Source of the DNA: Platerodrilus igneus
Lineage: Eukaryota; Arthropoda; Insecta; Coleoptera; Lycidae
DNA: 64,000 bases
Direction of reading: 5' to 3'
Assembly (NCBI GenBank): GCA_036346225.1
Contig: JARFIW010000905.1
Location: 1,129,501 to 1,193,500 of the forward strand
This document shows, one piece after another, positions 1 to 64,000 of the stretch. Below the pieces are notes generated by a model. The model saw only the letters and a list, made by a program, of their open reading frames with translations, was not told where the DNA came from and made no database searches. The position numbers were made by a program, and so were the translations under genes. Every line of letters starts with the position of its first letter. The first letter of the stretch is position 1.

Positions 1-1010
1 TTGATCCCAAAAATACAACGAGAAGAAATAATTCGTCCTGCTTATAATCCTCGTGTTGCAGCAAATTTTGGATTCTTTAAAACTATAAATCGTATCCAAG
101 AATTTTTATTGGCTTAAAATGCGTGTTGATATATTAAAATTTTGTCGAAATTGTTTAATCTGTGAAGCACAGAATGCGTCAAATACCATTCCTTTAGGAT
201 TGATGAGAAATGAAAAAGAGGCTAGGTTGCCTATTCAAATAATTGCTTTAGATCTTATGAATCCATTTTCATGCTCTAAGCTCGGTTATAAATGGTTGCT
301 GATTGTAGGAAACTAGTTTTTAAAATATATCGTGCTCTGTCCACTTGCTAATGCAAAAGCTCCAGCCATACTTAAATTTTTGGGAAAACGAGATATTTTT
401 AGTCTATGGTGTCCCTCACTATATAATATGTGACAACGGTTCACAACTGCATAGCCATCTTTTTAAAACTGTATGTTCAGATTATGAAATACAAAAGGAC
501 TGATATACTTCCGTTTACTCGCCACAATGTAATTACGTAGAGCAAAAAAATAGAACTGTTGGTACGAAAATTCGTTCGTATATAAAAGTTTATGATACAT
601 GGGATGCTAAACTACTAAAATTCAATATGTTATTAATTTAGCTATTCATGAAGTTACTGGCTTTACGCTAAATTATTTAGCCTCTGGACGTCATGTGTTG
701 GTGACTGGTAAATTTTATGGAAGTGGTTTAGAACCATTACAGGATGTAGAAGTAGTCCCTCGCGACAGGCTGTTATATGCTGCTGATGGCAGTGGTTTAT
801 TTAAATTTTTTAGAAAAGTACGTGCTAAGTTACATCTAGCATATCAAATATCTAGTCGACATTATAATTTAAGACGAAAAGAATTGTTTTTTGTTGTCGG
901 TGACAAAGTGTGGACAACGAATAAAGTACTCTAACACGTCGCTGACAAATTTACTGCTAAACTAGCACCTAAATTTATTTTGCGATTGATTCTTCGACTT
1001 AGTGTTTAAT
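1..1010 (+). pseudogene. pol: Ty3/gypsy pol remnant (integrase)
   Basis: Decayed integrase of a Ty3/gypsy retrotransposon. Readable blocks in order are the zinc-binding region (CRNCLICE, about 147-170), the start of the catalytic core (IIALDLMNPF, about 240-270), a degraded core where the D-N-G block is followed by stops (about 420-540), the post-core helix (AIHEVTGFTLNYL) and a C-terminal tail with NLRRKELFFVVGDKVW (about 870-915), which is typical of Mag-like gypsy integrases. At least five stops or frameshifts separate the blocks. No reverse transcriptase is visible because the window starts inside the element. The same lineage seems to be present on the other strand at 46-47.5 kb. The family call is confident; the clade is an inference from motif style. 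Confidence 0.75.
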
Positions 1011-1525
1011 AAAACTTAGTTTGTTATATAATAAAATGCTTGCATACACGTACAATCAGTATTGGTGTCATTTTAAAACACTAACACAAGAAATATTTAG
1101 GGTGTATGGTAGACTTAGTAGTTGTTGTTAGACATTTTTTTTAGGTTGCCTATTTTGAATTGATAAGACTCCAACAAGTATTTGATTAGAAATCTTCGAG
1201 CTCGTGAAAAAGTTATTTTTGTTTATACTTACCAAAGTATGGAGTCCTCCTAGTGTGCCGCTAGAGCAATACGGATTGGTGTGCGTATAAGTGATGCAGA
1301 TTAAAGTTCCACCTTTACGTTTTTGTTTTGTACCTTGATGTCGTTTTTGAGGGAAAAGTGTTTCACCTGGTATAAGTGTGCTCAGAGCTTTGTTCTGTGG
1401 AATTTGATAGATCGACGAGGTTTGTTTTTATGGTTTCTGAGTGACAGACAATAAGGGTTTAACCTTTTAAATAAAAAGAGTCCATTTTGGGGCAATAGTT
1501 GAATGTTTTTAGTGTTTCGACCCGG
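1011..1525. other. intergenic, no gene seen
   Basis: AT-rich stretch between the old integrase relic and the gypsy insertion. No sustained reading frame, RNA gene or clear repeat was recognised. Confidence 0.5.
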
Positions 1526-1529
1526 TAGG

Positions 1530-2881
1530 TGTAATGCTTGAATTACAATAGCAATTCAGATTTTAATTTTTTTTTATTATAATAATTTTTAGGTACAATA
1601 AATAATGTATAATAATTTGAGTAGGGTAAGGAATTTTGAATTATAATTATATTTGAAAAAGGGGTTTGTGGAAAATTCCAATGCATTTAGAGTTAGGTTA
1701 TTCTGTTCCATTCTATGGAAAATTCCATTAGTGAAATACGTATTTGTGTAGAATGCAGTAACGCTCTCACTGATTGGTCAACAACTTTAAGGGACTTGTT
1801 AATCGCGCCAAAATAAGAAAGGTTATATATACCAGTAAAGGACGCAAACAACACATTCTTGACTTTGACGCGTTCTTGGGCAGCTGGTTGCTACAGCTGA
1901 GCCCAAGTTGTTGAAAAGAACGAATTTGTAGATTGATGGGTGCTGATGCATCTACCTACATATCAAAATTAATAATAATTAAACAAGATTGTCTTGTGCG
2001 TTCGACTGCTTTGAAGTTAACAAAGCTTATTAAAATTTTATGATTTTGTGTATAATTTGTTCACGACGAACGTGTTGTTTCTTAAAAACGGGAAGCCATT
2101 TTGGAAGCGGAACGAACCAAGGGATTGTTTACTGCTGTAATTTTCTGGATGAGAAGGAGTTTATGGTTGGTTAATATCGCATTTGAGAATGCCTGCTTGA
2201 TTAAATTGCTATGCAAGGAGACTTTTACAGTTGTACAGTACTGTCAATGCAATTTGTGTCCAGAACCAGTTGAAGACTACGTCAAAGAGAGCGCAGAACA
2301 TTTTATGGAAATGTCTAACCTAATTAGATGTAAGTAGCTTCAGGATAGGGTGTTATTTTTAGTGTTGTAAATAGGTTGATATTTGGCCAAATTATCCTTT
2401 AGGTATCGACTTAATTTTTGTTTAGAGGAGAATTTGTTTTTTTTAATTTTCCCCAATTACTATGGGCGATGATTGTTTTATTGAATATACGTTTACTTTG
2501 TGAGTTTTGCAGCTTTTGACTAGTGTAATATGTGTTGATAATATGTTACAGGGCAGGTGTACATCAGCTGTAGGAGCAACCTAGTCAAAGGTAATATTAG
2601 ATAATCTTAAAATTATCCCGTTTAAGGTAATTCTAAATTTCTTTCTTATTCAAAATTGGTGCTACCTGGAAGAGATTATACATGTTTTCCCGCTAGCCGC
2701 GGTCACTAATAAATAATATTAAATAATTATCATATAAATTATAACAAACTTGGATGAGAGTGTTAACGCTCGACATCCGTTGATAAATGCCTAACCGTGA
2801 AATAAATTTATCGTGTTTTAAAAAATTTGAAATCATATAATTTTGTAGCCCGGAGGATAACAAAAGGGAGAGGGTGATACA
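1530..2881 (+). repeat. 5' LTR of gypsy element
   Basis: Direct copy of 8071-9425. It begins TGTAATGCTTG, ends GGTGATACA, and is preceded by the 4-bp target duplication. Differences from the 3' copy include T-run lengths near 1568 and 1590, one A near 1914, one G near 2090 and 2155, and AA near 2350. A GTAAGT sequence at about 2330 could act as a splice donor. A stretch of about 78 codons at 2101-2337 lacks an ATG, and its frame breaks in the 3' LTR, so it is not called as a gene. Confidence 0.93.
1824..1831 (+). promoter_or_regulatory. TATA box in 5' LTR
   Basis: TATATATA inside the 5' LTR, conserved at 8362-8369 in the 3' LTR. Its place within the LTR fits the U3 promoter that would drive the genomic RNA. 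The transcription start was not determined. Confidence 0.5.
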
Positions 2882-2884
2882 ATT

Positions 2885-2925
2885 TGGCGCACCAACTAAT
2901 AGGGCTCGAAGCACGACCCTGAGAC
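2885..2925 (+). other. primer binding site, tRNA-Lys type
   Basis: TGGCGC begins three bases after the 5' LTR. The resemblance to the complement of tRNA-Lys (CUU) runs on through the T-arm (GGGCTCGAA) and variable region into the anticodon stem (CACGACCCTGAGA), about 40 nt in all. This is much longer than the usual 18-nt site. The T-stem part is degenerate. The tRNA comparison is from memory. Confidence 0.7.
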
Positions 2926-3012
2926 AGGATTCCAGTGCATTTTGCTAATTTTTTTTTTAATCAGGAAAGTTGTAGGTTTTTTTTTTATTTTTTAGTAAAG
3001 CAAAAGGTTAAC

Positions 3013-4355
3013 ATGGAGCCGGGAGATAAAATAAATAAAATTGTTTCGTTGAATGAGTGGGAAAAGGCCGAGCAAGTTATGCAAGTAGATCGGGAACAAT
3101 CTGACAAGACTGATCTATTCAAATTTTTAAAGGATATGCAAATGACAATCACTGAGAGCGTTAAATTAGAGAATGCAAAGTTAAAGGAGGAAATGAATGA
3201 AAATAATAGGAAATTGAACGGAGAGATAAATATGAACATAAATAAAATCAGTAGAGCAGTAGAAAACCAAATTGAAGAATTAAAAAGAATTAATGAAGTT
3301 AGGTTAGAGCAATTTAAAGGGAAATAGAGCAAGAAATTGATAATAAAATTAAACCGGTGGTGGATAAGTTTTTTAAAATAGAAAATAAAATAAGTGTGAG
3401 TAATATGCATTTGGAAAAGGAAGTCCAAATTCTGGACGATAATGTTAGGCGTACGGAAAATAGAATTTTAGATTGTGAAACAGGATTAGGCAAAGTGGAA
3501 AAGCATGTAGACATAACGTTTGATGCATTAAATAAAGAAGTAAAAAATTTGCATAAAAAATTACAGGATAACGAAGGGAATTTATTAGGAAACATAATAC
3601 AGGTAAATACTCACAATACGAATAGTTTGGAGAAAATTAAATTTGATGAAAATCGTAGGTCGATGCATCCAGTTAGATTTATTCAGAATTTAGAGGGATA
3701 TTTCGAGACTGTTAAAATTAATGAAATGAGGAAAATAAATGTAGCTCTTGGTTGTTTAGAAGGGGATACACTGATTTGGTCTTCACGTCTGCAATCAAAT
3801 TGGACCACGTTTGAAAATTTTAAATTGAGTTTTTTGGGTACATATTGGTCACCGCGTAAACAAGAGGAAGTAAGACATCAGATCCATGAACCGAGGCAGT
3901 TCAATGCGCAACTAGGGAATATGAAACACCATGTGTGGCATTGGGTTGAAAAAATACAATTTCTTCAGCCACCTATGGATGAAAGTATTTTCGTGGAGGC
4001 GATTATCAAACATTTTCCTTTTGAATTAGAACAATTATTGTTGGGATCACAGATTGATAATGTTGATAGGTTGTTGAGGGTAATAGAAAGTTTAGATAAG
4101 CAAGCCAATAGGAATGATAGGGGCAATAATAGAAACGAAGGGATACAGTCAGCAGGAAATACAAATAGAGGAATAGGGAATCAGCGGTATAGGACAGAGA
4201 GGACCAATTTTGTGTCGCATAGGGGGTTTGATAATAATCGTAGGTCATTTAGGTGTACTGGAATGGGATACAATAATGTGGGGAATAGAGAACGGTTAGA
4301 GTCGAGTAGAGAAGCGCCAACTTTAGTTAACGAGGTGACCCCAAACGAGTCGTAA
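3013..4355 (+). pseudogene. gag: gypsy Gag, one frameshift
   Basis: Structural capsid protein of the gypsy element. The start is the ATG at 3013, which opens MEPGDKINK about 130 bases past the LTR. The N-terminal third is charged and predicted coiled coil (repeated ENAKLKEE-type heptads). One shift near 3320-3335 moves to the frame that runs to 4355. The second part has the Retrotrans_gag core (RFIQNLEGYFETV, then LGCLEGDTLIWSSRLQ and IIKHFPFELEQLLL). The C-terminal tail is rich in N, R and G. No CCHC zinc knuckle is present, so RNA binding is probably through the basic tail. Because the LTRs are almost identical, the shift may be a sequencing error. Confidence 0.82.
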
Positions 4356-4489
4356 CTGAGCCACAAGCTCCGGTAGTTCAGTTACCCAAGCAATCATTGG
4401 AGCAACAGCAATATTTAAAATTTTTGTTAACTTTTGGACAATGTTAAAATCAAAAACATTCTGTAATAAATAATCATGTTGAAAAAGTA

Positions 4490-4887
4490 GTGGAGTACGA
4501 TAAGGTCGAAAAGAAGGTTGGTTATACACCGAAAATAAAATGTTATGTCAATGATGATCATTTTGAAGCTTTAGTAGATACGGGGAGCACTGTTAGTATC
4601 ATTTCAGAAGATACTTTACACTCATTAGAGTCAAAAAATCATGACATTTTATTTCTGCCAGTAGTTGGTATGACAATTCAGGGCATAACAGGCAAGATCA
4701 TAAAAGTAAAAGACAAGCATTAATCGAAGTTAAAATTGCTAACCAAGCAATACCTATAATTTTTCTAGTTGTGAGTAATATACATATTCCGGTAATTTTG
4801 GGGACTGATTGGGCTGCTAAATATGATGTAATATTAGATTTTGAAAGAAAAAATATTAACTTTAAAATTGATAACGAAACCTTTTAG
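4490..4887 (+). pseudogene. pol: gypsy protease (retropepsin)
   Basis: Aspartic protease that would cut the Gag-Pol polyprotein. The catalytic motif LVDTGSTVSII lies near 4572. After a frame change near 4712, the C-terminal signature VILGTDWAAKYDVILDF near 4795-4845 is read before a TAG. The domain lies in another frame than Gag, as is common where Pol is made by frameshifting, but the second break inside the domain cannot be functional. The segment 4888-5092 is a spacer with no recognised domain. Confidence 0.8.
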
Positions 4888-5092
4888 AAAATTTTGTGGA
4901 AGATTACCAAAGTGAACAAATGCAATTTGTGCATGTTAATATTGAGGAAATACTGATGTTGGCCTACAAAATATTAACAAGTTTTCGAGTATTAGGAATA
5001 ATTTTAAAGATGGTATAGTCAATTCGAGTAAGGATGAAGTAGAGCCGGTTGATTCAACCATAGACGATAGTTTATTAAATATTTTATTAGAT

Positions 5093-7907
5093 TTGCAACA
5101 AAGTGTGGATGATGAAAGTGAAAATGATATTCCATTGCAATTTCAATGTACACAGTGTCCAAGTGTCTTACCGAATAGAGAAGAAATAGTGAAGAGTCAT
5201 TTGAGTAGGCATGATGAAGTCAAATGTATGAGTGTTCAGGCTTTATCAGGGGACCAATTGATAGAACAGTTGAAACAAAAATATAAGTCAGTATTATCAG
5301 ACGTGCCCGGGCTATGTACAAAATTTGAGTGTTACTTACAAACCAAAGAACACACGCCCTTTATTAAAAAATCGTATCCAATTCCTTTTTCAAAAAGGGA
5401 CGCGGTGACAAAAGAAGTAGAACGAATGATAAAATTTGGTATAATTGAAAGGTCAAGCTCACCATATTCAAATCCTATAGTAGTGGTAACAAAAAAAGAT
5501 GGATCGGTTAGGATATGCTTGGATGCACGTGAATTAAATAAAATTTTGATACCAGACAGGGGAGTCGCCTCAGACTATGGAAGAGTTACTACAAAGGTTT
5601 AATGGAACTAAATACTTAACGGCTATCGATTTTACCTGTGGGTATTGGCAGATTAAATTAAATAAATTCAGTCGCCCTCTAACTGCTTTTCTTGTCAATG
5701 GGCGCAGCTATCAATTTAAAGTACTACCGTTTGGGCTCAATGTTTCGGTGGCAGTCTTCAGTAAGTGCCTAGACACCGTATTGGGGCCTGAAGTTTTGAG
5801 TTTTGCGACCGTGTATGTCGACGATGTTTTGATTACTTCTTCTTCGATAACCGAACATATTAATCAATTGGATATTGTGTTATCAAAAATACGCGATGCA
5901 GGAATGACCATTAAGGCAAGTAAGTCAGAATTTTTAAAAAATGAACTCAAATTTCTTGGACATATAATCAATGCAGATGGGATCAAAGTCGATCCTGATA
6001 AAGTACAAGTGATTCAGGATTTTCCTGAACCACGTAATAAAAAAGAACTACAATCATTTTTAGGTTTCTGTAATTTTTATAGAAAATTTGTACAAGAGCA
6101 CTCAAACTTGACTTCAAATTTAATGCACTTACTAGAAAAGAATTCTAAATGGCATTGGGGTATAACTGAAAAGGAGGCTTTTATTGCAATAAAAAATACA
6201 TTTTTAGAAACTGTCGAATTAAAACATCCAAATTTTAATGAACCATTTTACTTGGAAACTGACGCGTCCACTAAAGCACTAGGTGCGCACCTTTTCCAAA
6301 TTGATAACAAAGGAGGGGTATGTAGTATAGCTTTTGCAAGTAGAAGTTTATTAAATACAGAACGTCACTATATGATAACTGAGCTGGAACTTTTAGGGAT
6401 TGTTTTTGGGTGTAAAAAGTTTAGATCTTATATTTTGGGATTTCAAACATACGTGTTAACAGATCATAGGGCACTTGAATTTCTTTTTACATGTAAAGCA
6501 CTAAGTGCAAGGTTGATGCGATGGTGTTTGTATTTGCAGGAATTTAAGTTAGAAATTAAATATAGAAAGGGTAAGGATAATGTAGTAGCAGATTTTTTAT
6601 CCCGCTATGGTTACGAAGGTGAAAAAAGAAATCAAGCTATTGTTATAGCTCCTACTAAAATTAAAATTCAAGATAATAGTAACTTAAAACGAATCTTAAA
6701 AAATCTAAAGGAGAGTCAAGGTCTTGATGCTCAGATAAATTGGATAAGGAATGAATTAATTTCTAATGCAAATGGTAAAAGGGGTGAACTAACAAAAAAT
6801 TACACTGTTAATGATGAATTATTATTTCGGAAAAGTAAATCTCGAGAAGAATGGTGGCTTATATGTATACCAAATAATATAGCTAATAGGTTGATATGGG
6901 AGTACCACTTAATTTATGGACATTTTGGAGGCAAGAAGTGTGCTGGATTAATACGAGATACGTGTTATATACCAAATTTGCGATGCAAGGTAGATAAGGT
7001 GATCTCAGGCTGTGAATTGTGTCAAAAATCGAAGGTAGGAAATATTAAACAAGCAGCACTTATGAAGAATATAATAGTTAGTCGACCCTTGGAGTTGATA
7101 TCAACTGATTTGTTTGGCCCCTTACCTACAGGTAGAGGAGGACTTAAATATATTTTTGTATCCCGTGATGTATTCTCAAAATTCATTAAATTATATCCCA
7201 TTAAACGAGCAAATGCAAGGACATTACTTAATAAAATAACCAAGGATTTTATTCCTACTGTAGGCAAACCAATGTGTATATTGTCAGATCATGGATCACA
7301 ATTTACTAGTAGAGTGTGGCGTGAAACAATGGCCGAACTAGGTATTGAAGTTCGAAATTCAACTGTTTATCACCCACAATCAAACCCTGTAGAGCGAGGT
7401 ATGAGGGAGTTGGGGCGTTTATTTCGTGCATACTGTAATAAAAAACACACCCTATGGCCAGAGTATACCCAAATTATAGAGGACTGGCTAAATTGTGTAG
7501 AAAATGAATCTACCGGCTTTGCGCCGATAGAATTGCTTAAAGGTGTTAGGCACGAACAATTCATTGAGAAATTAATTAGCTTTCCAAAAAGAGAAGATTT
7601 GACAGAGAATATTAAGATCGAGCTCGCTCATAAGAATTTAATGACTAAAGCAAACAGGCGGAAGGAAAACACGATAGAAATATCAAACCAATTATCTATG
7701 AACCAGGGATTTAGTGTTAGTAAAACTCATTTTAAGTCATCTACCCTGGAAAAGGAAGTAAAAAAGTTCTTCCTGCTGTATGAAGGACCTTTTGAAATTT
7801 TCAAACGGATCCACGAAAATGCTTACGTCCTTAAATATTTAAATTCTGATCAAATAAAATACACCCAAAATATAATTAATTTAAAATTGTATAAGAAAAC
7901 CCATTAG
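5093..7907 (+). pseudogene. pol: gypsy Pol: reverse transcriptase, RNase H, integrase
   Basis: Copies element RNA into DNA and inserts it. The first frame (to 5602) opens with a C-x2-C-x13-H-x3-H finger-like motif, then the RT start (IIERSSSPYSNPIVVVTKKDG). A frame change lies at about 5560-5580. The next frame of 776 codons has RT motif A (AIDFT, D18), the YVDD active site (80-83), RNase H residues D229, E269, D296 and D339, an integrase zinc site (H444, H449, C479, C482) and the catalytic triad D511, D571, E606 with DD35E spacing. It ends 160 bases before the 3' LTR. Apart from the single shift all catalytic residues are present, so the source element was probably active recently. Confidence 0.92.
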
Positions 7908-8070
7908 TAGAGTGACGTATCCGTTTCGGGATACATTTTGTAACATGTTAAGTACTTAGGTATAGGAAGTTTATTAGTTTAAAATAACTAAAGTTAATGA
8001 ATAGGTTTAAGTGTTATAATGAGTCGATATTGTAAATAAACCAATATCTCAAATTATAACAGGGAGTAAT

Positions 8071-9425
8071 TGTAATGCTTGAATTACAATAGCAATTCAG
8101 ATTTTAATTTTTTTATTATAATAATTTTAGGTACAATAAATAATGTATAATAATTTGAGTAGGGTAAGGAATTTTGAATTATAATTATATTTGAAAAAGG
8201 GGTTTGTGGAAAATTCCAATGCATTTAGAGTTAGGTTATTCTGTTCCATTCTATGGAAAATTCCATTAGTGAAATACGTATTTGTGTAGAATGCAGTAAC
8301 GCTCTCACTGATTGGTCAACAACTTTAAGGGACTTGTTAATCGCGCCAAAATAAGAAAGGTTATATATACCAGTAAAGGACGCAAACAACACATTCTTGA
8401 CTTTGACGCGTTCTTGGGCAGCTGGTTGCTACAGCTGAGCCCAAGTTGTTGAAAAAGAACGAATTTGTAGATTGATGGGTGCTGATGCATCTACCTACAT
8501 ATCAAAATTAATAATAATTAAACAAGATTGTCTTGTGCGTTCGACTGCTTTGAAGTTAACAAAGCTTATTAAAATTTTATGATTTTGTGTATAATTTGTT
8601 CACGACGAACGTGTTGTTTCTTAAAAACGGGGAAGCCATTTTGGAAGCGGAACGAACCAAGGGATTGTTTACTGCTGTAATTTTCTGGATGAGAAGGGAG
8701 TTTATGGTTGGTTAATATCGCATTTGAGAATGCCTGCTTGATTAAATTGCTATGCAAGGAGACTTTTACAGTTGTACAGTACTGTCAATGCAATTTGTGT
8801 CCAGAACCAGTTGAAGACTACGTCAAAGAGAGCGCAGAACATTTTATGGAAATGTCTAACCTAATTAGATGTAAGTAGCTTCAGGATAGGGTAAGTTATT
8901 TTTAGTGTTGTAAATAGGTTGATATTTGGCCAAATTATCCTTTAGGTATCGACTTAATTTTTGTTTAGAGGAGAATTTGTTTTTTTTAATTTTCCCCAAT
9001 TACTATGGGCGATGATTGTTTTATTGAATATACGTTTACTTTGTGAGTTTTGCAGCTTTTGACTAGTGTAATATGTGTTGATAATATGTTACAGGGCAGG
9101 TGTACATCAGCTGTAGGAGCAACCTAGTCAAAAGGTAATATTAGATAATCTTAAAATTATCCCGTTTAAGGTAATTCTAAATTTCTTTCTTATTCAAAAT
9201 TGGTGCTACCTGGAAGAGATTATACATGTTTTCCCGCTAGCCGCGGTCACTAATAAATAATATTAAATAATTATCATATAAATTATAACAAACTTGGATG
9301 AGAGTGTTAACGCTCGACATCCGTTGATAAATGCCTAACCGTGAAATAAATTTATCGTGTTTTAAAAAATTTGAAATCATATAATTTTGTAGCCCGGAGG
9401 ATAACAAAAGGGAGAGGGTGATACA
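8071..9425 (+). repeat. 3' LTR of gypsy element
   Basis: Direct copy of the 5' LTR, same TG and CA ends, followed by the TAGG duplication. The short purine run ACAGGGAG just upstream (about 8059-8066) may be the polypurine tract. AATAAA motifs occur but the polyadenylation site was not determined. Confidence 0.93.
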
Positions 9426-9429
9426 TAGG

Positions 9430-12400
9430 GACGTGCAGTTGTTCGCTTTATTGGGTTTTGATAACTGATGTTTAAAATTTTCTGTGGCCATTGTGCTCAT
9501 AGATATCATTTCGCCTTTGTAAAAATTAATAATATAAGATATTTTACAAGAACGTCTGTACATATATTAGCAAATTAATAGTAGTAAGTTTTGGTGTGAG
9601 CTAGCACAAAAAATTTTATTGTTTGAGTTAGTAAAATAATTATTTCAATTTTTGAAGTGTCAAATGTTTATATTGTGACCTTAACTGATTTTGACTTCCT
9701 CTTTTGTGTAACAAATCTCTATAATGACTCTCCAACTTATGTCCCATTTATATTTGAAAGTTTTGTGCACGTAGGTACAAACTCACTACAAAAGTTATTT
9801 ATATAAACTTTTGAAATAATTATAATTAGTTTTAGATTGTTTTATAGGGTTTAGTAGTCGTACTTGTAATAGTAGCTTGGTTTTGACTTTTGTTACCGAA
9901 AAATTAGAAATATAAATTTTCAGTTGTCTGTATTGGTTCAATACTTCAAGTTTTTCTTTGTGGTATGACTGAGTAACGTGTTAACATTTTTAAGCCAGTG
10001 AAAGCGTAAATAAATTTAGTTTCAAGTCGTTTCAGACATGACCCACTCTGTATTATGTTCGCTGCTTTCTATCGAATCGAAATTATAAGCCATTGTATAT
10101 TGCAAAACAAATGTTTGATCTTCATTGTTAAATGTATTGAAAACAAGGTACATACACTTTTAACCTTGTAACAAACTCGATGTATTTTCAGCTACATTTA
10201 GTCGTTTTTGTTCCATTATACCGTGATAAAACTTCATAAACAACATCTGGCGCATACTTGTTCTGTCCTTGCTTTCCGATCCCTGGTTATAATTTCAATT
10301 AAGCAGTTGCTCGTTATCCTTTGTTTAGTCAACATGGCAAAGAATTTTGCCACGAGCAAATTGAGGCTCGCTCTAAATATATCTTGTGTGAGTGTCTGAA
10401 CAAACAAACCTGAGATATCGAAGTCGTCGAATTAAGTGTGCAACTATGTCTAAATACCTAGGTTTTAATAATTACGTTTGAATAAACTTGTTTAGATAAA
10501 TATGTCTAGACAACAATATTTAAATAATCACGATTTCAACTTTCAACTATCCATTGATTTTTATTCTACAATCTGTTGGCAAAAAAATAAGAGATCGTAT
10601 GCAAAACTTTTATCTAAGTCCGGTATATGATGGTTTAATTTATGACAAACCGCTGTTCGTTTAATGCTACTCGAAGAGATTCCATTACGAAATCGTGTAT
10701 GAGGATTTACTGGTATTTCCTGTCCTCGTTTGCAGGTGCGGGATCGACACAATGATGACTATATTCATTTGAGTTTGTATAATCCTCCAAATACACTACT
10801 GAAATTTCTGGTGAGTATTGTTCTACAGTTTTCAGAGTTTTCTTTCTTGTTTTTGTTCTTCCATGAATATAGGGTTAAAAAAAGTTAGTTTGGATCAAAT
10901 TAAATAAACTTCGAGTTTTCATACCATAAGAAATTTAAATTCTGTTATAAAAAGATCAAGTTTTATTTAATGTTATACTTAAGTGTGGTTAATGTAGTAG
11001 GCTACAGATTCTATAGGTCTAATATTATTCTTATTGAAAACAGTTAACGTCACATGTAGTGCTTATAGTTCAGATCTGAAAGATACGCAGATTTTCGCCA
11101 ACAGTAGCTGTAAGACTTTTTAGCAATCAAATCACTTTAAGTTGATAACAAATGCATAACTTATTTTCATTTTAGTAAAAATACATTATTTTTTTGTAAA
11201 TATTCTAGAAAAATGTTAGTTATCATTATTTAAAGATAAAAAGGAATATGATTCTCCCTATTTAATCGTATGGTTTTAGCAGGTAACTATGCTAAAGTTT
11301 TTATGAACATCTGTTTATAAGATTTCTGACAAAAGTTTAAAGGTTATTGATAAAAAGATTATACCTAAAGTAATAAGTAGTTTTCCTCATAATAAGTAGA
11401 GCGTCCATGTAGGTGTGAGTTTAAGTATATAAGGGCAATATTTTCACGTTTTGTTCTTTTACTTTTGTACTAATATCATGTTATTTAGCATTTATAGAAT
11501 AAGGTTTACAAACCTATGAGTACCTATTTCTTTCAAGTACTTCAACGAAAGTATTTGAACTTAAGCATTTGTGTGTAGATCCGTTATTTACCGTTTAGTT
11601 CATACACTTTCTGGGCAGCATTCTTGGTAAACACTTGCTAAGTGTTGTGGCGCTTAAGGGTAATCCGTAACGAACCCACCTGTTAGTCCCGTCAAACTCC
11701 ACTAAAGTTGAAGTTCAGAGTTAGTTTTGAAGTCTCCTCAAAGTCCTTTATTACGCATTAAAGGCTTATCTTTATTGGATTATGACTTCAAGTGAGGGTA
11801 AGTTTGTTGAACCCATCTATAAATACAATCGTACCCATACAGATTTTATTCAAACTGGCGTCCAGCTTGCCGCGAAGAAATCTAGAAAATTGTTACAATA
11901 TTAGCGAATAGCATTTACAAGAAGTCTTTAGTACGGGAACGACTTACAAACTTATAGCCTCGGAACCAAACTTTGCCATTGTAGTAATTCAAAAGAGTAG
12001 AAACCAGCAATACGATTTTTAAACTCGAATTAGGTATTCTGTATAGGAAGTACATTCGGTCGACCATTTTGTTGTAATTTCGGCCACTAAAATACATTAA
12101 TGATGTATTTAACGTAGTCAAGATGCAAAACAAATTGCAACTTTTCCCAAGCGAGCCCAATTGCGTTTTAACGTTCAAGATTACTAAAGCAATTCAAGTA
12201 CTTTATGGATGTATATAAAGCAAATGGCTTTAATTAAACCCACAAGCATTAATTAAAGTCAATCATGTCTATTTGACAACAAAAAGTGTAAGGCAATTTT
12301 ATAAAGAAATCTTCAGAAAATATATTCTTTATGACAGAGTTTTAAGTAGTTCATTCTCATGTGGAATTTAATTGTATTGACTAGAGCCATTCTCTCTGCA

Positions 12401-15400
12401 AAAGACACTTTAAGCAAGCGTTTTAATATGAGAGTAGGTATGTTCACAAATTATATACTTAGATTACACTTCACAAAGTTACCTAGCTAGCAATATCTTT
12501 AAGACTGTGGAGTATAAGATGAGGAAATCGTTTCCATTGATAGCGGAAATCACTTTCAAGAATGATTACAGAACTTCTCAACGAGAAATACGCAGTTTTT
12601 ACTTCTAACTACGATCCCAATTTAACGCCAACGTAACGCTTCTGCTAAGATTTCGGCATAGAAAAAGGCACACGTGCCATAATTAGAGAATTCAAATGAG
12701 ATCAAGTACCCAAAGAGTGACAAGTGATTTTCCTATTTTTAATGATTAAAAAGCTAGGCGAGTCAAATTTTGAACGGATATTTTCTATTAGTACAGAATA
12801 GGCATTTTTTATACAGTTGCTATTAATGGCACCACCAAAATGGTTGGCAAAGGTATCTTTTGGTAGGTAAAAGCAGTTAAATAGTGTAGAAAACTTTAAG
12901 TACCACCCTCTGAAATTAAAAACTCAAATTAGGAGTGTTATACTGCCGCGATTTCTTGACTTGATCAGATAACAAACTATTAGTGGGATTTGAAACGAAA
13001 CGTTGAAGAGAAGGATACTCTCTGGTGTGCAAAGAAACATTAGTTGATTGTATGCTCGAAAGGTTTGCTTCAGCACACGTTGTGAGTACAATATGCTGGG
13101 AAAGATTCGTAAACAATTTTCAGCATTTTCTAAAATTGTTTGAAGTGTTGCTATTTGCTGATGTTAAACACTTTCTGGTCGAAATATGCATCTAGTTTAA
13201 AATAGTGTGTAATTAAAGAGCGTTTATTACATCTAATTTACATGGACCCAGATAAAGATTTTGCCTGAAGTTTTGTTACAGATGAAATAGGCGTTAAAAC
13301 GATTTAAATTTTTATTTGTCCTGAAGGGACGAGGACCTCTAGTAATAAAAGGGCGCGTGGGCTAACTGCAGTAGTGTGAGGGTGGGTTCCTGTGAATAAA
13401 TAAAAAATAAATAAAAATAAAAAAATACAAAATTGATAAGTAACAAGGCTTCAAATTCAAAATTCTACATTGCGTTGACACTTACCCTGAAAGGTCTTGT
13501 CCTTGTCAAAATCGAAGTACGCCAAACAGTTTGTCACCCCAAGACACGTTATGTCATTTCAATGTGGAAGACTTATTCCGCATAAAACTCCTTTGTTTTA
13601 GTTTCCAAAAGTTTGTAGTAATTAAATATATCGAAATAAAATACTCTTTTTAGATACGACTATCAATGGGGTAGCCGGATATCCTTTACAAATCACTGAC
13701 TAACTATTTCCTAAGTAATTGAAATAAAAATTCCTAAACTAAATTTCTATTAACATAAAACAGGTTTAATACACATATAATTCCTTCCCTAAGAATAGAT
13801 CTTACCCTGTAATCTGGCCAGGTGTTGCTGAACTGAATCCTAAAGAAAATCTTAAGGAAAATCTTAAACCTAAACCATTTACAAAACTATTTAAATCTCT
13901 ACATTTTTCTGCTTTCTTATTTATTTATTGCAATAATAAATCCCAAATTATTTATAACGTTGTTCAGCAAAACCAGAAAACGGTTCAGCGCCAACTTTTC
14001 ACTATAACAATGTCCTTTCTAAAATACTTAACACCAATATATTTCTTGATATTTCATTACTAATAACCCTATCTTTACGTTTGATCATCAAACGTTCCAT
14101 CAATAAATCCTCAATAAGAAAATATATATCACTACGATGTTCAGTTAATGTGCTACGTCAAAAAATGCCAAAACATATTCACGTTCTAGCTCGCATATAA
14201 ATTATATCAAATCATAAACAAGTCTATACTATTAATTACAGTTTTATTCATTTAATGTAGTAATGTCCAGACCACACCGGTTTTTGATTTTTCAAAAACA
14301 ATAGCAGCAACATATCCCGAAATCCCAATTTAATGGCGACATGAACTTAAACTATCCAAAATTTCCACCTCCGTCAATTTATCACAACGATTACAAGTCC
14401 ACACTACGGTGATAGGAGATACCTCGTCTGAAGTGGGAGTAGGGTCGAATTTAGTATCGTATATTGCATTTTTGTTGTCTGCGCGAAACATCCATCTGTA
14501 ATATTTCTTGTAGCTACGTTATATTCAATGTTAAGTCTAACTGGACTTCATATTAACGCTCCCCCTCTTGGTCAAATCCGCTTTCGCCTGATAGCGCGTC
14601 TCGCTACATTTTGATGTATTTAGATAACTGCGTTCTATCTAACTGTACAAATTCCAATTGGATATATTCTTGTAGTTCTTCTTCTAGTTCGTATATTGTA
14701 GCGGGTTTTTTATATTATTTTACAATCTTGCTATTAAGTTCATACCAAAAAACACGTGGGAAGTATGCGCTATACCATGTAATCGACGTAGGTGTATATT
14801 TTATTTTTTGATCTAAAACCATATAATTTCACACATTGTAGTCTAAGGTATAAAAGATTACATCATTTTTGTAGCCCCATACGTTTACTCTCAAGGCTCA
14901 ACGTCTCGATGTTATATTGTAATCAAGTGTATTTCTGTGATTTACTTTATGCTAATTGCAACTGTCATAGAGCATGGAATTTATTGACCAATTTCCTAAA
15001 TTTTACATTTGAGATGCATATCAATGAATTTCCTTTTACGATTCTGAAAGTATCCTAAAAGAACATAACATGGTTTCGCTACAAAATTTTATAGTTAAAA
15101 TATAATTGGTTTGTTTACATTCTTGTGGTTTAAAATAATTTTCAACCCGCTATTCAAGTTCCCTTATGTATTTACAGTTTAAGTGAAATAAAAATACGGA
15201 TTTCATTGCGTCATTGTTTTTAAACATTATTCTACTCGAAATTAAGATTTTACAGGTTGCTTTAATAACAAGTTAGTCTATTAGAGATCAAATATTATTT
15301 CTTTCATATTTAGTTTATGCTTAGCTAGCACATAGCGTTATAGTCTTTAATAACGTACCGTTGTGTTACTAGGTCAGCTTAACTTGTCCTGAATATATAG

Positions 15401-16758
15401 TAGTGACTTGTAAAACACTATGCAAAAGGAGGCCATTTTAGTAATCATGAAGAGAAAGTGAAACTACCAAACATTGACTAAACTAAAGCTCACGACCAGT
15501 GTTGTCAGAGCTTCCAAGAATTATTTTGTTACCAGTTTTTGATGCCTTTTGGCTCCTTTATACATAAAAATGATATAAATTCACAGTTACGTGTGATATC
15601 TTCGGTAATAAATAGAAAAAATACAGATAAGTTTATTGATTGAGCTTTGTCATTACAATGTAAGTCTAAAGTTGTGTACATTATAGTTGTTTTTTAACCA
15701 AAGTATTAATGTATAAACTTTTCTTTTTTAAAATTTAAGGTATGATGATAATACCAAAAGCAATATCTTAAATATCTGACACACCATAATATACCTTTCA
15801 ATTTTCATTTTTAATATGCTACACATATCAGACAGTCACAAACGTTTATTGTAAGACCAGTATTAAAAACCAAAAAGAAGGAACAGAAAGTTGTTAAAGA
15901 ATTAACTAAAAATATACAGGGGTTTTCTTATGACAACACCAAAAAACTTCAACTTCAACATTCTAAGACATATCATTTTTCAAATTTAATGTAATGCTAT
16001 TCGGGGTTCTAAAACAACTAAACCACGGTTTCTAATAAAGCATCTTTAGAATTTCCTACAAATAGTAAAAAAAAAATGCCTATGGTATGTCAAAAACTTT
16101 AACTTCTGAACCGCGGTCAAGAGTTGAGTCAAATTGAGCGGCTTCGCATGGTCTCAGAACATGGCTTGATGTTATTGATGAACAAACGAAACTGATTCTG
16201 GTTGATAGTTAATTTACACGAATAACAAACTTTAATTATTCCAAGGGTGCTCATAATAAAGGCTGTTCAAAAAATTATTGTAAAAAATATTACCGTAATT
16301 GTTTATTATATTTAGTAACCAAAAAAGCAGTGCCTTGCTTTTGTTGCACAATTTTTAGATATTAGTCTTGGTAATAAAAGTTCATTAACTTCGTAGCATG
16401 CATAGGTTCACACTCATTAACATTATGATGAATTAATTAATGGACTGTATTTAAAATGCAAATATTTATTAATTCGTCATTCTGTAAATTAAAGAAATGA
16501 CAATAAGTAACTGCAATAACTAAAATAACGTGGCGTTACAACTGAACGTTCGAATACAACTAACTTAATAATCCGGGACAGCAGGTATGGGGAAAGCGAA
16601 CGCTAGCCCCTTGTTGACTCATGCATCGAACTATTTCTAAATCTTAATACAAATAACTATGGTTGCACATCGCTACCAAGTCTATTCCTTTAGGAGACAA
16701 AACTAGTTTTAGTAACGGGCAACATTTGATCAGGCATGAGAAAAGTAAAATTTATGTC
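9430..16758. other. AT-rich non-repetitive DNA, no gene recognised
   Basis: Over 7 kb with only short frames of low-complexity composition. No transposon protein, tRNA or rRNA was seen. Possible host exons lie at 10736-10810 (+) and near 13486-13545 and 13806-13839 (-); an A-rich AAATA run lies near 13390-13430. This may be intron or intergenic host sequence. Confidence 0.5.
10736..10810 (+). other. candidate internal host exon
   Basis: A 75-base stretch bounded by a pyrimidine-rich acceptor (CTCGTTTGCAG) and a strong donor (GTGAGTATTG). It is open in one phase for exactly 25 codons (VRDRHNDDYIHLSLYNPPNT then LLKFL), and the peptide looks protein-like. No protein family was recognised and no neighbouring exon could be linked. 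It could be chance in a 7-kb gene-poor region. Confidence 0.3.
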
Positions 16759-19700
16759 CATCATCATCATTATTAGGTTTTCAGCTTTAGAACTGGTTAG
16801 ACGCGTACTATCATTGTTTCTTCTTCTGAACTAACCTACACATTTCCCTAAAATTTGCACAGTCTGCATCTATTACTATCTGATTTAGGCCTATAGCTAC
16901 CTACTTTTTCATATCTCTTCTTGTAATATATTTCAAACTATTCCCCAAAAATGACTCAGAACGTATTTTTCCCTTCTATGTCTCCTATTTTTTCCCCGCA
17001 GATATCCTTCTTCCACTACTATTTCTATAACCTAGTTGTTACTAACTTTGTCTGTCCATGCTATCAACCCCATACATCTGACGCACAGCATTCCAAAGGG
17101 TGCTACCGTTTCTCTGCCTGCTTTTCCTACTGCCCGTATTTCATAGGCATACTATGCTGTGCTCCACACATATGCTTTCAACAATTTTCTTCTTGTTTCT
17201 ATGTTTGATGTCTTTCATCATAAGCGCTGTTCTTCCTTGTTAGATTCAGTTTGGTTCCCTTCTATTGTTTTGCAATTATATATCCTATTTTTTCGACATT
17301 CAGTGGTTGTGAAGTGGGGTAAGTAGCCTGTGGCTGCCAAGTTTCCCCAGCACTTGAACATTTACCGATTTCATATTTTTTCCAATATATCTTTTTGCGC
17401 AGTCAACATTAGTTGTAGATATTTCACAACCAACACCTGTAGTTGTTCATAATAATTATTAGATTTATCTGCGCTTATTTCTTCGTCATTAGGTTCTCCG
17501 TCTAAAAACTGGTTGGACACGTACCTGCACTTATTAATATTCTGAGCTAGCCTACACAGTTCCCTGAAATTCTCACACAGCCTATATACAGCTCGGTTCC
17601 CCTTCTATTATTTTCTAATTTTATGCTCTATTTCACCGAGATTCAGCAAAGGGAGTTAAGCAGACTGTGGTTGCCAAAATTCCCCAACACTTAGGCAATT
17701 GCCGAATTAATAGTTTTCCAGTAAATCCTTTCACACAATTAACATTATTCGAGAATATTGCCCAACCAATACTTGTAGTTGCTGATAATAATCATCATGT
17801 TTAAGTACAGTTACTTTTTTTGTCATTAATTAATCCATCTTGGGGCTGGTTAGATTTCTATGTTGAGCTAGTCTACACATTTCCCTGACATTCCTACATC
17901 TTTCAATATCTGTGTACAGTAATCTAACCTAAGTCTACCTCTACTTCTCTTTTTTCCTATCTCTGCTTCTAATATATTCCTCACTATTCCCTTATGCCGT
18001 AGTATGTGCCCTATCATCCTATCTTTCCTATTTTTTCCCGTTTTCCACATATTTCTTTCTTCCCCTTTCATTTTTAGTACCTCTTTGTTCTTAGTTTTGT
18101 CTGTCCATGATATCTTCATGATATGTCTGTAGCACCACATTTGAAAGGCTTCTACCTTTTTCTTGTCCGCTTTTGCTACTGTCCGGGCTTCACATCCGTA
18201 TGGTGCTGTGCCCCACACATATGTTTTAAGCAATCTTTACCTTGTTTCTTTATTTGTTGTGTTTGAACACAGTAGTTGCTTTTTCTTGTTAAATGTAGCA
18301 CGACCTTGTGCTAGTCTTTGTTTTATGTATTTTGCGCTTTTCCAATCTTGCGTTATTTGGCTTCCTAGGTAGCAGAAATCCTTAACCTCTTGTAAGTTCG
18401 TGTTACATATTTGTATTCTTGTTTTTGATTTATTTTCCCCTCCTTGCTTTTAGTTTTAGTTTTGTTAATTTTCATACCGTATTTCTGTGTTAGAACCGTT
18501 TCCATTTCATTAAGAGCAGCTTCTAACTCTTCTTTGCTAGATGCCAATACCGCTATATTATCTGCAAATCTAAGCATATCAATTTTTTGTCCCTGCATAG
18601 TAATTCCAAATGTCTTCCTGCATTCGACAGTATTTATTGCCTCTTCAATGTACAAGCTAAAAATTAATGGGGATAGGGCACATCCCTGTCTCACCCCTTT
18701 GCTAACGTTTACTTCTCTCGTTCCTGCTTTAATTCTGTTACTGCTGTTTGTTTTTTGAATAAGCTATGTACTATTCGTCTATCCCTATAACTCATTCCAA
18801 TTTTTTTGAGTATTTCGACAATTTTTTTTTATTTTACATTGTCGAAAACTTTTTCCAGATCTACAAACCCTATATATACGCTTTTCCCTTTTTCTATTGT
18901 TCTCTCCATTATCACTCTCAGTGCTAAAATAGCCTCCCGTGTTCCCCTGTTTCGCCTAAACCCAAATTGGTCTTCTCCTAGTATTTCTTCAGCTCGTTTT
19001 TCCATTCGTCTTTATACAATTCTAGTTAATATTTTTGATAAGTGTGCTGTCAAACTTATTGTTCGAATATTTTCACATCTATCCGCACCTTTCTTTTTTT
19101 GGTATAGTTACTATGATGCTACCTTTTCAATCTTTGGGTATTTTGCCTGTTTCATACATATAGCTTACAAGTTAGAAGAGACGTTCTGCTACTGCCTGTC
19201 AAGCGGCTTTTAAAGTTTCTGTTGGCACCTTATCTGTACCCAGCACCTTACCGTTTTTCGGACCCTTTAATGCTAATTCAAACTCATCTCTAAGTATAAG
19301 ATATCCCAAGTCATCATTTTCAATGTCTGATTCTTGTTCTAATGCAGTTAGTTCCTTTCCGCCATATAAATTCCCTATATATTCTTGCCATCTACCCACT
19401 TTCTCTACATTTTCTATAATGACGTTTTTTCCCGCGTCCCTTTTATTTTTGCTATACGATTTTATATCCCTAAAATTTATTCTAATTAGTTTGTATGCTT
19501 CATCTGTCTTTCCTCCTTCCATCTTAGTTTGTAGATTGATAAAAAGTGCAAAGACACTTTTCATCAATCTATTGTTCTCTAGCTTTCCTGCATATGCAAA
19601 TGATTTTCCATTTTATGTTTTTCTATCTCTGTTTTCCTGTTTTTAACGTTTTATCGGATCTATTTTTGTATTTTCGTTTTTTTTCTATTAAAATCACAAT

Positions 19701-20075
19701 AGCATGTGTCTTCCATGGTTTCTTATTTTCTTTATGTGTATACCACAGAATATGTCTGGCCGCCAAGTCTAAGCTGGATGACTTTTTTTCATATTTTTCG
19801 TGGATATCTTTATCTATTAGTTTCTCCAAGTCAAAGTGCATTTTTTCGTTCGTTTTTTCAAATTTTTAAATTTTTGAGGGGTTTTTATAATTTCGATGTC
19901 GTGGTCAGTGTCCATATCTGCTTCTGGTTAGTTTCTACAGTCTTTTACTCGATATATAAACCGTTGTATAACAAAAATGTGGTTTATTTGACACATTTCT
20001 ATATTTTTTGGCATCTTCCAAGTGTATCGTCTTCTAGCATGTAATAATGTGTTTTTTATAGTTAAATTGTTTATG
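16759..20075 (-). mobile_element. LINE copy A, 5'-truncated
   Basis: Non-LTR retrotransposon lying on the minus strand. Its 3' end is the low coordinate and ends in a (GAT)n-type tail. Aligned by eye with copies B and C it carries three degenerate 3' modules (about 16760, 17480 and 17816), the ORF2 C-terminus, the reverse transcriptase and the linker. It stops inside the endonuclease region, where the resemblance to copy C near 44650 ends. Loss of the 5' part is normal for LINE insertion. The clade was not determined. Confidence 0.8.
17868..19640 (-). pseudogene. LINE ORF2 remnant (reverse transcriptase, C-terminus)
   Basis: Broken ORF2. In protein order: the linker before the RT (IENVEKVGRWQEYIGNLYGG, about 19200-19567), the RT palm (RQGCALSPLIFSLYIEEAIN and MLRFADNIAVLASSKEELEA, about 18365-18860), and the characteristic C-terminal block with MWCYRHIMKISWTDK and KKRSRGRLRLDY (17868-18233). 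The RT active site reads FADN instead of FADD, so even without its several frameshifts this copy would lack a catalytic aspartate. Copies B and C keep FADD. Confidence 0.8.
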
Positions 20076-22530
20076 GTATGTATATATGTAAACATATTAC
20101 TATGAATTTTTATGTTAGAAATGGTGAAAGATAGGTCAGTGAGACATTTTAATGGGGTACATCATGCATATAGCAGTCCAGAAATTATTTAGAATATTTT
20201 AAAGCTAGAACGTAGATATTTATTATTCAAGATAAGCTTTGTGATAAATTTTACTTCATGTTAGTATTAGGGTAGAGATTAACCACGGTTATTATGAGAT
20301 AAGAAGCACAAGTCCGTGCGTATAAACATAGTTAACATGTAAAGATATTGACAGTAGAGCTTTTCCGTAGTAGCATAAAAATCGATAATTAAAGAAGGTG
20401 CATTTTTATGTAACAAATATTTGAAGCGTAATTATTTTGTTAGTGTACATAAAGTAAGGTATGGTAATATATAGCTGGAACGTTGTTAATTTCAAAGGTT
20501 TTAGCATTGTAAATATGAAAGTGTAGTCAAAAAACACGTTAACCATTAGGGAGCGTTTTAAAAACAAGATATTTCCACTATAGTTTAACTTGGTAAGCAC
20601 GTTCTTCGTATTGAGTCTAAAAGCTTGTCAACCGACGTTCGGATTCGTAGTAAAAGATAGTTTAAAAACAAACAGCTGGTTTAGGGTAGGTAAGACGTGA
20701 ACGTTACAAGTATAAAAATGGATCGATAATATAATGCGAAAGACAGTGTTTTTAATGAGATAGCAAATAATGAAAAATATCATATGGTTATTTGTCGTTG
20801 ACTTTGAAACGTCTGTAAGACAAAGAGATTTTTAAAAGTAAATAAGTGCGAAAAAGTTGCTACGTGTTTAAATAAGATGTTTGTTAAAGAAGGTAATGGA
20901 AAATATTGTAAAGGCTACAGACAGAGTTGGACGATTAGACTGCATGTATAAGAGCAAGAAAGACAATAATGTAGACTGATTGGTTGGTATAAAACTTGTA
21001 AATAAGCGGAGATAAAGGTAAAGTAAGATAATAAACAGGTAAGGATACACAAAAATCGATAACCAACGTTGAAAACTGGGGAAAGGTATAAGACAAGGAA
21101 CAGTATAGTTGGGACGCAAGTTAAAATGTGGCGATCGGATGTGCGCGTGTAAAAGAGGCGTGTTTTGAGACTTGGGCGAAAGTTAGTTCCGGAGAATTTT
21201 GTAGAAGCTGACAGCCGTTAGATATTTTTAATGAGGATTTCGAACTAAAATACTTGTTTGCAAGTGGAATTCTCAGATTTTTGAGACGGTTGGAGGCGGT
21301 TGCAAAATTTACGGAAAAAACTCAAGGATAATGACTGGTTTTGCAGAATTAGACAACTGTTAGTTGTTGTGGAGTGGAGAAATTCGTGATATCTGTGAAC
21401 GGTTAAGAAGTTTACAGAAAAAAGTGTGCTTGGGATATGGCGTATAACGATTCAGGTGTGGAATACGGAGGTTATATAAACAACGACGAGGCAGTATGGG
21501 CTCTCTTTCTTTCCTTGTTGATTTTCAACCAAGCTTCGAGTAATAGTGTATAAGTGACTTTGAATTCTTTTTATTACAATTAAGATGCACAAGTTGGTGC
21601 AACGGTAATATTGCAACTGTGAATATCTAAAATACAGTTGATAAACGAATCTGGAAGAAAAGTAAGTAGACCTTTTTACTACATATGGTTGGAAACGCTT
21701 GGTGTGCACTTGTAGAAGTCGAATATGTTGATGAGCCAGTAGCAGATGTACGGGAGCATGGAAGCACCGTGCATTAGCAGCTGAAAAATCTGAGTGGAAC
21801 CACCTGGAGCAATTCTTGAACGAGCAGTTTAGAGGAATGACCACGTTGGAGATGATTTCAACGTAGAAAGTTGGTGGTGCTTAATCCAAGTAATTCAACC
21901 TTTTAAAACTTTTGAATATTGTGAATTTGTTAGTGATTATGACAATTTGGTAATTTTTGTGGATTTTGTTGTATTATAAGAACATTTTTCAATTGACAAT
22001 TTTACTTTGTGAAGGGGTGGTATGAAAACATATTTGTGTACTATTTGATATTATGAAATGAAGGTGTAATATTGGCTTTTTGTACAAAGTAAAAGGGTTT
22101 TTGATATTTTCAGTGCTGTAGTTAGCACATAGGTACAAAAAAGTTTTTAATATGAGCTCGTAATAGACCTGGGGTTTTAAAGTAAAGTTTAGGGATAAGC
22201 CGTGTTACTTTTATTTAATAATCGATGTAAATTAATAAATTTCCAAATTATTTTATTTAAAAGGACTTCATTTAAAATTTGATGTTATTTGTTAAAGATC
22301 CAAGGTGTATGAAGGATGTAAGACTACAATTTTTGAATTGCGAATTAATGTTCCAATAAAGCGTGATGTACTTTTGGCAGTCAAATTTTATTTATTTCAC
22401 GAATATTAGAGTATTATTTTCAGAGAGCAAGTAAGCAGCCGTGGCGAATATCCCTGAGGAAGCTGAAAAAAAGCTGGTGGTTTTGGCGTCCGAATTAGAA
22501 AGCATCGTCAGAGGGTATTATTATAGGGTA
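20076..22530. other. no gene recognised; possible promoter
   Basis: AT-rich, with no coherent reading frame longer than noise. A TATATAAAC box near 21473-21481 is followed by a pyrimidine-rich stretch, which could be a promoter or an old LTR, but no partner repeat was found. A stretch at about 22440-22535 is open and protein-like up to the BEL insertion but has a stop just upstream. Confidence 0.4.
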
Positions 22531-22535
22531 ATATG

Positions 22536-22885
22536 TGTAGAATCTTGTAATGTAATAAATGATAACGATAAAGAACAAACTAAATTTATTACATGTTATT
22601 AGGCGAGACACTACAAACAAATTTAATGTTTTACATCTACACCATAACAAGGCTGCATAAAGACTCGTGCTAGTACAATAACTAACGTTATACAAAGCAA
22701 GGGTGCACGAAGCTGAGGGAGGGAAATTCCATACAGCTGCCGTACAGGTATAAACTGGTTAAGCAACACATTATTTTAACTTTGAATACATAAAACTGGT
22801 GCTACAGATATGTACATAAACGATTAAATATAATTTGACGGAGTATTTAGATATTTGATAGACAGTTGAACTAAGATATTCGACA
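22536..22885 (-). repeat. 3' LTR of BEL/Pao element
   Basis: On the minus strand it begins TGTCGAATATC and ends GATTCTACA. It appears identical to 28538-28887 over all 350 bases. The adjoining tract read on the minus strand as AGAGTGGCGGGA (22886-22897) is the probable polypurine tract. Confidence 0.95.
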
Positions 22886-22975
22886 TCCCGCCACTCTTGA
22901 TAAACTACAGTTTTTTAAGACTAATACAATAAACTGAACCACTTCTGTTATTGTTTTTTTTTTAACTAGCGAAAT

Positions 22976-23947
22976 TTAATTGTTCGGTTCCACCGGTAAA
23001 AGACACAGTTTCTGCACACCACGAGTAGTAATTCCTGTTGAAGTGCGAATTGTGGCAGTACGGGCAATGTCGTCCTCTCTGGACTTATGTAACTTTAAGA
23101 TTCTTCCCATCTTCCAGCAAAGTGGTGGAACATTTTCTTCCTTCAGTAATACCAAAGAATTTTCTTTCAGACCATCAAACCGATTATCACTCCAGCGTGA
23201 GCGTTGCTGTAGAGAATTTAAATATTCGGTACTCCAACGTTTCCAAAATATTTGTGTTGCTTGCTGTAGAATTGCATACTGTTTTAAGCGATTTGTGGGT
23301 ACATTCGCTAAGTCTGCATGGGGTATGTTCGTTAATGGATGACCAATTAAGAAATGACCAGTTGTTAAAGCGGATAAATCTGAAGGATCATTGGATAGAG
23401 GCGTGATTGGGCGTGAGTTCATTATTGCCTCAACCTGCGTAAAAATTGTAGAGAGGTCTTCAAATGTAAAATTTGTTTTTCCCACAATCCGCGTTACGTG
23501 ATATTTAGCGCGTTTGACGGCAGCTTCCCACACACCGCCGTGGTGGAGGGTTCTAGGTGGAATAAAGTGCCATTCTATGCTATTCTTTAAATAAAAGTCA
23601 ATTACGTCACGATCATTTAAAAAATTCGGAAGAGATTGGTATAATTGTTTCAATTCATTTCGTGAGCCTATAAAATTGCTACCGTTGTCACTGTATATTT
23701 TTTTGCAGAGACCTCGGCGTGCCACAAACCTTTTCAATGAGTTTAAAAATGCATGGGTAGTTAGATCGCTCACCAACTCCAAATAAACCGCTTTTGTGGT
23801 AAAACATATAAATATACACAAGTACGCTTTAATGATAGCTCGATTACGGAGCTTTCCGTCTTTAATATTAAAGGGGCCTGCATAATCCACACCCACAATA
23901 TAGAATGGACGATTTGGAATTATTCTGTCCGAAGGTAGATTGGCCAT
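22976..23947 (-). CDS. pol: BEL/Pao integrase and C-terminal domain
   Basis: Last part of Pol, open for 323 codons. The integrase core has D21 (VDYAG), D87 (YSDNG) and E141 (WEAAVKR), the usual catalytic triad, with HHGGVWEA typical of BEL/Pao. The C-terminal part (NRLKQYAILQQATQIFWKRW through WKMGRILKLHKSREDD) is the DUF5641-type tail found in these elements. It ends about 90 bases before the LTR. Its upstream neighbour is in another frame, so the ATG here is internal and not a real start: the protein would be released from a polyprotein. Confidence 0.9.
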   Translation of the reverse strand: MANLPSDRIIPNRPFYIVGVDYAGPFNIKDGKLRNRAIIKAYLCIFICFTTKAVYLELVSDLTTHAFLNSLKRFVARRGLCKKIYSDNGSNFIGSRNELKQLYQSLPNFLNDRDVIDFYLKNSIEWHFIPPRTLHHGGVWEAAVKRAKYHVTRIVGKTNFTFEDLSTIFTQVEAIMNSRPITPLSNDPSDLSALTTGHFLIGHPLTNIPHADLANVPTNRLKQYAILQQATQIFWKRWSTEYLNSLQQRSRWSDNRFDGLKENSLVLLKEENVPPLCWKMGRILKLHKSREDDIARTATIRTSTGITTRGVQKLCLLPVEPNN

Positions 23948-24025
23948 TTTCCGAATTGTATTTGTTGGGCTTGCTCGAAAGCAAACTATACATTTTGTAA
24001 CACGCTTCTTACAGTACGTCTGCCG

Positions 24026-24921
24026 TTAATCGGCCAGAATCTCTCTTACAGTATTAAGAATCATTTGCGGGCCGGCATGCAAGTTACGAAGGTGCTCGTT
24101 TGAAATAATCAGTTGTGTTAATAAATGTTTGGAAGCGATAATTAATTGATGTTTGTTTTCTTCGGATAAATTTGATTTTGAAAGTCTGCCTCCCACACGA
24201 AGTAAGCTATGAGAATCTATAAACGGATCTAATGATTTTAACCTTGACCTTTTGGGTAGGGGTTTCAGTTGTTGCAAGCAATTAATCTCGGGCAAAAACT
24301 TTCATGTTGTGCTATTCTAACTAAAATTATTAGTGCGTTATTAAGTTCTTCCAGTTTGATTTTACCGGTAATCTTGGATTCCTTGTTACGAAGATTGTTA
24401 CAAAATCTTATGCATAGAGCTGTTACTCGTTGAAGATGGTATAAATTAGAAAATCTCTCGAATAAATTGAAATCACGAAAGGTGGCTGAGAGCGCAGTAT
24501 GCAATACTCGTGTTTCGGGTGCTTCGTTTACGACCTCTTTACTTTGTGGCCAATATTCGTAATCGCCCTTTAGCCAATCTGGGCCATTCCACCATAAAGA
24601 ATTGTTACTCAGATTGGTGGCATCGATTCCCCGCGACGCCATATCCGCTGGATTCCAGGCTGAGGCACGTGACGCCATAAGCCATTTTCGGTTAAGTTTT
24701 GTATATCTGCCACTCGATTGGCTACAAAATTTTCCACGTATTTGGAGCCGCTGCCAACCATGATAGAACAATTGTGCTGTCCGTCCAAAATATGCTTTAT
24801 CTATATTTAAACAAAGGGATTTGTGTACCTTATTGTAAAGTTGTGCAAGCAGCAGCGCACCACAAAGTTCTAAACGAGCTATAGTTATTGACTTTAAGGT
24901 GCTACGCGAGTTTTTGAGCAT
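24026..24921 (-). pseudogene. pol: BEL/Pao Pol middle part (RNase H, integrase N-terminus)
   Basis: Two frames. The first holds the RNase H region (SITIARLELCGALLLAQL, then SAWNPADMASRGI) and the linker to integrase. The second (24026-24295) has SHSLLRVGGRLSKSNLS and LHAGPQMILNTVREI, the usual N-terminal integrase stretch before the zinc site. Between YFG and LNRKW the frame is wrong: the expected FWTDSTIVLSWL motif is readable in a different frame, so two compensating shifts occur within about 100 bases. A shift also separates the region from the RT frame and from the integrase core. With identical LTRs these look more like consensus errors than decay. Confidence 0.85.
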
Positions 24922-26795
24922 AATAGTGTCACCGCTGCATCATTATTTTGGTTAACCGATTTAATATATATGCAGGCGGCATATGCCATTTGTGAAGCAT
25001 CACAGAAGCCGTGCAGCTCAATATATTTGTATTTTGGTAAAACAATATGTCTTGGGACACGAGTGTTATTAATTGTGTTTAGTTGCGTTTTAAATTGTGA
25101 CCATTGAAATAACATCCCTTCTGGTATTGCATCGTCCCAGCTAATGTCAATTTGCCATAGTGATTGAATCATGATTTTAGCTTTAATGATAATGGGTGAT
25201 AATAGTCCGAGGGGATCGAATATTTTTGATATTAATGATAATAGTACTCGTTTTGTAACTTTGGAAACTTCAAATGAGGTCTCATCAACGGTATAAAGTA
25301 ACATGTCGGATTTGGCTTGCCACATGAGGCCGAGTGTTTTGTGTATATCACCATCAGAGATATTATATTTATCTGTGTTATAAGAACCTTGTTTGTCGAG
25401 TATTTCTGAATTGTTGGACGCCCATTTGCGCAACTCAAACCCATAAGTACTGAGTAGCGTTGTTAAATCTACCTTTAATTTTATTGCTTCTGACATAACA
25501 TCGCTTCCAGTTAATACATCGTCCACGTAAAAATCGTTGCGAATCACATTGCATGCATGAGCATGAGTGTCTTCATTTCCGAATGCTATCTGGTGTAAAC
25601 TACGAATTGCCAAGAATGAGGCACATGATGTACCGTAAGTGACGGTGTTGAGACGATAATGTTCTACCTCATCATTGGAATCATTTCTCCAGACGATTCG
25701 CTGCATATCGCGTTGCAATTGGGTTACGTCAATTTGTCGGTACATTTTGTCGATGCCGGCAGTGAATACAAAATTGTGCTTCCTAAACCGCATTAAGATA
25801 CTACACAAATCGTTCTGAATATTTGGTCCTACCAATAAAATATCATTTAATGATACACCACTTGAGGATTTTGCCGATCCGTCAAATACGACGCGTAATT
25901 TGGTTGATGCGCTTGATTCTTTAATAACGCCATGATGAGGTAAATAAAATACGCCTGAAGTATTAACATTATTGACTTCTGCTTGGTCGAGTTTTGTCAT
26001 ATGACCCAGTGACTCGTATTCTTTCATGAATTTTACGTAATCCCTTTTAAATTCGGGATTTCTTTGAAATTTACGCTCTATCGAATAAAGTCGTTTCAGT
26101 GCATTATTCAATGAATGTCCTATAACGTTAGGTTTCGCTCGTGTCGGTAACGTGACTGTAAAATGTCCGTTTAAATTGCACTTGACGGTTTTTGAAAAAA
26201 GGTGCTCACATTCTTGTTCCTCCTTTGAATAGGAATTTGTGTTTGATTGAACCTCTTCGACACGCCAAAATCGTTCAATGGAATCTTCCAAAGATTTTTT
26301 GATCGATAGATTACATACCGCGTTATACGTTTTGCATGAATTATTTGATAACGGTCCAGATAATACCCATCCTAAACATGTTTCTTGTAACACCGGTAAG
26401 TCGCGGCCGAGCTTTATTTGACGTGAACCAAGAAGCTGATAAAATATACCCGCGCCTAGTAAAATGTCTATTGTTCCCGAGATATTAAACTGAGCATCCG
26501 CTAACACCGTGTTTATAGGTAATTTCAGACCTTTTGTGGTAAATGATTTTGTTGGCAAAGTTTCTGTAATTTGTTCAAGTATTAAAAATGTTAACTCAGC
26601 ATTAAAATTGCTATGACATGATTTGACGATTGCTGAAGTTTTTCTATTTATATCAGTAACCGATGTACCCACACCTACAATGGGTGCATTAATGTTGATT
26701 GCCGGTAATTTTAATGATTCATGGAGTTGGCGTGTAATAAAGTTGGGCTGACTGCCACTGTCTAGCAGAGCCCTGCATTCATGCCATTTATTATT
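24894..26795 (-). CDS. pol: BEL/Pao protease and reverse transcriptase
   Basis: Continues in the same frame as Gag after one TAA. The retropepsin motif LLDSGSQPNF is at about 26751-26765, followed by the BEL protease tail (ETCLGWVLSGPLSNN). Counting from the first internal ATG (26672), RT motif A is at D308 (AGIDKMYRQI) and the active site is FYVDDVLTGS with YVDD at 382-385. It ends CSKTRVAP, where the RNase H begins in another frame. The absence of any stop across more than 600 codons supports recent activity. Confidence 0.93.
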   Translation of the reverse strand, partial: NNKWHECRALLDSGSQPNFITRQLHESLKLPAININAPIVGVGTSVTDINRKTSAIVKSCHSNFNAELTFLILEQITETLPTKSFTTKGLKLPINTVLADAQFNISGTIDILLGAGIFYQLLGSRQIKLGRDLPVLQETCLGWVLSGPLSNNSCKTYNAVCNLSIKKSLEDSIERFWRVEEVQSNTNSYSKEEQECEHLFSKTVKCNLNGHFTVTLPTRAKPNVIGHSLNNALKRLYSIERKFQRNPEFKRDYVKFMKEYESLGHMTKLDQAEVNNVNTSGVFYLPHHGVIKESSASTKLRVVFDGSAKSSSGVSLNDILLVGPNIQNDLCSILMRFRKHNFVFTAGIDKMYRQIDVTQLQRDMQRIVWRNDSNDEVEHYRLNTVTYGTSCASFLAIRSLHQIAFGNEDTHAHACNVIRNDFYVDDVLTGSDVMSEAIKLKVDLTTLLSTYGFELRKWASNNSEILDKQGSYNTDKYNISDGDIHKTLGLMWQAKSDMLLYTVDETSFEVSKVTKRVLLSLISKIFDPLGLLSPIIIKAKIMIQSLWQIDISWDDAIPEGMLFQWSQFKTQLNTINNTRVPRHIVLPKYKYIELHGFCDASQMAYAACIYIKSVNQNNDAAVTLLCSKTRVAP

Positions 26796-28223
26796 TTAAT
26801 CCTTCATTAGGATAATGGCGGTTGATAATAAAATTTGTCGATCGTAGTTTTTGCAATAATTAGTCACCAGTTGTGTGGTTGCCGATGCTACAGATCGCGT
26901 ATGATTAATATTTGACGTTGAAGTGTTATTAATTTGATTTTCTTCATGTTTAATTGGTACGTCATTATCGAGGTGCAAAAGTGTATTATGACGTTTTTTA
27001 CATTTTTTGCAACCCCTTGATTTGTACGCGAAGGATGGATGATTACCCCGCAAGCAATTGGTACACAGTTTTAACCTTTTTACTTCCGAAAGACGCTCTT
27101 CTACCGGAAGAGATTTTAGACTTTCACAATCAAAGATCTGATGTTGATCCTTACATAAAGCGCACCCGTCTTTATTATCCCGTGACGCGAAACCAGAAAA
27201 TTTCCTTTCCGTAGTTTTCTTCGAAAAGGTTTGTGCTTTGTATGGCCTTTGAAATATTTTATTACCTGATTTATTTTCGTTTTCAGATCCAATGACTTCT
27301 AATAATCTACAACGCTGTTCCAAGAAATCAATCAAATCGTCCATTTGCAATTGTCGGTTATTAATAGTGCTAGAAATAACGTGCGATTCCCATTTCTGAG
27401 CAGTGATCTGGTCTAATTTTTTTGATATTAAATAAAATAATAAGGTGTCCCAGCTTTCCACGGGTTCGCCTAAAGTTTTTAATGATCTAATGTGTTTTTG
27501 AATTGAATCGGTTAATTTACGGAGACTTGAGTGAGCGTCCTTGCTAACCATGGGTAAGTCAAACAATGCTCCCACGTGGTTTTTTATAATAATTGATTTA
27601 TTTTGATAGCGCGACGTTAGGAGTTGCCACGCGGTTTCGTAATTTTCATTAGTTACTTCAATGCTTTCGATGACCTTAGCGGCCTCCCCCTTGATGCAGC
27701 TCAAAAGATAAAAGAATTTTCTGATATTATCTAAGGAAGAATCATTGTGTACTAGTGACGTAAACATATCCCTGAACTGACCCCACTTGTCATAATCGCC
27801 ATAAAATTTTGACAGTTCTAGGACCGGAAATTGAACATTCGCTTTTAATTGGTTGGAGTTTTCTGTACCTAAATTATTTGATGTTAATATTTCATTTTCG
27901 CTTGTTTCCTTAGCAATAATTAATGAATTATGGTCGTGTTTTAAAATTAAATGCTTTGCGTTTGAGGTAATACCGTAAAATCGGTCTTCAAAGTTTTGCC
28001 GCTCATCGCTTTCTATTTCTGTTTCATCTAGTAGTTCTAACTCGCTTTGAATATTATTAAATTGTTCTAAAATAGGAAGCGCTTGCTCTAAACGTGATTT
28101 TAATTGTAAAATATTTTCATCCTTTGTTTCAGATAAACATTTTTCAAAGAATTTTGTGAAACGCGTAAATGCTGCTTTAATCTGAGCGCGTTTTGTGGTA
28201 AGCTGCCGTCGTTGTTCTTCCAT
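26796..28223 (-). CDS. gag: BEL/Pao Gag
   Basis: Capsid protein of 475 codons starting MEEQRRQLTTKR about 300 bases inside the 5' LTR. The middle holds the DUF1759 region (FYGDYDKWGQFRDMF, then LLSCIKGEAAKVIESI). Near the C-terminus are Cys/His clusters (CALCKDQHQIFDC, then LCTNCLRGNHPSF and CKKCKKRHNTLLH) of zinc-knuckle type that bind RNA. The frame ends at a TAA directly followed in the same frame by the protease. BEL elements often have a single gag-pol frame, so the stop is either a mutation or a readthrough site. Confidence 0.93.
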   Translation of the reverse strand: MEEQRRQLTTKRAQIKAAFTRFTKFFEKCLSETKDENILQLKSRLEQALPILEQFNNIQSELELLDETEIESDERQNFEDRFYGITSNAKHLILKHDHNSLIIAKETSENEILTSNNLGTENSNQLKANVQFPVLELSKFYGDYDKWGQFRDMFTSLVHNDSSLDNIRKFFYLLSCIKGEAAKVIESIEVTNENYETAWQLLTSRYQNKSIIIKNHVGALFDLPMVSKDAHSSLRKLTDSIQKHIRSLKTLGEPVESWDTLLFYLISKKLDQITAQKWESHVISSTINNRQLQMDDLIDFLEQRCRLLEVIGSENENKSGNKIFQRPYKAQTFSKKTTERKFSGFASRDNKDGCALCKDQHQIFDCESLKSLPVEERLSEVKRLKLCTNCLRGNHPSFAYKSRGCKKCKKRHNTLLHLDNDVPIKHEENQINNTSTSNINHTRSVASATTQLVTNYCKNYDRQILLSTAIILMKD

Positions 28224-28519
28224 TGTAATAAGTTCGATGTACTTTAACCTGATTGACGATATAGTGTATAATTAATTATATGTTAAATATTGTAATGCCC
28301 GATTTTAATATTAATAATTACCTGTGCGTTACTAGATCCACAATACAATACAATTCAAGTTAAAGCAATAATAAAATACATTTGTGAATACAATGGGATG
28401 AGTAATATGGAACAGACTTACATTAGCAGCAGGCACTTGACCCTGACGTTGCGCGAGGGATGATGAATACATTCACGCTTCTTCTGGACTGATTAAAACC
28501 ATTGTAATTGTAAAAAACC

Positions 28520-28537
28520 ATCCGGCTCGAAGGACCA
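28520..28537 (-). other. BEL/Pao primer binding site, tRNA-Tyr
   Basis: Directly next to the 5' LTR. Read on the minus strand, TGGTCCTTCGAGCCGGAT is the complement of the 3' end of insect tRNA-Tyr including CCA. The tRNA identity is from memory of the tRNA-Tyr acceptor and T-arm sequence. Confidence 0.8.
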
Positions 28538-28887
28538 TGTAGAATCTTGTAATGTAATAAATGATAACGATAAAGAACAAACTAAATTTATTACATGTTA
28601 TTAGGCGAGACACTACAAACAAATTTAATGTTTTACATCTACACCATAACAAGGCTGCATAAAGACTCGTGCTAGTACAATAACTAACGTTATACAAAGC
28701 AAGGGTGCACGAAGCTGAGGGAGGGAAATTCCATACAGCTGCCGTACAGGTATAAACTGGTTAAGCAACACATTATTTTAACTTTGAATACATAAAACTG
28801 GTGCTACAGATATGTACATAAACGATTAAATATAATTTGACGGAGTATTTAGATATTTGATAGACAGTTGAACTAAGATATTCGACA
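28538..28887 (-). repeat. 5' LTR of BEL/Pao element
   Basis: Identical by eye to the 3' LTR at 22536-22885, same ends and length, followed by the ATATG duplication. Confidence 0.95.
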
Positions 28888-29516
28888 ATATGTAATGCAA
28901 GTCTAAGTGGTAGGACTTGATTTCCAGAGTAGGTCCGGAACATTTCATCATCATCATTAAGTTTTCAGTTCTAGAACTGGTTGGACGCGTACCTTCATTG
29001 TTTCCTAGTCTGAACCAACCTACACATTTCCCTGAAATTTGGACTGTTTGCATCTATCACTATCTGTGTGCTAAAGTCTGATCTCGGTCTACGTATACCT
29101 TCTTTTTCCTATCTCTGCTTTAGTATATCCCGTACTATTCCTAAAAATGCTTTAGAACGTATCCTGTCCCTCTATTTTTCCTATTTTTTTTCATTTTCCA
29201 CAGATATCTTTATTTCTCTACTATTTCTACAACCTATTTGTTATTAACTTTGTCTGTCCATGCTACCATCTTCATACATCTAAAGCACAACATTCCAGAA
29301 GGCTTCTATCTCTTTCAGTCTACTTTTCCTAATGCCCCTATTTCATAAAAGTACTGTTATGTGCTCTACACTATGCTTTGAACAGTTTTCTTCTTGTATC
29401 TATGTTCGTTGTCTTTGAACACAGCTGCTGTTCTTACTTGTTTGATGCAGTTCGGTTACCTTCTATTGTTTTACAGTTATATACCTTAGTTCCCCGATAT
29501 TCAGTAGTATATGGAG

Positions 29517-29817
29517 GGGGAGGAGGCTCCGTGGCATAGTGGTATGTGTGTGACTACTACGCCCAAGGTCCCGGGTTCGAATCCCGACACGGTCCGCTTG
29601 AAAAATGTTAGGCGAGCATTATTCACAAAAATACACCTTCGTTCGGATGAGAGGTAAAATGGAGGTCCCGTGTGTGAGTATTGTCACGCACGTTAAAGAT
29701 TCCTACCTTGCTTGGAACAGCAAGGGTTCGGCAAAATTCCAAACTTTCCAGGTAAAAAAAACTCGCTTCCTGGCCAATGTAGTACCTTCGGGTGGAGCAT
29801 TGGAAAATCACATGGTA
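29517..29817 (+). mobile_element. tRNA-derived SINE inserted in LINE copy B
   Basis: Has a tRNA-like head with box A (TGGCATAGTGG, 29532-29542) and box B (GGTTCGAATCC, 29574-29584), the internal promoter for RNA polymerase III, followed by a non-tRNA body of about 200 bases. It is flanked by an 11-bp target duplication AGTATATGGAG (29506-29516 and 29818-29828) that sits inside the LINE 3' region, so it jumped after the LINE. The body contains the phrase GTAGTACCTTCGGGTGGAGC, also found at 34006 and 37196. Confidence 0.88.
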
Positions 29818-30305
29818 AGTATATGGAGTGGGGTAAGCAGCCTTGGTAGCCAAGTTCCCCCCGCACCTGAACCTTTGTCGAATTAATAGTTTATCCAATT
29901 TATCCTTTCGCACAATCAACATCAGTTGAAAATATTTCACAGTCAACACCTGTAGTTGTTTATAATAATCACCAGATTCATCAGATTTAAGAGCACATCT
30001 TGAAACTGGTTGAACTTGTACCTCAGCTTATTTATGTTCTGAGCTAGCCTACACCGTTCCCTGCAATTCTCACAACAGCCGATATACAGCTCGATTCCCT
30101 TTTATTGGTTTCTAATTATATGCCCTATTTCACCGAGATTCAGTGGTATGTGAAGGAGGTTAAGCAGCGTATGGTTGCCAAGGGTCCCCCAACACTTAGA
30201 CATTTGCAGTATTAATAGTTTTCAAATAAATCCTTTCGCACAATTAACATTAGTTGAAAGTATTGCAAAACCAATATCTGTAGTTGTTTATAATAATCAC
30301 CATGT

Positions 30306-32058
30306 TTAAGTACTGTTATTATTTTTGTCATTAGTTTTTACATCTTGCGGCTGGTTGGAAGCGTATCTCCATTGATTTCTATTCTGAGCTAGCCTACACA
30401 TTTCTCTGAAATTCTCACAATCTACATCTCTCACTATCTGTGTGCAGTAGTCTAACCTAGGTCTACCTCTGCTTCTCTTTTTTCCTATCTCTGCTTCCCA
30501 TATATTCCGCACTATTCCTTCATGTGTTAGTATGTTGCCTATCAACCTATCTCTCCTATTTTTTACTGTTTTCCACATAGTTCTTTCTTCCCCTACCATT
30601 TCTAGTACCTCTTTGTTCTTAACTTTGTCTGTCCATGGTATCTTCATCATACGTTTGTAGCATCACATTTCAAAGGCTTCTACCTTTTTCTTGTCTGCTT
30701 CTCCTACTGTCCAGGCTTAACAGCCATACAGTGCTGTGCTCCACACATATGTTTTAAGCAATCCATTCCTTGTTTCTATGTTTGTGATCTTTGAACACAG
30801 TAGTTGTTTTTTCTTGTTAAATGTAGCACGACTTTGTGCTAATCTTTGTTTTATATCTTTTGGATTTTTACCATCTTGCATTATTTGATTTCCTAGGTAG
30901 CAGAAATCCTTAACTTCTTGTAAGTTCTCGTTACCTATTTGTATTTTTTTTTATTTATTTTCCCCTCTTTTCCATACTAGAACTTTAGTTTTAGTTTTGT
31001 TAATTTTCATACCATATCCCTCCGTTAGAACTGTTTCCATTTCATTAAAAGCAGCTTCTAACTCTTCCTTGCTAGATGCTAATAGCGCTATATCATCTGC
31101 AAATTTAAGCATATCATTCTTTTGTCCTTGCATATTAATTTTAAATGTCTTCCTGCATTTGACAGTATTCATTGTCTCTTCTATGCACGAGTTAAAAACT
31201 AATGGGGATAAGGCTCATACCTGGCTCACCGCTTTCCTAATATTTACTTCTCTACTGTCTTGCTTTAATTCTATTACTGCTGTTTGTTCTTTGTATAAGC
31301 TATGTACTATTAGTCTATTCTAATCTTTTTGAGTATTTTGAACATTTTTTTCCATTTTACATGTAAGAATACTTTTTCTAGATCTACAAACCCTATATAT
31401 ATGCTTCCCCCTTCTCTATTGTTTTCTACATTATCACCCTCAGAGCTAAAATAGCGTCCCGTGTTCCCGGTTTCGCCTAAACCCAAATTGATCTTCTTTT
31501 AGTATTTCTTCAGCTCGTTTTTCCATTCGTCTTTGTACAATTCTAGTTAATATTTTTGAAACGTGTGCTGTCAAGCTTATTGTTCGAAAACTTCCACATC
31601 TATCCGCGCCTCTTTTTTTGGTACAGTTACTATGATGTTACGTTTGAAATCTTTAAGTATCTCTCCTGTCTCATACATATAGCTTACAAGTCGCAAGAGA
31701 CGTTCTGTTACTGCTTGTCCAGCAGCTTTTAGAATTTCTGCTTCCACCTTAATTGTACCCGGTGCCTTACCATTCTTTAGACTCTTTAATGCTAATTCAA
31801 ACTCATTTCTAAGTATAGGATATCCCAGGTCGTCCTTTTCAATGTCTGATTGCTGTTCGAATGCTGTTAATTCCTCACCTGAATATAAATTTCCTATATA
31901 TTCCTGCCATCTAGCTACTTTCTCTACATTTTCTATGACGTTTCCTCCCGCATTCCTTATATTTTTGATATATGGTTTTATATCCCTAAAATTCATTTTA
32001 ATTAATTTGTATGCTTCGTCTGTCTTTCCTATTTCCATCTTAGTTTGTACCTCTTTGC
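30306..32058 (-). pseudogene. LINE ORF2 remnant, copy B (RT, C-terminus)
   Basis: Broken ORF2 read on the minus strand: linker before the RT (31577-32038, with NVIENVEKVARWQEYIGNLY), RT palm with MLKFADDIALLASSKEELEA (30951-31172), where the FADD catalytic pair is intact, and the C-terminal block (30306-30650, with KIPWTDKVKNKEVL and KKRSRGRPRLDYCTQI). Frameshifts between the blocks prevent a single protein. The upstream endonuclease half is separated by the foreign insert. Confidence 0.8.
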
Positions 32059-32945
32059 ACTAGTAGTGGGGTAAGGCCGGTCTGAATTCAAAACGTGCTC
32101 ACACGTATTTTACATATGTAAAATACACGTGCACCGTCTTGAATTCAGACCGGCCCTATATACTTTCAATGTAAAATAGTTGTGAAAACATGAATTCAAA
32201 CCGGCCTTATATACTTTCAAATGTAAAATACTTGTGGGCACGTTTTGAAGTCAGACCGGCTTTATATTACTTTCAATGGAACATACATACCTCAAAACAC
32301 ACGTATGTTGAAAAATGTAAGTGCAGAGAAAATGTGTGTAGCTGTTTTGAATTCGGTTTTCTAGCGAGAAGTTACACGTGCACCGTTTTGAAGTCAGACC
32401 GGCCTTATATACTTTCAATGTAAAATACTTGTGGGCACGTTTTGTAGTCAGACCGGCTTTATATTACTTTCAATGGAACATGCATACTTCAAAACACACG
32501 TATGCTGTAAAATGTAAGTGCAGAGAAAATGTGTGTAGCTGTTCTGAATTAGGTTTTCTAGCAAGAAGTTATAAAGTATGCCAGATGCAAGATATCGCAT
32601 TCAAGTCAATTGTGTTTAATTAAAGTGGATTCTGATTTATGTCTTTTACTTATGTTTAGAAGCTGCAAATACACATGGGCCGGTTTCAATTCAAAATGTG
32701 TGTTCACTCTTGTGATAGGTTGAAAAGTAGGTTGGCAAAGTACGCCGATGGTGGTAAACAGCTATATAAAGAGATTGCTCCTTATATTAATATAATTAGT
32801 CGAAGTTTACTGCATATATTTACGTACCTACATATACAAACATGTATATAATTGATATTCAGGAATTTAAATACAAGAAAAACGAGTTTGTGTGCAAAGA
32901 AATTGCGGTTTTGGACTTGTTGGAAGGTGTTGTTTGGCATCTACT
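32059..32945 (+). repeat. foreign insert with inverted and tandem repeats
   Basis: Not present in LINE copies A or C. The left part holds GGCCGGTCTGAATTCA-type boxes in both orientations (for example 32079-32094 and inverted near 32140-32155) around the palindrome TTTTACATATGTAAAA. Next come two copies of a unit of about 197 bases starting near 32213 and 32409. The right end has a TATA box and the start of a protein-like frame. It may be a piece of another element captured when about 300 bases of the LINE were lost. No target duplication was found. Confidence 0.7.
32763..32770 (+). promoter_or_regulatory. TATA box upstream of truncated ORF
   Basis: TATATAAA within AGCTATATAAAGAG, about 72 bases before the ATG at 32842. 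A T/A-rich start-like sequence (TTAGTCGAAGTTTACTG) follows about 35 bases later. This is the standard arrangement of an RNA polymerase II core promoter. Confidence 0.45.
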
Positions 32946-32952
32946 ACCTTAG
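32842..32952 (+). pseudogene. 5' fragment of a mobile-element gene
   Basis: ATG opens 36 codons starting MYIIDIQEFKYKKNEFVCKE, ending at a stop formed where LINE sequence resumes, so the gene is cut short by the junction. The opening resembles the conserved start (I-D-I/V-Q-G/E-F, then F-x-x-K-E) of an uncharacterised protein family that I recall as common in arthropod mobile-element sets. That match is from memory. Promoter plus start suggest the insert is the 5' end of such a gene. Function is unknown. Confidence 0.4.
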
Positions 32953-32999
32953 TATCAGAAATTTTCCCGATATCTTTCAGCAATTCATTTGACATTTTT

Positions 33000-33850
33000 T
33001 CAAATCTTTTGTAAATATCTTCATCTATTAGCTTCTCAAAGTCAAAGTGCCTTTATCCGTTCCTCTTTTTTAGATTTTTAAATTCAAGTGCGGTCTTCAT
33101 AATTACGATGTTGTGGTCAGTGTCTATATCTGCTTTCGGGTAGCTTCTACAGTCTTTTACTTGATATCTAAACCGTTGTCTAACACTAATGTAATCTATT
33201 TGATATCTTCCTATATCACCTGGCACCTTCCACGTTTATCGTCTTCTAGTATGATATTGAAATAATGTATTTGTGATGATTAAGTTGTTCTTGTCGCAAA
33301 ATTCTACCAACCTATTTCCCCTGTCATTTCTTGTGCCGAAACCAAATAAACCTACTATCGCTCCTTCCCTACCCTCACCTACCACTGCATTAAAATCCCC
33401 CGTAATTATTAAATTTTCATGTCTTTTTACGTATCTTAGTATGTCTTTGATATCTTTGTAGATCGCCTCTACCTGTTCCTCACTGTAGCTAGGGGTGGGC
33501 ATGTATACTTGTATTATTACTGTATTTACTGGTTTAGATTCAAATCTAACCATGAATACTCTTTCATTCTTTTGTAAGTAGTTTTCTACACATCGTCCTA
33601 TATTTTTTCACATAACTATCCCCACACCCGAATTTCCCTCTTCTGATCCTGTATGAATTACCCTGAAGTCTCCACTCCAAAAATCCCCCGCCTCTGATCA
33701 GCGGACTTCGCCAATTCCTACTATGCCTAGTGCTAACCTATTCAGTTCGAGTTTCAGGTTCTCTAACTTACCTACTTGTTTCATACTTCTGACATTCTAC
33801 GCTCCGACTCGCAGAATGTTTAAGGATTTTTTCTATTCTGTTGGATCACA
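33000..33850 (-). pseudogene. LINE endonuclease (EEP) remnant, copy B
   Basis: Apurinic-like endonuclease half of the LINE, which would nick target DNA. The best piece (33236-33553) has VNTVIIQVYMPTPSYS and the catalytic NLIITGDFNAVVGEG, then LFGFGTRNDRGNRLVEFC. Upstream fragments read on to the N-terminal part. The histidine-containing end of the domain lies in the degraded stretch toward 33050. Several stops and shifts are present. Confidence 0.78.
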
Positions 33851-33997
33851 TCCCCCAAAGTAGTCCCCTCCCGGAGATCCAAATGGTGGACAATTTTACC
33901 TCCGGAATTGTTTACCCCAGAGGATGCCATCATGTTTAACAATTTCTGTACGCAGTGTATTTGGGAGGTAGTGTGGTGATTTCCCGTTGCCTTCCAC

Positions 33998-34080
33998 ATT
34001 CAATGTAGTACCTGCGGGTGAAGCATTGGGGACGTGGCCGCAAGTATAGCGGCCCTAATTCAAATTATAATGCCTTCCAC
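33998..34080. repeat. 83-bp module shared with SINE and LINE fragment D
   Basis: Sits between two copies of CCTTCCAC (33990-33997 and 34073-34080) at the junction of LINE copy B and the R1-type LINE. The same module precedes fragment D (37191-37271) but is absent at the matching site of LINE copy C (45350-45357). Its first part is also the core of the SINE body. It could be a small insertion with an 8-bp duplication. Confidence 0.6.
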
Positions 34081-36153
34081 ATTTATCGTCCAATTAGCTT
34101 TCTACCGGTGCTGGGGAAAGTTTTGGATCGCGTTATGGCTACCCGAGTTGAGCACTTAGTGCGTGACAGCGGCGGTTTTAATAACTGTCAGTTTGGTTTT
34201 ATGGAGGGAAAGTCGACTATCAACGCATTAGAGTTCGTTGTCGGAGAAATTAAGCAGGCGAGAGATGCTAAAGATTACGGTGTTGTGGTTGCTTTGGACA
34301 TTTCGGGAGCATTTGATGCTGCCTGGTGGCCATTGATTGTTTGCGAGTTGGAAAATAGGGGTTGTCCGCGAAACTTGATGTCTTTGGTCAAGAGTTTTTT
34401 CTTGGGGCGATTGGCACAGGTTGAAATTCCGAGTGAAGTTTTGTCGAGCGAGGTGGAAAGGGGATGTCCGTAGGGGTCATGCTTTGGTTTCACCTTTGTA
34501 AAATTGTTGTATGAGAGCATCTTTAGGGCCAAGTTGCCCACAGGATGCTCAATCGTTGGGTTTGCGGATGATACGCTTTTAATTGTCAGATCGCAATTGT
34601 TAATGGATATGCGTACGAAACCGAACGAGGCGCTTAATAAACTACACGAATGGTCGCAGGCGGTAAAATTAAAATTTAACACGGTGACGTCAGAGGCGCT
34701 CTATTTCGGAAAAAAACCGGAACACTGATCTCCTAGGTTAGAGCTAGGAGGGGAGAAAATACCGTTTAAGAAAGCAATTACATACCTCGGGGTAAAGATT
34801 GACGATAAGTTAAATTGGAAAGCTCACGTGCAATACGTTAAAAGCAGAGGCAGCAAAATATCAAATAAAATTATGGCGGCGGCGAAAATAAACTGGGGTT
34901 TCAAGGGCGAATCGCTGAGGATGGTCTATGCCGGAGCGATATAGCCGGCAATGCAGTACGCAGCATATGTATGGGCGAAAGGTTGCAAAGTTAGGGAAAT
35001 GCGTCAATTAACAAGCGTTCATCGCATTACCGCGGTGAAGGCGGCGAGGGCGTACAGCACCACCTACACGGAGGCGGTACTGGTTATCAGTAGGACTCTC
35101 CCTATCGAATATGCCGTTAGGGAGCTTCGAGATAGAAGGTTAGTAGATACAGGGAAGGGACGCGAAATTATTGAAAATATTCATCTTGGTAATAGGGAGG
35201 TAGAGAAGAAGATTGTCGTATCAGAGTTAGGGCACCCGGCCGATATTAGAGGAATCGAGTTTGTCGAACTCGATAGGGACGCGACGGGCATCAGAATTTA
35301 TACAGACAGTTCATGTATGAATGACGGGCAAGCAGGCGCGGCGTTTGTTGTGTTTAAGCAGGAAAGGGAGGTGTTTCGGTATCAAACCAAACTTGCAAAC
35401 TGGAGCACTATCTTCCAGTGCGAATTGGTAGCCATACGAAAGGCAATCGATTACGTCATAAACCACACGGGCAGAGATGAATATTATATAATCAGAGACA
35501 GCAAATCTACACTGACGGCTTTGACAAACATGAACACCTCAACAAACCTCCAGGCGGACGTCTGGAGGATAGCGCATACGCCGCTCGAGTTTCGACGTTT
35601 AAAGTTCTGTTGGGTTAGGTCGCACGATGGTAACGTAGGGAACGATAGAGCTGATGAATTAGCTAAAGAGGCCGCGACGGGCGACTTTCGGATATCACAT
35701 TCGTCGATACCGAGGTCTCTAATTAAAAGAAAACTGCGCGAAAAGTCAATCAGACAATGGGAAGAAAGGTGGAATAACGCTGCCACGGGCAGGTTAACCC
35801 ACAAATTCTTACCGAGCGTAGAAGCTTGAGGTAATATCGAGGTAGAACTCGATCATAAAATGGTGCAACTGATAACAGGGCACGGCGCCCTAAAAGCGTA
35901 TTTACAAAGATTCACTTTAACCGACAATGACCGCTGAGGTGAGGGCGCCGAAAGCGCAGAGCACGTACTCTTCGACTGCCCGTTTGAGGCGGCAAATCGA
36001 GGGTTAGGTGATAGCAAATTAGTTATCCTAGGTCTAGCATGGCCAAAGAGCCTAGAGGAAGTTGGGGAAGTGCCTAACCAGAAGGCGTTTTGGACAGTTT
36101 TTAAAGAGTTCGCGGGAAGGGTCGCGAGATTAGACGGCGATAACCGCGCGTAA
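34081..36153 (+). pseudogene. R1-type LINE ORF2: RT and RNase H
   Basis: RT begins at YRPISFLPVLGKVLDRVMA, motif A is VVALDISGAFDAAWWP, and the active site is VGFADDTLLIV near 34560. RNase H follows (RIYTDSSCMNDGQAGAAFVV near 35295 and FCWVRSHDGNVGNDRADELA near 35605). The end carries the Cys/His-type tail AESAEHVLFDCPFEAANR. One frame stays aligned throughout and is interrupted only by nonsense codons at 34471 (TAG), 34726 (TGA), 34942 (TAG), 35827 (TGA) and 35935 (TGA). Not a single frameshift was needed, unlike in every other element here. The Q in the usual RGCPQGS motif is one of the stops. Confidence 0.88.
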
Positions 36154-36345
36154 ATTGGAAGGGGAGGGGAAGAATTGGAAATTTTAGATTTTGACCTGGC
36201 GTTAAATGATATGAGTTTGGTAACTAAAACCTGAATTTATATAATTAAAAAAACCGGAAAAAGAATATTAAAAAAAAATAAAAGCAAAAACTAAAAAAAA
36301 TAAAAAAATAAAACAAAAACTAAAAAAACAAAAAAATTATCATAA
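34081..36345 (+). mobile_element. R1-type LINE, 5'-truncated
   Basis: Starts abruptly inside the reverse transcriptase, so ORF1 and the endonuclease are missing. The coding part ends at TAA 36151-36153, and the element ends in an A-rich tract (about 36247-36342). Base composition is visibly richer in GC than the neighbouring LINE family. RT and RNase H motifs place it with the R1/I group. No target-site specificity can be inferred. Confidence 0.82.
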
Positions 36346-37190
36346 TATTTATAAAAGTCCAGTTTAAATCTATGCAGACCACCAGATCTTCGGATGCTGG
36401 AGAAATATATTAACAAGGTAAGAACAAAAGTGTGGCGGTTGTGTTCGCATAAGCATTGATTTATGATAATTAGTAGATTTGAAATAATTTAACGAGCACG
36501 TTTTGTGCGTAACTGCGCTAACCGGTATAATGCCTATGCCATTTTACCTGATAATTTGGGTTATGCTTTTTGCAATTTTATGCACTGCTCAACGCTTAAT
36601 GCTTATAGATGTTTATTTATATATTTACATAAATATTTATATTTATTTTTATATTTATATTTTTGCCTGTTTTTATTGGTTGTGGTTTGATATTATTTGT
36701 TTGACGTTCTGCCGTCATTTTTGGTGGCAGCTTATATATAGGAAGGAAGATTGTCTGAGAAGTTTGTAATTACAATATAAATCAGTTAGGGAATGATAAG
36801 GAAAGCTAGAGACGGACTTAGGCTAACAAATTACTTAGACCAGGGAAGACATATTTGTAAATTTATAGAGCAGGTAAAATAGCTGGATTCACTATTAATA
36901 TTTGGCGTATTCTTAGAAAATTTGAATCCATTTTAAATTAGCTAGCTAGATTTGGATAGTTTTAGGTAGGGCCAGTAAGCAGAGCTGGCAGCTGTTATCC
37001 GTCATTACGGATCCCTCCCCAATCATTTTGTTTGTGTCTTGTTGATCGGGCACACTCCAAATCAACGCCAGGGATACCATCAATCAAACCCTATCTTAAG
37101 TTTTTGTTACAATTGTTAGATTTTTATTTAGGATGTGTTAATTTTGAAGTTAGAGTATTTAGGAGCACGTTTATATTTTCGCGTTTGAAC
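36346..37190. other. no gene seen
   Basis: AT-rich. TATTTATA-like low-complexity sequence lies near 36610-36665. A GC-richer patch near 36985-37080 may be an old repeat, but it was not matched to anything else in the window. Confidence 0.45.
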
Positions 37191-37503
37191 CCAGTGTAGT
37201 AGCTTCGGGTGGAGCATTGGGGACGTGGCCGCAAGCATATCGGCCTTTAATTAAATTACAATGCCTTCCACATCGCAGTAGTGTGTCTGAGAATGTCATA
37301 CCGACCACTATGGTCTCTGCCACTCTAAGTACCGAAAAAGCTGCTGCCCTCTTTCGGGGACCTGTCTTAGTCTGATTCTTCACTAAAGACCCCACTAATT
37401 TAGTTAAACCTATAGTTCGGCTCTTTAGCTCATTGAAACGCGCAAGCCCTTCTACCTGTTCTAGTATTTTAGAACGTCGTCAAGGTGCAGGTCCGTTCAG
37501 AAT
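37191..37503 (-). repeat. LINE 5' fragment D with module
   Basis: Bases 37272-37503 match the extreme 5' end of LINE copy C (45358-45595) at high identity, including CTAAGTACCGAAAAAGCTGC. The preceding 81 bases are the module also seen at 33998-34080. No ORF2 sequence is attached, so this is an isolated 5' piece, which is unusual for LINEs since they normally keep the 3' end. Confidence 0.72.
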
Positions 37504-37625
37504 GGCCGGAGCATTTATGACAACACAAATTTTTAGGGGCCATTCCAGGGGGAGCTCGTAGCAAGTATGACGTCCAAAGTGTAGAGCACGAATTAACCGA
37601 TGGTTACCAGGAGGAGCTCGCAGCA

Positions 37626-37627
<2 letters not shown>

Positions 37628-37658
<31 letters not shown>
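37628..37658. repeat. (TA)n microsatellite
   Basis: About 15 TA units, directly abutting the mariner-like element, whose target is TA. Confidence 0.9.
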
Positions 37659-37661
<3 letters not shown>

Positions 37662-38504
37662 GGTGCCCATTATTTATGGAATATAGTATATATCTTGCTA
37701 TTTTCCATAATAAGGTAGCATTTGATTGTTTTTTTTCATTAAACAATTGAGTAACGAACGACACTTTCATTTTTTAAATAGCAATGGCTTTTTTTAGGCT
37801 CATTTGATACACATTTTTTTCCTCTTTTAGATGACGTAAAATCTTTGTAACCTTATACCAGAATTTTTGGAAGAAATGTTAAAACTGTACATTAATACAT
37901 TAAGTTAATTTCACTATAACATGAATTAAATACCTGAGATCTCTTTTGTTTGTTTTAACAATTGATTGACGAAAAATTATGTACAAAGTTTGAAGACAAA
38001 ACGAAATTAGCAATAAAATGCTTTTCATAGCAATAAATGTTCAAAATGTTCTCCATTAGCTGCAAGATAATGGCCCAAACTATCACGAAAGCTTGAAAAG
38101 AATTCTGAGCGATCTTGGAGATATTGCTGCAGCTTCATCTTGTATTCGTTGCTTTAATTCGGCTAGATTCTGAGGTCGGTTTGTATACACTTTTGATTTT
38201 AAATATTCCCAGAATAAGAAATCGCAAGGTGTAAGGTCCTGCCTATTCAACAAACCGGAAATACCACATCTAAATATCGACGTACATTTAAATGGCAGTG
38301 GTAATGAGCCTAATGAAACGGTACATTGCTATTAAAAGAAATAAAAGTGTTATTCGTTGCTCAATTGTTTTCTGAAAGAAAAACAATTAAATGGTGTTCT
38401 ATTATGGAAAATAGAGTGTTAAACAACTTTTATAAAAAAAATTTTTTTATAAAGCCGATATTTACCGAAATATATACTATATTCTATACGTAATGGGCAT
38501 CCTG
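37659..38504 (-). mobile_element. mariner/IS630-family deletion derivative
   Basis: An 846-bp element flanked by TA on both sides. Imperfect terminal inverted repeats begin CAGGGTGCCCATTATTTATG on the left and CAGGATGCCCATTACGTATA on the inverted right end. The inside holds only the C-terminal part of a transposase on the minus strand. It is too short for a full transposase, so it could move only with help from another copy. Confidence 0.85.
38030..38240 (-). pseudogene. mariner-family transposase C-terminal fragment
   Basis: Minus-strand translation gives LTPCDFLFWEYLKSKVYTN, then RPQNLAELKQRIQDEAAAIS and, after a break, FRDSLGHYLAANGEHFEHL. The CDFLFWEYLK stretch follows the last catalytic acidic region in insect mariner/IS630 transposases. 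The helix-turn-helix and first catalytic aspartates are missing. The family assignment rests on this motif and the TA-flanked inverted repeats. Confidence 0.75.
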
Positions 38505-38506
38505 TA

Positions 38507-39730
38507 TATACAAGCTTTCGTAATTTTTGAATCAAGCAATTGAGACACAAATTTTTAACAACAACGTTCTTTCAACTTGTCAATTATGTAAATCAAAAAG
38601 GCTATGCTTAAGATTTTACGATAAAGATTCTCTCCCACTGTGTTTTCTACCTGACTGAGCCAGCAATGTCTAGAGAAAACCTACAAGCTTGCACGAGGCA
38701 CTCCAATAAAGTGCTTTTTGTAATTTTCTTTTCATATTAATTGTGTCTTTTACCGCAGCTAGCATTAAAGAATATTAAAGGGTTTTCTGTTCTAGAATCG
38801 CATGCTTGAGAAAATTAGAGCTGTCTATTTGTCTAAAAGCTGTTATATTTGTGTATTCGCCAAAGACTGTTAATTTTTCTGATGCAAGTGCCTTTACACT
38901 GCACAAAATATACATAAAAGCTTTCTAAAAATTTCAACTAGAGTGATATTCACAGACACCTCTGCATATCTCGAATCAAGTAATCGAAATACAAGCTTTT
39001 AACATTACATTTCCTTCAACCTGTCAAAGGTATCTTTTTCCCATTGTACACTACAAACACTCGCATTTTGCTATCGATTTAGCTAGTGGTCGTTTTTATA
39101 AAAGTTAATAAGGTCCCGTGAACTAATTGTATAAAGTGTTTGAATAGCGGTTCGCAAATCTTTAAGAGTCGTTACGACCTTTTTAACTTAAAATGTTTCC
39201 ATGACGACCTATACCAAGTAAAAATATGACTAATCAATGTAAGAGACAAAAATAAATAAAACTGGAGTCTTGCATTATTGAATAGATTCTGCTAGCTTCC
39301 TGGAAGAAAGAAATACTCTCCGCACAGTAAAGAACTATATTTCAATAAAAATACAATTAATAATGCCGCAAATCACTCTCTCAACGCACGCTTACCTTCC
39401 CGTCACCAAAAGCATTTCCTTCACTCTACTGTCACCCTCTCGTGGCACATGTATATACTACTGACGCTATAATACAGCTCACACCCGGCCAACCTGACGA
39501 AATTATCGACTTCGCTACCTTTATCACCTTAACCTATTTATACAAATTTATATATATATTCACAGAAATACAATTGTCACCCTTAAAAAAATCTTTTATT
39601 ACATTACAACTTAATAAGTATAAACATTTTTTAAATATTTTGTTTTTTGCACTTTTTGACTTCTCGTATCAGAACCGTTTTTATTAATATCAGTATACGC
39701 GTTCTTAATGTCACTGTAATGTACAGTGAA
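38507..39730. other. no gene seen
   Basis: AT-rich sequence with several imperfectly similar stretches (for example near 38515-38580 and 38975-39020, both containing ATCAAG.AAT..A.A.ACAA). AATAAA at 39680-39685 on the minus strand may serve the candidate exon upstream. Confidence 0.45.
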
Positions 39731-39883
39731 CTAATCATTTTGACTTGCGTCACATAAATTGACGTCACCTTCAATGGGTTCATCTTTATATGCACTTGAA
39801 AGTTCATCATCCTCTTTCATTGGAGATTTGTAAATTTTCATTTTGCTGACATGTACATTTGTTGTACTTAAATCTACGCCCAT
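39731..39883 (-). CDS. candidate terminal host exon
   Basis: Minus-strand frame of 50 codons, rich in D, E, K and S (includes KIYKSPMKEDDELSSAYK), ending in TAG at 39731. A polyadenylation signal follows about 45 bases later. A second frame overlapping its upstream part (LPADTHRVLSIQGVDGRRFK, toward 39945) is also protein-like and would join with one shift. Splice-acceptor candidates (TTTGCACAG and TACCTGCAG) lie just upstream. No protein family was recognised. It could be the last exon of a host gene or a coincidence. Confidence 0.35.
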   Translation of the reverse strand: MGVDLSTTNVHVSKMKIYKSPMKEDDELSSAYKDEPIEGDVNLCDASQND

Positions 39884-41333
39884 CAACACCTTGTATGCTC
39901 AACACTCGATGCGTATCTGCAGGTAAGATGTTACGGTATCCTGTGCAAACAAAAAAGGAAAGTAAAGTAAGCAATGAAAATCCATCCGCAAGGAATATTG
40001 CAACAAAAAATGGAAATCCAAACAATATCGTGCTAGCTAGAAAGTCGTAGAGTGGGGGTGGGTCACAGAAAGAAAAAGGAAACCTCAAAAAAGAACATTT
40101 ATTTACAAACTCTAAAGAAACCAACATACTATAAAAAGGATAAATCAACCTCCATAGAAAACGACAATTGTCCAAAACATATCCCGTGGGATTTACACAG
40201 TATAAAAATCTACGCAAAAATAATTTGTACATTCCTGCCTCCAATCACCATAATTATACAAAAACAAAAATTAAATACATATGATGAATCGTTTTCAGTC
40301 ACTACTCTCCATTCTAATATTTACATATAACAGCAATTAAAAGGATTATACAGTGAATTGTTTTCAGTCACTTTTTAACCCAATATTAAATCTTTGATAT
40401 AAAAATAGTCATAAAAGCCATATACCTACATATTCTCCACAAGTATCTCTTGATAAGTAAACTCAAAAAAATGTAACGGTAAACTACAGCAATAAACGAA
40501 GGAAACCATCTTCAGGTCGAGATGCATTCTGCAGGAGCTGTAAAAAAATTATTAGAAAAAAAGCCATACTTAAATAATAGTGTATTCAAAATTTTTATAC
40601 AGAAAGTTTTTATACTCAAACAATGCAAAACTTAATCTCTAAACAAATACCCAAACAGTAACAGTTATCGTCATAAGCACACTCCGACGATCCGAGTGAA
40701 GGAAGTCCAATCTTAATACCTTAAGTTGTGCGATAAGTAACCTGAAAAATACAGACCCAATTCTCCCCAATGGAAGTCATCAAAGCGGCGCAAATAAGAA
40801 GCAGCAATACCTACAGCTGGGCATGACGTACTGCACTTACTCAATGATACCGAATTATCCTGTTCGGACATTTTATATAGTCATGGGTTGAATTAGTTGA
40901 AAATAACCTATACTAATTGCAGTAGATAATTTAGTTAAGAAAATTCCATTCCTCAAAAGAGCAACTTCGTACAAATTAATTTTCTAAACCCCGTGTTATA
41001 AATTTATTAACTGTATGATCCCACTGAATTTGTAATTTCTTAGCCTTTGCACATTTTTACAGTACTAAAAATATTTCTAAGTTTACACCAACGAGATTAA
41101 GTAATGTTCTTTAAAAGGAATCATTCGAAGTAACCCGTATAACGTCACTGAAAACAATTCAGTTCCGTTTTCGAGAGGAAGACGCACATAATAGTATCAT
41201 AATTCTCCGTATAGCTTTCTCCCAAAGCATTTTCCTCTAGATAATCAACTACTTGAATGATATTTTTAAAAACTCCTTATATTGTTCCAACAAGTGAACT
41301 ACTACCGACAAATGGAAAAACCACCTTAACCGT
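39884..41333. other. no gene seen
   Basis: AT-rich, with only short frames of low-complexity composition. No repeat partner was found in the window. Confidence 0.45.
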
Positions 41334-42414
41334 ATCATCATCATTAGGTCTTCAGTCCTGGAACTGGTGAGACGTGTACCCTCATTGTTACCTATTCTGT
41401 GCTAACCTACACATTTCCCTGTAATTTCCAGTCTGCATCTTTTACCATCTGTGTGCAATAGTTTGATCTAGGTCTGCCTCTACCTCATTTTTCCTACCTC
41501 TGCTTGTAATATATTCCGCACTATTCCCCAAAAATGCATTAGAACTTATCCTTCGCTTCTTTCTCCTATTTTTTTTGTTTTCCACAGATATTTTTATTTC
41601 CCTACTATTTCTATGACCTCTATGTCATTAACTTTGTCTGTCCATGCTATCATCCCCATACATCGGAAGTACAACGTTTCAAAAGTGTTCTACCGTTTTT
41701 CTGTCTGCATCTCCTACTGCCTCTATTTTATATACGTACTGTGCTATGCTCGACACATATGCTTTCAACAATTTTATTCTTGTTTCTATGTTTGTTGTCT
41801 TCAAACATAGCTGCTGTTTTTTTCTGTTAGGTGCAGTTTGGTTACCATTCTATTGTTTATAAATATATACCATATTTCTCCGATATTCAGTAGTATATGA
41901 AGGGGGTTAAGCAGAGTGCAGCTACCAGTATCCCCCAACACTTGAACATTTGCTAAATTAATAGTTTTCCATTATATCTTTTGCACAATCAATATTAGGT
42001 AAAAATATTTCAAAACCAACACCTGTAGTTGTTTATAATAATCATCAGATTTAAGTGAAATTATTTTTTCGTCATCAGGTTTTCAATCCTGAAACTGGAT
42101 GGACGTGAACCTTCGTTTATTTCTATTCTGAGCTAGCCTACGCCGTTCTCTGAAATTCCCACAGCCTAGATACAGTCGGTTCCTTTTCTGTTGTTTCTTA
42201 ATTATATGCACTAGTTTATCGAAGTTTAGTGATATGTGAGTGGGGTTAAGCAGCCTGTGGCTACCAAGAATCCCCCAACACAGACATTTGCCGAATTAAT
42301 TACTTTTTAGAAAATCCTTTCGCACATTTAACATTAGTTGAAAGTATTGCCCAACCAATACTACAGTTGCTGATAATAATCATTATGTTTAAGTATAGTT
42401 ATTTTTTTCGTCAT

Positions 42415-44080
42415 TAGATTTTCCACCTTGGAATTGGTTGTACGCGTACCTACATTGATTTCTATTCTGAGCTAGCTTGCGCATTCCTCTGAAATTCCCA
42501 CAGCCTACATCTTTCAGTATCCATGTGCAATAGTCTAATCTAGGTTCCCTCTACCTCTCTTTTTTCTTATCTCTGCTTCTAATATATTTCGCACTATTCC
42601 CTCATGCCTTAGTATGTGGCCAATCATCCTTTCTCTCCTATTTTTTACTGTTATCTACATACTTCTTTCTTCCCCTACCATTTATCGTATCTCTTTGTTC
42701 TTAACTTTGTCTGTTTATGAAATCTTCATTATACGTGTGTAGAACCACATTTCAATCTCTTCTACCTTTTTCCTGTCCGCTTCTCCTACTATCCAGGTTT
42801 CACACCGTACAGTTTTTGTCTTTCAACACAGTAGTTGCTTTTTCTTGTTAAATGTAGCTCGACCTTGTGCTAATCTTTGTTTCATATTTTTTGCGCTTTT
42901 CCCATTGTGCGTTATTTATCTTCCTAGATAGCAGAAGTCCTTAACCCCTTGTAAGTTCTCGTTAGCTATTTGTATTCTAGTTTTTAATTTATTTTCCTCA
43001 ACTTTACATACCAGTACTTTAGTTTTATTTTTGTTGATTTCATACCGTATCTCTCTGTCAGAACAATTTTTATTTCATTAGGAGCAGCTTCTAACTCTTC
43101 TTTGCTAGGTGCTAACGCCTCTATATCATCTGCAAATCTAAGCATATCAATCTTTTGTCCCCGCATAACTCCAAATGCCTTATTGCATTTGACAGTATTC
43201 ATTATGACCTCGATGTACACATTAAAAATTAATGGGTATAGGGCTCATCCCTGTCTCACCTCTTTCCTAGTATTTACTTCTCTACGTACCTGCTCTATTT
43301 CTTTTACCGCTATTTGCTCTTTGTATAATCTATATACTATCCCTAAAACTCATTCCAATCGTTTTGGGTATTTCGAACATTTTTTTCCATTTTACATTGT
43401 CGAGTGCTTTTTCCAGTTTTACAAACCCTATAAACACGTTTTCTGTTTTTTCTATTGTTTTCACCATTATCACCCTCAGAGCTAAAATAGCTTCCCGTGT
43501 TCTTCTGTTTTGCCTAAACCCAAATTGACCTTTCCTTAGTATTTATTCTTCTTGTTCTTTCATTCGTCTTTGTACATTTCTAGTTAATATTCTTGACACA
43601 TGTGCTGTCAAACTTATTGTTCGAAAATTTTCACATCCATCTCAGCCTCCTTTTTTTTAATATAGTGACTATGATGTTACGTTTAAAATCTTTAGGTATC
43701 TCACCTATCTCATACATATAGCTCACTAGTTGGAAGAGGCGTTCTGTTACTGCTTGTCTAGCGGCTTTTAGAGTTTCTGTTTGTACCTTATCTGTACCCT
43801 TTAATGCTAATTCAAACTCACCTCTAAGTATAGCATATACCAAGTCATCCTTTTCAATGTCTGATTCTTGTTCTAATGCTGTTAGTTCCTCTCCTGTAAA
43901 TAAATTCCCTATTATTCTTGCCATCTATCCACAGTCTCTACATTTTCTATAATGACATTTCCTTCCGCGCCCCTTATATGTTTGCTATACAGTTTTATAT
44001 CCCTAAAATTTATTCTAATTAGTTTGTATATCACGTCTGTCTTTCCTATTTCCATCTTAGTTTGTACCTCTTTGCACTTT
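42415..44080 (-). pseudogene. LINE ORF2 remnant, copy C (RT, C-terminus)
   Basis: The linker (43631-43924, with SDIEKDDLVYAILRGEFELA) is followed by the RT palm with MLRFADDIEALAPSKEELEA (42984-43220) and then the degraded C-terminal block with a readable R-x-R-x-R stretch. The FADD pair is intact. Frameshifts occur between and within blocks. Confidence 0.78.
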
Positions 44081-44399
44081 TCACCAATGCATTATTCTTT
44101 AGCTTTCCTGCATTTGTGAATAGTTTCTCATTTTATGGCCTTATATCCCTGTTTTAATGTTTCTTCTGATCTATTTTTGTATTTTCATCTTTCTTTTATT
44201 AGATTCAACATATGCTTTGTTATCCATGGTTCCTTCTTTTCTTTTTGTATATACCCCAGAATATTTCTGGCCGCCTTGAGTGAGCTGGATTTAATGTTAT
44301 TCCACTGTGTTTCTACTCCCTTAGTATAAGAAATTTTTTTCGATATCTTTTAGCAATTCATTGATTTTCTTGCAAATCTTTAGTGGATATTTTTATCTT

Positions 44400-45292
44400 T
44401 CAGTTTCTCAAAGTCAAAGTGTCCTTTTCTGTTTCTTTTTTCAAATTTTTAAATTTAAAAGCGGACTTTATAATTACGTTGTTGTGGTCAGTGTCTATAT
44501 CTGCCTCTGGGTAGCTTCTACAGTCATTTACTTTATTCCTAAACCGTTGTCTAACAAGAATGTAATCTATTTGATAACATCTTATATCTCCTGGTATTTT
44601 CCACGTGTATCGTCTTCTAGCATCATGTTAAAATAATGTATTTGTAATGGTTAAATTGTCCTTCTCGCAAAATTCTACCAGCCTATTTCCCCTGTCATTT
44701 CTCGTGCCTAAATCAAATAAACCTACTACCGCTCCTTTCCTACCCTCACCTACAACTGCATTAAAATCTCCCGTAATTATTAAATTTTTAACGTATCTTA
44801 GTGTCTTCGATATCTTTGTAGATCGCTTCTACCTCTTCCTTACTGTAGCTAGATGGGGGCATGTATACTTCTATTATTACTGTATTTACCGGTTTAGATT
44901 CTAATCTAACCATGGCTACTCTTTCGTTCTTTTGTAACTAGTTTTCTACACAGTGTCCTATCTTTTTTTTGCATAACTCTCCCCACATCCAAATTTTCTT
45001 CTTTTGATCCTGTATAAAATACCCAAAGGTCTCTACTAAAAACACCCGCCTCTAGCCAGCGAACTTCGCTGATCCTTACTATGTCTAGTGATAACCTGTC
45101 TATTTCAATTTTCAAGTTCTCTAGCTTATTTACTTGTTTCATACTTCTGACATTCCACGCTCCGGCTTGCAAAATGTTTCCCGCTCTTCCTTTAAGCTTT
45201 TGCATCACGTCCTCCAAAGTAGTCCCCTCCTGGAGATCTAAATGGTGGACTATTTTAACTACGGGATCTTTTACCCTAGAAGATGCCTTCAT
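44400..45292 (-). pseudogene. LINE endonuclease (EEP) remnant, copy C
   Basis: N-terminal half of ORF2. The first piece (44906-45292) reads ILQAGAWNVRSMKQVNKLEN and DIVRISEVRWLEAG, which contain the N and E residues of the EEP active site. The next piece (about 44650-44905) holds the GDFN region and LFDLGTRNDRGNRLVEFC. The final YILVRQRF and D-H part lies near 44480-44560. Upstream of the start are VKIVHHLDLQEGTTLEDVMQ and other codons that are also open in copy B. Confidence 0.8.
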
Positions 45293-45595
45293 ATTGCTTA
45301 CAATTTAAGTACGCTGTGTATTTGGGAGGTAATGTGGTAGTTCTCGTTGCCTTCCACATCGCAGTAGTGTGTCTCAGAATGCCATGCCGATCCCTATGGC
45401 CTCTGCCGCTCTAAGTACCGAAAAAGCTGCTGCCCTCTTTCGGGGACCTATCTGAGTCTGGTTCCTCAATAAAGACCCTACTATTTTGTTTGGACTTGTA
45501 GTTCGGATCTTTAGATCGTTGCAACACGGAAGCCATTCCACGCATTCTAGTAATCTAAAATTTCTTGAAAGTGATGGTCCATTCAAAACAGCTTA

Positions 45596-46029
45596 ACCTT
45601 ATGTAGCAAAACTAATCGTTAAACGTTCTGAAACAACACCAAAGTACATCGAGCCAAGAAATTATGCACGACGTGTTAGAAAAGTTGCCTAACTTTTTGT
45701 ATAAAATTATAGAATACTACTTACTAACATTATATTAAATTTAATCTATAAATAGGCGGGCAAGAAATAACCATTCAGCAACGCACATATAACACATTAT
45801 AATTTTTGGTAACAATTATTCTGATAGCCAAACCACGTTTTAAACTTATTATAATCTTTAAAGAGAAATGCCAGATTTTAAGGCTCTATTGAAATAGAAT
45901 AGGATTAAACACTTTAAATTTATACCTAAATATTTTAATAAAAATCCTACAGGGTGATGAATAAACAATCATCGAAATCGTTAATAAAAGTTCGCAAATG
46001 ACCGTAAATACAGTAAGGAATGTAGGATT
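45596..46029. other. no gene seen
   Basis: AT-rich spacer between LINE copy C and the gypsy relic. Nothing was recognised. Confidence 0.45.
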
Positions 46030-47470
46030 TAATTACTTAACAACGAAAATATTTCCATGCAGGTACGATACGTAGCAAAGGTTTCTGTAAACAGTTCACA
46101 GTACTGCATTTGCGTTTTCGTACCTTTGCCTGTGTATATAAACTTTCCATTACCATTACGGTCACTGTTGCTTCTGTAGTTTCTACTGGATACAATTTAA
46201 CAAATTTTTCTAAAGCATCAATCAAGACTAAAATATATGCATTTCCACTTCGCTACGAATAAAAGGGCTTGTATGTTCAATATGAATTCTTGAAAATGGT
46301 CTTTCTGGCACTAGTAGTGGGTTTGAAAATCCAGGTTGTTTTCCTGAAGGGAATCTTCGATAAAATACATTCGGCACATGCACCTATATGCCTACGCAAA
46401 TAACGTTTAATTCGTGCAAACCAACACAGTTCACGAAGATCAAGAAAAGCATTTTCTTATGCATCTGCCCAAATAAATGTAGCATTTTTGCGCGTTAAGT
46501 CACTTAAGCTACGAGTTCTAACGGCATAACGCAGTACAAATCAGCGAAAATAAAACATAAGCCCTAAAAATCGTCGCAATTCGTGAACATTTCGCAATAT
46601 TTTTAAATTCTGAATTGTCGTGGTTTTCACACTACCCGGAGACATTTCACTTACAGATATTGTAAAACCTAAAAATTCTATTCTCTGTAATCCAAATTGA
46701 CACTTGCTAATTTTAATTTTAATTTTGCTTTACAAGCGCTACGAAAACTTGTTGCAATTTTTCAAACATTTTATCCCAGTTTTTTTGCAGGCACGATCAA
46801 ATCATCGATATGCAACATCGTAACTTTGCTTTAGAGGGCCTAATACAATAGAGATTAATCGACTAAACTTCTATGGTCCGTTCGTTAACCTGAAAATTAA
46901 TCGTTCAAATTGCCTGGTTGCGTCAGAGGTAATAAAAGAGGTTTCTGGTTTTGCAGAATCACATAATGGTAATTGCAAATAGCCTCGCGTCAAATCTAAA
47001 ATTGAATAAATTTTAATGCCACTCAAATTTTCTAAATGTTAATCAACGGTTGCAATAGGAAAATTCGATTTCACTACTTGTCGATTCAGAGCTCTATAAT
47101 TAAGAACTAAACGTGATTCACCAGTTTCTTTATGAACTCGTATATGGTGAAACAATGTCTGTTACAATTGTTGCTAGTTTCCTTTGTTTAACAATAATGG
47201 ATATTGTTTTTCTTTTTTGTAAAATCGCTCTACAAGGCTTAGCTCGAACTGGTACTCCCGTATCAGAAATATTAACAGTCGTTTAGTCTGTACGCCCGAG
47301 TTCTTTTAAGTTAAATGCAAAATCTCTTAATTCGGTACACACATCTAACAGTTTATCTGTAGTGGCATTTTCTAAATATGGGTCAACGTTCAACATCGTT
47401 ATGTAATCTCAACGCTGTCATCTTTGGACTCGTCGATTGTGAGCAGATGGAAACTGGGGCTCCTGCTGCC
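46030..47470 (-). pseudogene. pol: Ty3/gypsy pol remnant (RT to integrase)
   Basis: Heavily decayed minus-strand pol. Reading down from about 47160: VHKETGESRLVLNYRALNRQ, then IYSILDLTRGYLQLPLCDSA (RT motif A region), the active-site region HIDDLIVPAKKNWDKMFEKL (LHIDD in place of YLDD), remnants of the RT thumb, and near 46050-46320 the integrase core (PFSRIHIEH, then LIDALEKFVKLYPVETTEAT). RNase H is largely gone. Stops occur every few dozen codons. Style and motifs match the relic at 1-1010, so both may be one old family. Confidence 0.75.
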
Positions 47471-47650
47471 ACATTTCCTCCAGCATCCACATTTACTCAC
47501 ACATCTGGACCAAATTTACATGTAAATTCGCTCTATAAAGTCTTATTTTAAGGGACTCTCCGCCTTGCTCCGCCTTGCTCTCCGCCTTGCTCGGACACCA
47601 ACCCAACCATTTTGATTACATCACACCCGCATTTTTTCCACCCGCGAGAT
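47471..47650. other. left edge of the inverted-repeat region
   Basis: Contains three copies of a CCGCCTTGCTC phrase (about 47568-47602). Recognised similarity to the right arm cannot be followed past 47651, because its partner lies beyond the end of the window. Confidence 0.5.
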
Positions 47651-48480
47651 AAATCTTTTTCTACATTTCCACCCACGAGATAAATCTATCTTGTTTGGTA
47701 TAAATTAATATTAGATTTTTTCAGCTACCCGAATCTCTAAGAATTTTTTAGATTGCATCACCCCCCAGGGAGCTACCCTCATTTTAAATTTTTTTTACCG
47801 CTAACATTCTGAACCAAAAGAGTTTTCTTGGTCTAACCAATGCATCTTTCGAGATAAACCTATCTTGTTTGGTATCAATTAATATTAGATTTTTCTCAGC
47901 TACCCGAATCTCTAGGAATTTTCCAGATAGCACCATCCCCCAGAGAGATACTCCAATTTTAAGATTTTTTGCTGGTAGCGATTTCTGACCGTTCTTAAAC
48001 ATTTTTTAGTCATGCAATACATCAAATTAGTCTAAAATTTTACGCACAACCCGAATATGTAAACAGATTTAAAATAGGACTACTCCTTACAAAGTTACAC
48101 ACATACCTTCTAGCGAGCATACCGCGACCGTACCACTACTCGCTTTTAATGTCATACCATACTTTCTATCTTGTTTAGCTCATCTTACGAGATAAATGTA
48201 CCTTGTTTGGTATCAATTAATATTAGAATTTTCTCAGCTACCCAAATCTCTTTAAATTTATCAGATAGCATCATTGCCCAGAGAGCTACCCCAATTTTAA
48301 GATTTTTTGCTGGTAGCGATTTCTGACCGTCTTTATAAATTTTTTAGTCATACAATACATCAAATTAGTCTAAAATTTTATGCAGAATCCGAATCTGTAA
48401 ACAGATTTAAAATAAGATCTCCTTTTACCATTTTACACACACGCCCTCTAAATTATAAATTTCCTGCAGCTCATACCTAA
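47651..48480 (-). repeat. degenerate tandem repeats at left outer edge
   Basis: At least three diverged units contain ATTCGGGTAGCTGAGAAAAA followed by ATTAATTGATACCAAACAAG (near 47690, 47880 and 48220 on the minus strand), plus a linked CGCTACCAGCAAAAAATCTT phrase. One frame (47784-48002) reads EKNLILIDTKQDRFISK, and a similar phrase occurs near 51215. The mirrored array is 63060-64000. Confidence 0.75.
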
Positions 48481-48602
48481 AAAAAAATCTAAAAACCATT
48501 CTTAAAACTTTTTATTACAGATAATTTTTACTAACACAGTTTAAATTTTGTAAACCACATTTCTAAATACATATTCACAATTTTTTATTCTTAACCTAGA
48601 AC

Positions 48603-49408
48603 TCATATCGGATTATACTTATTAATATTTATTTCTAAATAGAGCACCTTTTCCAAAGACCAACCGGACCCGCATGTTTCAAATTCCTCTGAGTTTGTTC
48701 TTATGGTTTCGCTTAAGACCTCGTACATATTTTCCAGATTACTAGAAGACGTTATAACTACATTTTTTGTGTTAAAGGATTTCACATCGGTAGTCTTTTC
48801 CCACATTTTGGTGTAAACGCCGTAGAGTTCGCAATAGACTTTTATTGCTGTATGTTGTATTCTTTTTTCATTAATTAATCGAATAAATCGCTCTTTCTGC
48901 TTCCAAAGAAACTCGGACACTCCATCGTCGACATTGGCGTTTCTTTATGCGATAGATAGCCATACGGTTGTTAAACACTGTGCTAACCATTTCTACACCA
49001 TCGTCGCTAGTAGCGGTAACTGATGCATTTTTATGTTTGTTGCTCCTTAAGTGTACGGCATACGTAGTTTTCCATTTCGAAATCGCATACTTTACACATA
49101 ATTAGTGGTTGTTTCGTACAAGACCTTTTAACAGCTGTCGGAGCTGAACGTTTACTGCTTAATGACATACCATGCTGTTTTTCCTTGTGTCGCTGTAAGC
49201 TGTCCATTCTCGTAAAAGCGATACCGCAAGACACACAGTTTAAGTACTTTGCTGCGGACGGATGTATAAGCTTAACCGTCGACGATGTTACACCACGACA
49301 TTTGTTCTGGTGCCGTTTGAGAGCAATTTTCCAGGTATAGGAAGCACTGCAAGAGTTGTATTTAAAAACGTTTGCAGGTACCATTTTAGTACAAAACAAA
49401 ATCCGCAC
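48603..49408 (-). pseudogene. C2H2 zinc-finger protein, N-terminal part of PolB gene
   Basis: First frame (49031-49408): C2H2 fingers YNSCSASYTWKIALKRHQNK and LNCVSCGIAFTRMDSLQRHK, then a CKVCDFEMENYVC knuckle. After a shift the text continues to MSEFLWKQKERFIRLINEKR, YCELYGVYTKMW, VKSFNTKNVVITSSSN and the signature GSGWSLEKVLYLEININKYN (48603-48920), then a stop. I recall this layout, fingers plus SGW-N-I-N-K-F/Y, as the N-terminal part of DNA-polymerase-B proteins carried by arthropod virus-like elements. The polymerase core does not follow: the degenerate repeats begin instead, so the gene is truncated. Confidence 0.68.
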
Positions 49409-49549
49409 TATAGGACTTTGGTTAAACTTGTAAGCGAACTAACTTATAACTAAAGAGATTACTCTTGCGTACCTGCTTTATGTACCCTATAGAATGCAAA
49501 CCGAAGGTTTCCGAAGACGGCCGAACGATGTTGAGGATTCAGCGGGGAA

Positions 49550-49792
49550 CTAAATGACGTCATCTTTTGCCAATCCTTGCTGCTCGTCCAGTACATTTAG
49601 CGCCAATGCATGCACCCGGTTTGCAACGTCGTTGGTGTGAATGCAGTTAGTAGAAACACCGGAAAACGTCTTCCATGTTATATGGATCAACAATCGCATC
49701 GCGTGCATATTAAAAATCCAAAAAGGTGGTAGCACACGCACACAAATTGGTTGCAAGTCTTGCAGTGGAAGATACAGTGCTACTATAAACAA
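49550..49792 (-). CDS. 80-codon ORF conserved in both arms
   Basis: Starts MFIVALYLPLQDLQPICVRV and ends LDEQQGLAKDDVI. The right-arm copy (61928-62170) has the same length with only a few substitutions, most of them conservative, and no stop. The N-terminal half is hydrophobic and could include a membrane segment. No family was recognised. The conserved open frame between arms that otherwise have many indels favours a real gene, but high overall arm identity weakens that argument. Confidence 0.4.
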   Translation of the reverse strand: MFIVALYLPLQDLQPICVRVLPPFWIFNMHAMRLLIHITWKTFSGVSTNCIHTNDVANRVHALALNVLDEQQGLAKDDVI

Positions 49793-50869
49793 AAACTTAA
49801 AAAAACACTTTAAACCTTTACCAAGGTAATACCAAACTTGTTGTCTACAGGATACTTACTAATAAAGCAATTTAATTTTAAATAACTTCTTCGTCATATT
49901 TTCGGAAATGGTAGGCTTGAACATTTTCTTTGGAGACAATCGAAGATTGTCGAAGACACTCGAAGAGTGCACAAGCGCGGTCACTAAACCAATTAACATT
50001 AATACCAAGTATTCCATACTTTCGTAGGTTTTTCATTTCCTAGAACCAAATCTTCCGCATAGCGGTCGGTAGCACGTAATGATTTCTAGAACCGGCAAGT
50101 ACTCGATATCGCCCAAATAGAGAATTAAATGATCGATGTTTGTCAACTTCCGCTTCCCTCGTAAAAGGTAGAAAAAACTCGGTCATTCATCCATCTAACT
50201 TATACTTCGACCTGCTGCCGTTCTGATAATTTCCAAACATTTTTTTCAAACGACAATGGTCTCAGAATTTTTAAACCCCCGAGGGATCTATAAGTCATGA
50301 TCAATTACACATCCGAGCTACCCGTAAACTAACAGTGCACTGTATAATACATGCATACCCCTTCTCTGCGCTACTGTTATTCTTGTAGTTGCTAGAAAAA
50401 AACAGTCGCTCTTTTTACTGCTAGGACGGCTGCAAAGCACCATTCTATACTTTCTTTATAAGTATAGCACATCGCGCACTTTTTTGTCTAATAATTAAAT
50501 TTTGCTCGTGTGGGCTTTTACACTTTCGCATATTTAAACATCTAATACGATCGATTAACCACTTTCGATTATTCTAACGGGAACCGCCATACATCTCGCC
50601 GCACCGTTCCTTTTAAATCCAACGATCCTATGGGCTTCCACACACTAGCACCTAACGTATCTTTCCTACTAGTTGTTAAACAAAAACTACCGGCATCGCC
50701 ATGTTCGTATGTGGACGTGAGCAGATGTTTGTGGATGTGTACAAGAATATGTAACCATATACATTAATCAGTCTAAGCCATTTTATTTGGTCCAAAAAAA
50801 CTACTATTTTTCTAAACCACAATTAATAATGGCTTTTATAGGTTTAACATTTCTACCATTTCCCAATGA
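49793..50869. other. element non-coding spacer, left arm
   Basis: No sustained frame. It contains direct echoes of other parts of the element, for example the ACTCGATATCGCCC phrase at 50101 resembling AGTCGATACCAACT at 51720. The mirrored spacer is about 60840-61927. Confidence 0.5.
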
Positions 50870-51466
50870 CTAGTGCTACGTACATGGAAACTTTAATTTC
50901 TTATTGGAGGGAATCCTTATTCTCCCACGCACTGCTGCGTAGTTGCATGCCCACGGTTTTTGGGAATATATAATCGTTATAGGTTGTAAAACCCTCGGTT
51001 TTACTTAACTACACTTTGTGAGACCCTTTAATCTTTTTAATCGTGTCTTTCTCGCTTACAATACAATAGGAGTTATCTTTTGTACTAACGAATTCTAATA
51101 CTAGATCCCCATTAAATTCGTCTTTGAATTTCCGTACAACTTTTTTGTTGACAAGCGGTATATTGTATTTATTATCGGAGGGGTAGTCACTCTTTTAAGA
51201 TAAATATATTTTTTTTGGTATCAACTAATATTAGATTTTTCTAGGGAGCCCAAACCTGTAAATAGATTTTAAATAGGGCCACCCCATACAAAGTCACGCC
51301 TTTTAATGACCCAAACCTCTAATTTTTGCCCATCTTTATTTAGATACATCTTTAAAACCCTTTTTTCGTTACCCAAGACATATGCTTTAACCATCCATTT
51401 CCCTAGAAATCTAAAACCGATGTGTCCCGCGAACACCAAGTGGAGATAACACGTATACTCTGTCAA
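50870..51466 (-). pseudogene. DNA polymerase B C-terminal fragment
   Basis: A 65-codon frame (51269-51466, MTEYTCYLHLVFAGHIGFRF through DFVWGGPI) is followed in another frame by SDYPSDNKYNIPLVNKKVVR, then KFKDEFNGDLVLEFVSTK and KDTIKKIKGSHKV (about 51195 down to 51010). The DYP, NKKV, K-x-K-D-E, EFV and final K-G-x-K pattern is that of the C-terminal end of PolB in polinton-like elements. The polymerase palm (the YGDTDS region) is not visible. Its last part (EGFTTYNDYIFP) resembles the end of ORF1c, so the two may be ancient duplicates. Confidence 0.55.
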
Positions 51467-51774
51467 CCGAGATAGAAGCAGAAAGGATTTGCAAGGTGGG
51501 CGAAGAACTTAAAAATTATGGAATCTTAAAAGTAATATATACAATAGATTTACAAAATCTATATAACTATCTTGGATTTATATCTGTATACCACCCATGC
51601 GTATGTTGATGTGATCCCAGGATGACGTTACGCTAGTCATCTTCGCTCGATAAACTAATTTTATTAATTATCTGCGTGTACAAATCGTGTTTTTTACTCC
51701 GGATACATACACCGGTAAGTAGTCGATACCAACTAAATAAAGAATTAGATGTTTGGTGACTGTTAACATCCGCT

Positions 51775-51870
51775 TCCCTCGTGTACGCCCAGACACATCC
51801 CAACCCGTGCGCACCCCTGCCCATGCGCATCCCTGCGCGCGCGCACCTTCTGCCCATACGCACCCCTCTC
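51775..51870. repeat. GC-rich minisatellite, left arm
   Basis: Four to five copies of a roughly 16-base CGCACCCCTGCCCATG-like unit in an otherwise AT-rich arm. Open in more than one frame (TPAHAHPCARAPSAHTHP), but it looks like repeat and not gene. The mirror image is 59850-59940. Confidence 0.75.
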
Positions 51871-52013
51871 TGTGCGACTGCTATTTCGTGGTAACGTCAC
51901 AGCATTTTGTAAATAAAGAGCAATGTAATACTATTATTCTGACATACGTAACAAAGTTTAAAAAATATTTAATACCAAGCATGGAGTCATTTAAACTTAA
52001 TTTTAATACAAAA

Positions 52014-52681
52014 TTATACACAGAAGACAGTCCTTTCTTTATGTTTATTTGGAGCGGTTTCAATTTTTTCTAATTTTATTCGCAGCTTAAAATTTAAATC
52101 GATACCCAAGTCCTCTATCTCCTTTTCTAGCCAATAGTTTGATACATAGAGAACGTCTAGGTTTTCGAATTGTAAAATGTGCCGAAGTTTGCCTCTATAT
52201 ATAAAGTCTTTGATTCCACCGACAACCAGATCCATCCCTTCGTGTAATTCTTGCAGCTTGTGACAATCTTTTAATCGTGGCTCTTCCACTATATCTTGCA
52301 TACGTATCTTGATAGCTTGATCGACTTCTTCTTGTCGGTATTGGAGGAAATCCTTATTCTCCCATTTACTGTTGCATAGTTGCATGTCCACCACTTTTGG
52401 AAATATATGGTTGTTATAGGTTGTAAGACCCACGGTTTTAAATGATCCGAAAGGTTCTTTACTAGGCAATATTCAATGTTTAACGGACCCCCTTTGCGTG
52501 TGGTGTACGCAAAGGTTACGAAACCCGCATTCCTTAGGTCGTCTATGTTATCCGCCATTTCGATAAATATGTTTTCAGAATAACCTTTTAAAAAATATAC
52601 GGATTTAGTACCATCAAAGGATGGAAAGCCCGCAAGAACGCCTACATAACTAAGAGTCTTTTTTACTAACCACAAATGCAT
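52014..52681 (-). pseudogene. ORF1c, third part of the large gene
   Basis: Opens in the frame containing TLSYVGVLAGFPSFDGTKSV, continues FIEMADNIDDLRNAGFVTFA, and after one shift near 52455 continues from KEPFGSFKTVGLTTYNNHIF to LEKEIEDLGIDLNFKLRIKL. The right-arm copy has no break at that spot, so the left shift is private. It overlaps the end of ORF1b by about 30 bases at an A6 run and may be its direct continuation. No protein family was recognised. Confidence 0.6.
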
Positions 52682-54116
52682 ACAGCTTGTAGAAACCAGA
52701 TGTATCTAAGTCAGTCCATCGGCACATAAAATAATCTTTTAATTCTTCCCCATTTTCTCTAATAAGATGTTCTTTGTCTAACACATCTTTGTATTGTTCG
52801 CGTATTGTAGCCGTGTTTTCCATGTAGTCCAACTTTCGCTTTTTTGCATCCATTTCCTCTAATTCCAGTTGTCTTTTTCTTCCACTTACTACGTATGGCG
52901 TGCATAATGGGGAAATTTCCTTCAGCGTAAACGGATAGAGTTTACTGCCAATATTTACGCGTTGTCGTACAACCTCTGGACGAATGTTAGGCGTATCTAT
53001 CAACCCCAATTTCGAAATGACTATTTCTTTTGGAATGGTAGAATATGGTGTTGCAGATTGTGTAAAATATGTATTACCTGCTTTAATGTAGCACTTTTGT
53101 AAGATTCTTATTTTATCTTGGCTATCTTCCTCCTCTACTATCTCCAAATAATTTACAGGTAAATAGTTATAACTAAAAGCCAAAAGCACATACTTTATCA
53201 ATTTTTCCTTTTCCTCTGGTTTTTCGGACAACTTAATTTGCAAACCCGTCAATTTCTTTGTATTGCCATTACCGCAATACACGTACTGTAGCCGGTTATT
53301 ATACACTAAACAGCAGCTATTTTGTAGCTTGGCCGATAGCTTACTCCACATTTTGGCAAGTGGTACCGGGTACATTGGCGCCTTTAGGAAGTATAACTTA
53401 CTATCTTTCAATAAGGTTAAACAGTTTTTTAAGGGTTTATACACCCGTTCCGCACTGACATAGCTTCCAATTGCACAGTTGCATATTGTCGCTTCCAATC
53501 GCGTAATACCATGTTCTTTGGCCAAAGTAGACGCAAAAGTTTCCCTTAAACGTACATCTGGGCAACGTAAAAAATCTACTATATGATTGCCAAGTTGTTT
53601 ATTAACACCAGGACTTGTTATCTGACACACAAATTTGTTGTATATCTTAATTCTTGCATTGGTTGTTATCCATGTTAAACAATCAATTCCCGCAGTTTTA
53701 TCGTTGTCAACTATAATATTACACTTTTCTTGGTATTCTCCCTTATAGCAAAAGTTATGCTTTGTAGTTAAATAATTACACATCTCCATCTTGCTAAATA
53801 TGCCAGCAAAATCTTGGGTTACATCCATGTCAAAAAGATAGAAATAATCTTTTTCGAGTTCGTCTAATATATCTGGTAGTTCCTCCAATAAAGTTTTCAA
53901 CTTAACATCTGCTAGTTCCACTTTGTATGGAACACATATAGAATATTGGAAGTTTTTATTAATGCATTCGAGGTCTTCTTTTCCGATAATTTCTTTTACT
54001 TTCTGACCCATCTTGTTATGCTTTCCAGAAAAAAACGTAAGCTTAGCTTTAACACCATGCCTAGCGAAAAAAAAACCGGTCGAACTTTCTTCGTAGATAG
54101 CTGTTAAATTCACCAC
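52650..54116 (-). CDS. ORF1b, large conserved protein of the PolB-type element
   Basis: The longest intact frame of the inverted repeat, 488 codons in the left arm. Readable blocks: LEKDYFYLFDMDVTQDFAGI, then [55 protein letters not shown], a central PVPLAKMWSKL block, and a basic stretch GRKRQLELEEMDAKKRKLDY that could be a nuclear signal. The R-x-K-x-Y-x-K followed later by R-x-E resembles replication-initiation proteins of phages and plasmids; this is a hint only. I recall similar uncharacterised proteins in other arthropod genomes. The true start is probably ORF1a. Confidence 0.7.
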   Translation of the reverse strand: MVNLTAIYEESSTGFFFARHGVKAKLTFFSGKHNKMGQKVKEIIGKEDLECINKNFQYSICVPYKVELADVKLKTLLEELPDILDELEKDYFYLFDMDVTQDFAGIFSKMEMCNYLTTKHNFCYKGEYQEKCNIIVDNDKTAGIDCLTWITTNARIKIYNKFVCQITSPGVNKQLGNHIVDFLRCPDVRLRETFASTLAKEHGITRLEATICNCAIGSYVSAERVYKPLKNCLTLLKDSKLYFLKAPMYPVPLAKMWSKLSAKLQNSCCLVYNNRLQYVYCGNGNTKKLTGLQIKLSEKPEEKEKLIKYVLLAFSYNYLPVNYLEIVEEEDSQDKIRILQKCYIKAGNTYFTQSATPYSTIPKEIVISKLGLIDTPNIRPEVVRQRVNIGSKLYPFTLKEISPLCTPYVVSGRKRQLELEEMDAKKRKLDYMENTATIREQYKDVLDKEHLIRENGEELKDYFMCRWTDLDTSGFYKLYAFVVSKKDS

Positions 54117-54408
54117 AAATTTCTTTTTTTAGGATAAACATCCTTTTGTTTGCAGATGTTTGTTCGGCGTCAGAAAGGTCGCAAATTTTAACCAACATTA
54201 TATTGTCACAAAATGGTTCTGTAATTGGTGTGTGTAGACCACCAGTCAGCATCTGTTCGCCTTCGACATAACAAATATTACCAATATCTGTCACCAGATT
54301 ATTGTTGCACATATTTTCTGCCAACAGCCATAACACAAATCGCTCATTTGTCGGTTTCACTTTATTCCCAAGAAGTTGAGAAACGTTAATCACCTTGGAG
54401 ACGCTCAC
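54061..54408 (-). CDS. ORF1a, N-terminal part of the large gene
   Basis: Starts MSVSKVINVSQLLGNKVKPT about 490 bases from the palindrome centre and reads 115 codons to a stop just after a run of nine T. ORF1b overlaps it and continues in the +1 frame after the run. The right-arm copy has the same frame, the same T9 and the same stop, with only a handful of amino-acid changes. Begins with a short KPTNERFVLWLLAENMCNNN-like helical segment. No family recognised. Confidence 0.65.
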   Translation of the reverse strand: MSVSKVINVSQLLGNKVKPTNERFVLWLLAENMCNNNLVTDIGNICYVEGEQMLTGGLHTPITEPFCDNIMLVKICDLSDAEQTSANKRMFILKKEICGEFNSYLRRKFDRFFFR

Positions 54409-54627
54409 GTTTACCGTTCTAGCTACTGTCGAATACTAAATTGAATACGAAAAAATTGTTCTCTTATGTATCCTACAGTGTGGGGGCGTATATTGCCGAA
54501 GATAGTTGAATATGTCGGACACCACCATATCGCTTACATTCTCTGGTTTAGGAACTGTTTCGTTATCCGACCTAGGCCGGCAGGAATCCGCATCGACATA
54601 TGTCCGGATATATGTAGAATGTTAGGT

Positions 54628-54773
54628 TAGGGTGAAATTGCCACATAGGGTGAAATTGCCCCCCATAGGGTGAAATTGCCCCATAGGGTGAAATTACCCC
54701 ATAGGGTGAAATTGCCCCATAGGGTGAAATTGCCCCATATGGTGAAATTATCCCATAGAGTAAAATTGCCTCC
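54628..54773. repeat. 19-20-bp minisatellite, left of centre
   Basis: About seven copies of CATAGGGTGAAATTGCCCC with small variations. The mirror array at 54990-55098 has about six differently varied copies. Confidence 0.9.
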
Positions 54774-54831
54774 GATCTAGGTTGGATGTGGACTTGTCAG
54801 GAGTTAGGTTAGCTGGTTTTGTCTGGTGTTA

Positions 54832-54973
54832 GGTTAGGTTAGTTGAACTTGTGTGGACTTAGATTAGATAAAAGGAAAAATTGATAGGTTAGGTCAGCGC
54901 CGCGATGCTGACCCAACCTATCAATTTTTCCTTTTATCTAACCTAAGTCCACACAAGTCCAACTAACCTAACC
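54832..54973. repeat. central palindrome of the inverted repeat
   Basis: Near-perfect inverted repeat with an 8-base loop (54899-54906); the closing stem is GGTCAGC and GCTGACC. Arms of about 67 bases include the matched pair AAAGGAAAAATTGATAGGTT and its complement. Outer parts read GGTTAGGTTAG on the left and CTAACCTAACC on the right. Next to it the left arm has about 40 extra bases (near 54790-54835) missing on the right. Confidence 0.93.
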
Positions 54974-54989
54974 ACATCCAACCTCGATT

Positions 54990-55098
54990 GGAGGCAATTT
55001 TACTCTATGGGATAATTTCACCCTATGGGGCAATTTCACCTTATGGGGAAATTTCAAACTATGGGGCAATTTCACCCTATGTGGCAATTTCACCCTAA
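54990..55098. repeat. 19-20-bp minisatellite, right of centre
   Basis: About six copies of GGGGCAATTTCACCCTATG, the complement of the left array, with different variants and one copy fewer. Confidence 0.9.
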
Positions 55099-55316
55099 CC
55101 TAACATTCTACATATATCCGGACATATGTCGATGCGCATTCCTGCCGGCCTAGGTCGGATAACGAAACAGTTCCTAAACCAGAGAATGTAAGCGATATGG
55201 TGGTGTCCGACATATTCAACTATCTTCGGCAATATACGCCCCCACACTGTAGGATACATAAGAGAACAATTTTTTCGTATTCAATTTAGTATTCGACAGT
55301 AGCTAGAACGGTAAAC

Positions 55317-55664
55317 GTGAGCGTCTCCAAGGTGATTAACGTTTCTCAACTTCTTGGGAATAAAGTGAAACCGACAAATGAGCGATTTGGATTATGGCTG
55401 TTGGCAGAAAATATGTGCAACAATAATCTGGTGACAGATATTGGTAATATTTGTTATGTCGAAGACGAACAGATGCTGACTGGTGGACTACACACACCAA
55501 TTACAGAACCATTTTGTGACAATATAATATTGGTTAAAATTTGCGACCTTTCTGACACCGAACAAACATCTGCAAACAAAAGGATGTTTATCCTAAAAAA
55601 AGAAATTTGTGGTGAATTTAACAGCTACCTACGAGGAAAGTTTGACCGGTTTTTTTTTCGCTAG
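55317..55664 (+). CDS. ORF1a, right copy
   Basis: 115 codons, same start, length and stop as the left copy, with about five amino-acid differences (for example V to G, G to D, M to I, A to T, R to G). It ends after the same T9 run. Here the downstream frame is soon broken. Confidence 0.62.
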   Translation: MSVSKVINVSQLLGNKVKPTNERFGLWLLAENMCNNNLVTDIGNICYVEDEQMLTGGLHTPITEPFCDNIILVKICDLSDTEQTSANKRMFILKKEICGEFNSYLRGKFDRFFFR

Positions 55665-56827
55665 GCATGGTGTTAAAGCTAAGCTTACGTTTTTTCTGGA
55701 AAGCATAACAAGATGGGTCAGAGAGTAAAAGAAATTATCGGAAAAGAAGACCTCGAATGCATTAATAAAAACTTCCAATATTCTATATGTGTTCCATACA
55801 AAGTGGAACTAGCAGATGTTAAGTTGAAAACTTTATTGGAGGAACTACCAGATATATTAGACGAACTCGAAAAAGATTATTTCTATCTTTTTGACATGGA
55901 TGTAACCCAAGATTTTGTGGCATATTTAGCAAGATGGAGATGTAATTATTTAACTACAAAGCATAACTTTTGCTATAAGGAGAATATGAAGAAAAGTGTA
56001 ATATTATAGTTGACAACGATAAAACTGCGGGAATTGATTGTTTAACATGGCTAACAACCAATGCAAGAATTAAGATATACAACAAATTTGTGTAAGATAA
56101 TAAGTCCTGGTGTTAATAAACAACTTGGCAATCATATAGTAGATTTTTACGTTGCCCAGATGTACGTTTAAGGAAACTTTGCGTCTACTTTGGCCAAAAA
56201 CATGGTATTACGCGATTGGAAGCGACAATATGCAACTGTGCAATTGGAAGCTATGTCAGTGCGGAACGGGTGTATAAACCCTTAAAAGACTGTTTAACCT
56301 TATTGAAAGATAGTAAGTTATACTTCCTAAAGGCGCCAAGGTACTCGGTACCACTTGCCAAAATGTGGAGTAAGCTACCGGCCAAGCTACAAAATAGCTG
56401 CTGTTTAGTGTATAATAACCGGCTACAGTACGTGTATTGCGGTAATGGCAATAAAAAAAAATTGACGGGTTTTCAAATTAAGTTGTCCGAAAAACCAGAG
56501 GAAAAGGAAAAATTGATAAAGTATGTGCTTTTGACTTTTAATTTTTACTATTTACCTGTAAATTATTTGGAGATAGTAGAGGAGGAAGATAGCCAAAATA
56601 AAATAAAAATCTTACACAAGTGCTACATTAAAGCAGGTAATACATATTTTACACAATCTGCGAAACCATATTCTACAATTCCAAAAGAAATAGTCATTTC
56701 GAAATTGGGGTTGATAGATACGCCTAACATTCGTCCAGAGGTTGTACGACAACGCGTAAATATTGGCAGTAAACTCTATCCGTTTACGCTGAAGGAAATT
56801 GCCCCATTATGCACGCCATACGCGTAA
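55665..56827 (+). pseudogene. ORF1b, right copy, frameshifted
   Basis: Equivalent to most of the left 488-codon frame. Pieces at 55713-56009 (MGQRVKEIIGKEDLECINKN) and 56216-56827 (MEATICNCAIGSYVSAERVY) are readable. Between them at least three small indels occur, for example after DVTQDF, near 56090 and near 56150. The frame fails at CTPYA where one base is missing relative to the second copy at 58850. Confidence 0.75.
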
Positions 56828-58607
56828 GTGGAAGAAAAGACAACTGGAATTAGAGGAAATGGTGCAAAAGCGAAAGTTAACATGGAAAACGGCTCAATAG
56901 CGACAATCAAGAACACTTATAGGAATTGGGAAGCAATTAAAAGATATTTTAGTGCTGGCTGACAGATCTGGTTTTAATGTGCATTGGTTATAAAAACTTT
57001 ATTTAGTAGGTATCTTCGAGAAAGGATGTACTAAATCGTATATTTTAAAAGGTTATCAAAACGTATTTACGAATGGGAATAAATAGAGACTAAGGAATCG
57101 GTTTCGTAACCTTGCTACACACATCCAAAGGGTCTGTTAAACATTGATATTTGCTAGAAATGACTTCGTACATTTAAAAGGTCTTAAACTATAGAATATT
57201 TTCAAAGATTGGAATATAAGTTAATGGGATAAGTTTCCTCAATACCAAAAGTATCACACTTCAAGATCGTTGCAGATATACGGATGGCACTTAAAAATGT
57301 AACTGCAGATTACCGAGGATGCGGATCGGTGATAGATTTCTAGGAAATGGATGGTTAAAGCATAATCTTGGGTAACGAAAAGGTTTTAAAAGATGTATCT
57401 AATAAGATGGGCAAAATTAGAGGTTTGGTAATTCAAAAGCATGACTTTGTATGGGGTGGCTATTTAAAATCTATTTACAGTTTGGGTCCTAGAAAATTAA
57501 TATTAGTTGATACCAAAAAGATATATTTATCTTAAAAGAGTGACTACCCTCGGATAAAAATACAATATACCGCTTGTCAACAAAAAGTTGTAGGAAATTT
57601 AAAACGAATTTAATGGGGATCTAGTATTAGAATTGTTAGTACAAATAGCCAAGTCCTATTGTATTGTAAGCGAGAAAGATACGATTAAAAGATTAAAGGG
57701 TCTCACAGTGTAGTTAAGTAAAACCGAGGGTTTTACAACCTATAACGATCATATATTCCTAAAGGGTGGGCATGCAACTACGCAACAGTGCGTGGAGAAT
57801 AAGATTCCTCAATTAAAATTAAAGTTTCCATGTACGTAACACCAGGCATTGGGAAATGGTGAAATGTTAAACCTATAAAGCAATTATTAATTGTGGTTTA
57901 GAAAAAAGTAGTTTTTGGACCAAATAAAATGGCTTAGACTGATTAATGTATATGTTACATATTCTCGTACACATCCACAAACATCTGCCCACGTCCACAT
58001 ACGAACATGGCGATGCCGGTAGTTTTGTTTAACAAATAGTAGAAAGATACGTTAGTGTTAGTGGTGGTAGCCCATAGGATCGTTGGATTAAAAGGAACGG
58101 TGCATCGAAATGTATGGCGGTTCCCGTTAGAATAATCGAAAGTGGTTAATCGATCGTATTAGATGTTTAAATATGAGAAAGTGGAAAAGCCTGCACGAGC
58201 AAAATTTAATTATTAGACAAAAAGTGCGCGATGTGCTATACTTATAAAGAAAGTATAGAATGGTGCTTTGCAGCCGTCCTAGCAGTAAAAGGGCGACTGA
58301 CTTTTCTAGCATTTACAAGAATAACAGTAGCGTAAGAAGGGGTATGCATGTATTGTACAGTGCACTGTTAGTTTACGGGTAGTCCGGATGTGTAATTGAT
58401 CATGACTTATAGATCCCTCGAGGTTTAAAATTCTGAGACCATTGTCGTTTAAAAAAATGTTTGGAAATTATCAGAACGGGGCGGGTCAAAATATAAGTTA
58501 GATGGATGATTGACCAAGCTTTTTCTACCTTTTACGAGGGAATCGGAAGTTGACAAACGTCGAGCATCTAATTCTCTATTTGGGCGATATCGAGTACTTG
58601 CCGGTTC
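56577..58607 (+). repeat. noisy first copy of a tandem duplication in the right arm
   Basis: Repeats in order the content of 58608-61636 but about 1 kb shorter. Losses are mostly single bases in homopolymers (for example CCTAAAGGGTGGG for CCTAAAAGGGGTGGG near 57760), becoming very dense at 56830-57300, plus one jump of about 800 bases. Excess deletions with few other changes is the pattern of uncorrected long-read sequence. The join at 58605-58612 goes from GCCGGTTCTAG straight into GAGGAAGATAGCC. Confidence 0.8.
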
Positions 58608-59080
58608 TAGAGGAGGAAGATAGCCAAAATAAAATAAAAATCTTACACAAGTGCTACATTAAAGCAGGTAATACATATTTTACACAATCTGCGAAACCAT
58701 ATTCTACAATTCCAAAAGAAATAGTCATTTCGAAATTGGGGTTGATAGATACGCCTAACATTCGTCCAGAGGTTGTACGACAACGCGTAAATATTGGCAG
58801 TAAACTCTATCCGTTTACGCTGAAGGAAATTGCCCCATTATGCACGCCATACGCAGTAAGTGGAAGAAAAAGACAACTGGAATTAGAGGAAATGGATGCA
58901 AAAAAGCGAAAGTTGGACTACATGGAAAACACGGCTACAATACGCGAACAATACAAAGAACATCTTATTAGAGAAATTGAGGAAGAATTAAAAGATTATT
59001 TTATGTGCCGATGGACTGACTTAGATACATCTGGTTTCTACAAGTTGTATGCATTTGTGGTTAGTAAAAAAGACTCTTAG
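58608..59080 (+). pseudogene. ORF1b C-terminal part, second right-arm copy
   Basis: Clean copy of the last 155 or so codons of ORF1b, from EEEDSQNKIKILHKC through GRKRQLELEEMDAKKRKLDY to YKLYAFVVSKKDS. It lacks a start of its own: the open frame runs back across the duplication join to 58550, so the apparent 176-codon protein is a chimera. A short in-frame loss near EQYKEHLI distinguishes it from the left arm. Confidence 0.75.
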
Positions 59081-59690
59081 TTATGTAGGCGTTCTTGCGA
59101 GAAAGGATAGTACTAAATCCGTATATTTTTTAAAAGGTTATTCTAAAAACGTATTTATCGAAATGGCGGATAACATAGACGACCTAAGGAATGCGGGTTT
59201 CGTAACCTTTGCGTACACCACACGCAAAGGGGGTCTGTTAAACATTGTATATTTGCCTAGTAAAGAACCTTTCGTATCATTTAAAACCGTGGGTCTTACA
59301 ACCTATAGCAACCATATATTTCCAAAAGCAGTGGACATGCAATGCAACAGTGAATGGGAGAATAAGGATTTCCTCCAATACCGACAAGAAGAAGTCGATC
59401 AAGCTATCAAGATACGTATGCAAGATATAGCGGGAGAGCCACTATTAAAAAATTGTCACAAGCTGCAAGAATTACACGAAGGAATGGATCTGGTTGTCGG
59501 TGGAATCAAAGACTTATATATAGAGGCAAACTTCGGCACATTTTACAATTCGAAAACCTAGACGGTCTCTATGTATCAAACTATTGGCTAGAAAAGGTGA
59601 TAGAGGACTTGGGTATGGATTTAAATTTTAAGCTGCGAATAAAATTAGAAAAAATTGAAACCACTCGAAACAAACATAAATAAAGGACTG
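59049..59690 (+). pseudogene. ORF1c, right copy
   Basis: Open without interruption from the ORF1b overlap through AYTTRKGGLLNIVYLPSKEP and VGGIKDLYIEANF (to 59561), thus covering the spot where the left copy is shifted. A single shift near 59515 moves to the frame ending NYWLEKVIEDLGMDLNFKLR and NKHK at a TAA. Together the two arms show that ORF1c is one gene of about 200 codons, ending earlier than the left frame suggests. Confidence 0.62.
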
Positions 59691-59849
59691 TCTTCTGTGT
59701 ATAATTTTGTATTAAAATTAAGTTTAAATGACTTCATGCTTGGTATTAAATATTTTTTAAATATTGTTATGTATGTCAGAATAATAGTATTACATTGCTC
59801 TTTATTTACAAAAGGCTGTGACGTTACCACGAAATAACAGTCGCACAGA

Positions 59850-59940
59850 GTGGGGTGCGTATGGGCAGAAGGTGCGCGCGCGCAGGGATGCGCATGGGCA
59901 GGGGTGCGCACGGGCTGGGATGTGTCTGGGCGTACACGAG
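59850..59940. repeat. GC-rich minisatellite, right arm
   Basis: Mirror of 51775-51870, with TGCGCATGGGCAGGGG-like units and the same copy order. Confidence 0.75.
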
Positions 59941-60251
59941 GGAAGCGGATGGTAACAGTCACCAAACATCTAATTCTTTATTTAGATGGTATCGACTACT
60001 TACCGGTGTATGTATCCGGAGTAAAAAGCACGATTTGTACACGCAGATAATTAATAAAATTAGTTTATCGAGTGAAGATGACTAGCGTAACGTCATCCTG
60101 GGATCACATCAACATAAGCATGGTTGGTATACAGATATAAATCTAAGATAGTTGTATAGATTTTGTAAATCTATTGTATATATTAGTTTTAAGATTCTAT
60201 AATTTTTAAGTTCTTCGCCCACCTTGCAAATCCTTTCTGCTTCTATCTCGG

Positions 60252-60840
60252 TTGACAGAGTATACGTGTTATCTCCACTTGGTGTTCGCGGGACACATCG
60301 GTTTTAGATTTCTAGGGAAATGGATGGTTAAAGCATATGTCTTGGGTAACGAAAAAAGGGTTTTAAAGATGTATCTAAATAAAGATGGGCAAAAATTAGA
60401 GGTTTGGGTCATTAAAAGGCGTGACTTTGTATGGGGTGGCCCTATTTAAAATCTATTTACAGGTTTGGGCTCCCTAGAAAAACCTAATATTAGTTGATAC
60501 CAAAAAAAGATATATTTATCTTAAAAGAGTGACTACCCCTCGGATAACAAATACAATATACCGCTTGTCAACAAAAAAGTTGTACGGAAATTTAAAAACG
60601 AATTTAATGGGGATCTAGTATTAGAATTCGTTAGTACAAAAGCCAAGTCCTATTGTATTGTAAGCGAGAAAGACACGATTAAAAAGATTAAAAGGGTCTC
60701 ACAAAGTGTAGTTAAGTAAAACCGAGGGTTTTACAACCTATAACGATCATATATTCCTAAAAGGGGTGGGCATGCAACTACGCAACAGTGCGTGGGAGAA
60801 TAAGGATTCCCTCCAATTAAATATTAAAGTTTCCATGTAC
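60252..60840 (+). pseudogene. DNA polymerase B C-terminal fragment, right copy
   Basis: The 65-codon frame (60252-60449) is identical in protein to the left copy. The following SDYPSDNKYN and NKKVVRKFKNEFNGDLVLEF pattern is present with a further shift. A second, noisier copy of the same text lies at 57350-57840. Confidence 0.52.
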
Positions 60841-61927
60841 GTAACACCAGGCATTGGGAAATGGTAGAAATGTTAAACCTATAAAAGCAATTATTAATTG
60901 TGGTTTAGAAAAAAAGTAGTTTTTTTGGACCAAATAAAATGGCTTAGACTGATTAATGTATATAGTTACATATTCTCGTACACATCCACAAACATCTGCC
61001 CACGTCCACATACGAACATGGCGATGCCGGTAGTTTTTGTTTAACAACTAGTAGAAAAGATACGTTAGTTGCTAGTGTGTGGTAGCCCATAGGATCGTTG
61101 GATTTAAAAGGAACGGTGCATCGAAATGTATGGCGGTTCCCGTTAGAATAATCGAAAGTAGTTAATCGATCGTATTAGATGTTTAAATATGAGAAAGTGG
61201 AAAAGCCTGCACGAGCAAAATTTAATTATTAGACAAAAAAGTGCGCGATGTGCTATACTTATAAAGAAAGTATAGAATGGTGCTTTGCAGCCGTCCTAGC
61301 AGTAAAAAGGGCGACTGACTTTTTCTAGCATTTACAAGAATAACAGTAGCGTAGAGAAGGGGTATGCATGTATTGTACAGTGCACTGTTAGTTTACGGGT
61401 AGTCCGGATGTGTAATTGATCATGACTTATAGATCCCTCGGGGGTTTAAAAATTCTGAGACCATTGTCGTTTAAAAAAAATGTTTGGAAATTATCAGAAC
61501 GGGGGCGGGTCAAAATATAAGTTAGATGGATGATTGACCAAGCTTTTTCTACCTTTTACGAGGGAATCGGAAGTTGACAAACGTCGAGCATCTAATTCTC
61601 TATTTGGGCGATATCGAGTACTTGCCGGTTCTAGAAATCATTACGTGCTACCGACTGCTATGCGGAAGATTTGGTTCTAGGAAATGAAAAACCTACGAAA
61701 GTACGGAATACTTGATATTAATGCTAATTGGTTTAGTGACCGCGCTTGTGCACTCTTCGAGTGTCTTCGACAATTTTCGATTGTTTCCAAAGAAAATATT
61801 CAATCCTACCATTTCCGAAAATATGACGAAGAAGTTATTTAAAATTAAATTGCTTTATTAGTAAGTATCCTGTAGACAACAAGTTTGGTATTATCTTAGT
61901 AAAGGTTTAAAGTGTTTTATTGAGTTT
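60841..61927. other. element non-coding spacer, right arm
   Basis: Mirror of 49793-50869. No sustained frame. The breakpoint of the tandem duplication (61636) lies inside it, at GCCGGTTCTAGAAATCATTA. Confidence 0.55.
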
Positions 61928-62170
61928 TTGTTTATAGTAGCACTGCATCTTCCACTGCAAAACTTGCAACCAATTTGTGTGCGTGTGCTACCACATTTTT
62001 GGATTTTTAATATGCACGCGATGCGATTGTTGATCCATATAACATGGAAGACGTTTTCCGGTGTTTCTACTAACTGCATTCACACCAACGACGATGCAAA
62101 CCGGGTGCATGCATTGGCGCTAAATGTACTGGACGAGCAGCAAGGATTATCAAAAGATGACGTCATTTAG
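61928..62170 (+). CDS. 80-codon ORF, right copy
   Basis: Same length and reading as 49550-49792, with about five substitutions and no frameshift (MFIVALHLPLQNLQPICVRV to LSKDDVI). Function unknown. Confidence 0.4.
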   Translation: MFIVALHLPLQNLQPICVRVLPHFWIFNMHAMRLLIHITWKTFSGVSTNCIHTNDDANRVHALALNVLDEQQGLSKDDVI

Positions 62171-62334
62171 TTCCCCGCTGAATCCTCAACATCGTTCGGC
62201 CGTCTTCGGAAACCTTCGGTTTGCATTCTATAGGGTACATAAAGCAGGTACGCAAGAGTTAACTCTTTAGTTATAAGTTAGTTTGCTTACAAGTTTAACC
62301 AAAGTCCTATAGTGCGGATTTTGTTTTGTACTAA

Positions 62335-63053
62335 AATGGTACCTGCAAACGTTTTTAAATACAACTCTTGCGGTGCTCCCTATACCTGAAAAAATGCTCT
62401 CAAACGGCACCAGAACAAATGTCGTGGTGTAACATCGTCGACGGTTAAGCTTATACATCCGTCCGACACAAGGAAAAACAGCATGGTATGTCATTAAGCA
62501 GTAAACGTTCAGCTCCGACAGCTGTTAAAAGGTCTTGTACGAAACAACCACAAATTATGTGTAAAGTATGCGATTTCGAAATGGAAAACTACGTATGCCG
62601 TACACTTAAGGAGCAACAAACATAAAAATGCATCAGTTACCGCTACTAGCGACGATGGTGTAGAAATGGTTAGCACAGTGTTTAACAACCGTATGGCTAT
62701 CTATCGCATAAAGAAACGCCAATGTCGACGATGGAGTGTCCGAGTTTCTTTGGAAGCAGAAAGAGCGATTTATTCGATTAATTAATGAAAAAAAAATACA
62801 ACATACAGCAATAAAAGTCTATTGCGAACTCTACGGCGTTTACACCAAAATGTGGGAAGAGACTACCGATGTGAAATAGTTTAACACAAAAAATGTAGTT
62901 ATAACGTCTTCTAGTAATCTGGAAAATATGTACGAGGTCTTAAGCGAAACGATAAGAACAAAATCAGAGGAATTTGAAACATGTGGGTCCGGTTGGTCTT
63001 TGAAAAAGGTGCTCTATTTAGAAATAAATATTAATAAGTATAAGCCGATATGA
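62335..63053 (+). pseudogene. zinc-finger and PolB N-terminal segment, right copy
   Basis: Mirror of 48603-49408. A deletion of about 64 bases near 62465 removes most of the second C2H2 finger, and further stops and shifts follow (for example a TAG inside VK-FNTKNVV). Beyond the fingers the linker DDGVEMVSTVFNNRMAIYRI is readable. The GSGWSLKKVLYLEININKYK signature near 62985-63045 is kept, again followed directly by a stop. Confidence 0.68.
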
Positions 63054-63059
63054 ATTTTA

Positions 63060-64000
63060 GGTTAAGAATAAAAAATTGTGAATATGTATTTAGAAATGTG
63101 GTTTACAACATTTAAACTGTATTAGTAAAAATTGTCTGTAATAAAAAGTTTTAAGAATGGTTTTTAGATTTTCTTTTAGGTATGAGCTGCAGGAAATTTA
63201 TAATTTAAAGGTGTGTGTGTAAAATGGTAAGGGGTGGTCCTATTTTAAATCTTACAGATTCGGATTCTGCATAAAATTTTAGACTAATTTGATGTATTGC
63301 ATGACTAAACAATTTATAAAGACGGTCAGAAATCGCTACCAGCAAAAAATTTTAAAATTGGGGTAGCTCTCTGGGGGATGATGCTATCTGAAAAATTTAA
63401 AGAGATTTGGGTAGCTGAGAAAATTCTAATATTAATTGATACCAAACAAGGTACATTTATCTCCAAAGATGAGCTAAACAAGATAGAAAGTATGGTATGA
63501 CATTAAAAGCGAGTAGTGGTACGGTCGCGGTATGCTCGCTAGAAGGTATGTGTGTAACTTTGTAAGGAGTAGTCCTATTTTAAATTTATTTACAGATTCG
63601 GGTTGTGCGTAAAATTTTGACTAATTTGATGTATTGCATGACTAAAAAATTTATAAGGACGGTTAGAAATCGCTACCAGCAAAAAATCTTAAAATTGAGG
63701 TAGCTCTCTGGGGGATGGTGCTATCTGAAAAATTCCTAGACATTCGGGTAACTGAGAAAAATCTAATATTAATTGATACCAAACAAGATAGGTTTATCTC
63801 GAAAGATGCATTGGTTAGACGAAAAAAACTATTTTGGTTCAGAATGTTAGCGGTAAAAAAATCTTAAAATGAGGGTAGCTCCCTGGGGGGTGATGCAATC
63901 TAAAAAGTTCTTAGAGATTCGGGTAGCTGAAAAAAATCTAATATTAATTGATACCAAACAAGATAGATTTATTTCGTGGGTGGAAATGTAGAAAAAGATT
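63060..64000 (+). repeat. degenerate tandem repeats at right outer edge
   Basis: Mirror of the left outer array: at least three units with ATTCGGGTAGCTGA-like and ATTGATACCAAACAAGATAG phrases (near 63420, 63770 and 63945). It is cut by the window end, where it matches the left arm back to 47651. Confidence 0.75.

Follow-up and report, generated by a model that had tools for sequence, protein, structure and literature searches.

Head-to-head palindromes are natural products of copying round or between the ends of linear DNA, as in the rolling hairpin of parvoviruses and the palindromes of yeast killer plasmids. Such hairpin-ended or protein-primed linear replicons are free, whereas the element described here belongs to a transposon-like family lodged in chromosomes. 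We know of no experimental establishment of Maverick (Polinton) replication before integration. Vertebrate Mavericks, according to an excerpt of PMC8097293, have 6-bp duplications, ends of the type (AGT)2//(ACT)2 or (AG)3//(CT)3 and repeats of 46-1447 bp. The Foldback-like Galileo, as described in part of PMC4168063, has very long, variable inverted repeats, which the present element shares; Galileo belongs, however, to the P superfamily and makes 7-8-bp duplications, whereas the element makes 6-bp duplications and has Maverick-like ends.

The window analysed is a 64,000-nucleotide stretch of the 2.71-Gb genome of Platerodrilus igneus (C904:1129501-1193500), and its last part is occupied by a large palindrome (Table 1). 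With a probability of about 0.7, this palindrome represents a single integration of a non-autonomous element that is abundant and descends from Mavericks/Polintons, with inverted halves arranged round a conserved hairpin by way of which it may have been copied. It is very probable that it represents a single palindromic element of Maverick type; the copying mechanism is a tentative part of the reading. Common to Mavericks and the element are a target-site duplication of 6 bp and inverted repeats; in addition, the ends of the element in part resemble the AGT/ACT type, and remnants of type-B DNA polymerase (PolB) suggest a PolB ancestry. The differences are arms of 7.4 kb, far longer than the vertebrate repeats given above, the near lack of unique interior in the window copy, the reduction of PolB to scraps, and the presence of a Rep-like gene together with a central hairpin that recurs. 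No integrase, ATPase, capsid, protease or packaging genes were found in a Pfam scan of arm pieces, and for this reason the element is called Maverick-derived and non-autonomous and not a Maverick proper.

Table 1. Features of the palindromic element (window positions unless stated otherwise).
Feature	Position	Strand	Remarks
Left copy of 6-bp target-site duplication ATTGTG	47436..47441	.	GATTGTG then AGCAGATGG
Left arm	47442..54902	-	7461 bp; genes read outward
Outer terminus, left arm	47442..47450	-	AGCAGATGG; AGTAGATGG or AGTAGACCA in several other copies
Tandem direct repeats by outer end, left arm	47676..48450	-	
C2H2-finger gene, left copy	48603..49438	-	broken
PolB remnant, left arm	51024..51191	-	residues 782-837 of L045 frame, 82%
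PolB remnant, left arm	51591..51710	-	residues 867-905 of L045 frame
Rep_trans-like gene (785-aa family), left copy	52014..54407	-	frame broken
18-bp minisatellite, left arm	54628..54770	.	
Central hairpin	54880..54922	.	stem GATAGGTTAGGTCAGC / GCTGACCCAACCTATC; same motif in 12/20 fetched loci
Right arm	54903..64000	+	goes on to C904:1198815 (L029:5315), 5.3 kb past window
18-bp minisatellite, right arm	54993..55097	.	
Rep_trans-like gene, right arm, first part	55326..56806	+	error-rich from 55690 on
Defect: unpolished part of extra right-arm copy	56824..58480	+	whole extra copy spans 56577-58607
Rep_trans-like gene, right arm, second part	58589..59701	+	
PolB remnant, right arm	60008..60106	+	residues 867-899 of L045 frame
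PolB remnant, right arm	60528..60713	+	residues 782-843 of L045 frame, 82%
C2H2-finger gene, right copy	62498..63050	+	broken
Tandem direct repeats by outer end, right arm	63208..63808	+	

Self-comparison of the window gave four pairs of inverted blocks (47652-49192/62464-64000, 49255-53137/58608-62465, 50085-51421/57325-58611 and 52789-54737/54989-56910). Around a centre at 54902.5, 55 of 60 base pairs match, against 37 of 60 for the runner-up centre, and the loop consists of 8 bases (gccgcgat), which confirms the centre and loop size given by a first-pass annotation of this DNA. The annotation had also regarded the last 16 kb as one inverted repeat, which is right as to the repeat but not as to its extent, since the left arm begins at 47442 and the right one ends at C904:1198815. 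In the 6 kb beyond the window (L029), the right-arm mirror reaches position 117, gives way to a nested insertion of about 5.1 kb (118-5221), picks up again at 5222-5315 and then ends. Both 7.4-kb arms finish at one and the same terminus; on the right it reads CCATCTACT and is directly followed, outside the window at C904:1198816, by the second copy of ATTGTG. As one ATTGTG duplication flanks both outer ends, the whole palindrome is one insertion; two separate insertions are rejected, and the earlier proposal of two joined elements is not supported.

In three right-arm stretches outside the defect described below, substitutions between the arms amount to 2.8-3.6% and gaps are few, and therefore the arms are not one folded-back molecule. 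Divergence falls to 1 of 231 sites in 54400-54630, beside the centre, and the changes from arm to arm look near neutral (pN/pS 0.81). An insertion near the centre, annotated at 40 bases, is present and measures 42 bp, and the 18-bp minisatellite has 7.8 and 5.8 units in the two arms, an inequality that had been noticed correctly. TTAGG-like motifs point toward the centre, as a telomere fusion might leave them, but form very short runs only.

The right arm contains an extra 2-kb copy of its own sequence (56577-58607); apart from it, the annotated mirror order of all components holds. The part at 56824-58480 repeats parts of 58855-61504 and has 29-50 small deletions per kb relative to its own second copy, as against 0.5-2.6 deletions per kb between three other right-arm stretches and the left arm. 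The two stretches compared (56824-57160, which aligned poorly with 24% substitutions, and 57325-58480) add up to 51 deletions and one insertion. The deletion rate is also elevated in 55690-56823 (7.9 per kb), and homopolymer runs of at least six bases occur at 1.2 per kb in 56824-58480 versus 4.5-4.7 in better arm stretches. This part is read as unpolished sequence, a sequence or assembly defect, so that the right-arm rearrangement is probably not biological; a genuine extra tandem copy was rejected on the deletion excess against its own second copy. Some of the arm differences (57-58 kb) are thus assembly errors and do not prove that the structure is real. The outer parts of both arms are untouched by the defect. 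Differences made up of indels alone occur elsewhere in the assembly, the two LTRs of one retrotransposon showing 0 mismatches and 7 indels. Two frame breaks common to both arms lie in homopolymers (T9 and A6) and, given these sites and the indel-only differences between the LTRs, are no proof of age, so this argument was dropped.

The arms hold PolB as scraps only, and their main gene is Rep-like. One PolB remnant in each arm (51024..51191 and 60528..60713) shares 82% identity with the C-terminal part of a DNA_pol_B_2 frame that stands open elsewhere in this genome (L045), and open PolB frames are present elsewhere in the genome; a PolB-type ancestry, as the annotation had proposed, is supported at the level of sequence similarity. 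Elsewhere in the genome the C2H2-finger gene forms open frames that reach 291 aa and often measure 276-278 aa; its end resembles the PolB N-terminus. The Rep-like gene reads away from the hairpin. Searches for tRNA and Rfam families gave nothing useful.

To judge from its conserved residues, the main gene belongs, as a broken copy, to a eukaryotic family that resembles the Rep_trans nicking initiators. The catalytic core is present, namely the Tyr and Lys of YxK, the Arg and Glu of RxE and the metal-binding Asp, the core residues and letters being compared against the motif lists of PMC5714925 and PMC4797284. Y255, K257, R302 and E304 are invariant both in 19 and in 27 aligned family sequences, Asp 68 and Asp 192 are invariant in the 19 and conserved in at least 90% of the 27, and Asp 194 occurs in 18 of the 19. 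With the initiators of pT181-type plasmids the family has in common the residue order D, DxD, T, YxK, RxE and the invariant tyrosine, and a full-length relative has some TBP-like and Rep-like resemblance in its fold; the truncated window frame, compared by structure, yielded nothing beyond half-sheet look-alikes. The family differs in being eukaryotic, in an extra C-terminal OB-like region (LEF-3-like matches) and in departing from the full letters RxD, T/SxY/ExG and YxKxxE/Q: it has Asp for Arg in the first motif, the second motif is shrunk to Thr, and the E/Q place is taken by Cys in most insect members and in most members of alignment A1, with Gln in P0038 and P0039. Because of the Asp, the Thr-only motif, the Cys and the lack of a match to PF02486 in Pfam scans, the family is named Rep_trans-like.

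The named homologues of the Rep_trans-like family come from Hemiptera, a locust and Tetrahymena, and a literature search of limited depth met no description of a eukaryotic Rep_trans-like initiator family. In scans of viral and genome contigs, protein pieces or the alignment matched stretches none of which encoded a relative, and patterns gave no match. A phage search and a homologue search with a 113-aa piece yielded nothing useful, and PHROGs and a PDB sequence search gave weak matches only.

Copies elsewhere in the genome were studied at 20 loci, the best 20 after the window among 40 scored places; the query lay within the Rep-like gene, so that all 20 hold this gene and copies without it are unsampled. 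Counting arm matches of at least 60 bp, arm sequence lies on both strands in 17 of the 20, always as left arm then right arm, that is, head-to-head. The first-pass annotation had suggested a search for single copies ending at the palindrome, and in three loci (L015, L022 and L023) arm sequence does lie on one strand only, within the fetched span. The flanks of L013 and L014 match (96.7% over 672 bp), and these loci therefore represent either a single insertion seen on both haplotypes or a segmental copy; with the two counted once, 16 of 19 loci are head-to-head. Two marker pieces, whose best 150 places each were examined for neighbours within 30 kb, gave the same picture: the finger-gene piece formed 20 pairs (19 head-to-head, one same-direction) and the PolB piece 13 (11 and two), with no tail-to-tail pair for either, 30 of 33 thus being head-to-head, including one pair from the window's own element in each list. 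First-look candidates for these pieces number 18,370 and 19,793, unscored, which suggests a copy number in the thousands.

Two ends could be read in six insertions, and in five of them the 6-bp duplication, compared by eye on the flank sequence, is perfect (ATTGTG in the window, AATACC in C988, TACGTG in C1010, AACACA in C187 and CAGAAT in C858); the flanks of C467 mismatch (GGGTAA vs GGGGGA). C1197 and C1009 have one readable end each, and none was recognised in C887. Most copies read end in TCTACT. C1608, C1197 and the C1370/C919 insertion have ACTACT instead, the left end of the window's element has TCTGCT, and one side of C858 has TCTAAT. The last 27 bp differ among copies or copy groups and agree between the two ends of one copy.

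The central hairpin, scored with up to 3 edits per half, is kept in the window and in 12 of the 20 fetched loci, and was not found at this threshold in the other eight or in L046. Together with the marker pairs, this bears out the head-to-head layout with a hairpin-like join that had been annotated. Past the arm's inner end, the mirror of the same motif follows in most readable copies, L011 and L028 having no mirrored motif there. The direct mirror stops 13-51 bp from the centre in the 12 hairpin loci and after 66 bp in the window, at the 42-bp insertion. Ten of these 12 loci pick up the second arm again at a greater distance, at varied places; in L022 and L023 the hairpin is present and no second arm was seen.

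In 10 of 12 cases, or in 9 of 11 if L013/L014 enter once, the two arms of a copy are closer to one another than to any other fetched copy, within a comparison group of only 22 sequences, so that closer relatives may exist. L025 is closer to another copy, and for L026 no comparable copy is at hand; L013 and L014 won by a margin below 1%, each being left out of the other's comparison. When this exclusion was lifted and the arms were compared region by region, own arms were nearest in 3 of 3, 4 of 6 and 1 of 3 cases, and it was L013 and L014 that accounted for the losses. This nearness fits birth from one strand, by copying round a hairpin before integration, with gene conversion as the alternative.

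The best reading of the mirror-image stretch is that it is genuine, rather than an artefact of sequencing. Long reads are known to contain artificial palindromes (PMC6218980, in an excerpt), the right arm has a defect, and L013 and L014 look like haplotypes about 3% apart, which is near the arm divergence; even so, it is highly improbable that the assembly or long reads created the palindrome, for instance by joining two haplotypes head-to-head, as 6-bp duplications match at both outer ends in five of six insertions, the same order is found at other loci and the divergence outside the defect consists mostly of substitutions. The annotation had likewise preferred reality to artefact, and the one duplication that brackets the palindrome, with the recurrence of the architecture at other loci, upholds that choice. 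Marginally less probable still is an inverted duplication, at the level of the host, of an old insertion at this locus: the near-neutral pN/pS and the common frame breaks would agree with it, but a single target-site duplication surrounds the whole palindrome, the 685 bp of right flank past the terminus show nothing that matches the window at the cut-off applied, the layout is repeated at other loci, and the frame breaks lie in homopolymers, where the assembly errs.

The element might instead be of Foldback type, an ordinary inverted-repeat transposon whose terminal repeats have grown inward by recombination or gap repair as far as meeting each other, with no hairpin replication. Arm length is indeed highly variable among copies, several forms of terminal inverted repeat extension are reported for Galileo in part of PMC4168063, and gene conversion can also yield similarity between the arms of one copy. 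This explanation is nevertheless unlikely, since repeats growing inward should meet at varied joins, whereas the same hairpin sequence stands at the inner join in 12 of 20 loci; in addition, the arms of L013/L014 are about 5% apart and the two versions about 3%, which disfavours strong conversion after insertion.

In the preferred reading, a Maverick-derived palindromic element, the pre-integration form would be a linear molecule closed by a hairpin at one end and carrying a Maverick-type terminus at the other. The Rep_trans-like protein, as its motifs suggest, may nick the hairpin (as a cruciform) and so start or resolve replication; copying of the half-element round the hairpin would give a head-to-head palindrome with two integrase-ready ends. 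This two-headed product might then be inserted by a Maverick-type integrase provided in trans, generating the 6-bp duplication. Afterwards, template jumping or the instability of palindromes would often remove one arm from near the hairpin. In its full form, in which a lineage descended from Mavericks has turned into a palindromic transposon multiplying by a rolling-hairpin-like cycle, the proposal is rather doubtful, slightly more so than copying by way of the hairpin as such.

The analysis indicates that eukaryotes have a family of Rep_trans-like initiators and offers a concrete lead on how Maverick-type elements copy themselves. As the element family freezes a head-to-head product, similar to one of replication, in many insertions, with a hairpin that recurs and a gene for a candidate nickase close by, the replication of Mavericks before integration becomes testable.

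TTAGG-like motifs are clustered close to the centre of the palindromic element, at window positions 54622-54834 and 54938-55095, and on both sides they are oriented towards the centre. The right arm of the element is interrupted by an insertion of approximately 5.1 kb (118-5221 of L029, the sequence fetched beyond the window end), and the arm matches on either side of this insertion overlap by 11 bp.

Two retrotransposons and three diverged copies of a further repeat lie elsewhere in the window (see the table). The LTRs of the Gypsy-type element differ by no mismatches and seven small indels, which fall mostly in homopolymers and are residual long-read errors.

Retrotransposons and a further repeat of the window
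Feature	Window position	Remarks
Gypsy-type retrotransposon	1530-9425	paired LTRs, 1.36 kb each
BEL/Pao-type retrotransposon	22536-28887	LTR-like repeats, 350 bp, 100% identical
Further repeat, diverged copy 1 of 3	16761-20070	reverse-transcriptase-looking frames, judged by eye
Further repeat, diverged copy 2 of 3	28945-33999	as copy 1
Further repeat, diverged copy 3 of 3	41334-45552	as copy 1

In the aphid gene models (P0033 and P0048), pieces of the Rep-like protein are fused to a DDE_Tnp_1_7 transposase in Aphis glycines and to a trypsin domain in Cinara cedri; these fusions may be annotation joins.

The related copies at L013 and L014, which lie on different contigs, represent one insertion; along 9.9 kb their sequences are 97.0% alike, and they are likely haplotypes kept separate in the assembly. 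PolB (PF03175) matches were found at 87 scored places of the genome, loci L044 and L045 among them, many within open frames of 645-1361 aa. Such places may represent intact Maverick-type elements of the P. igneus genome.
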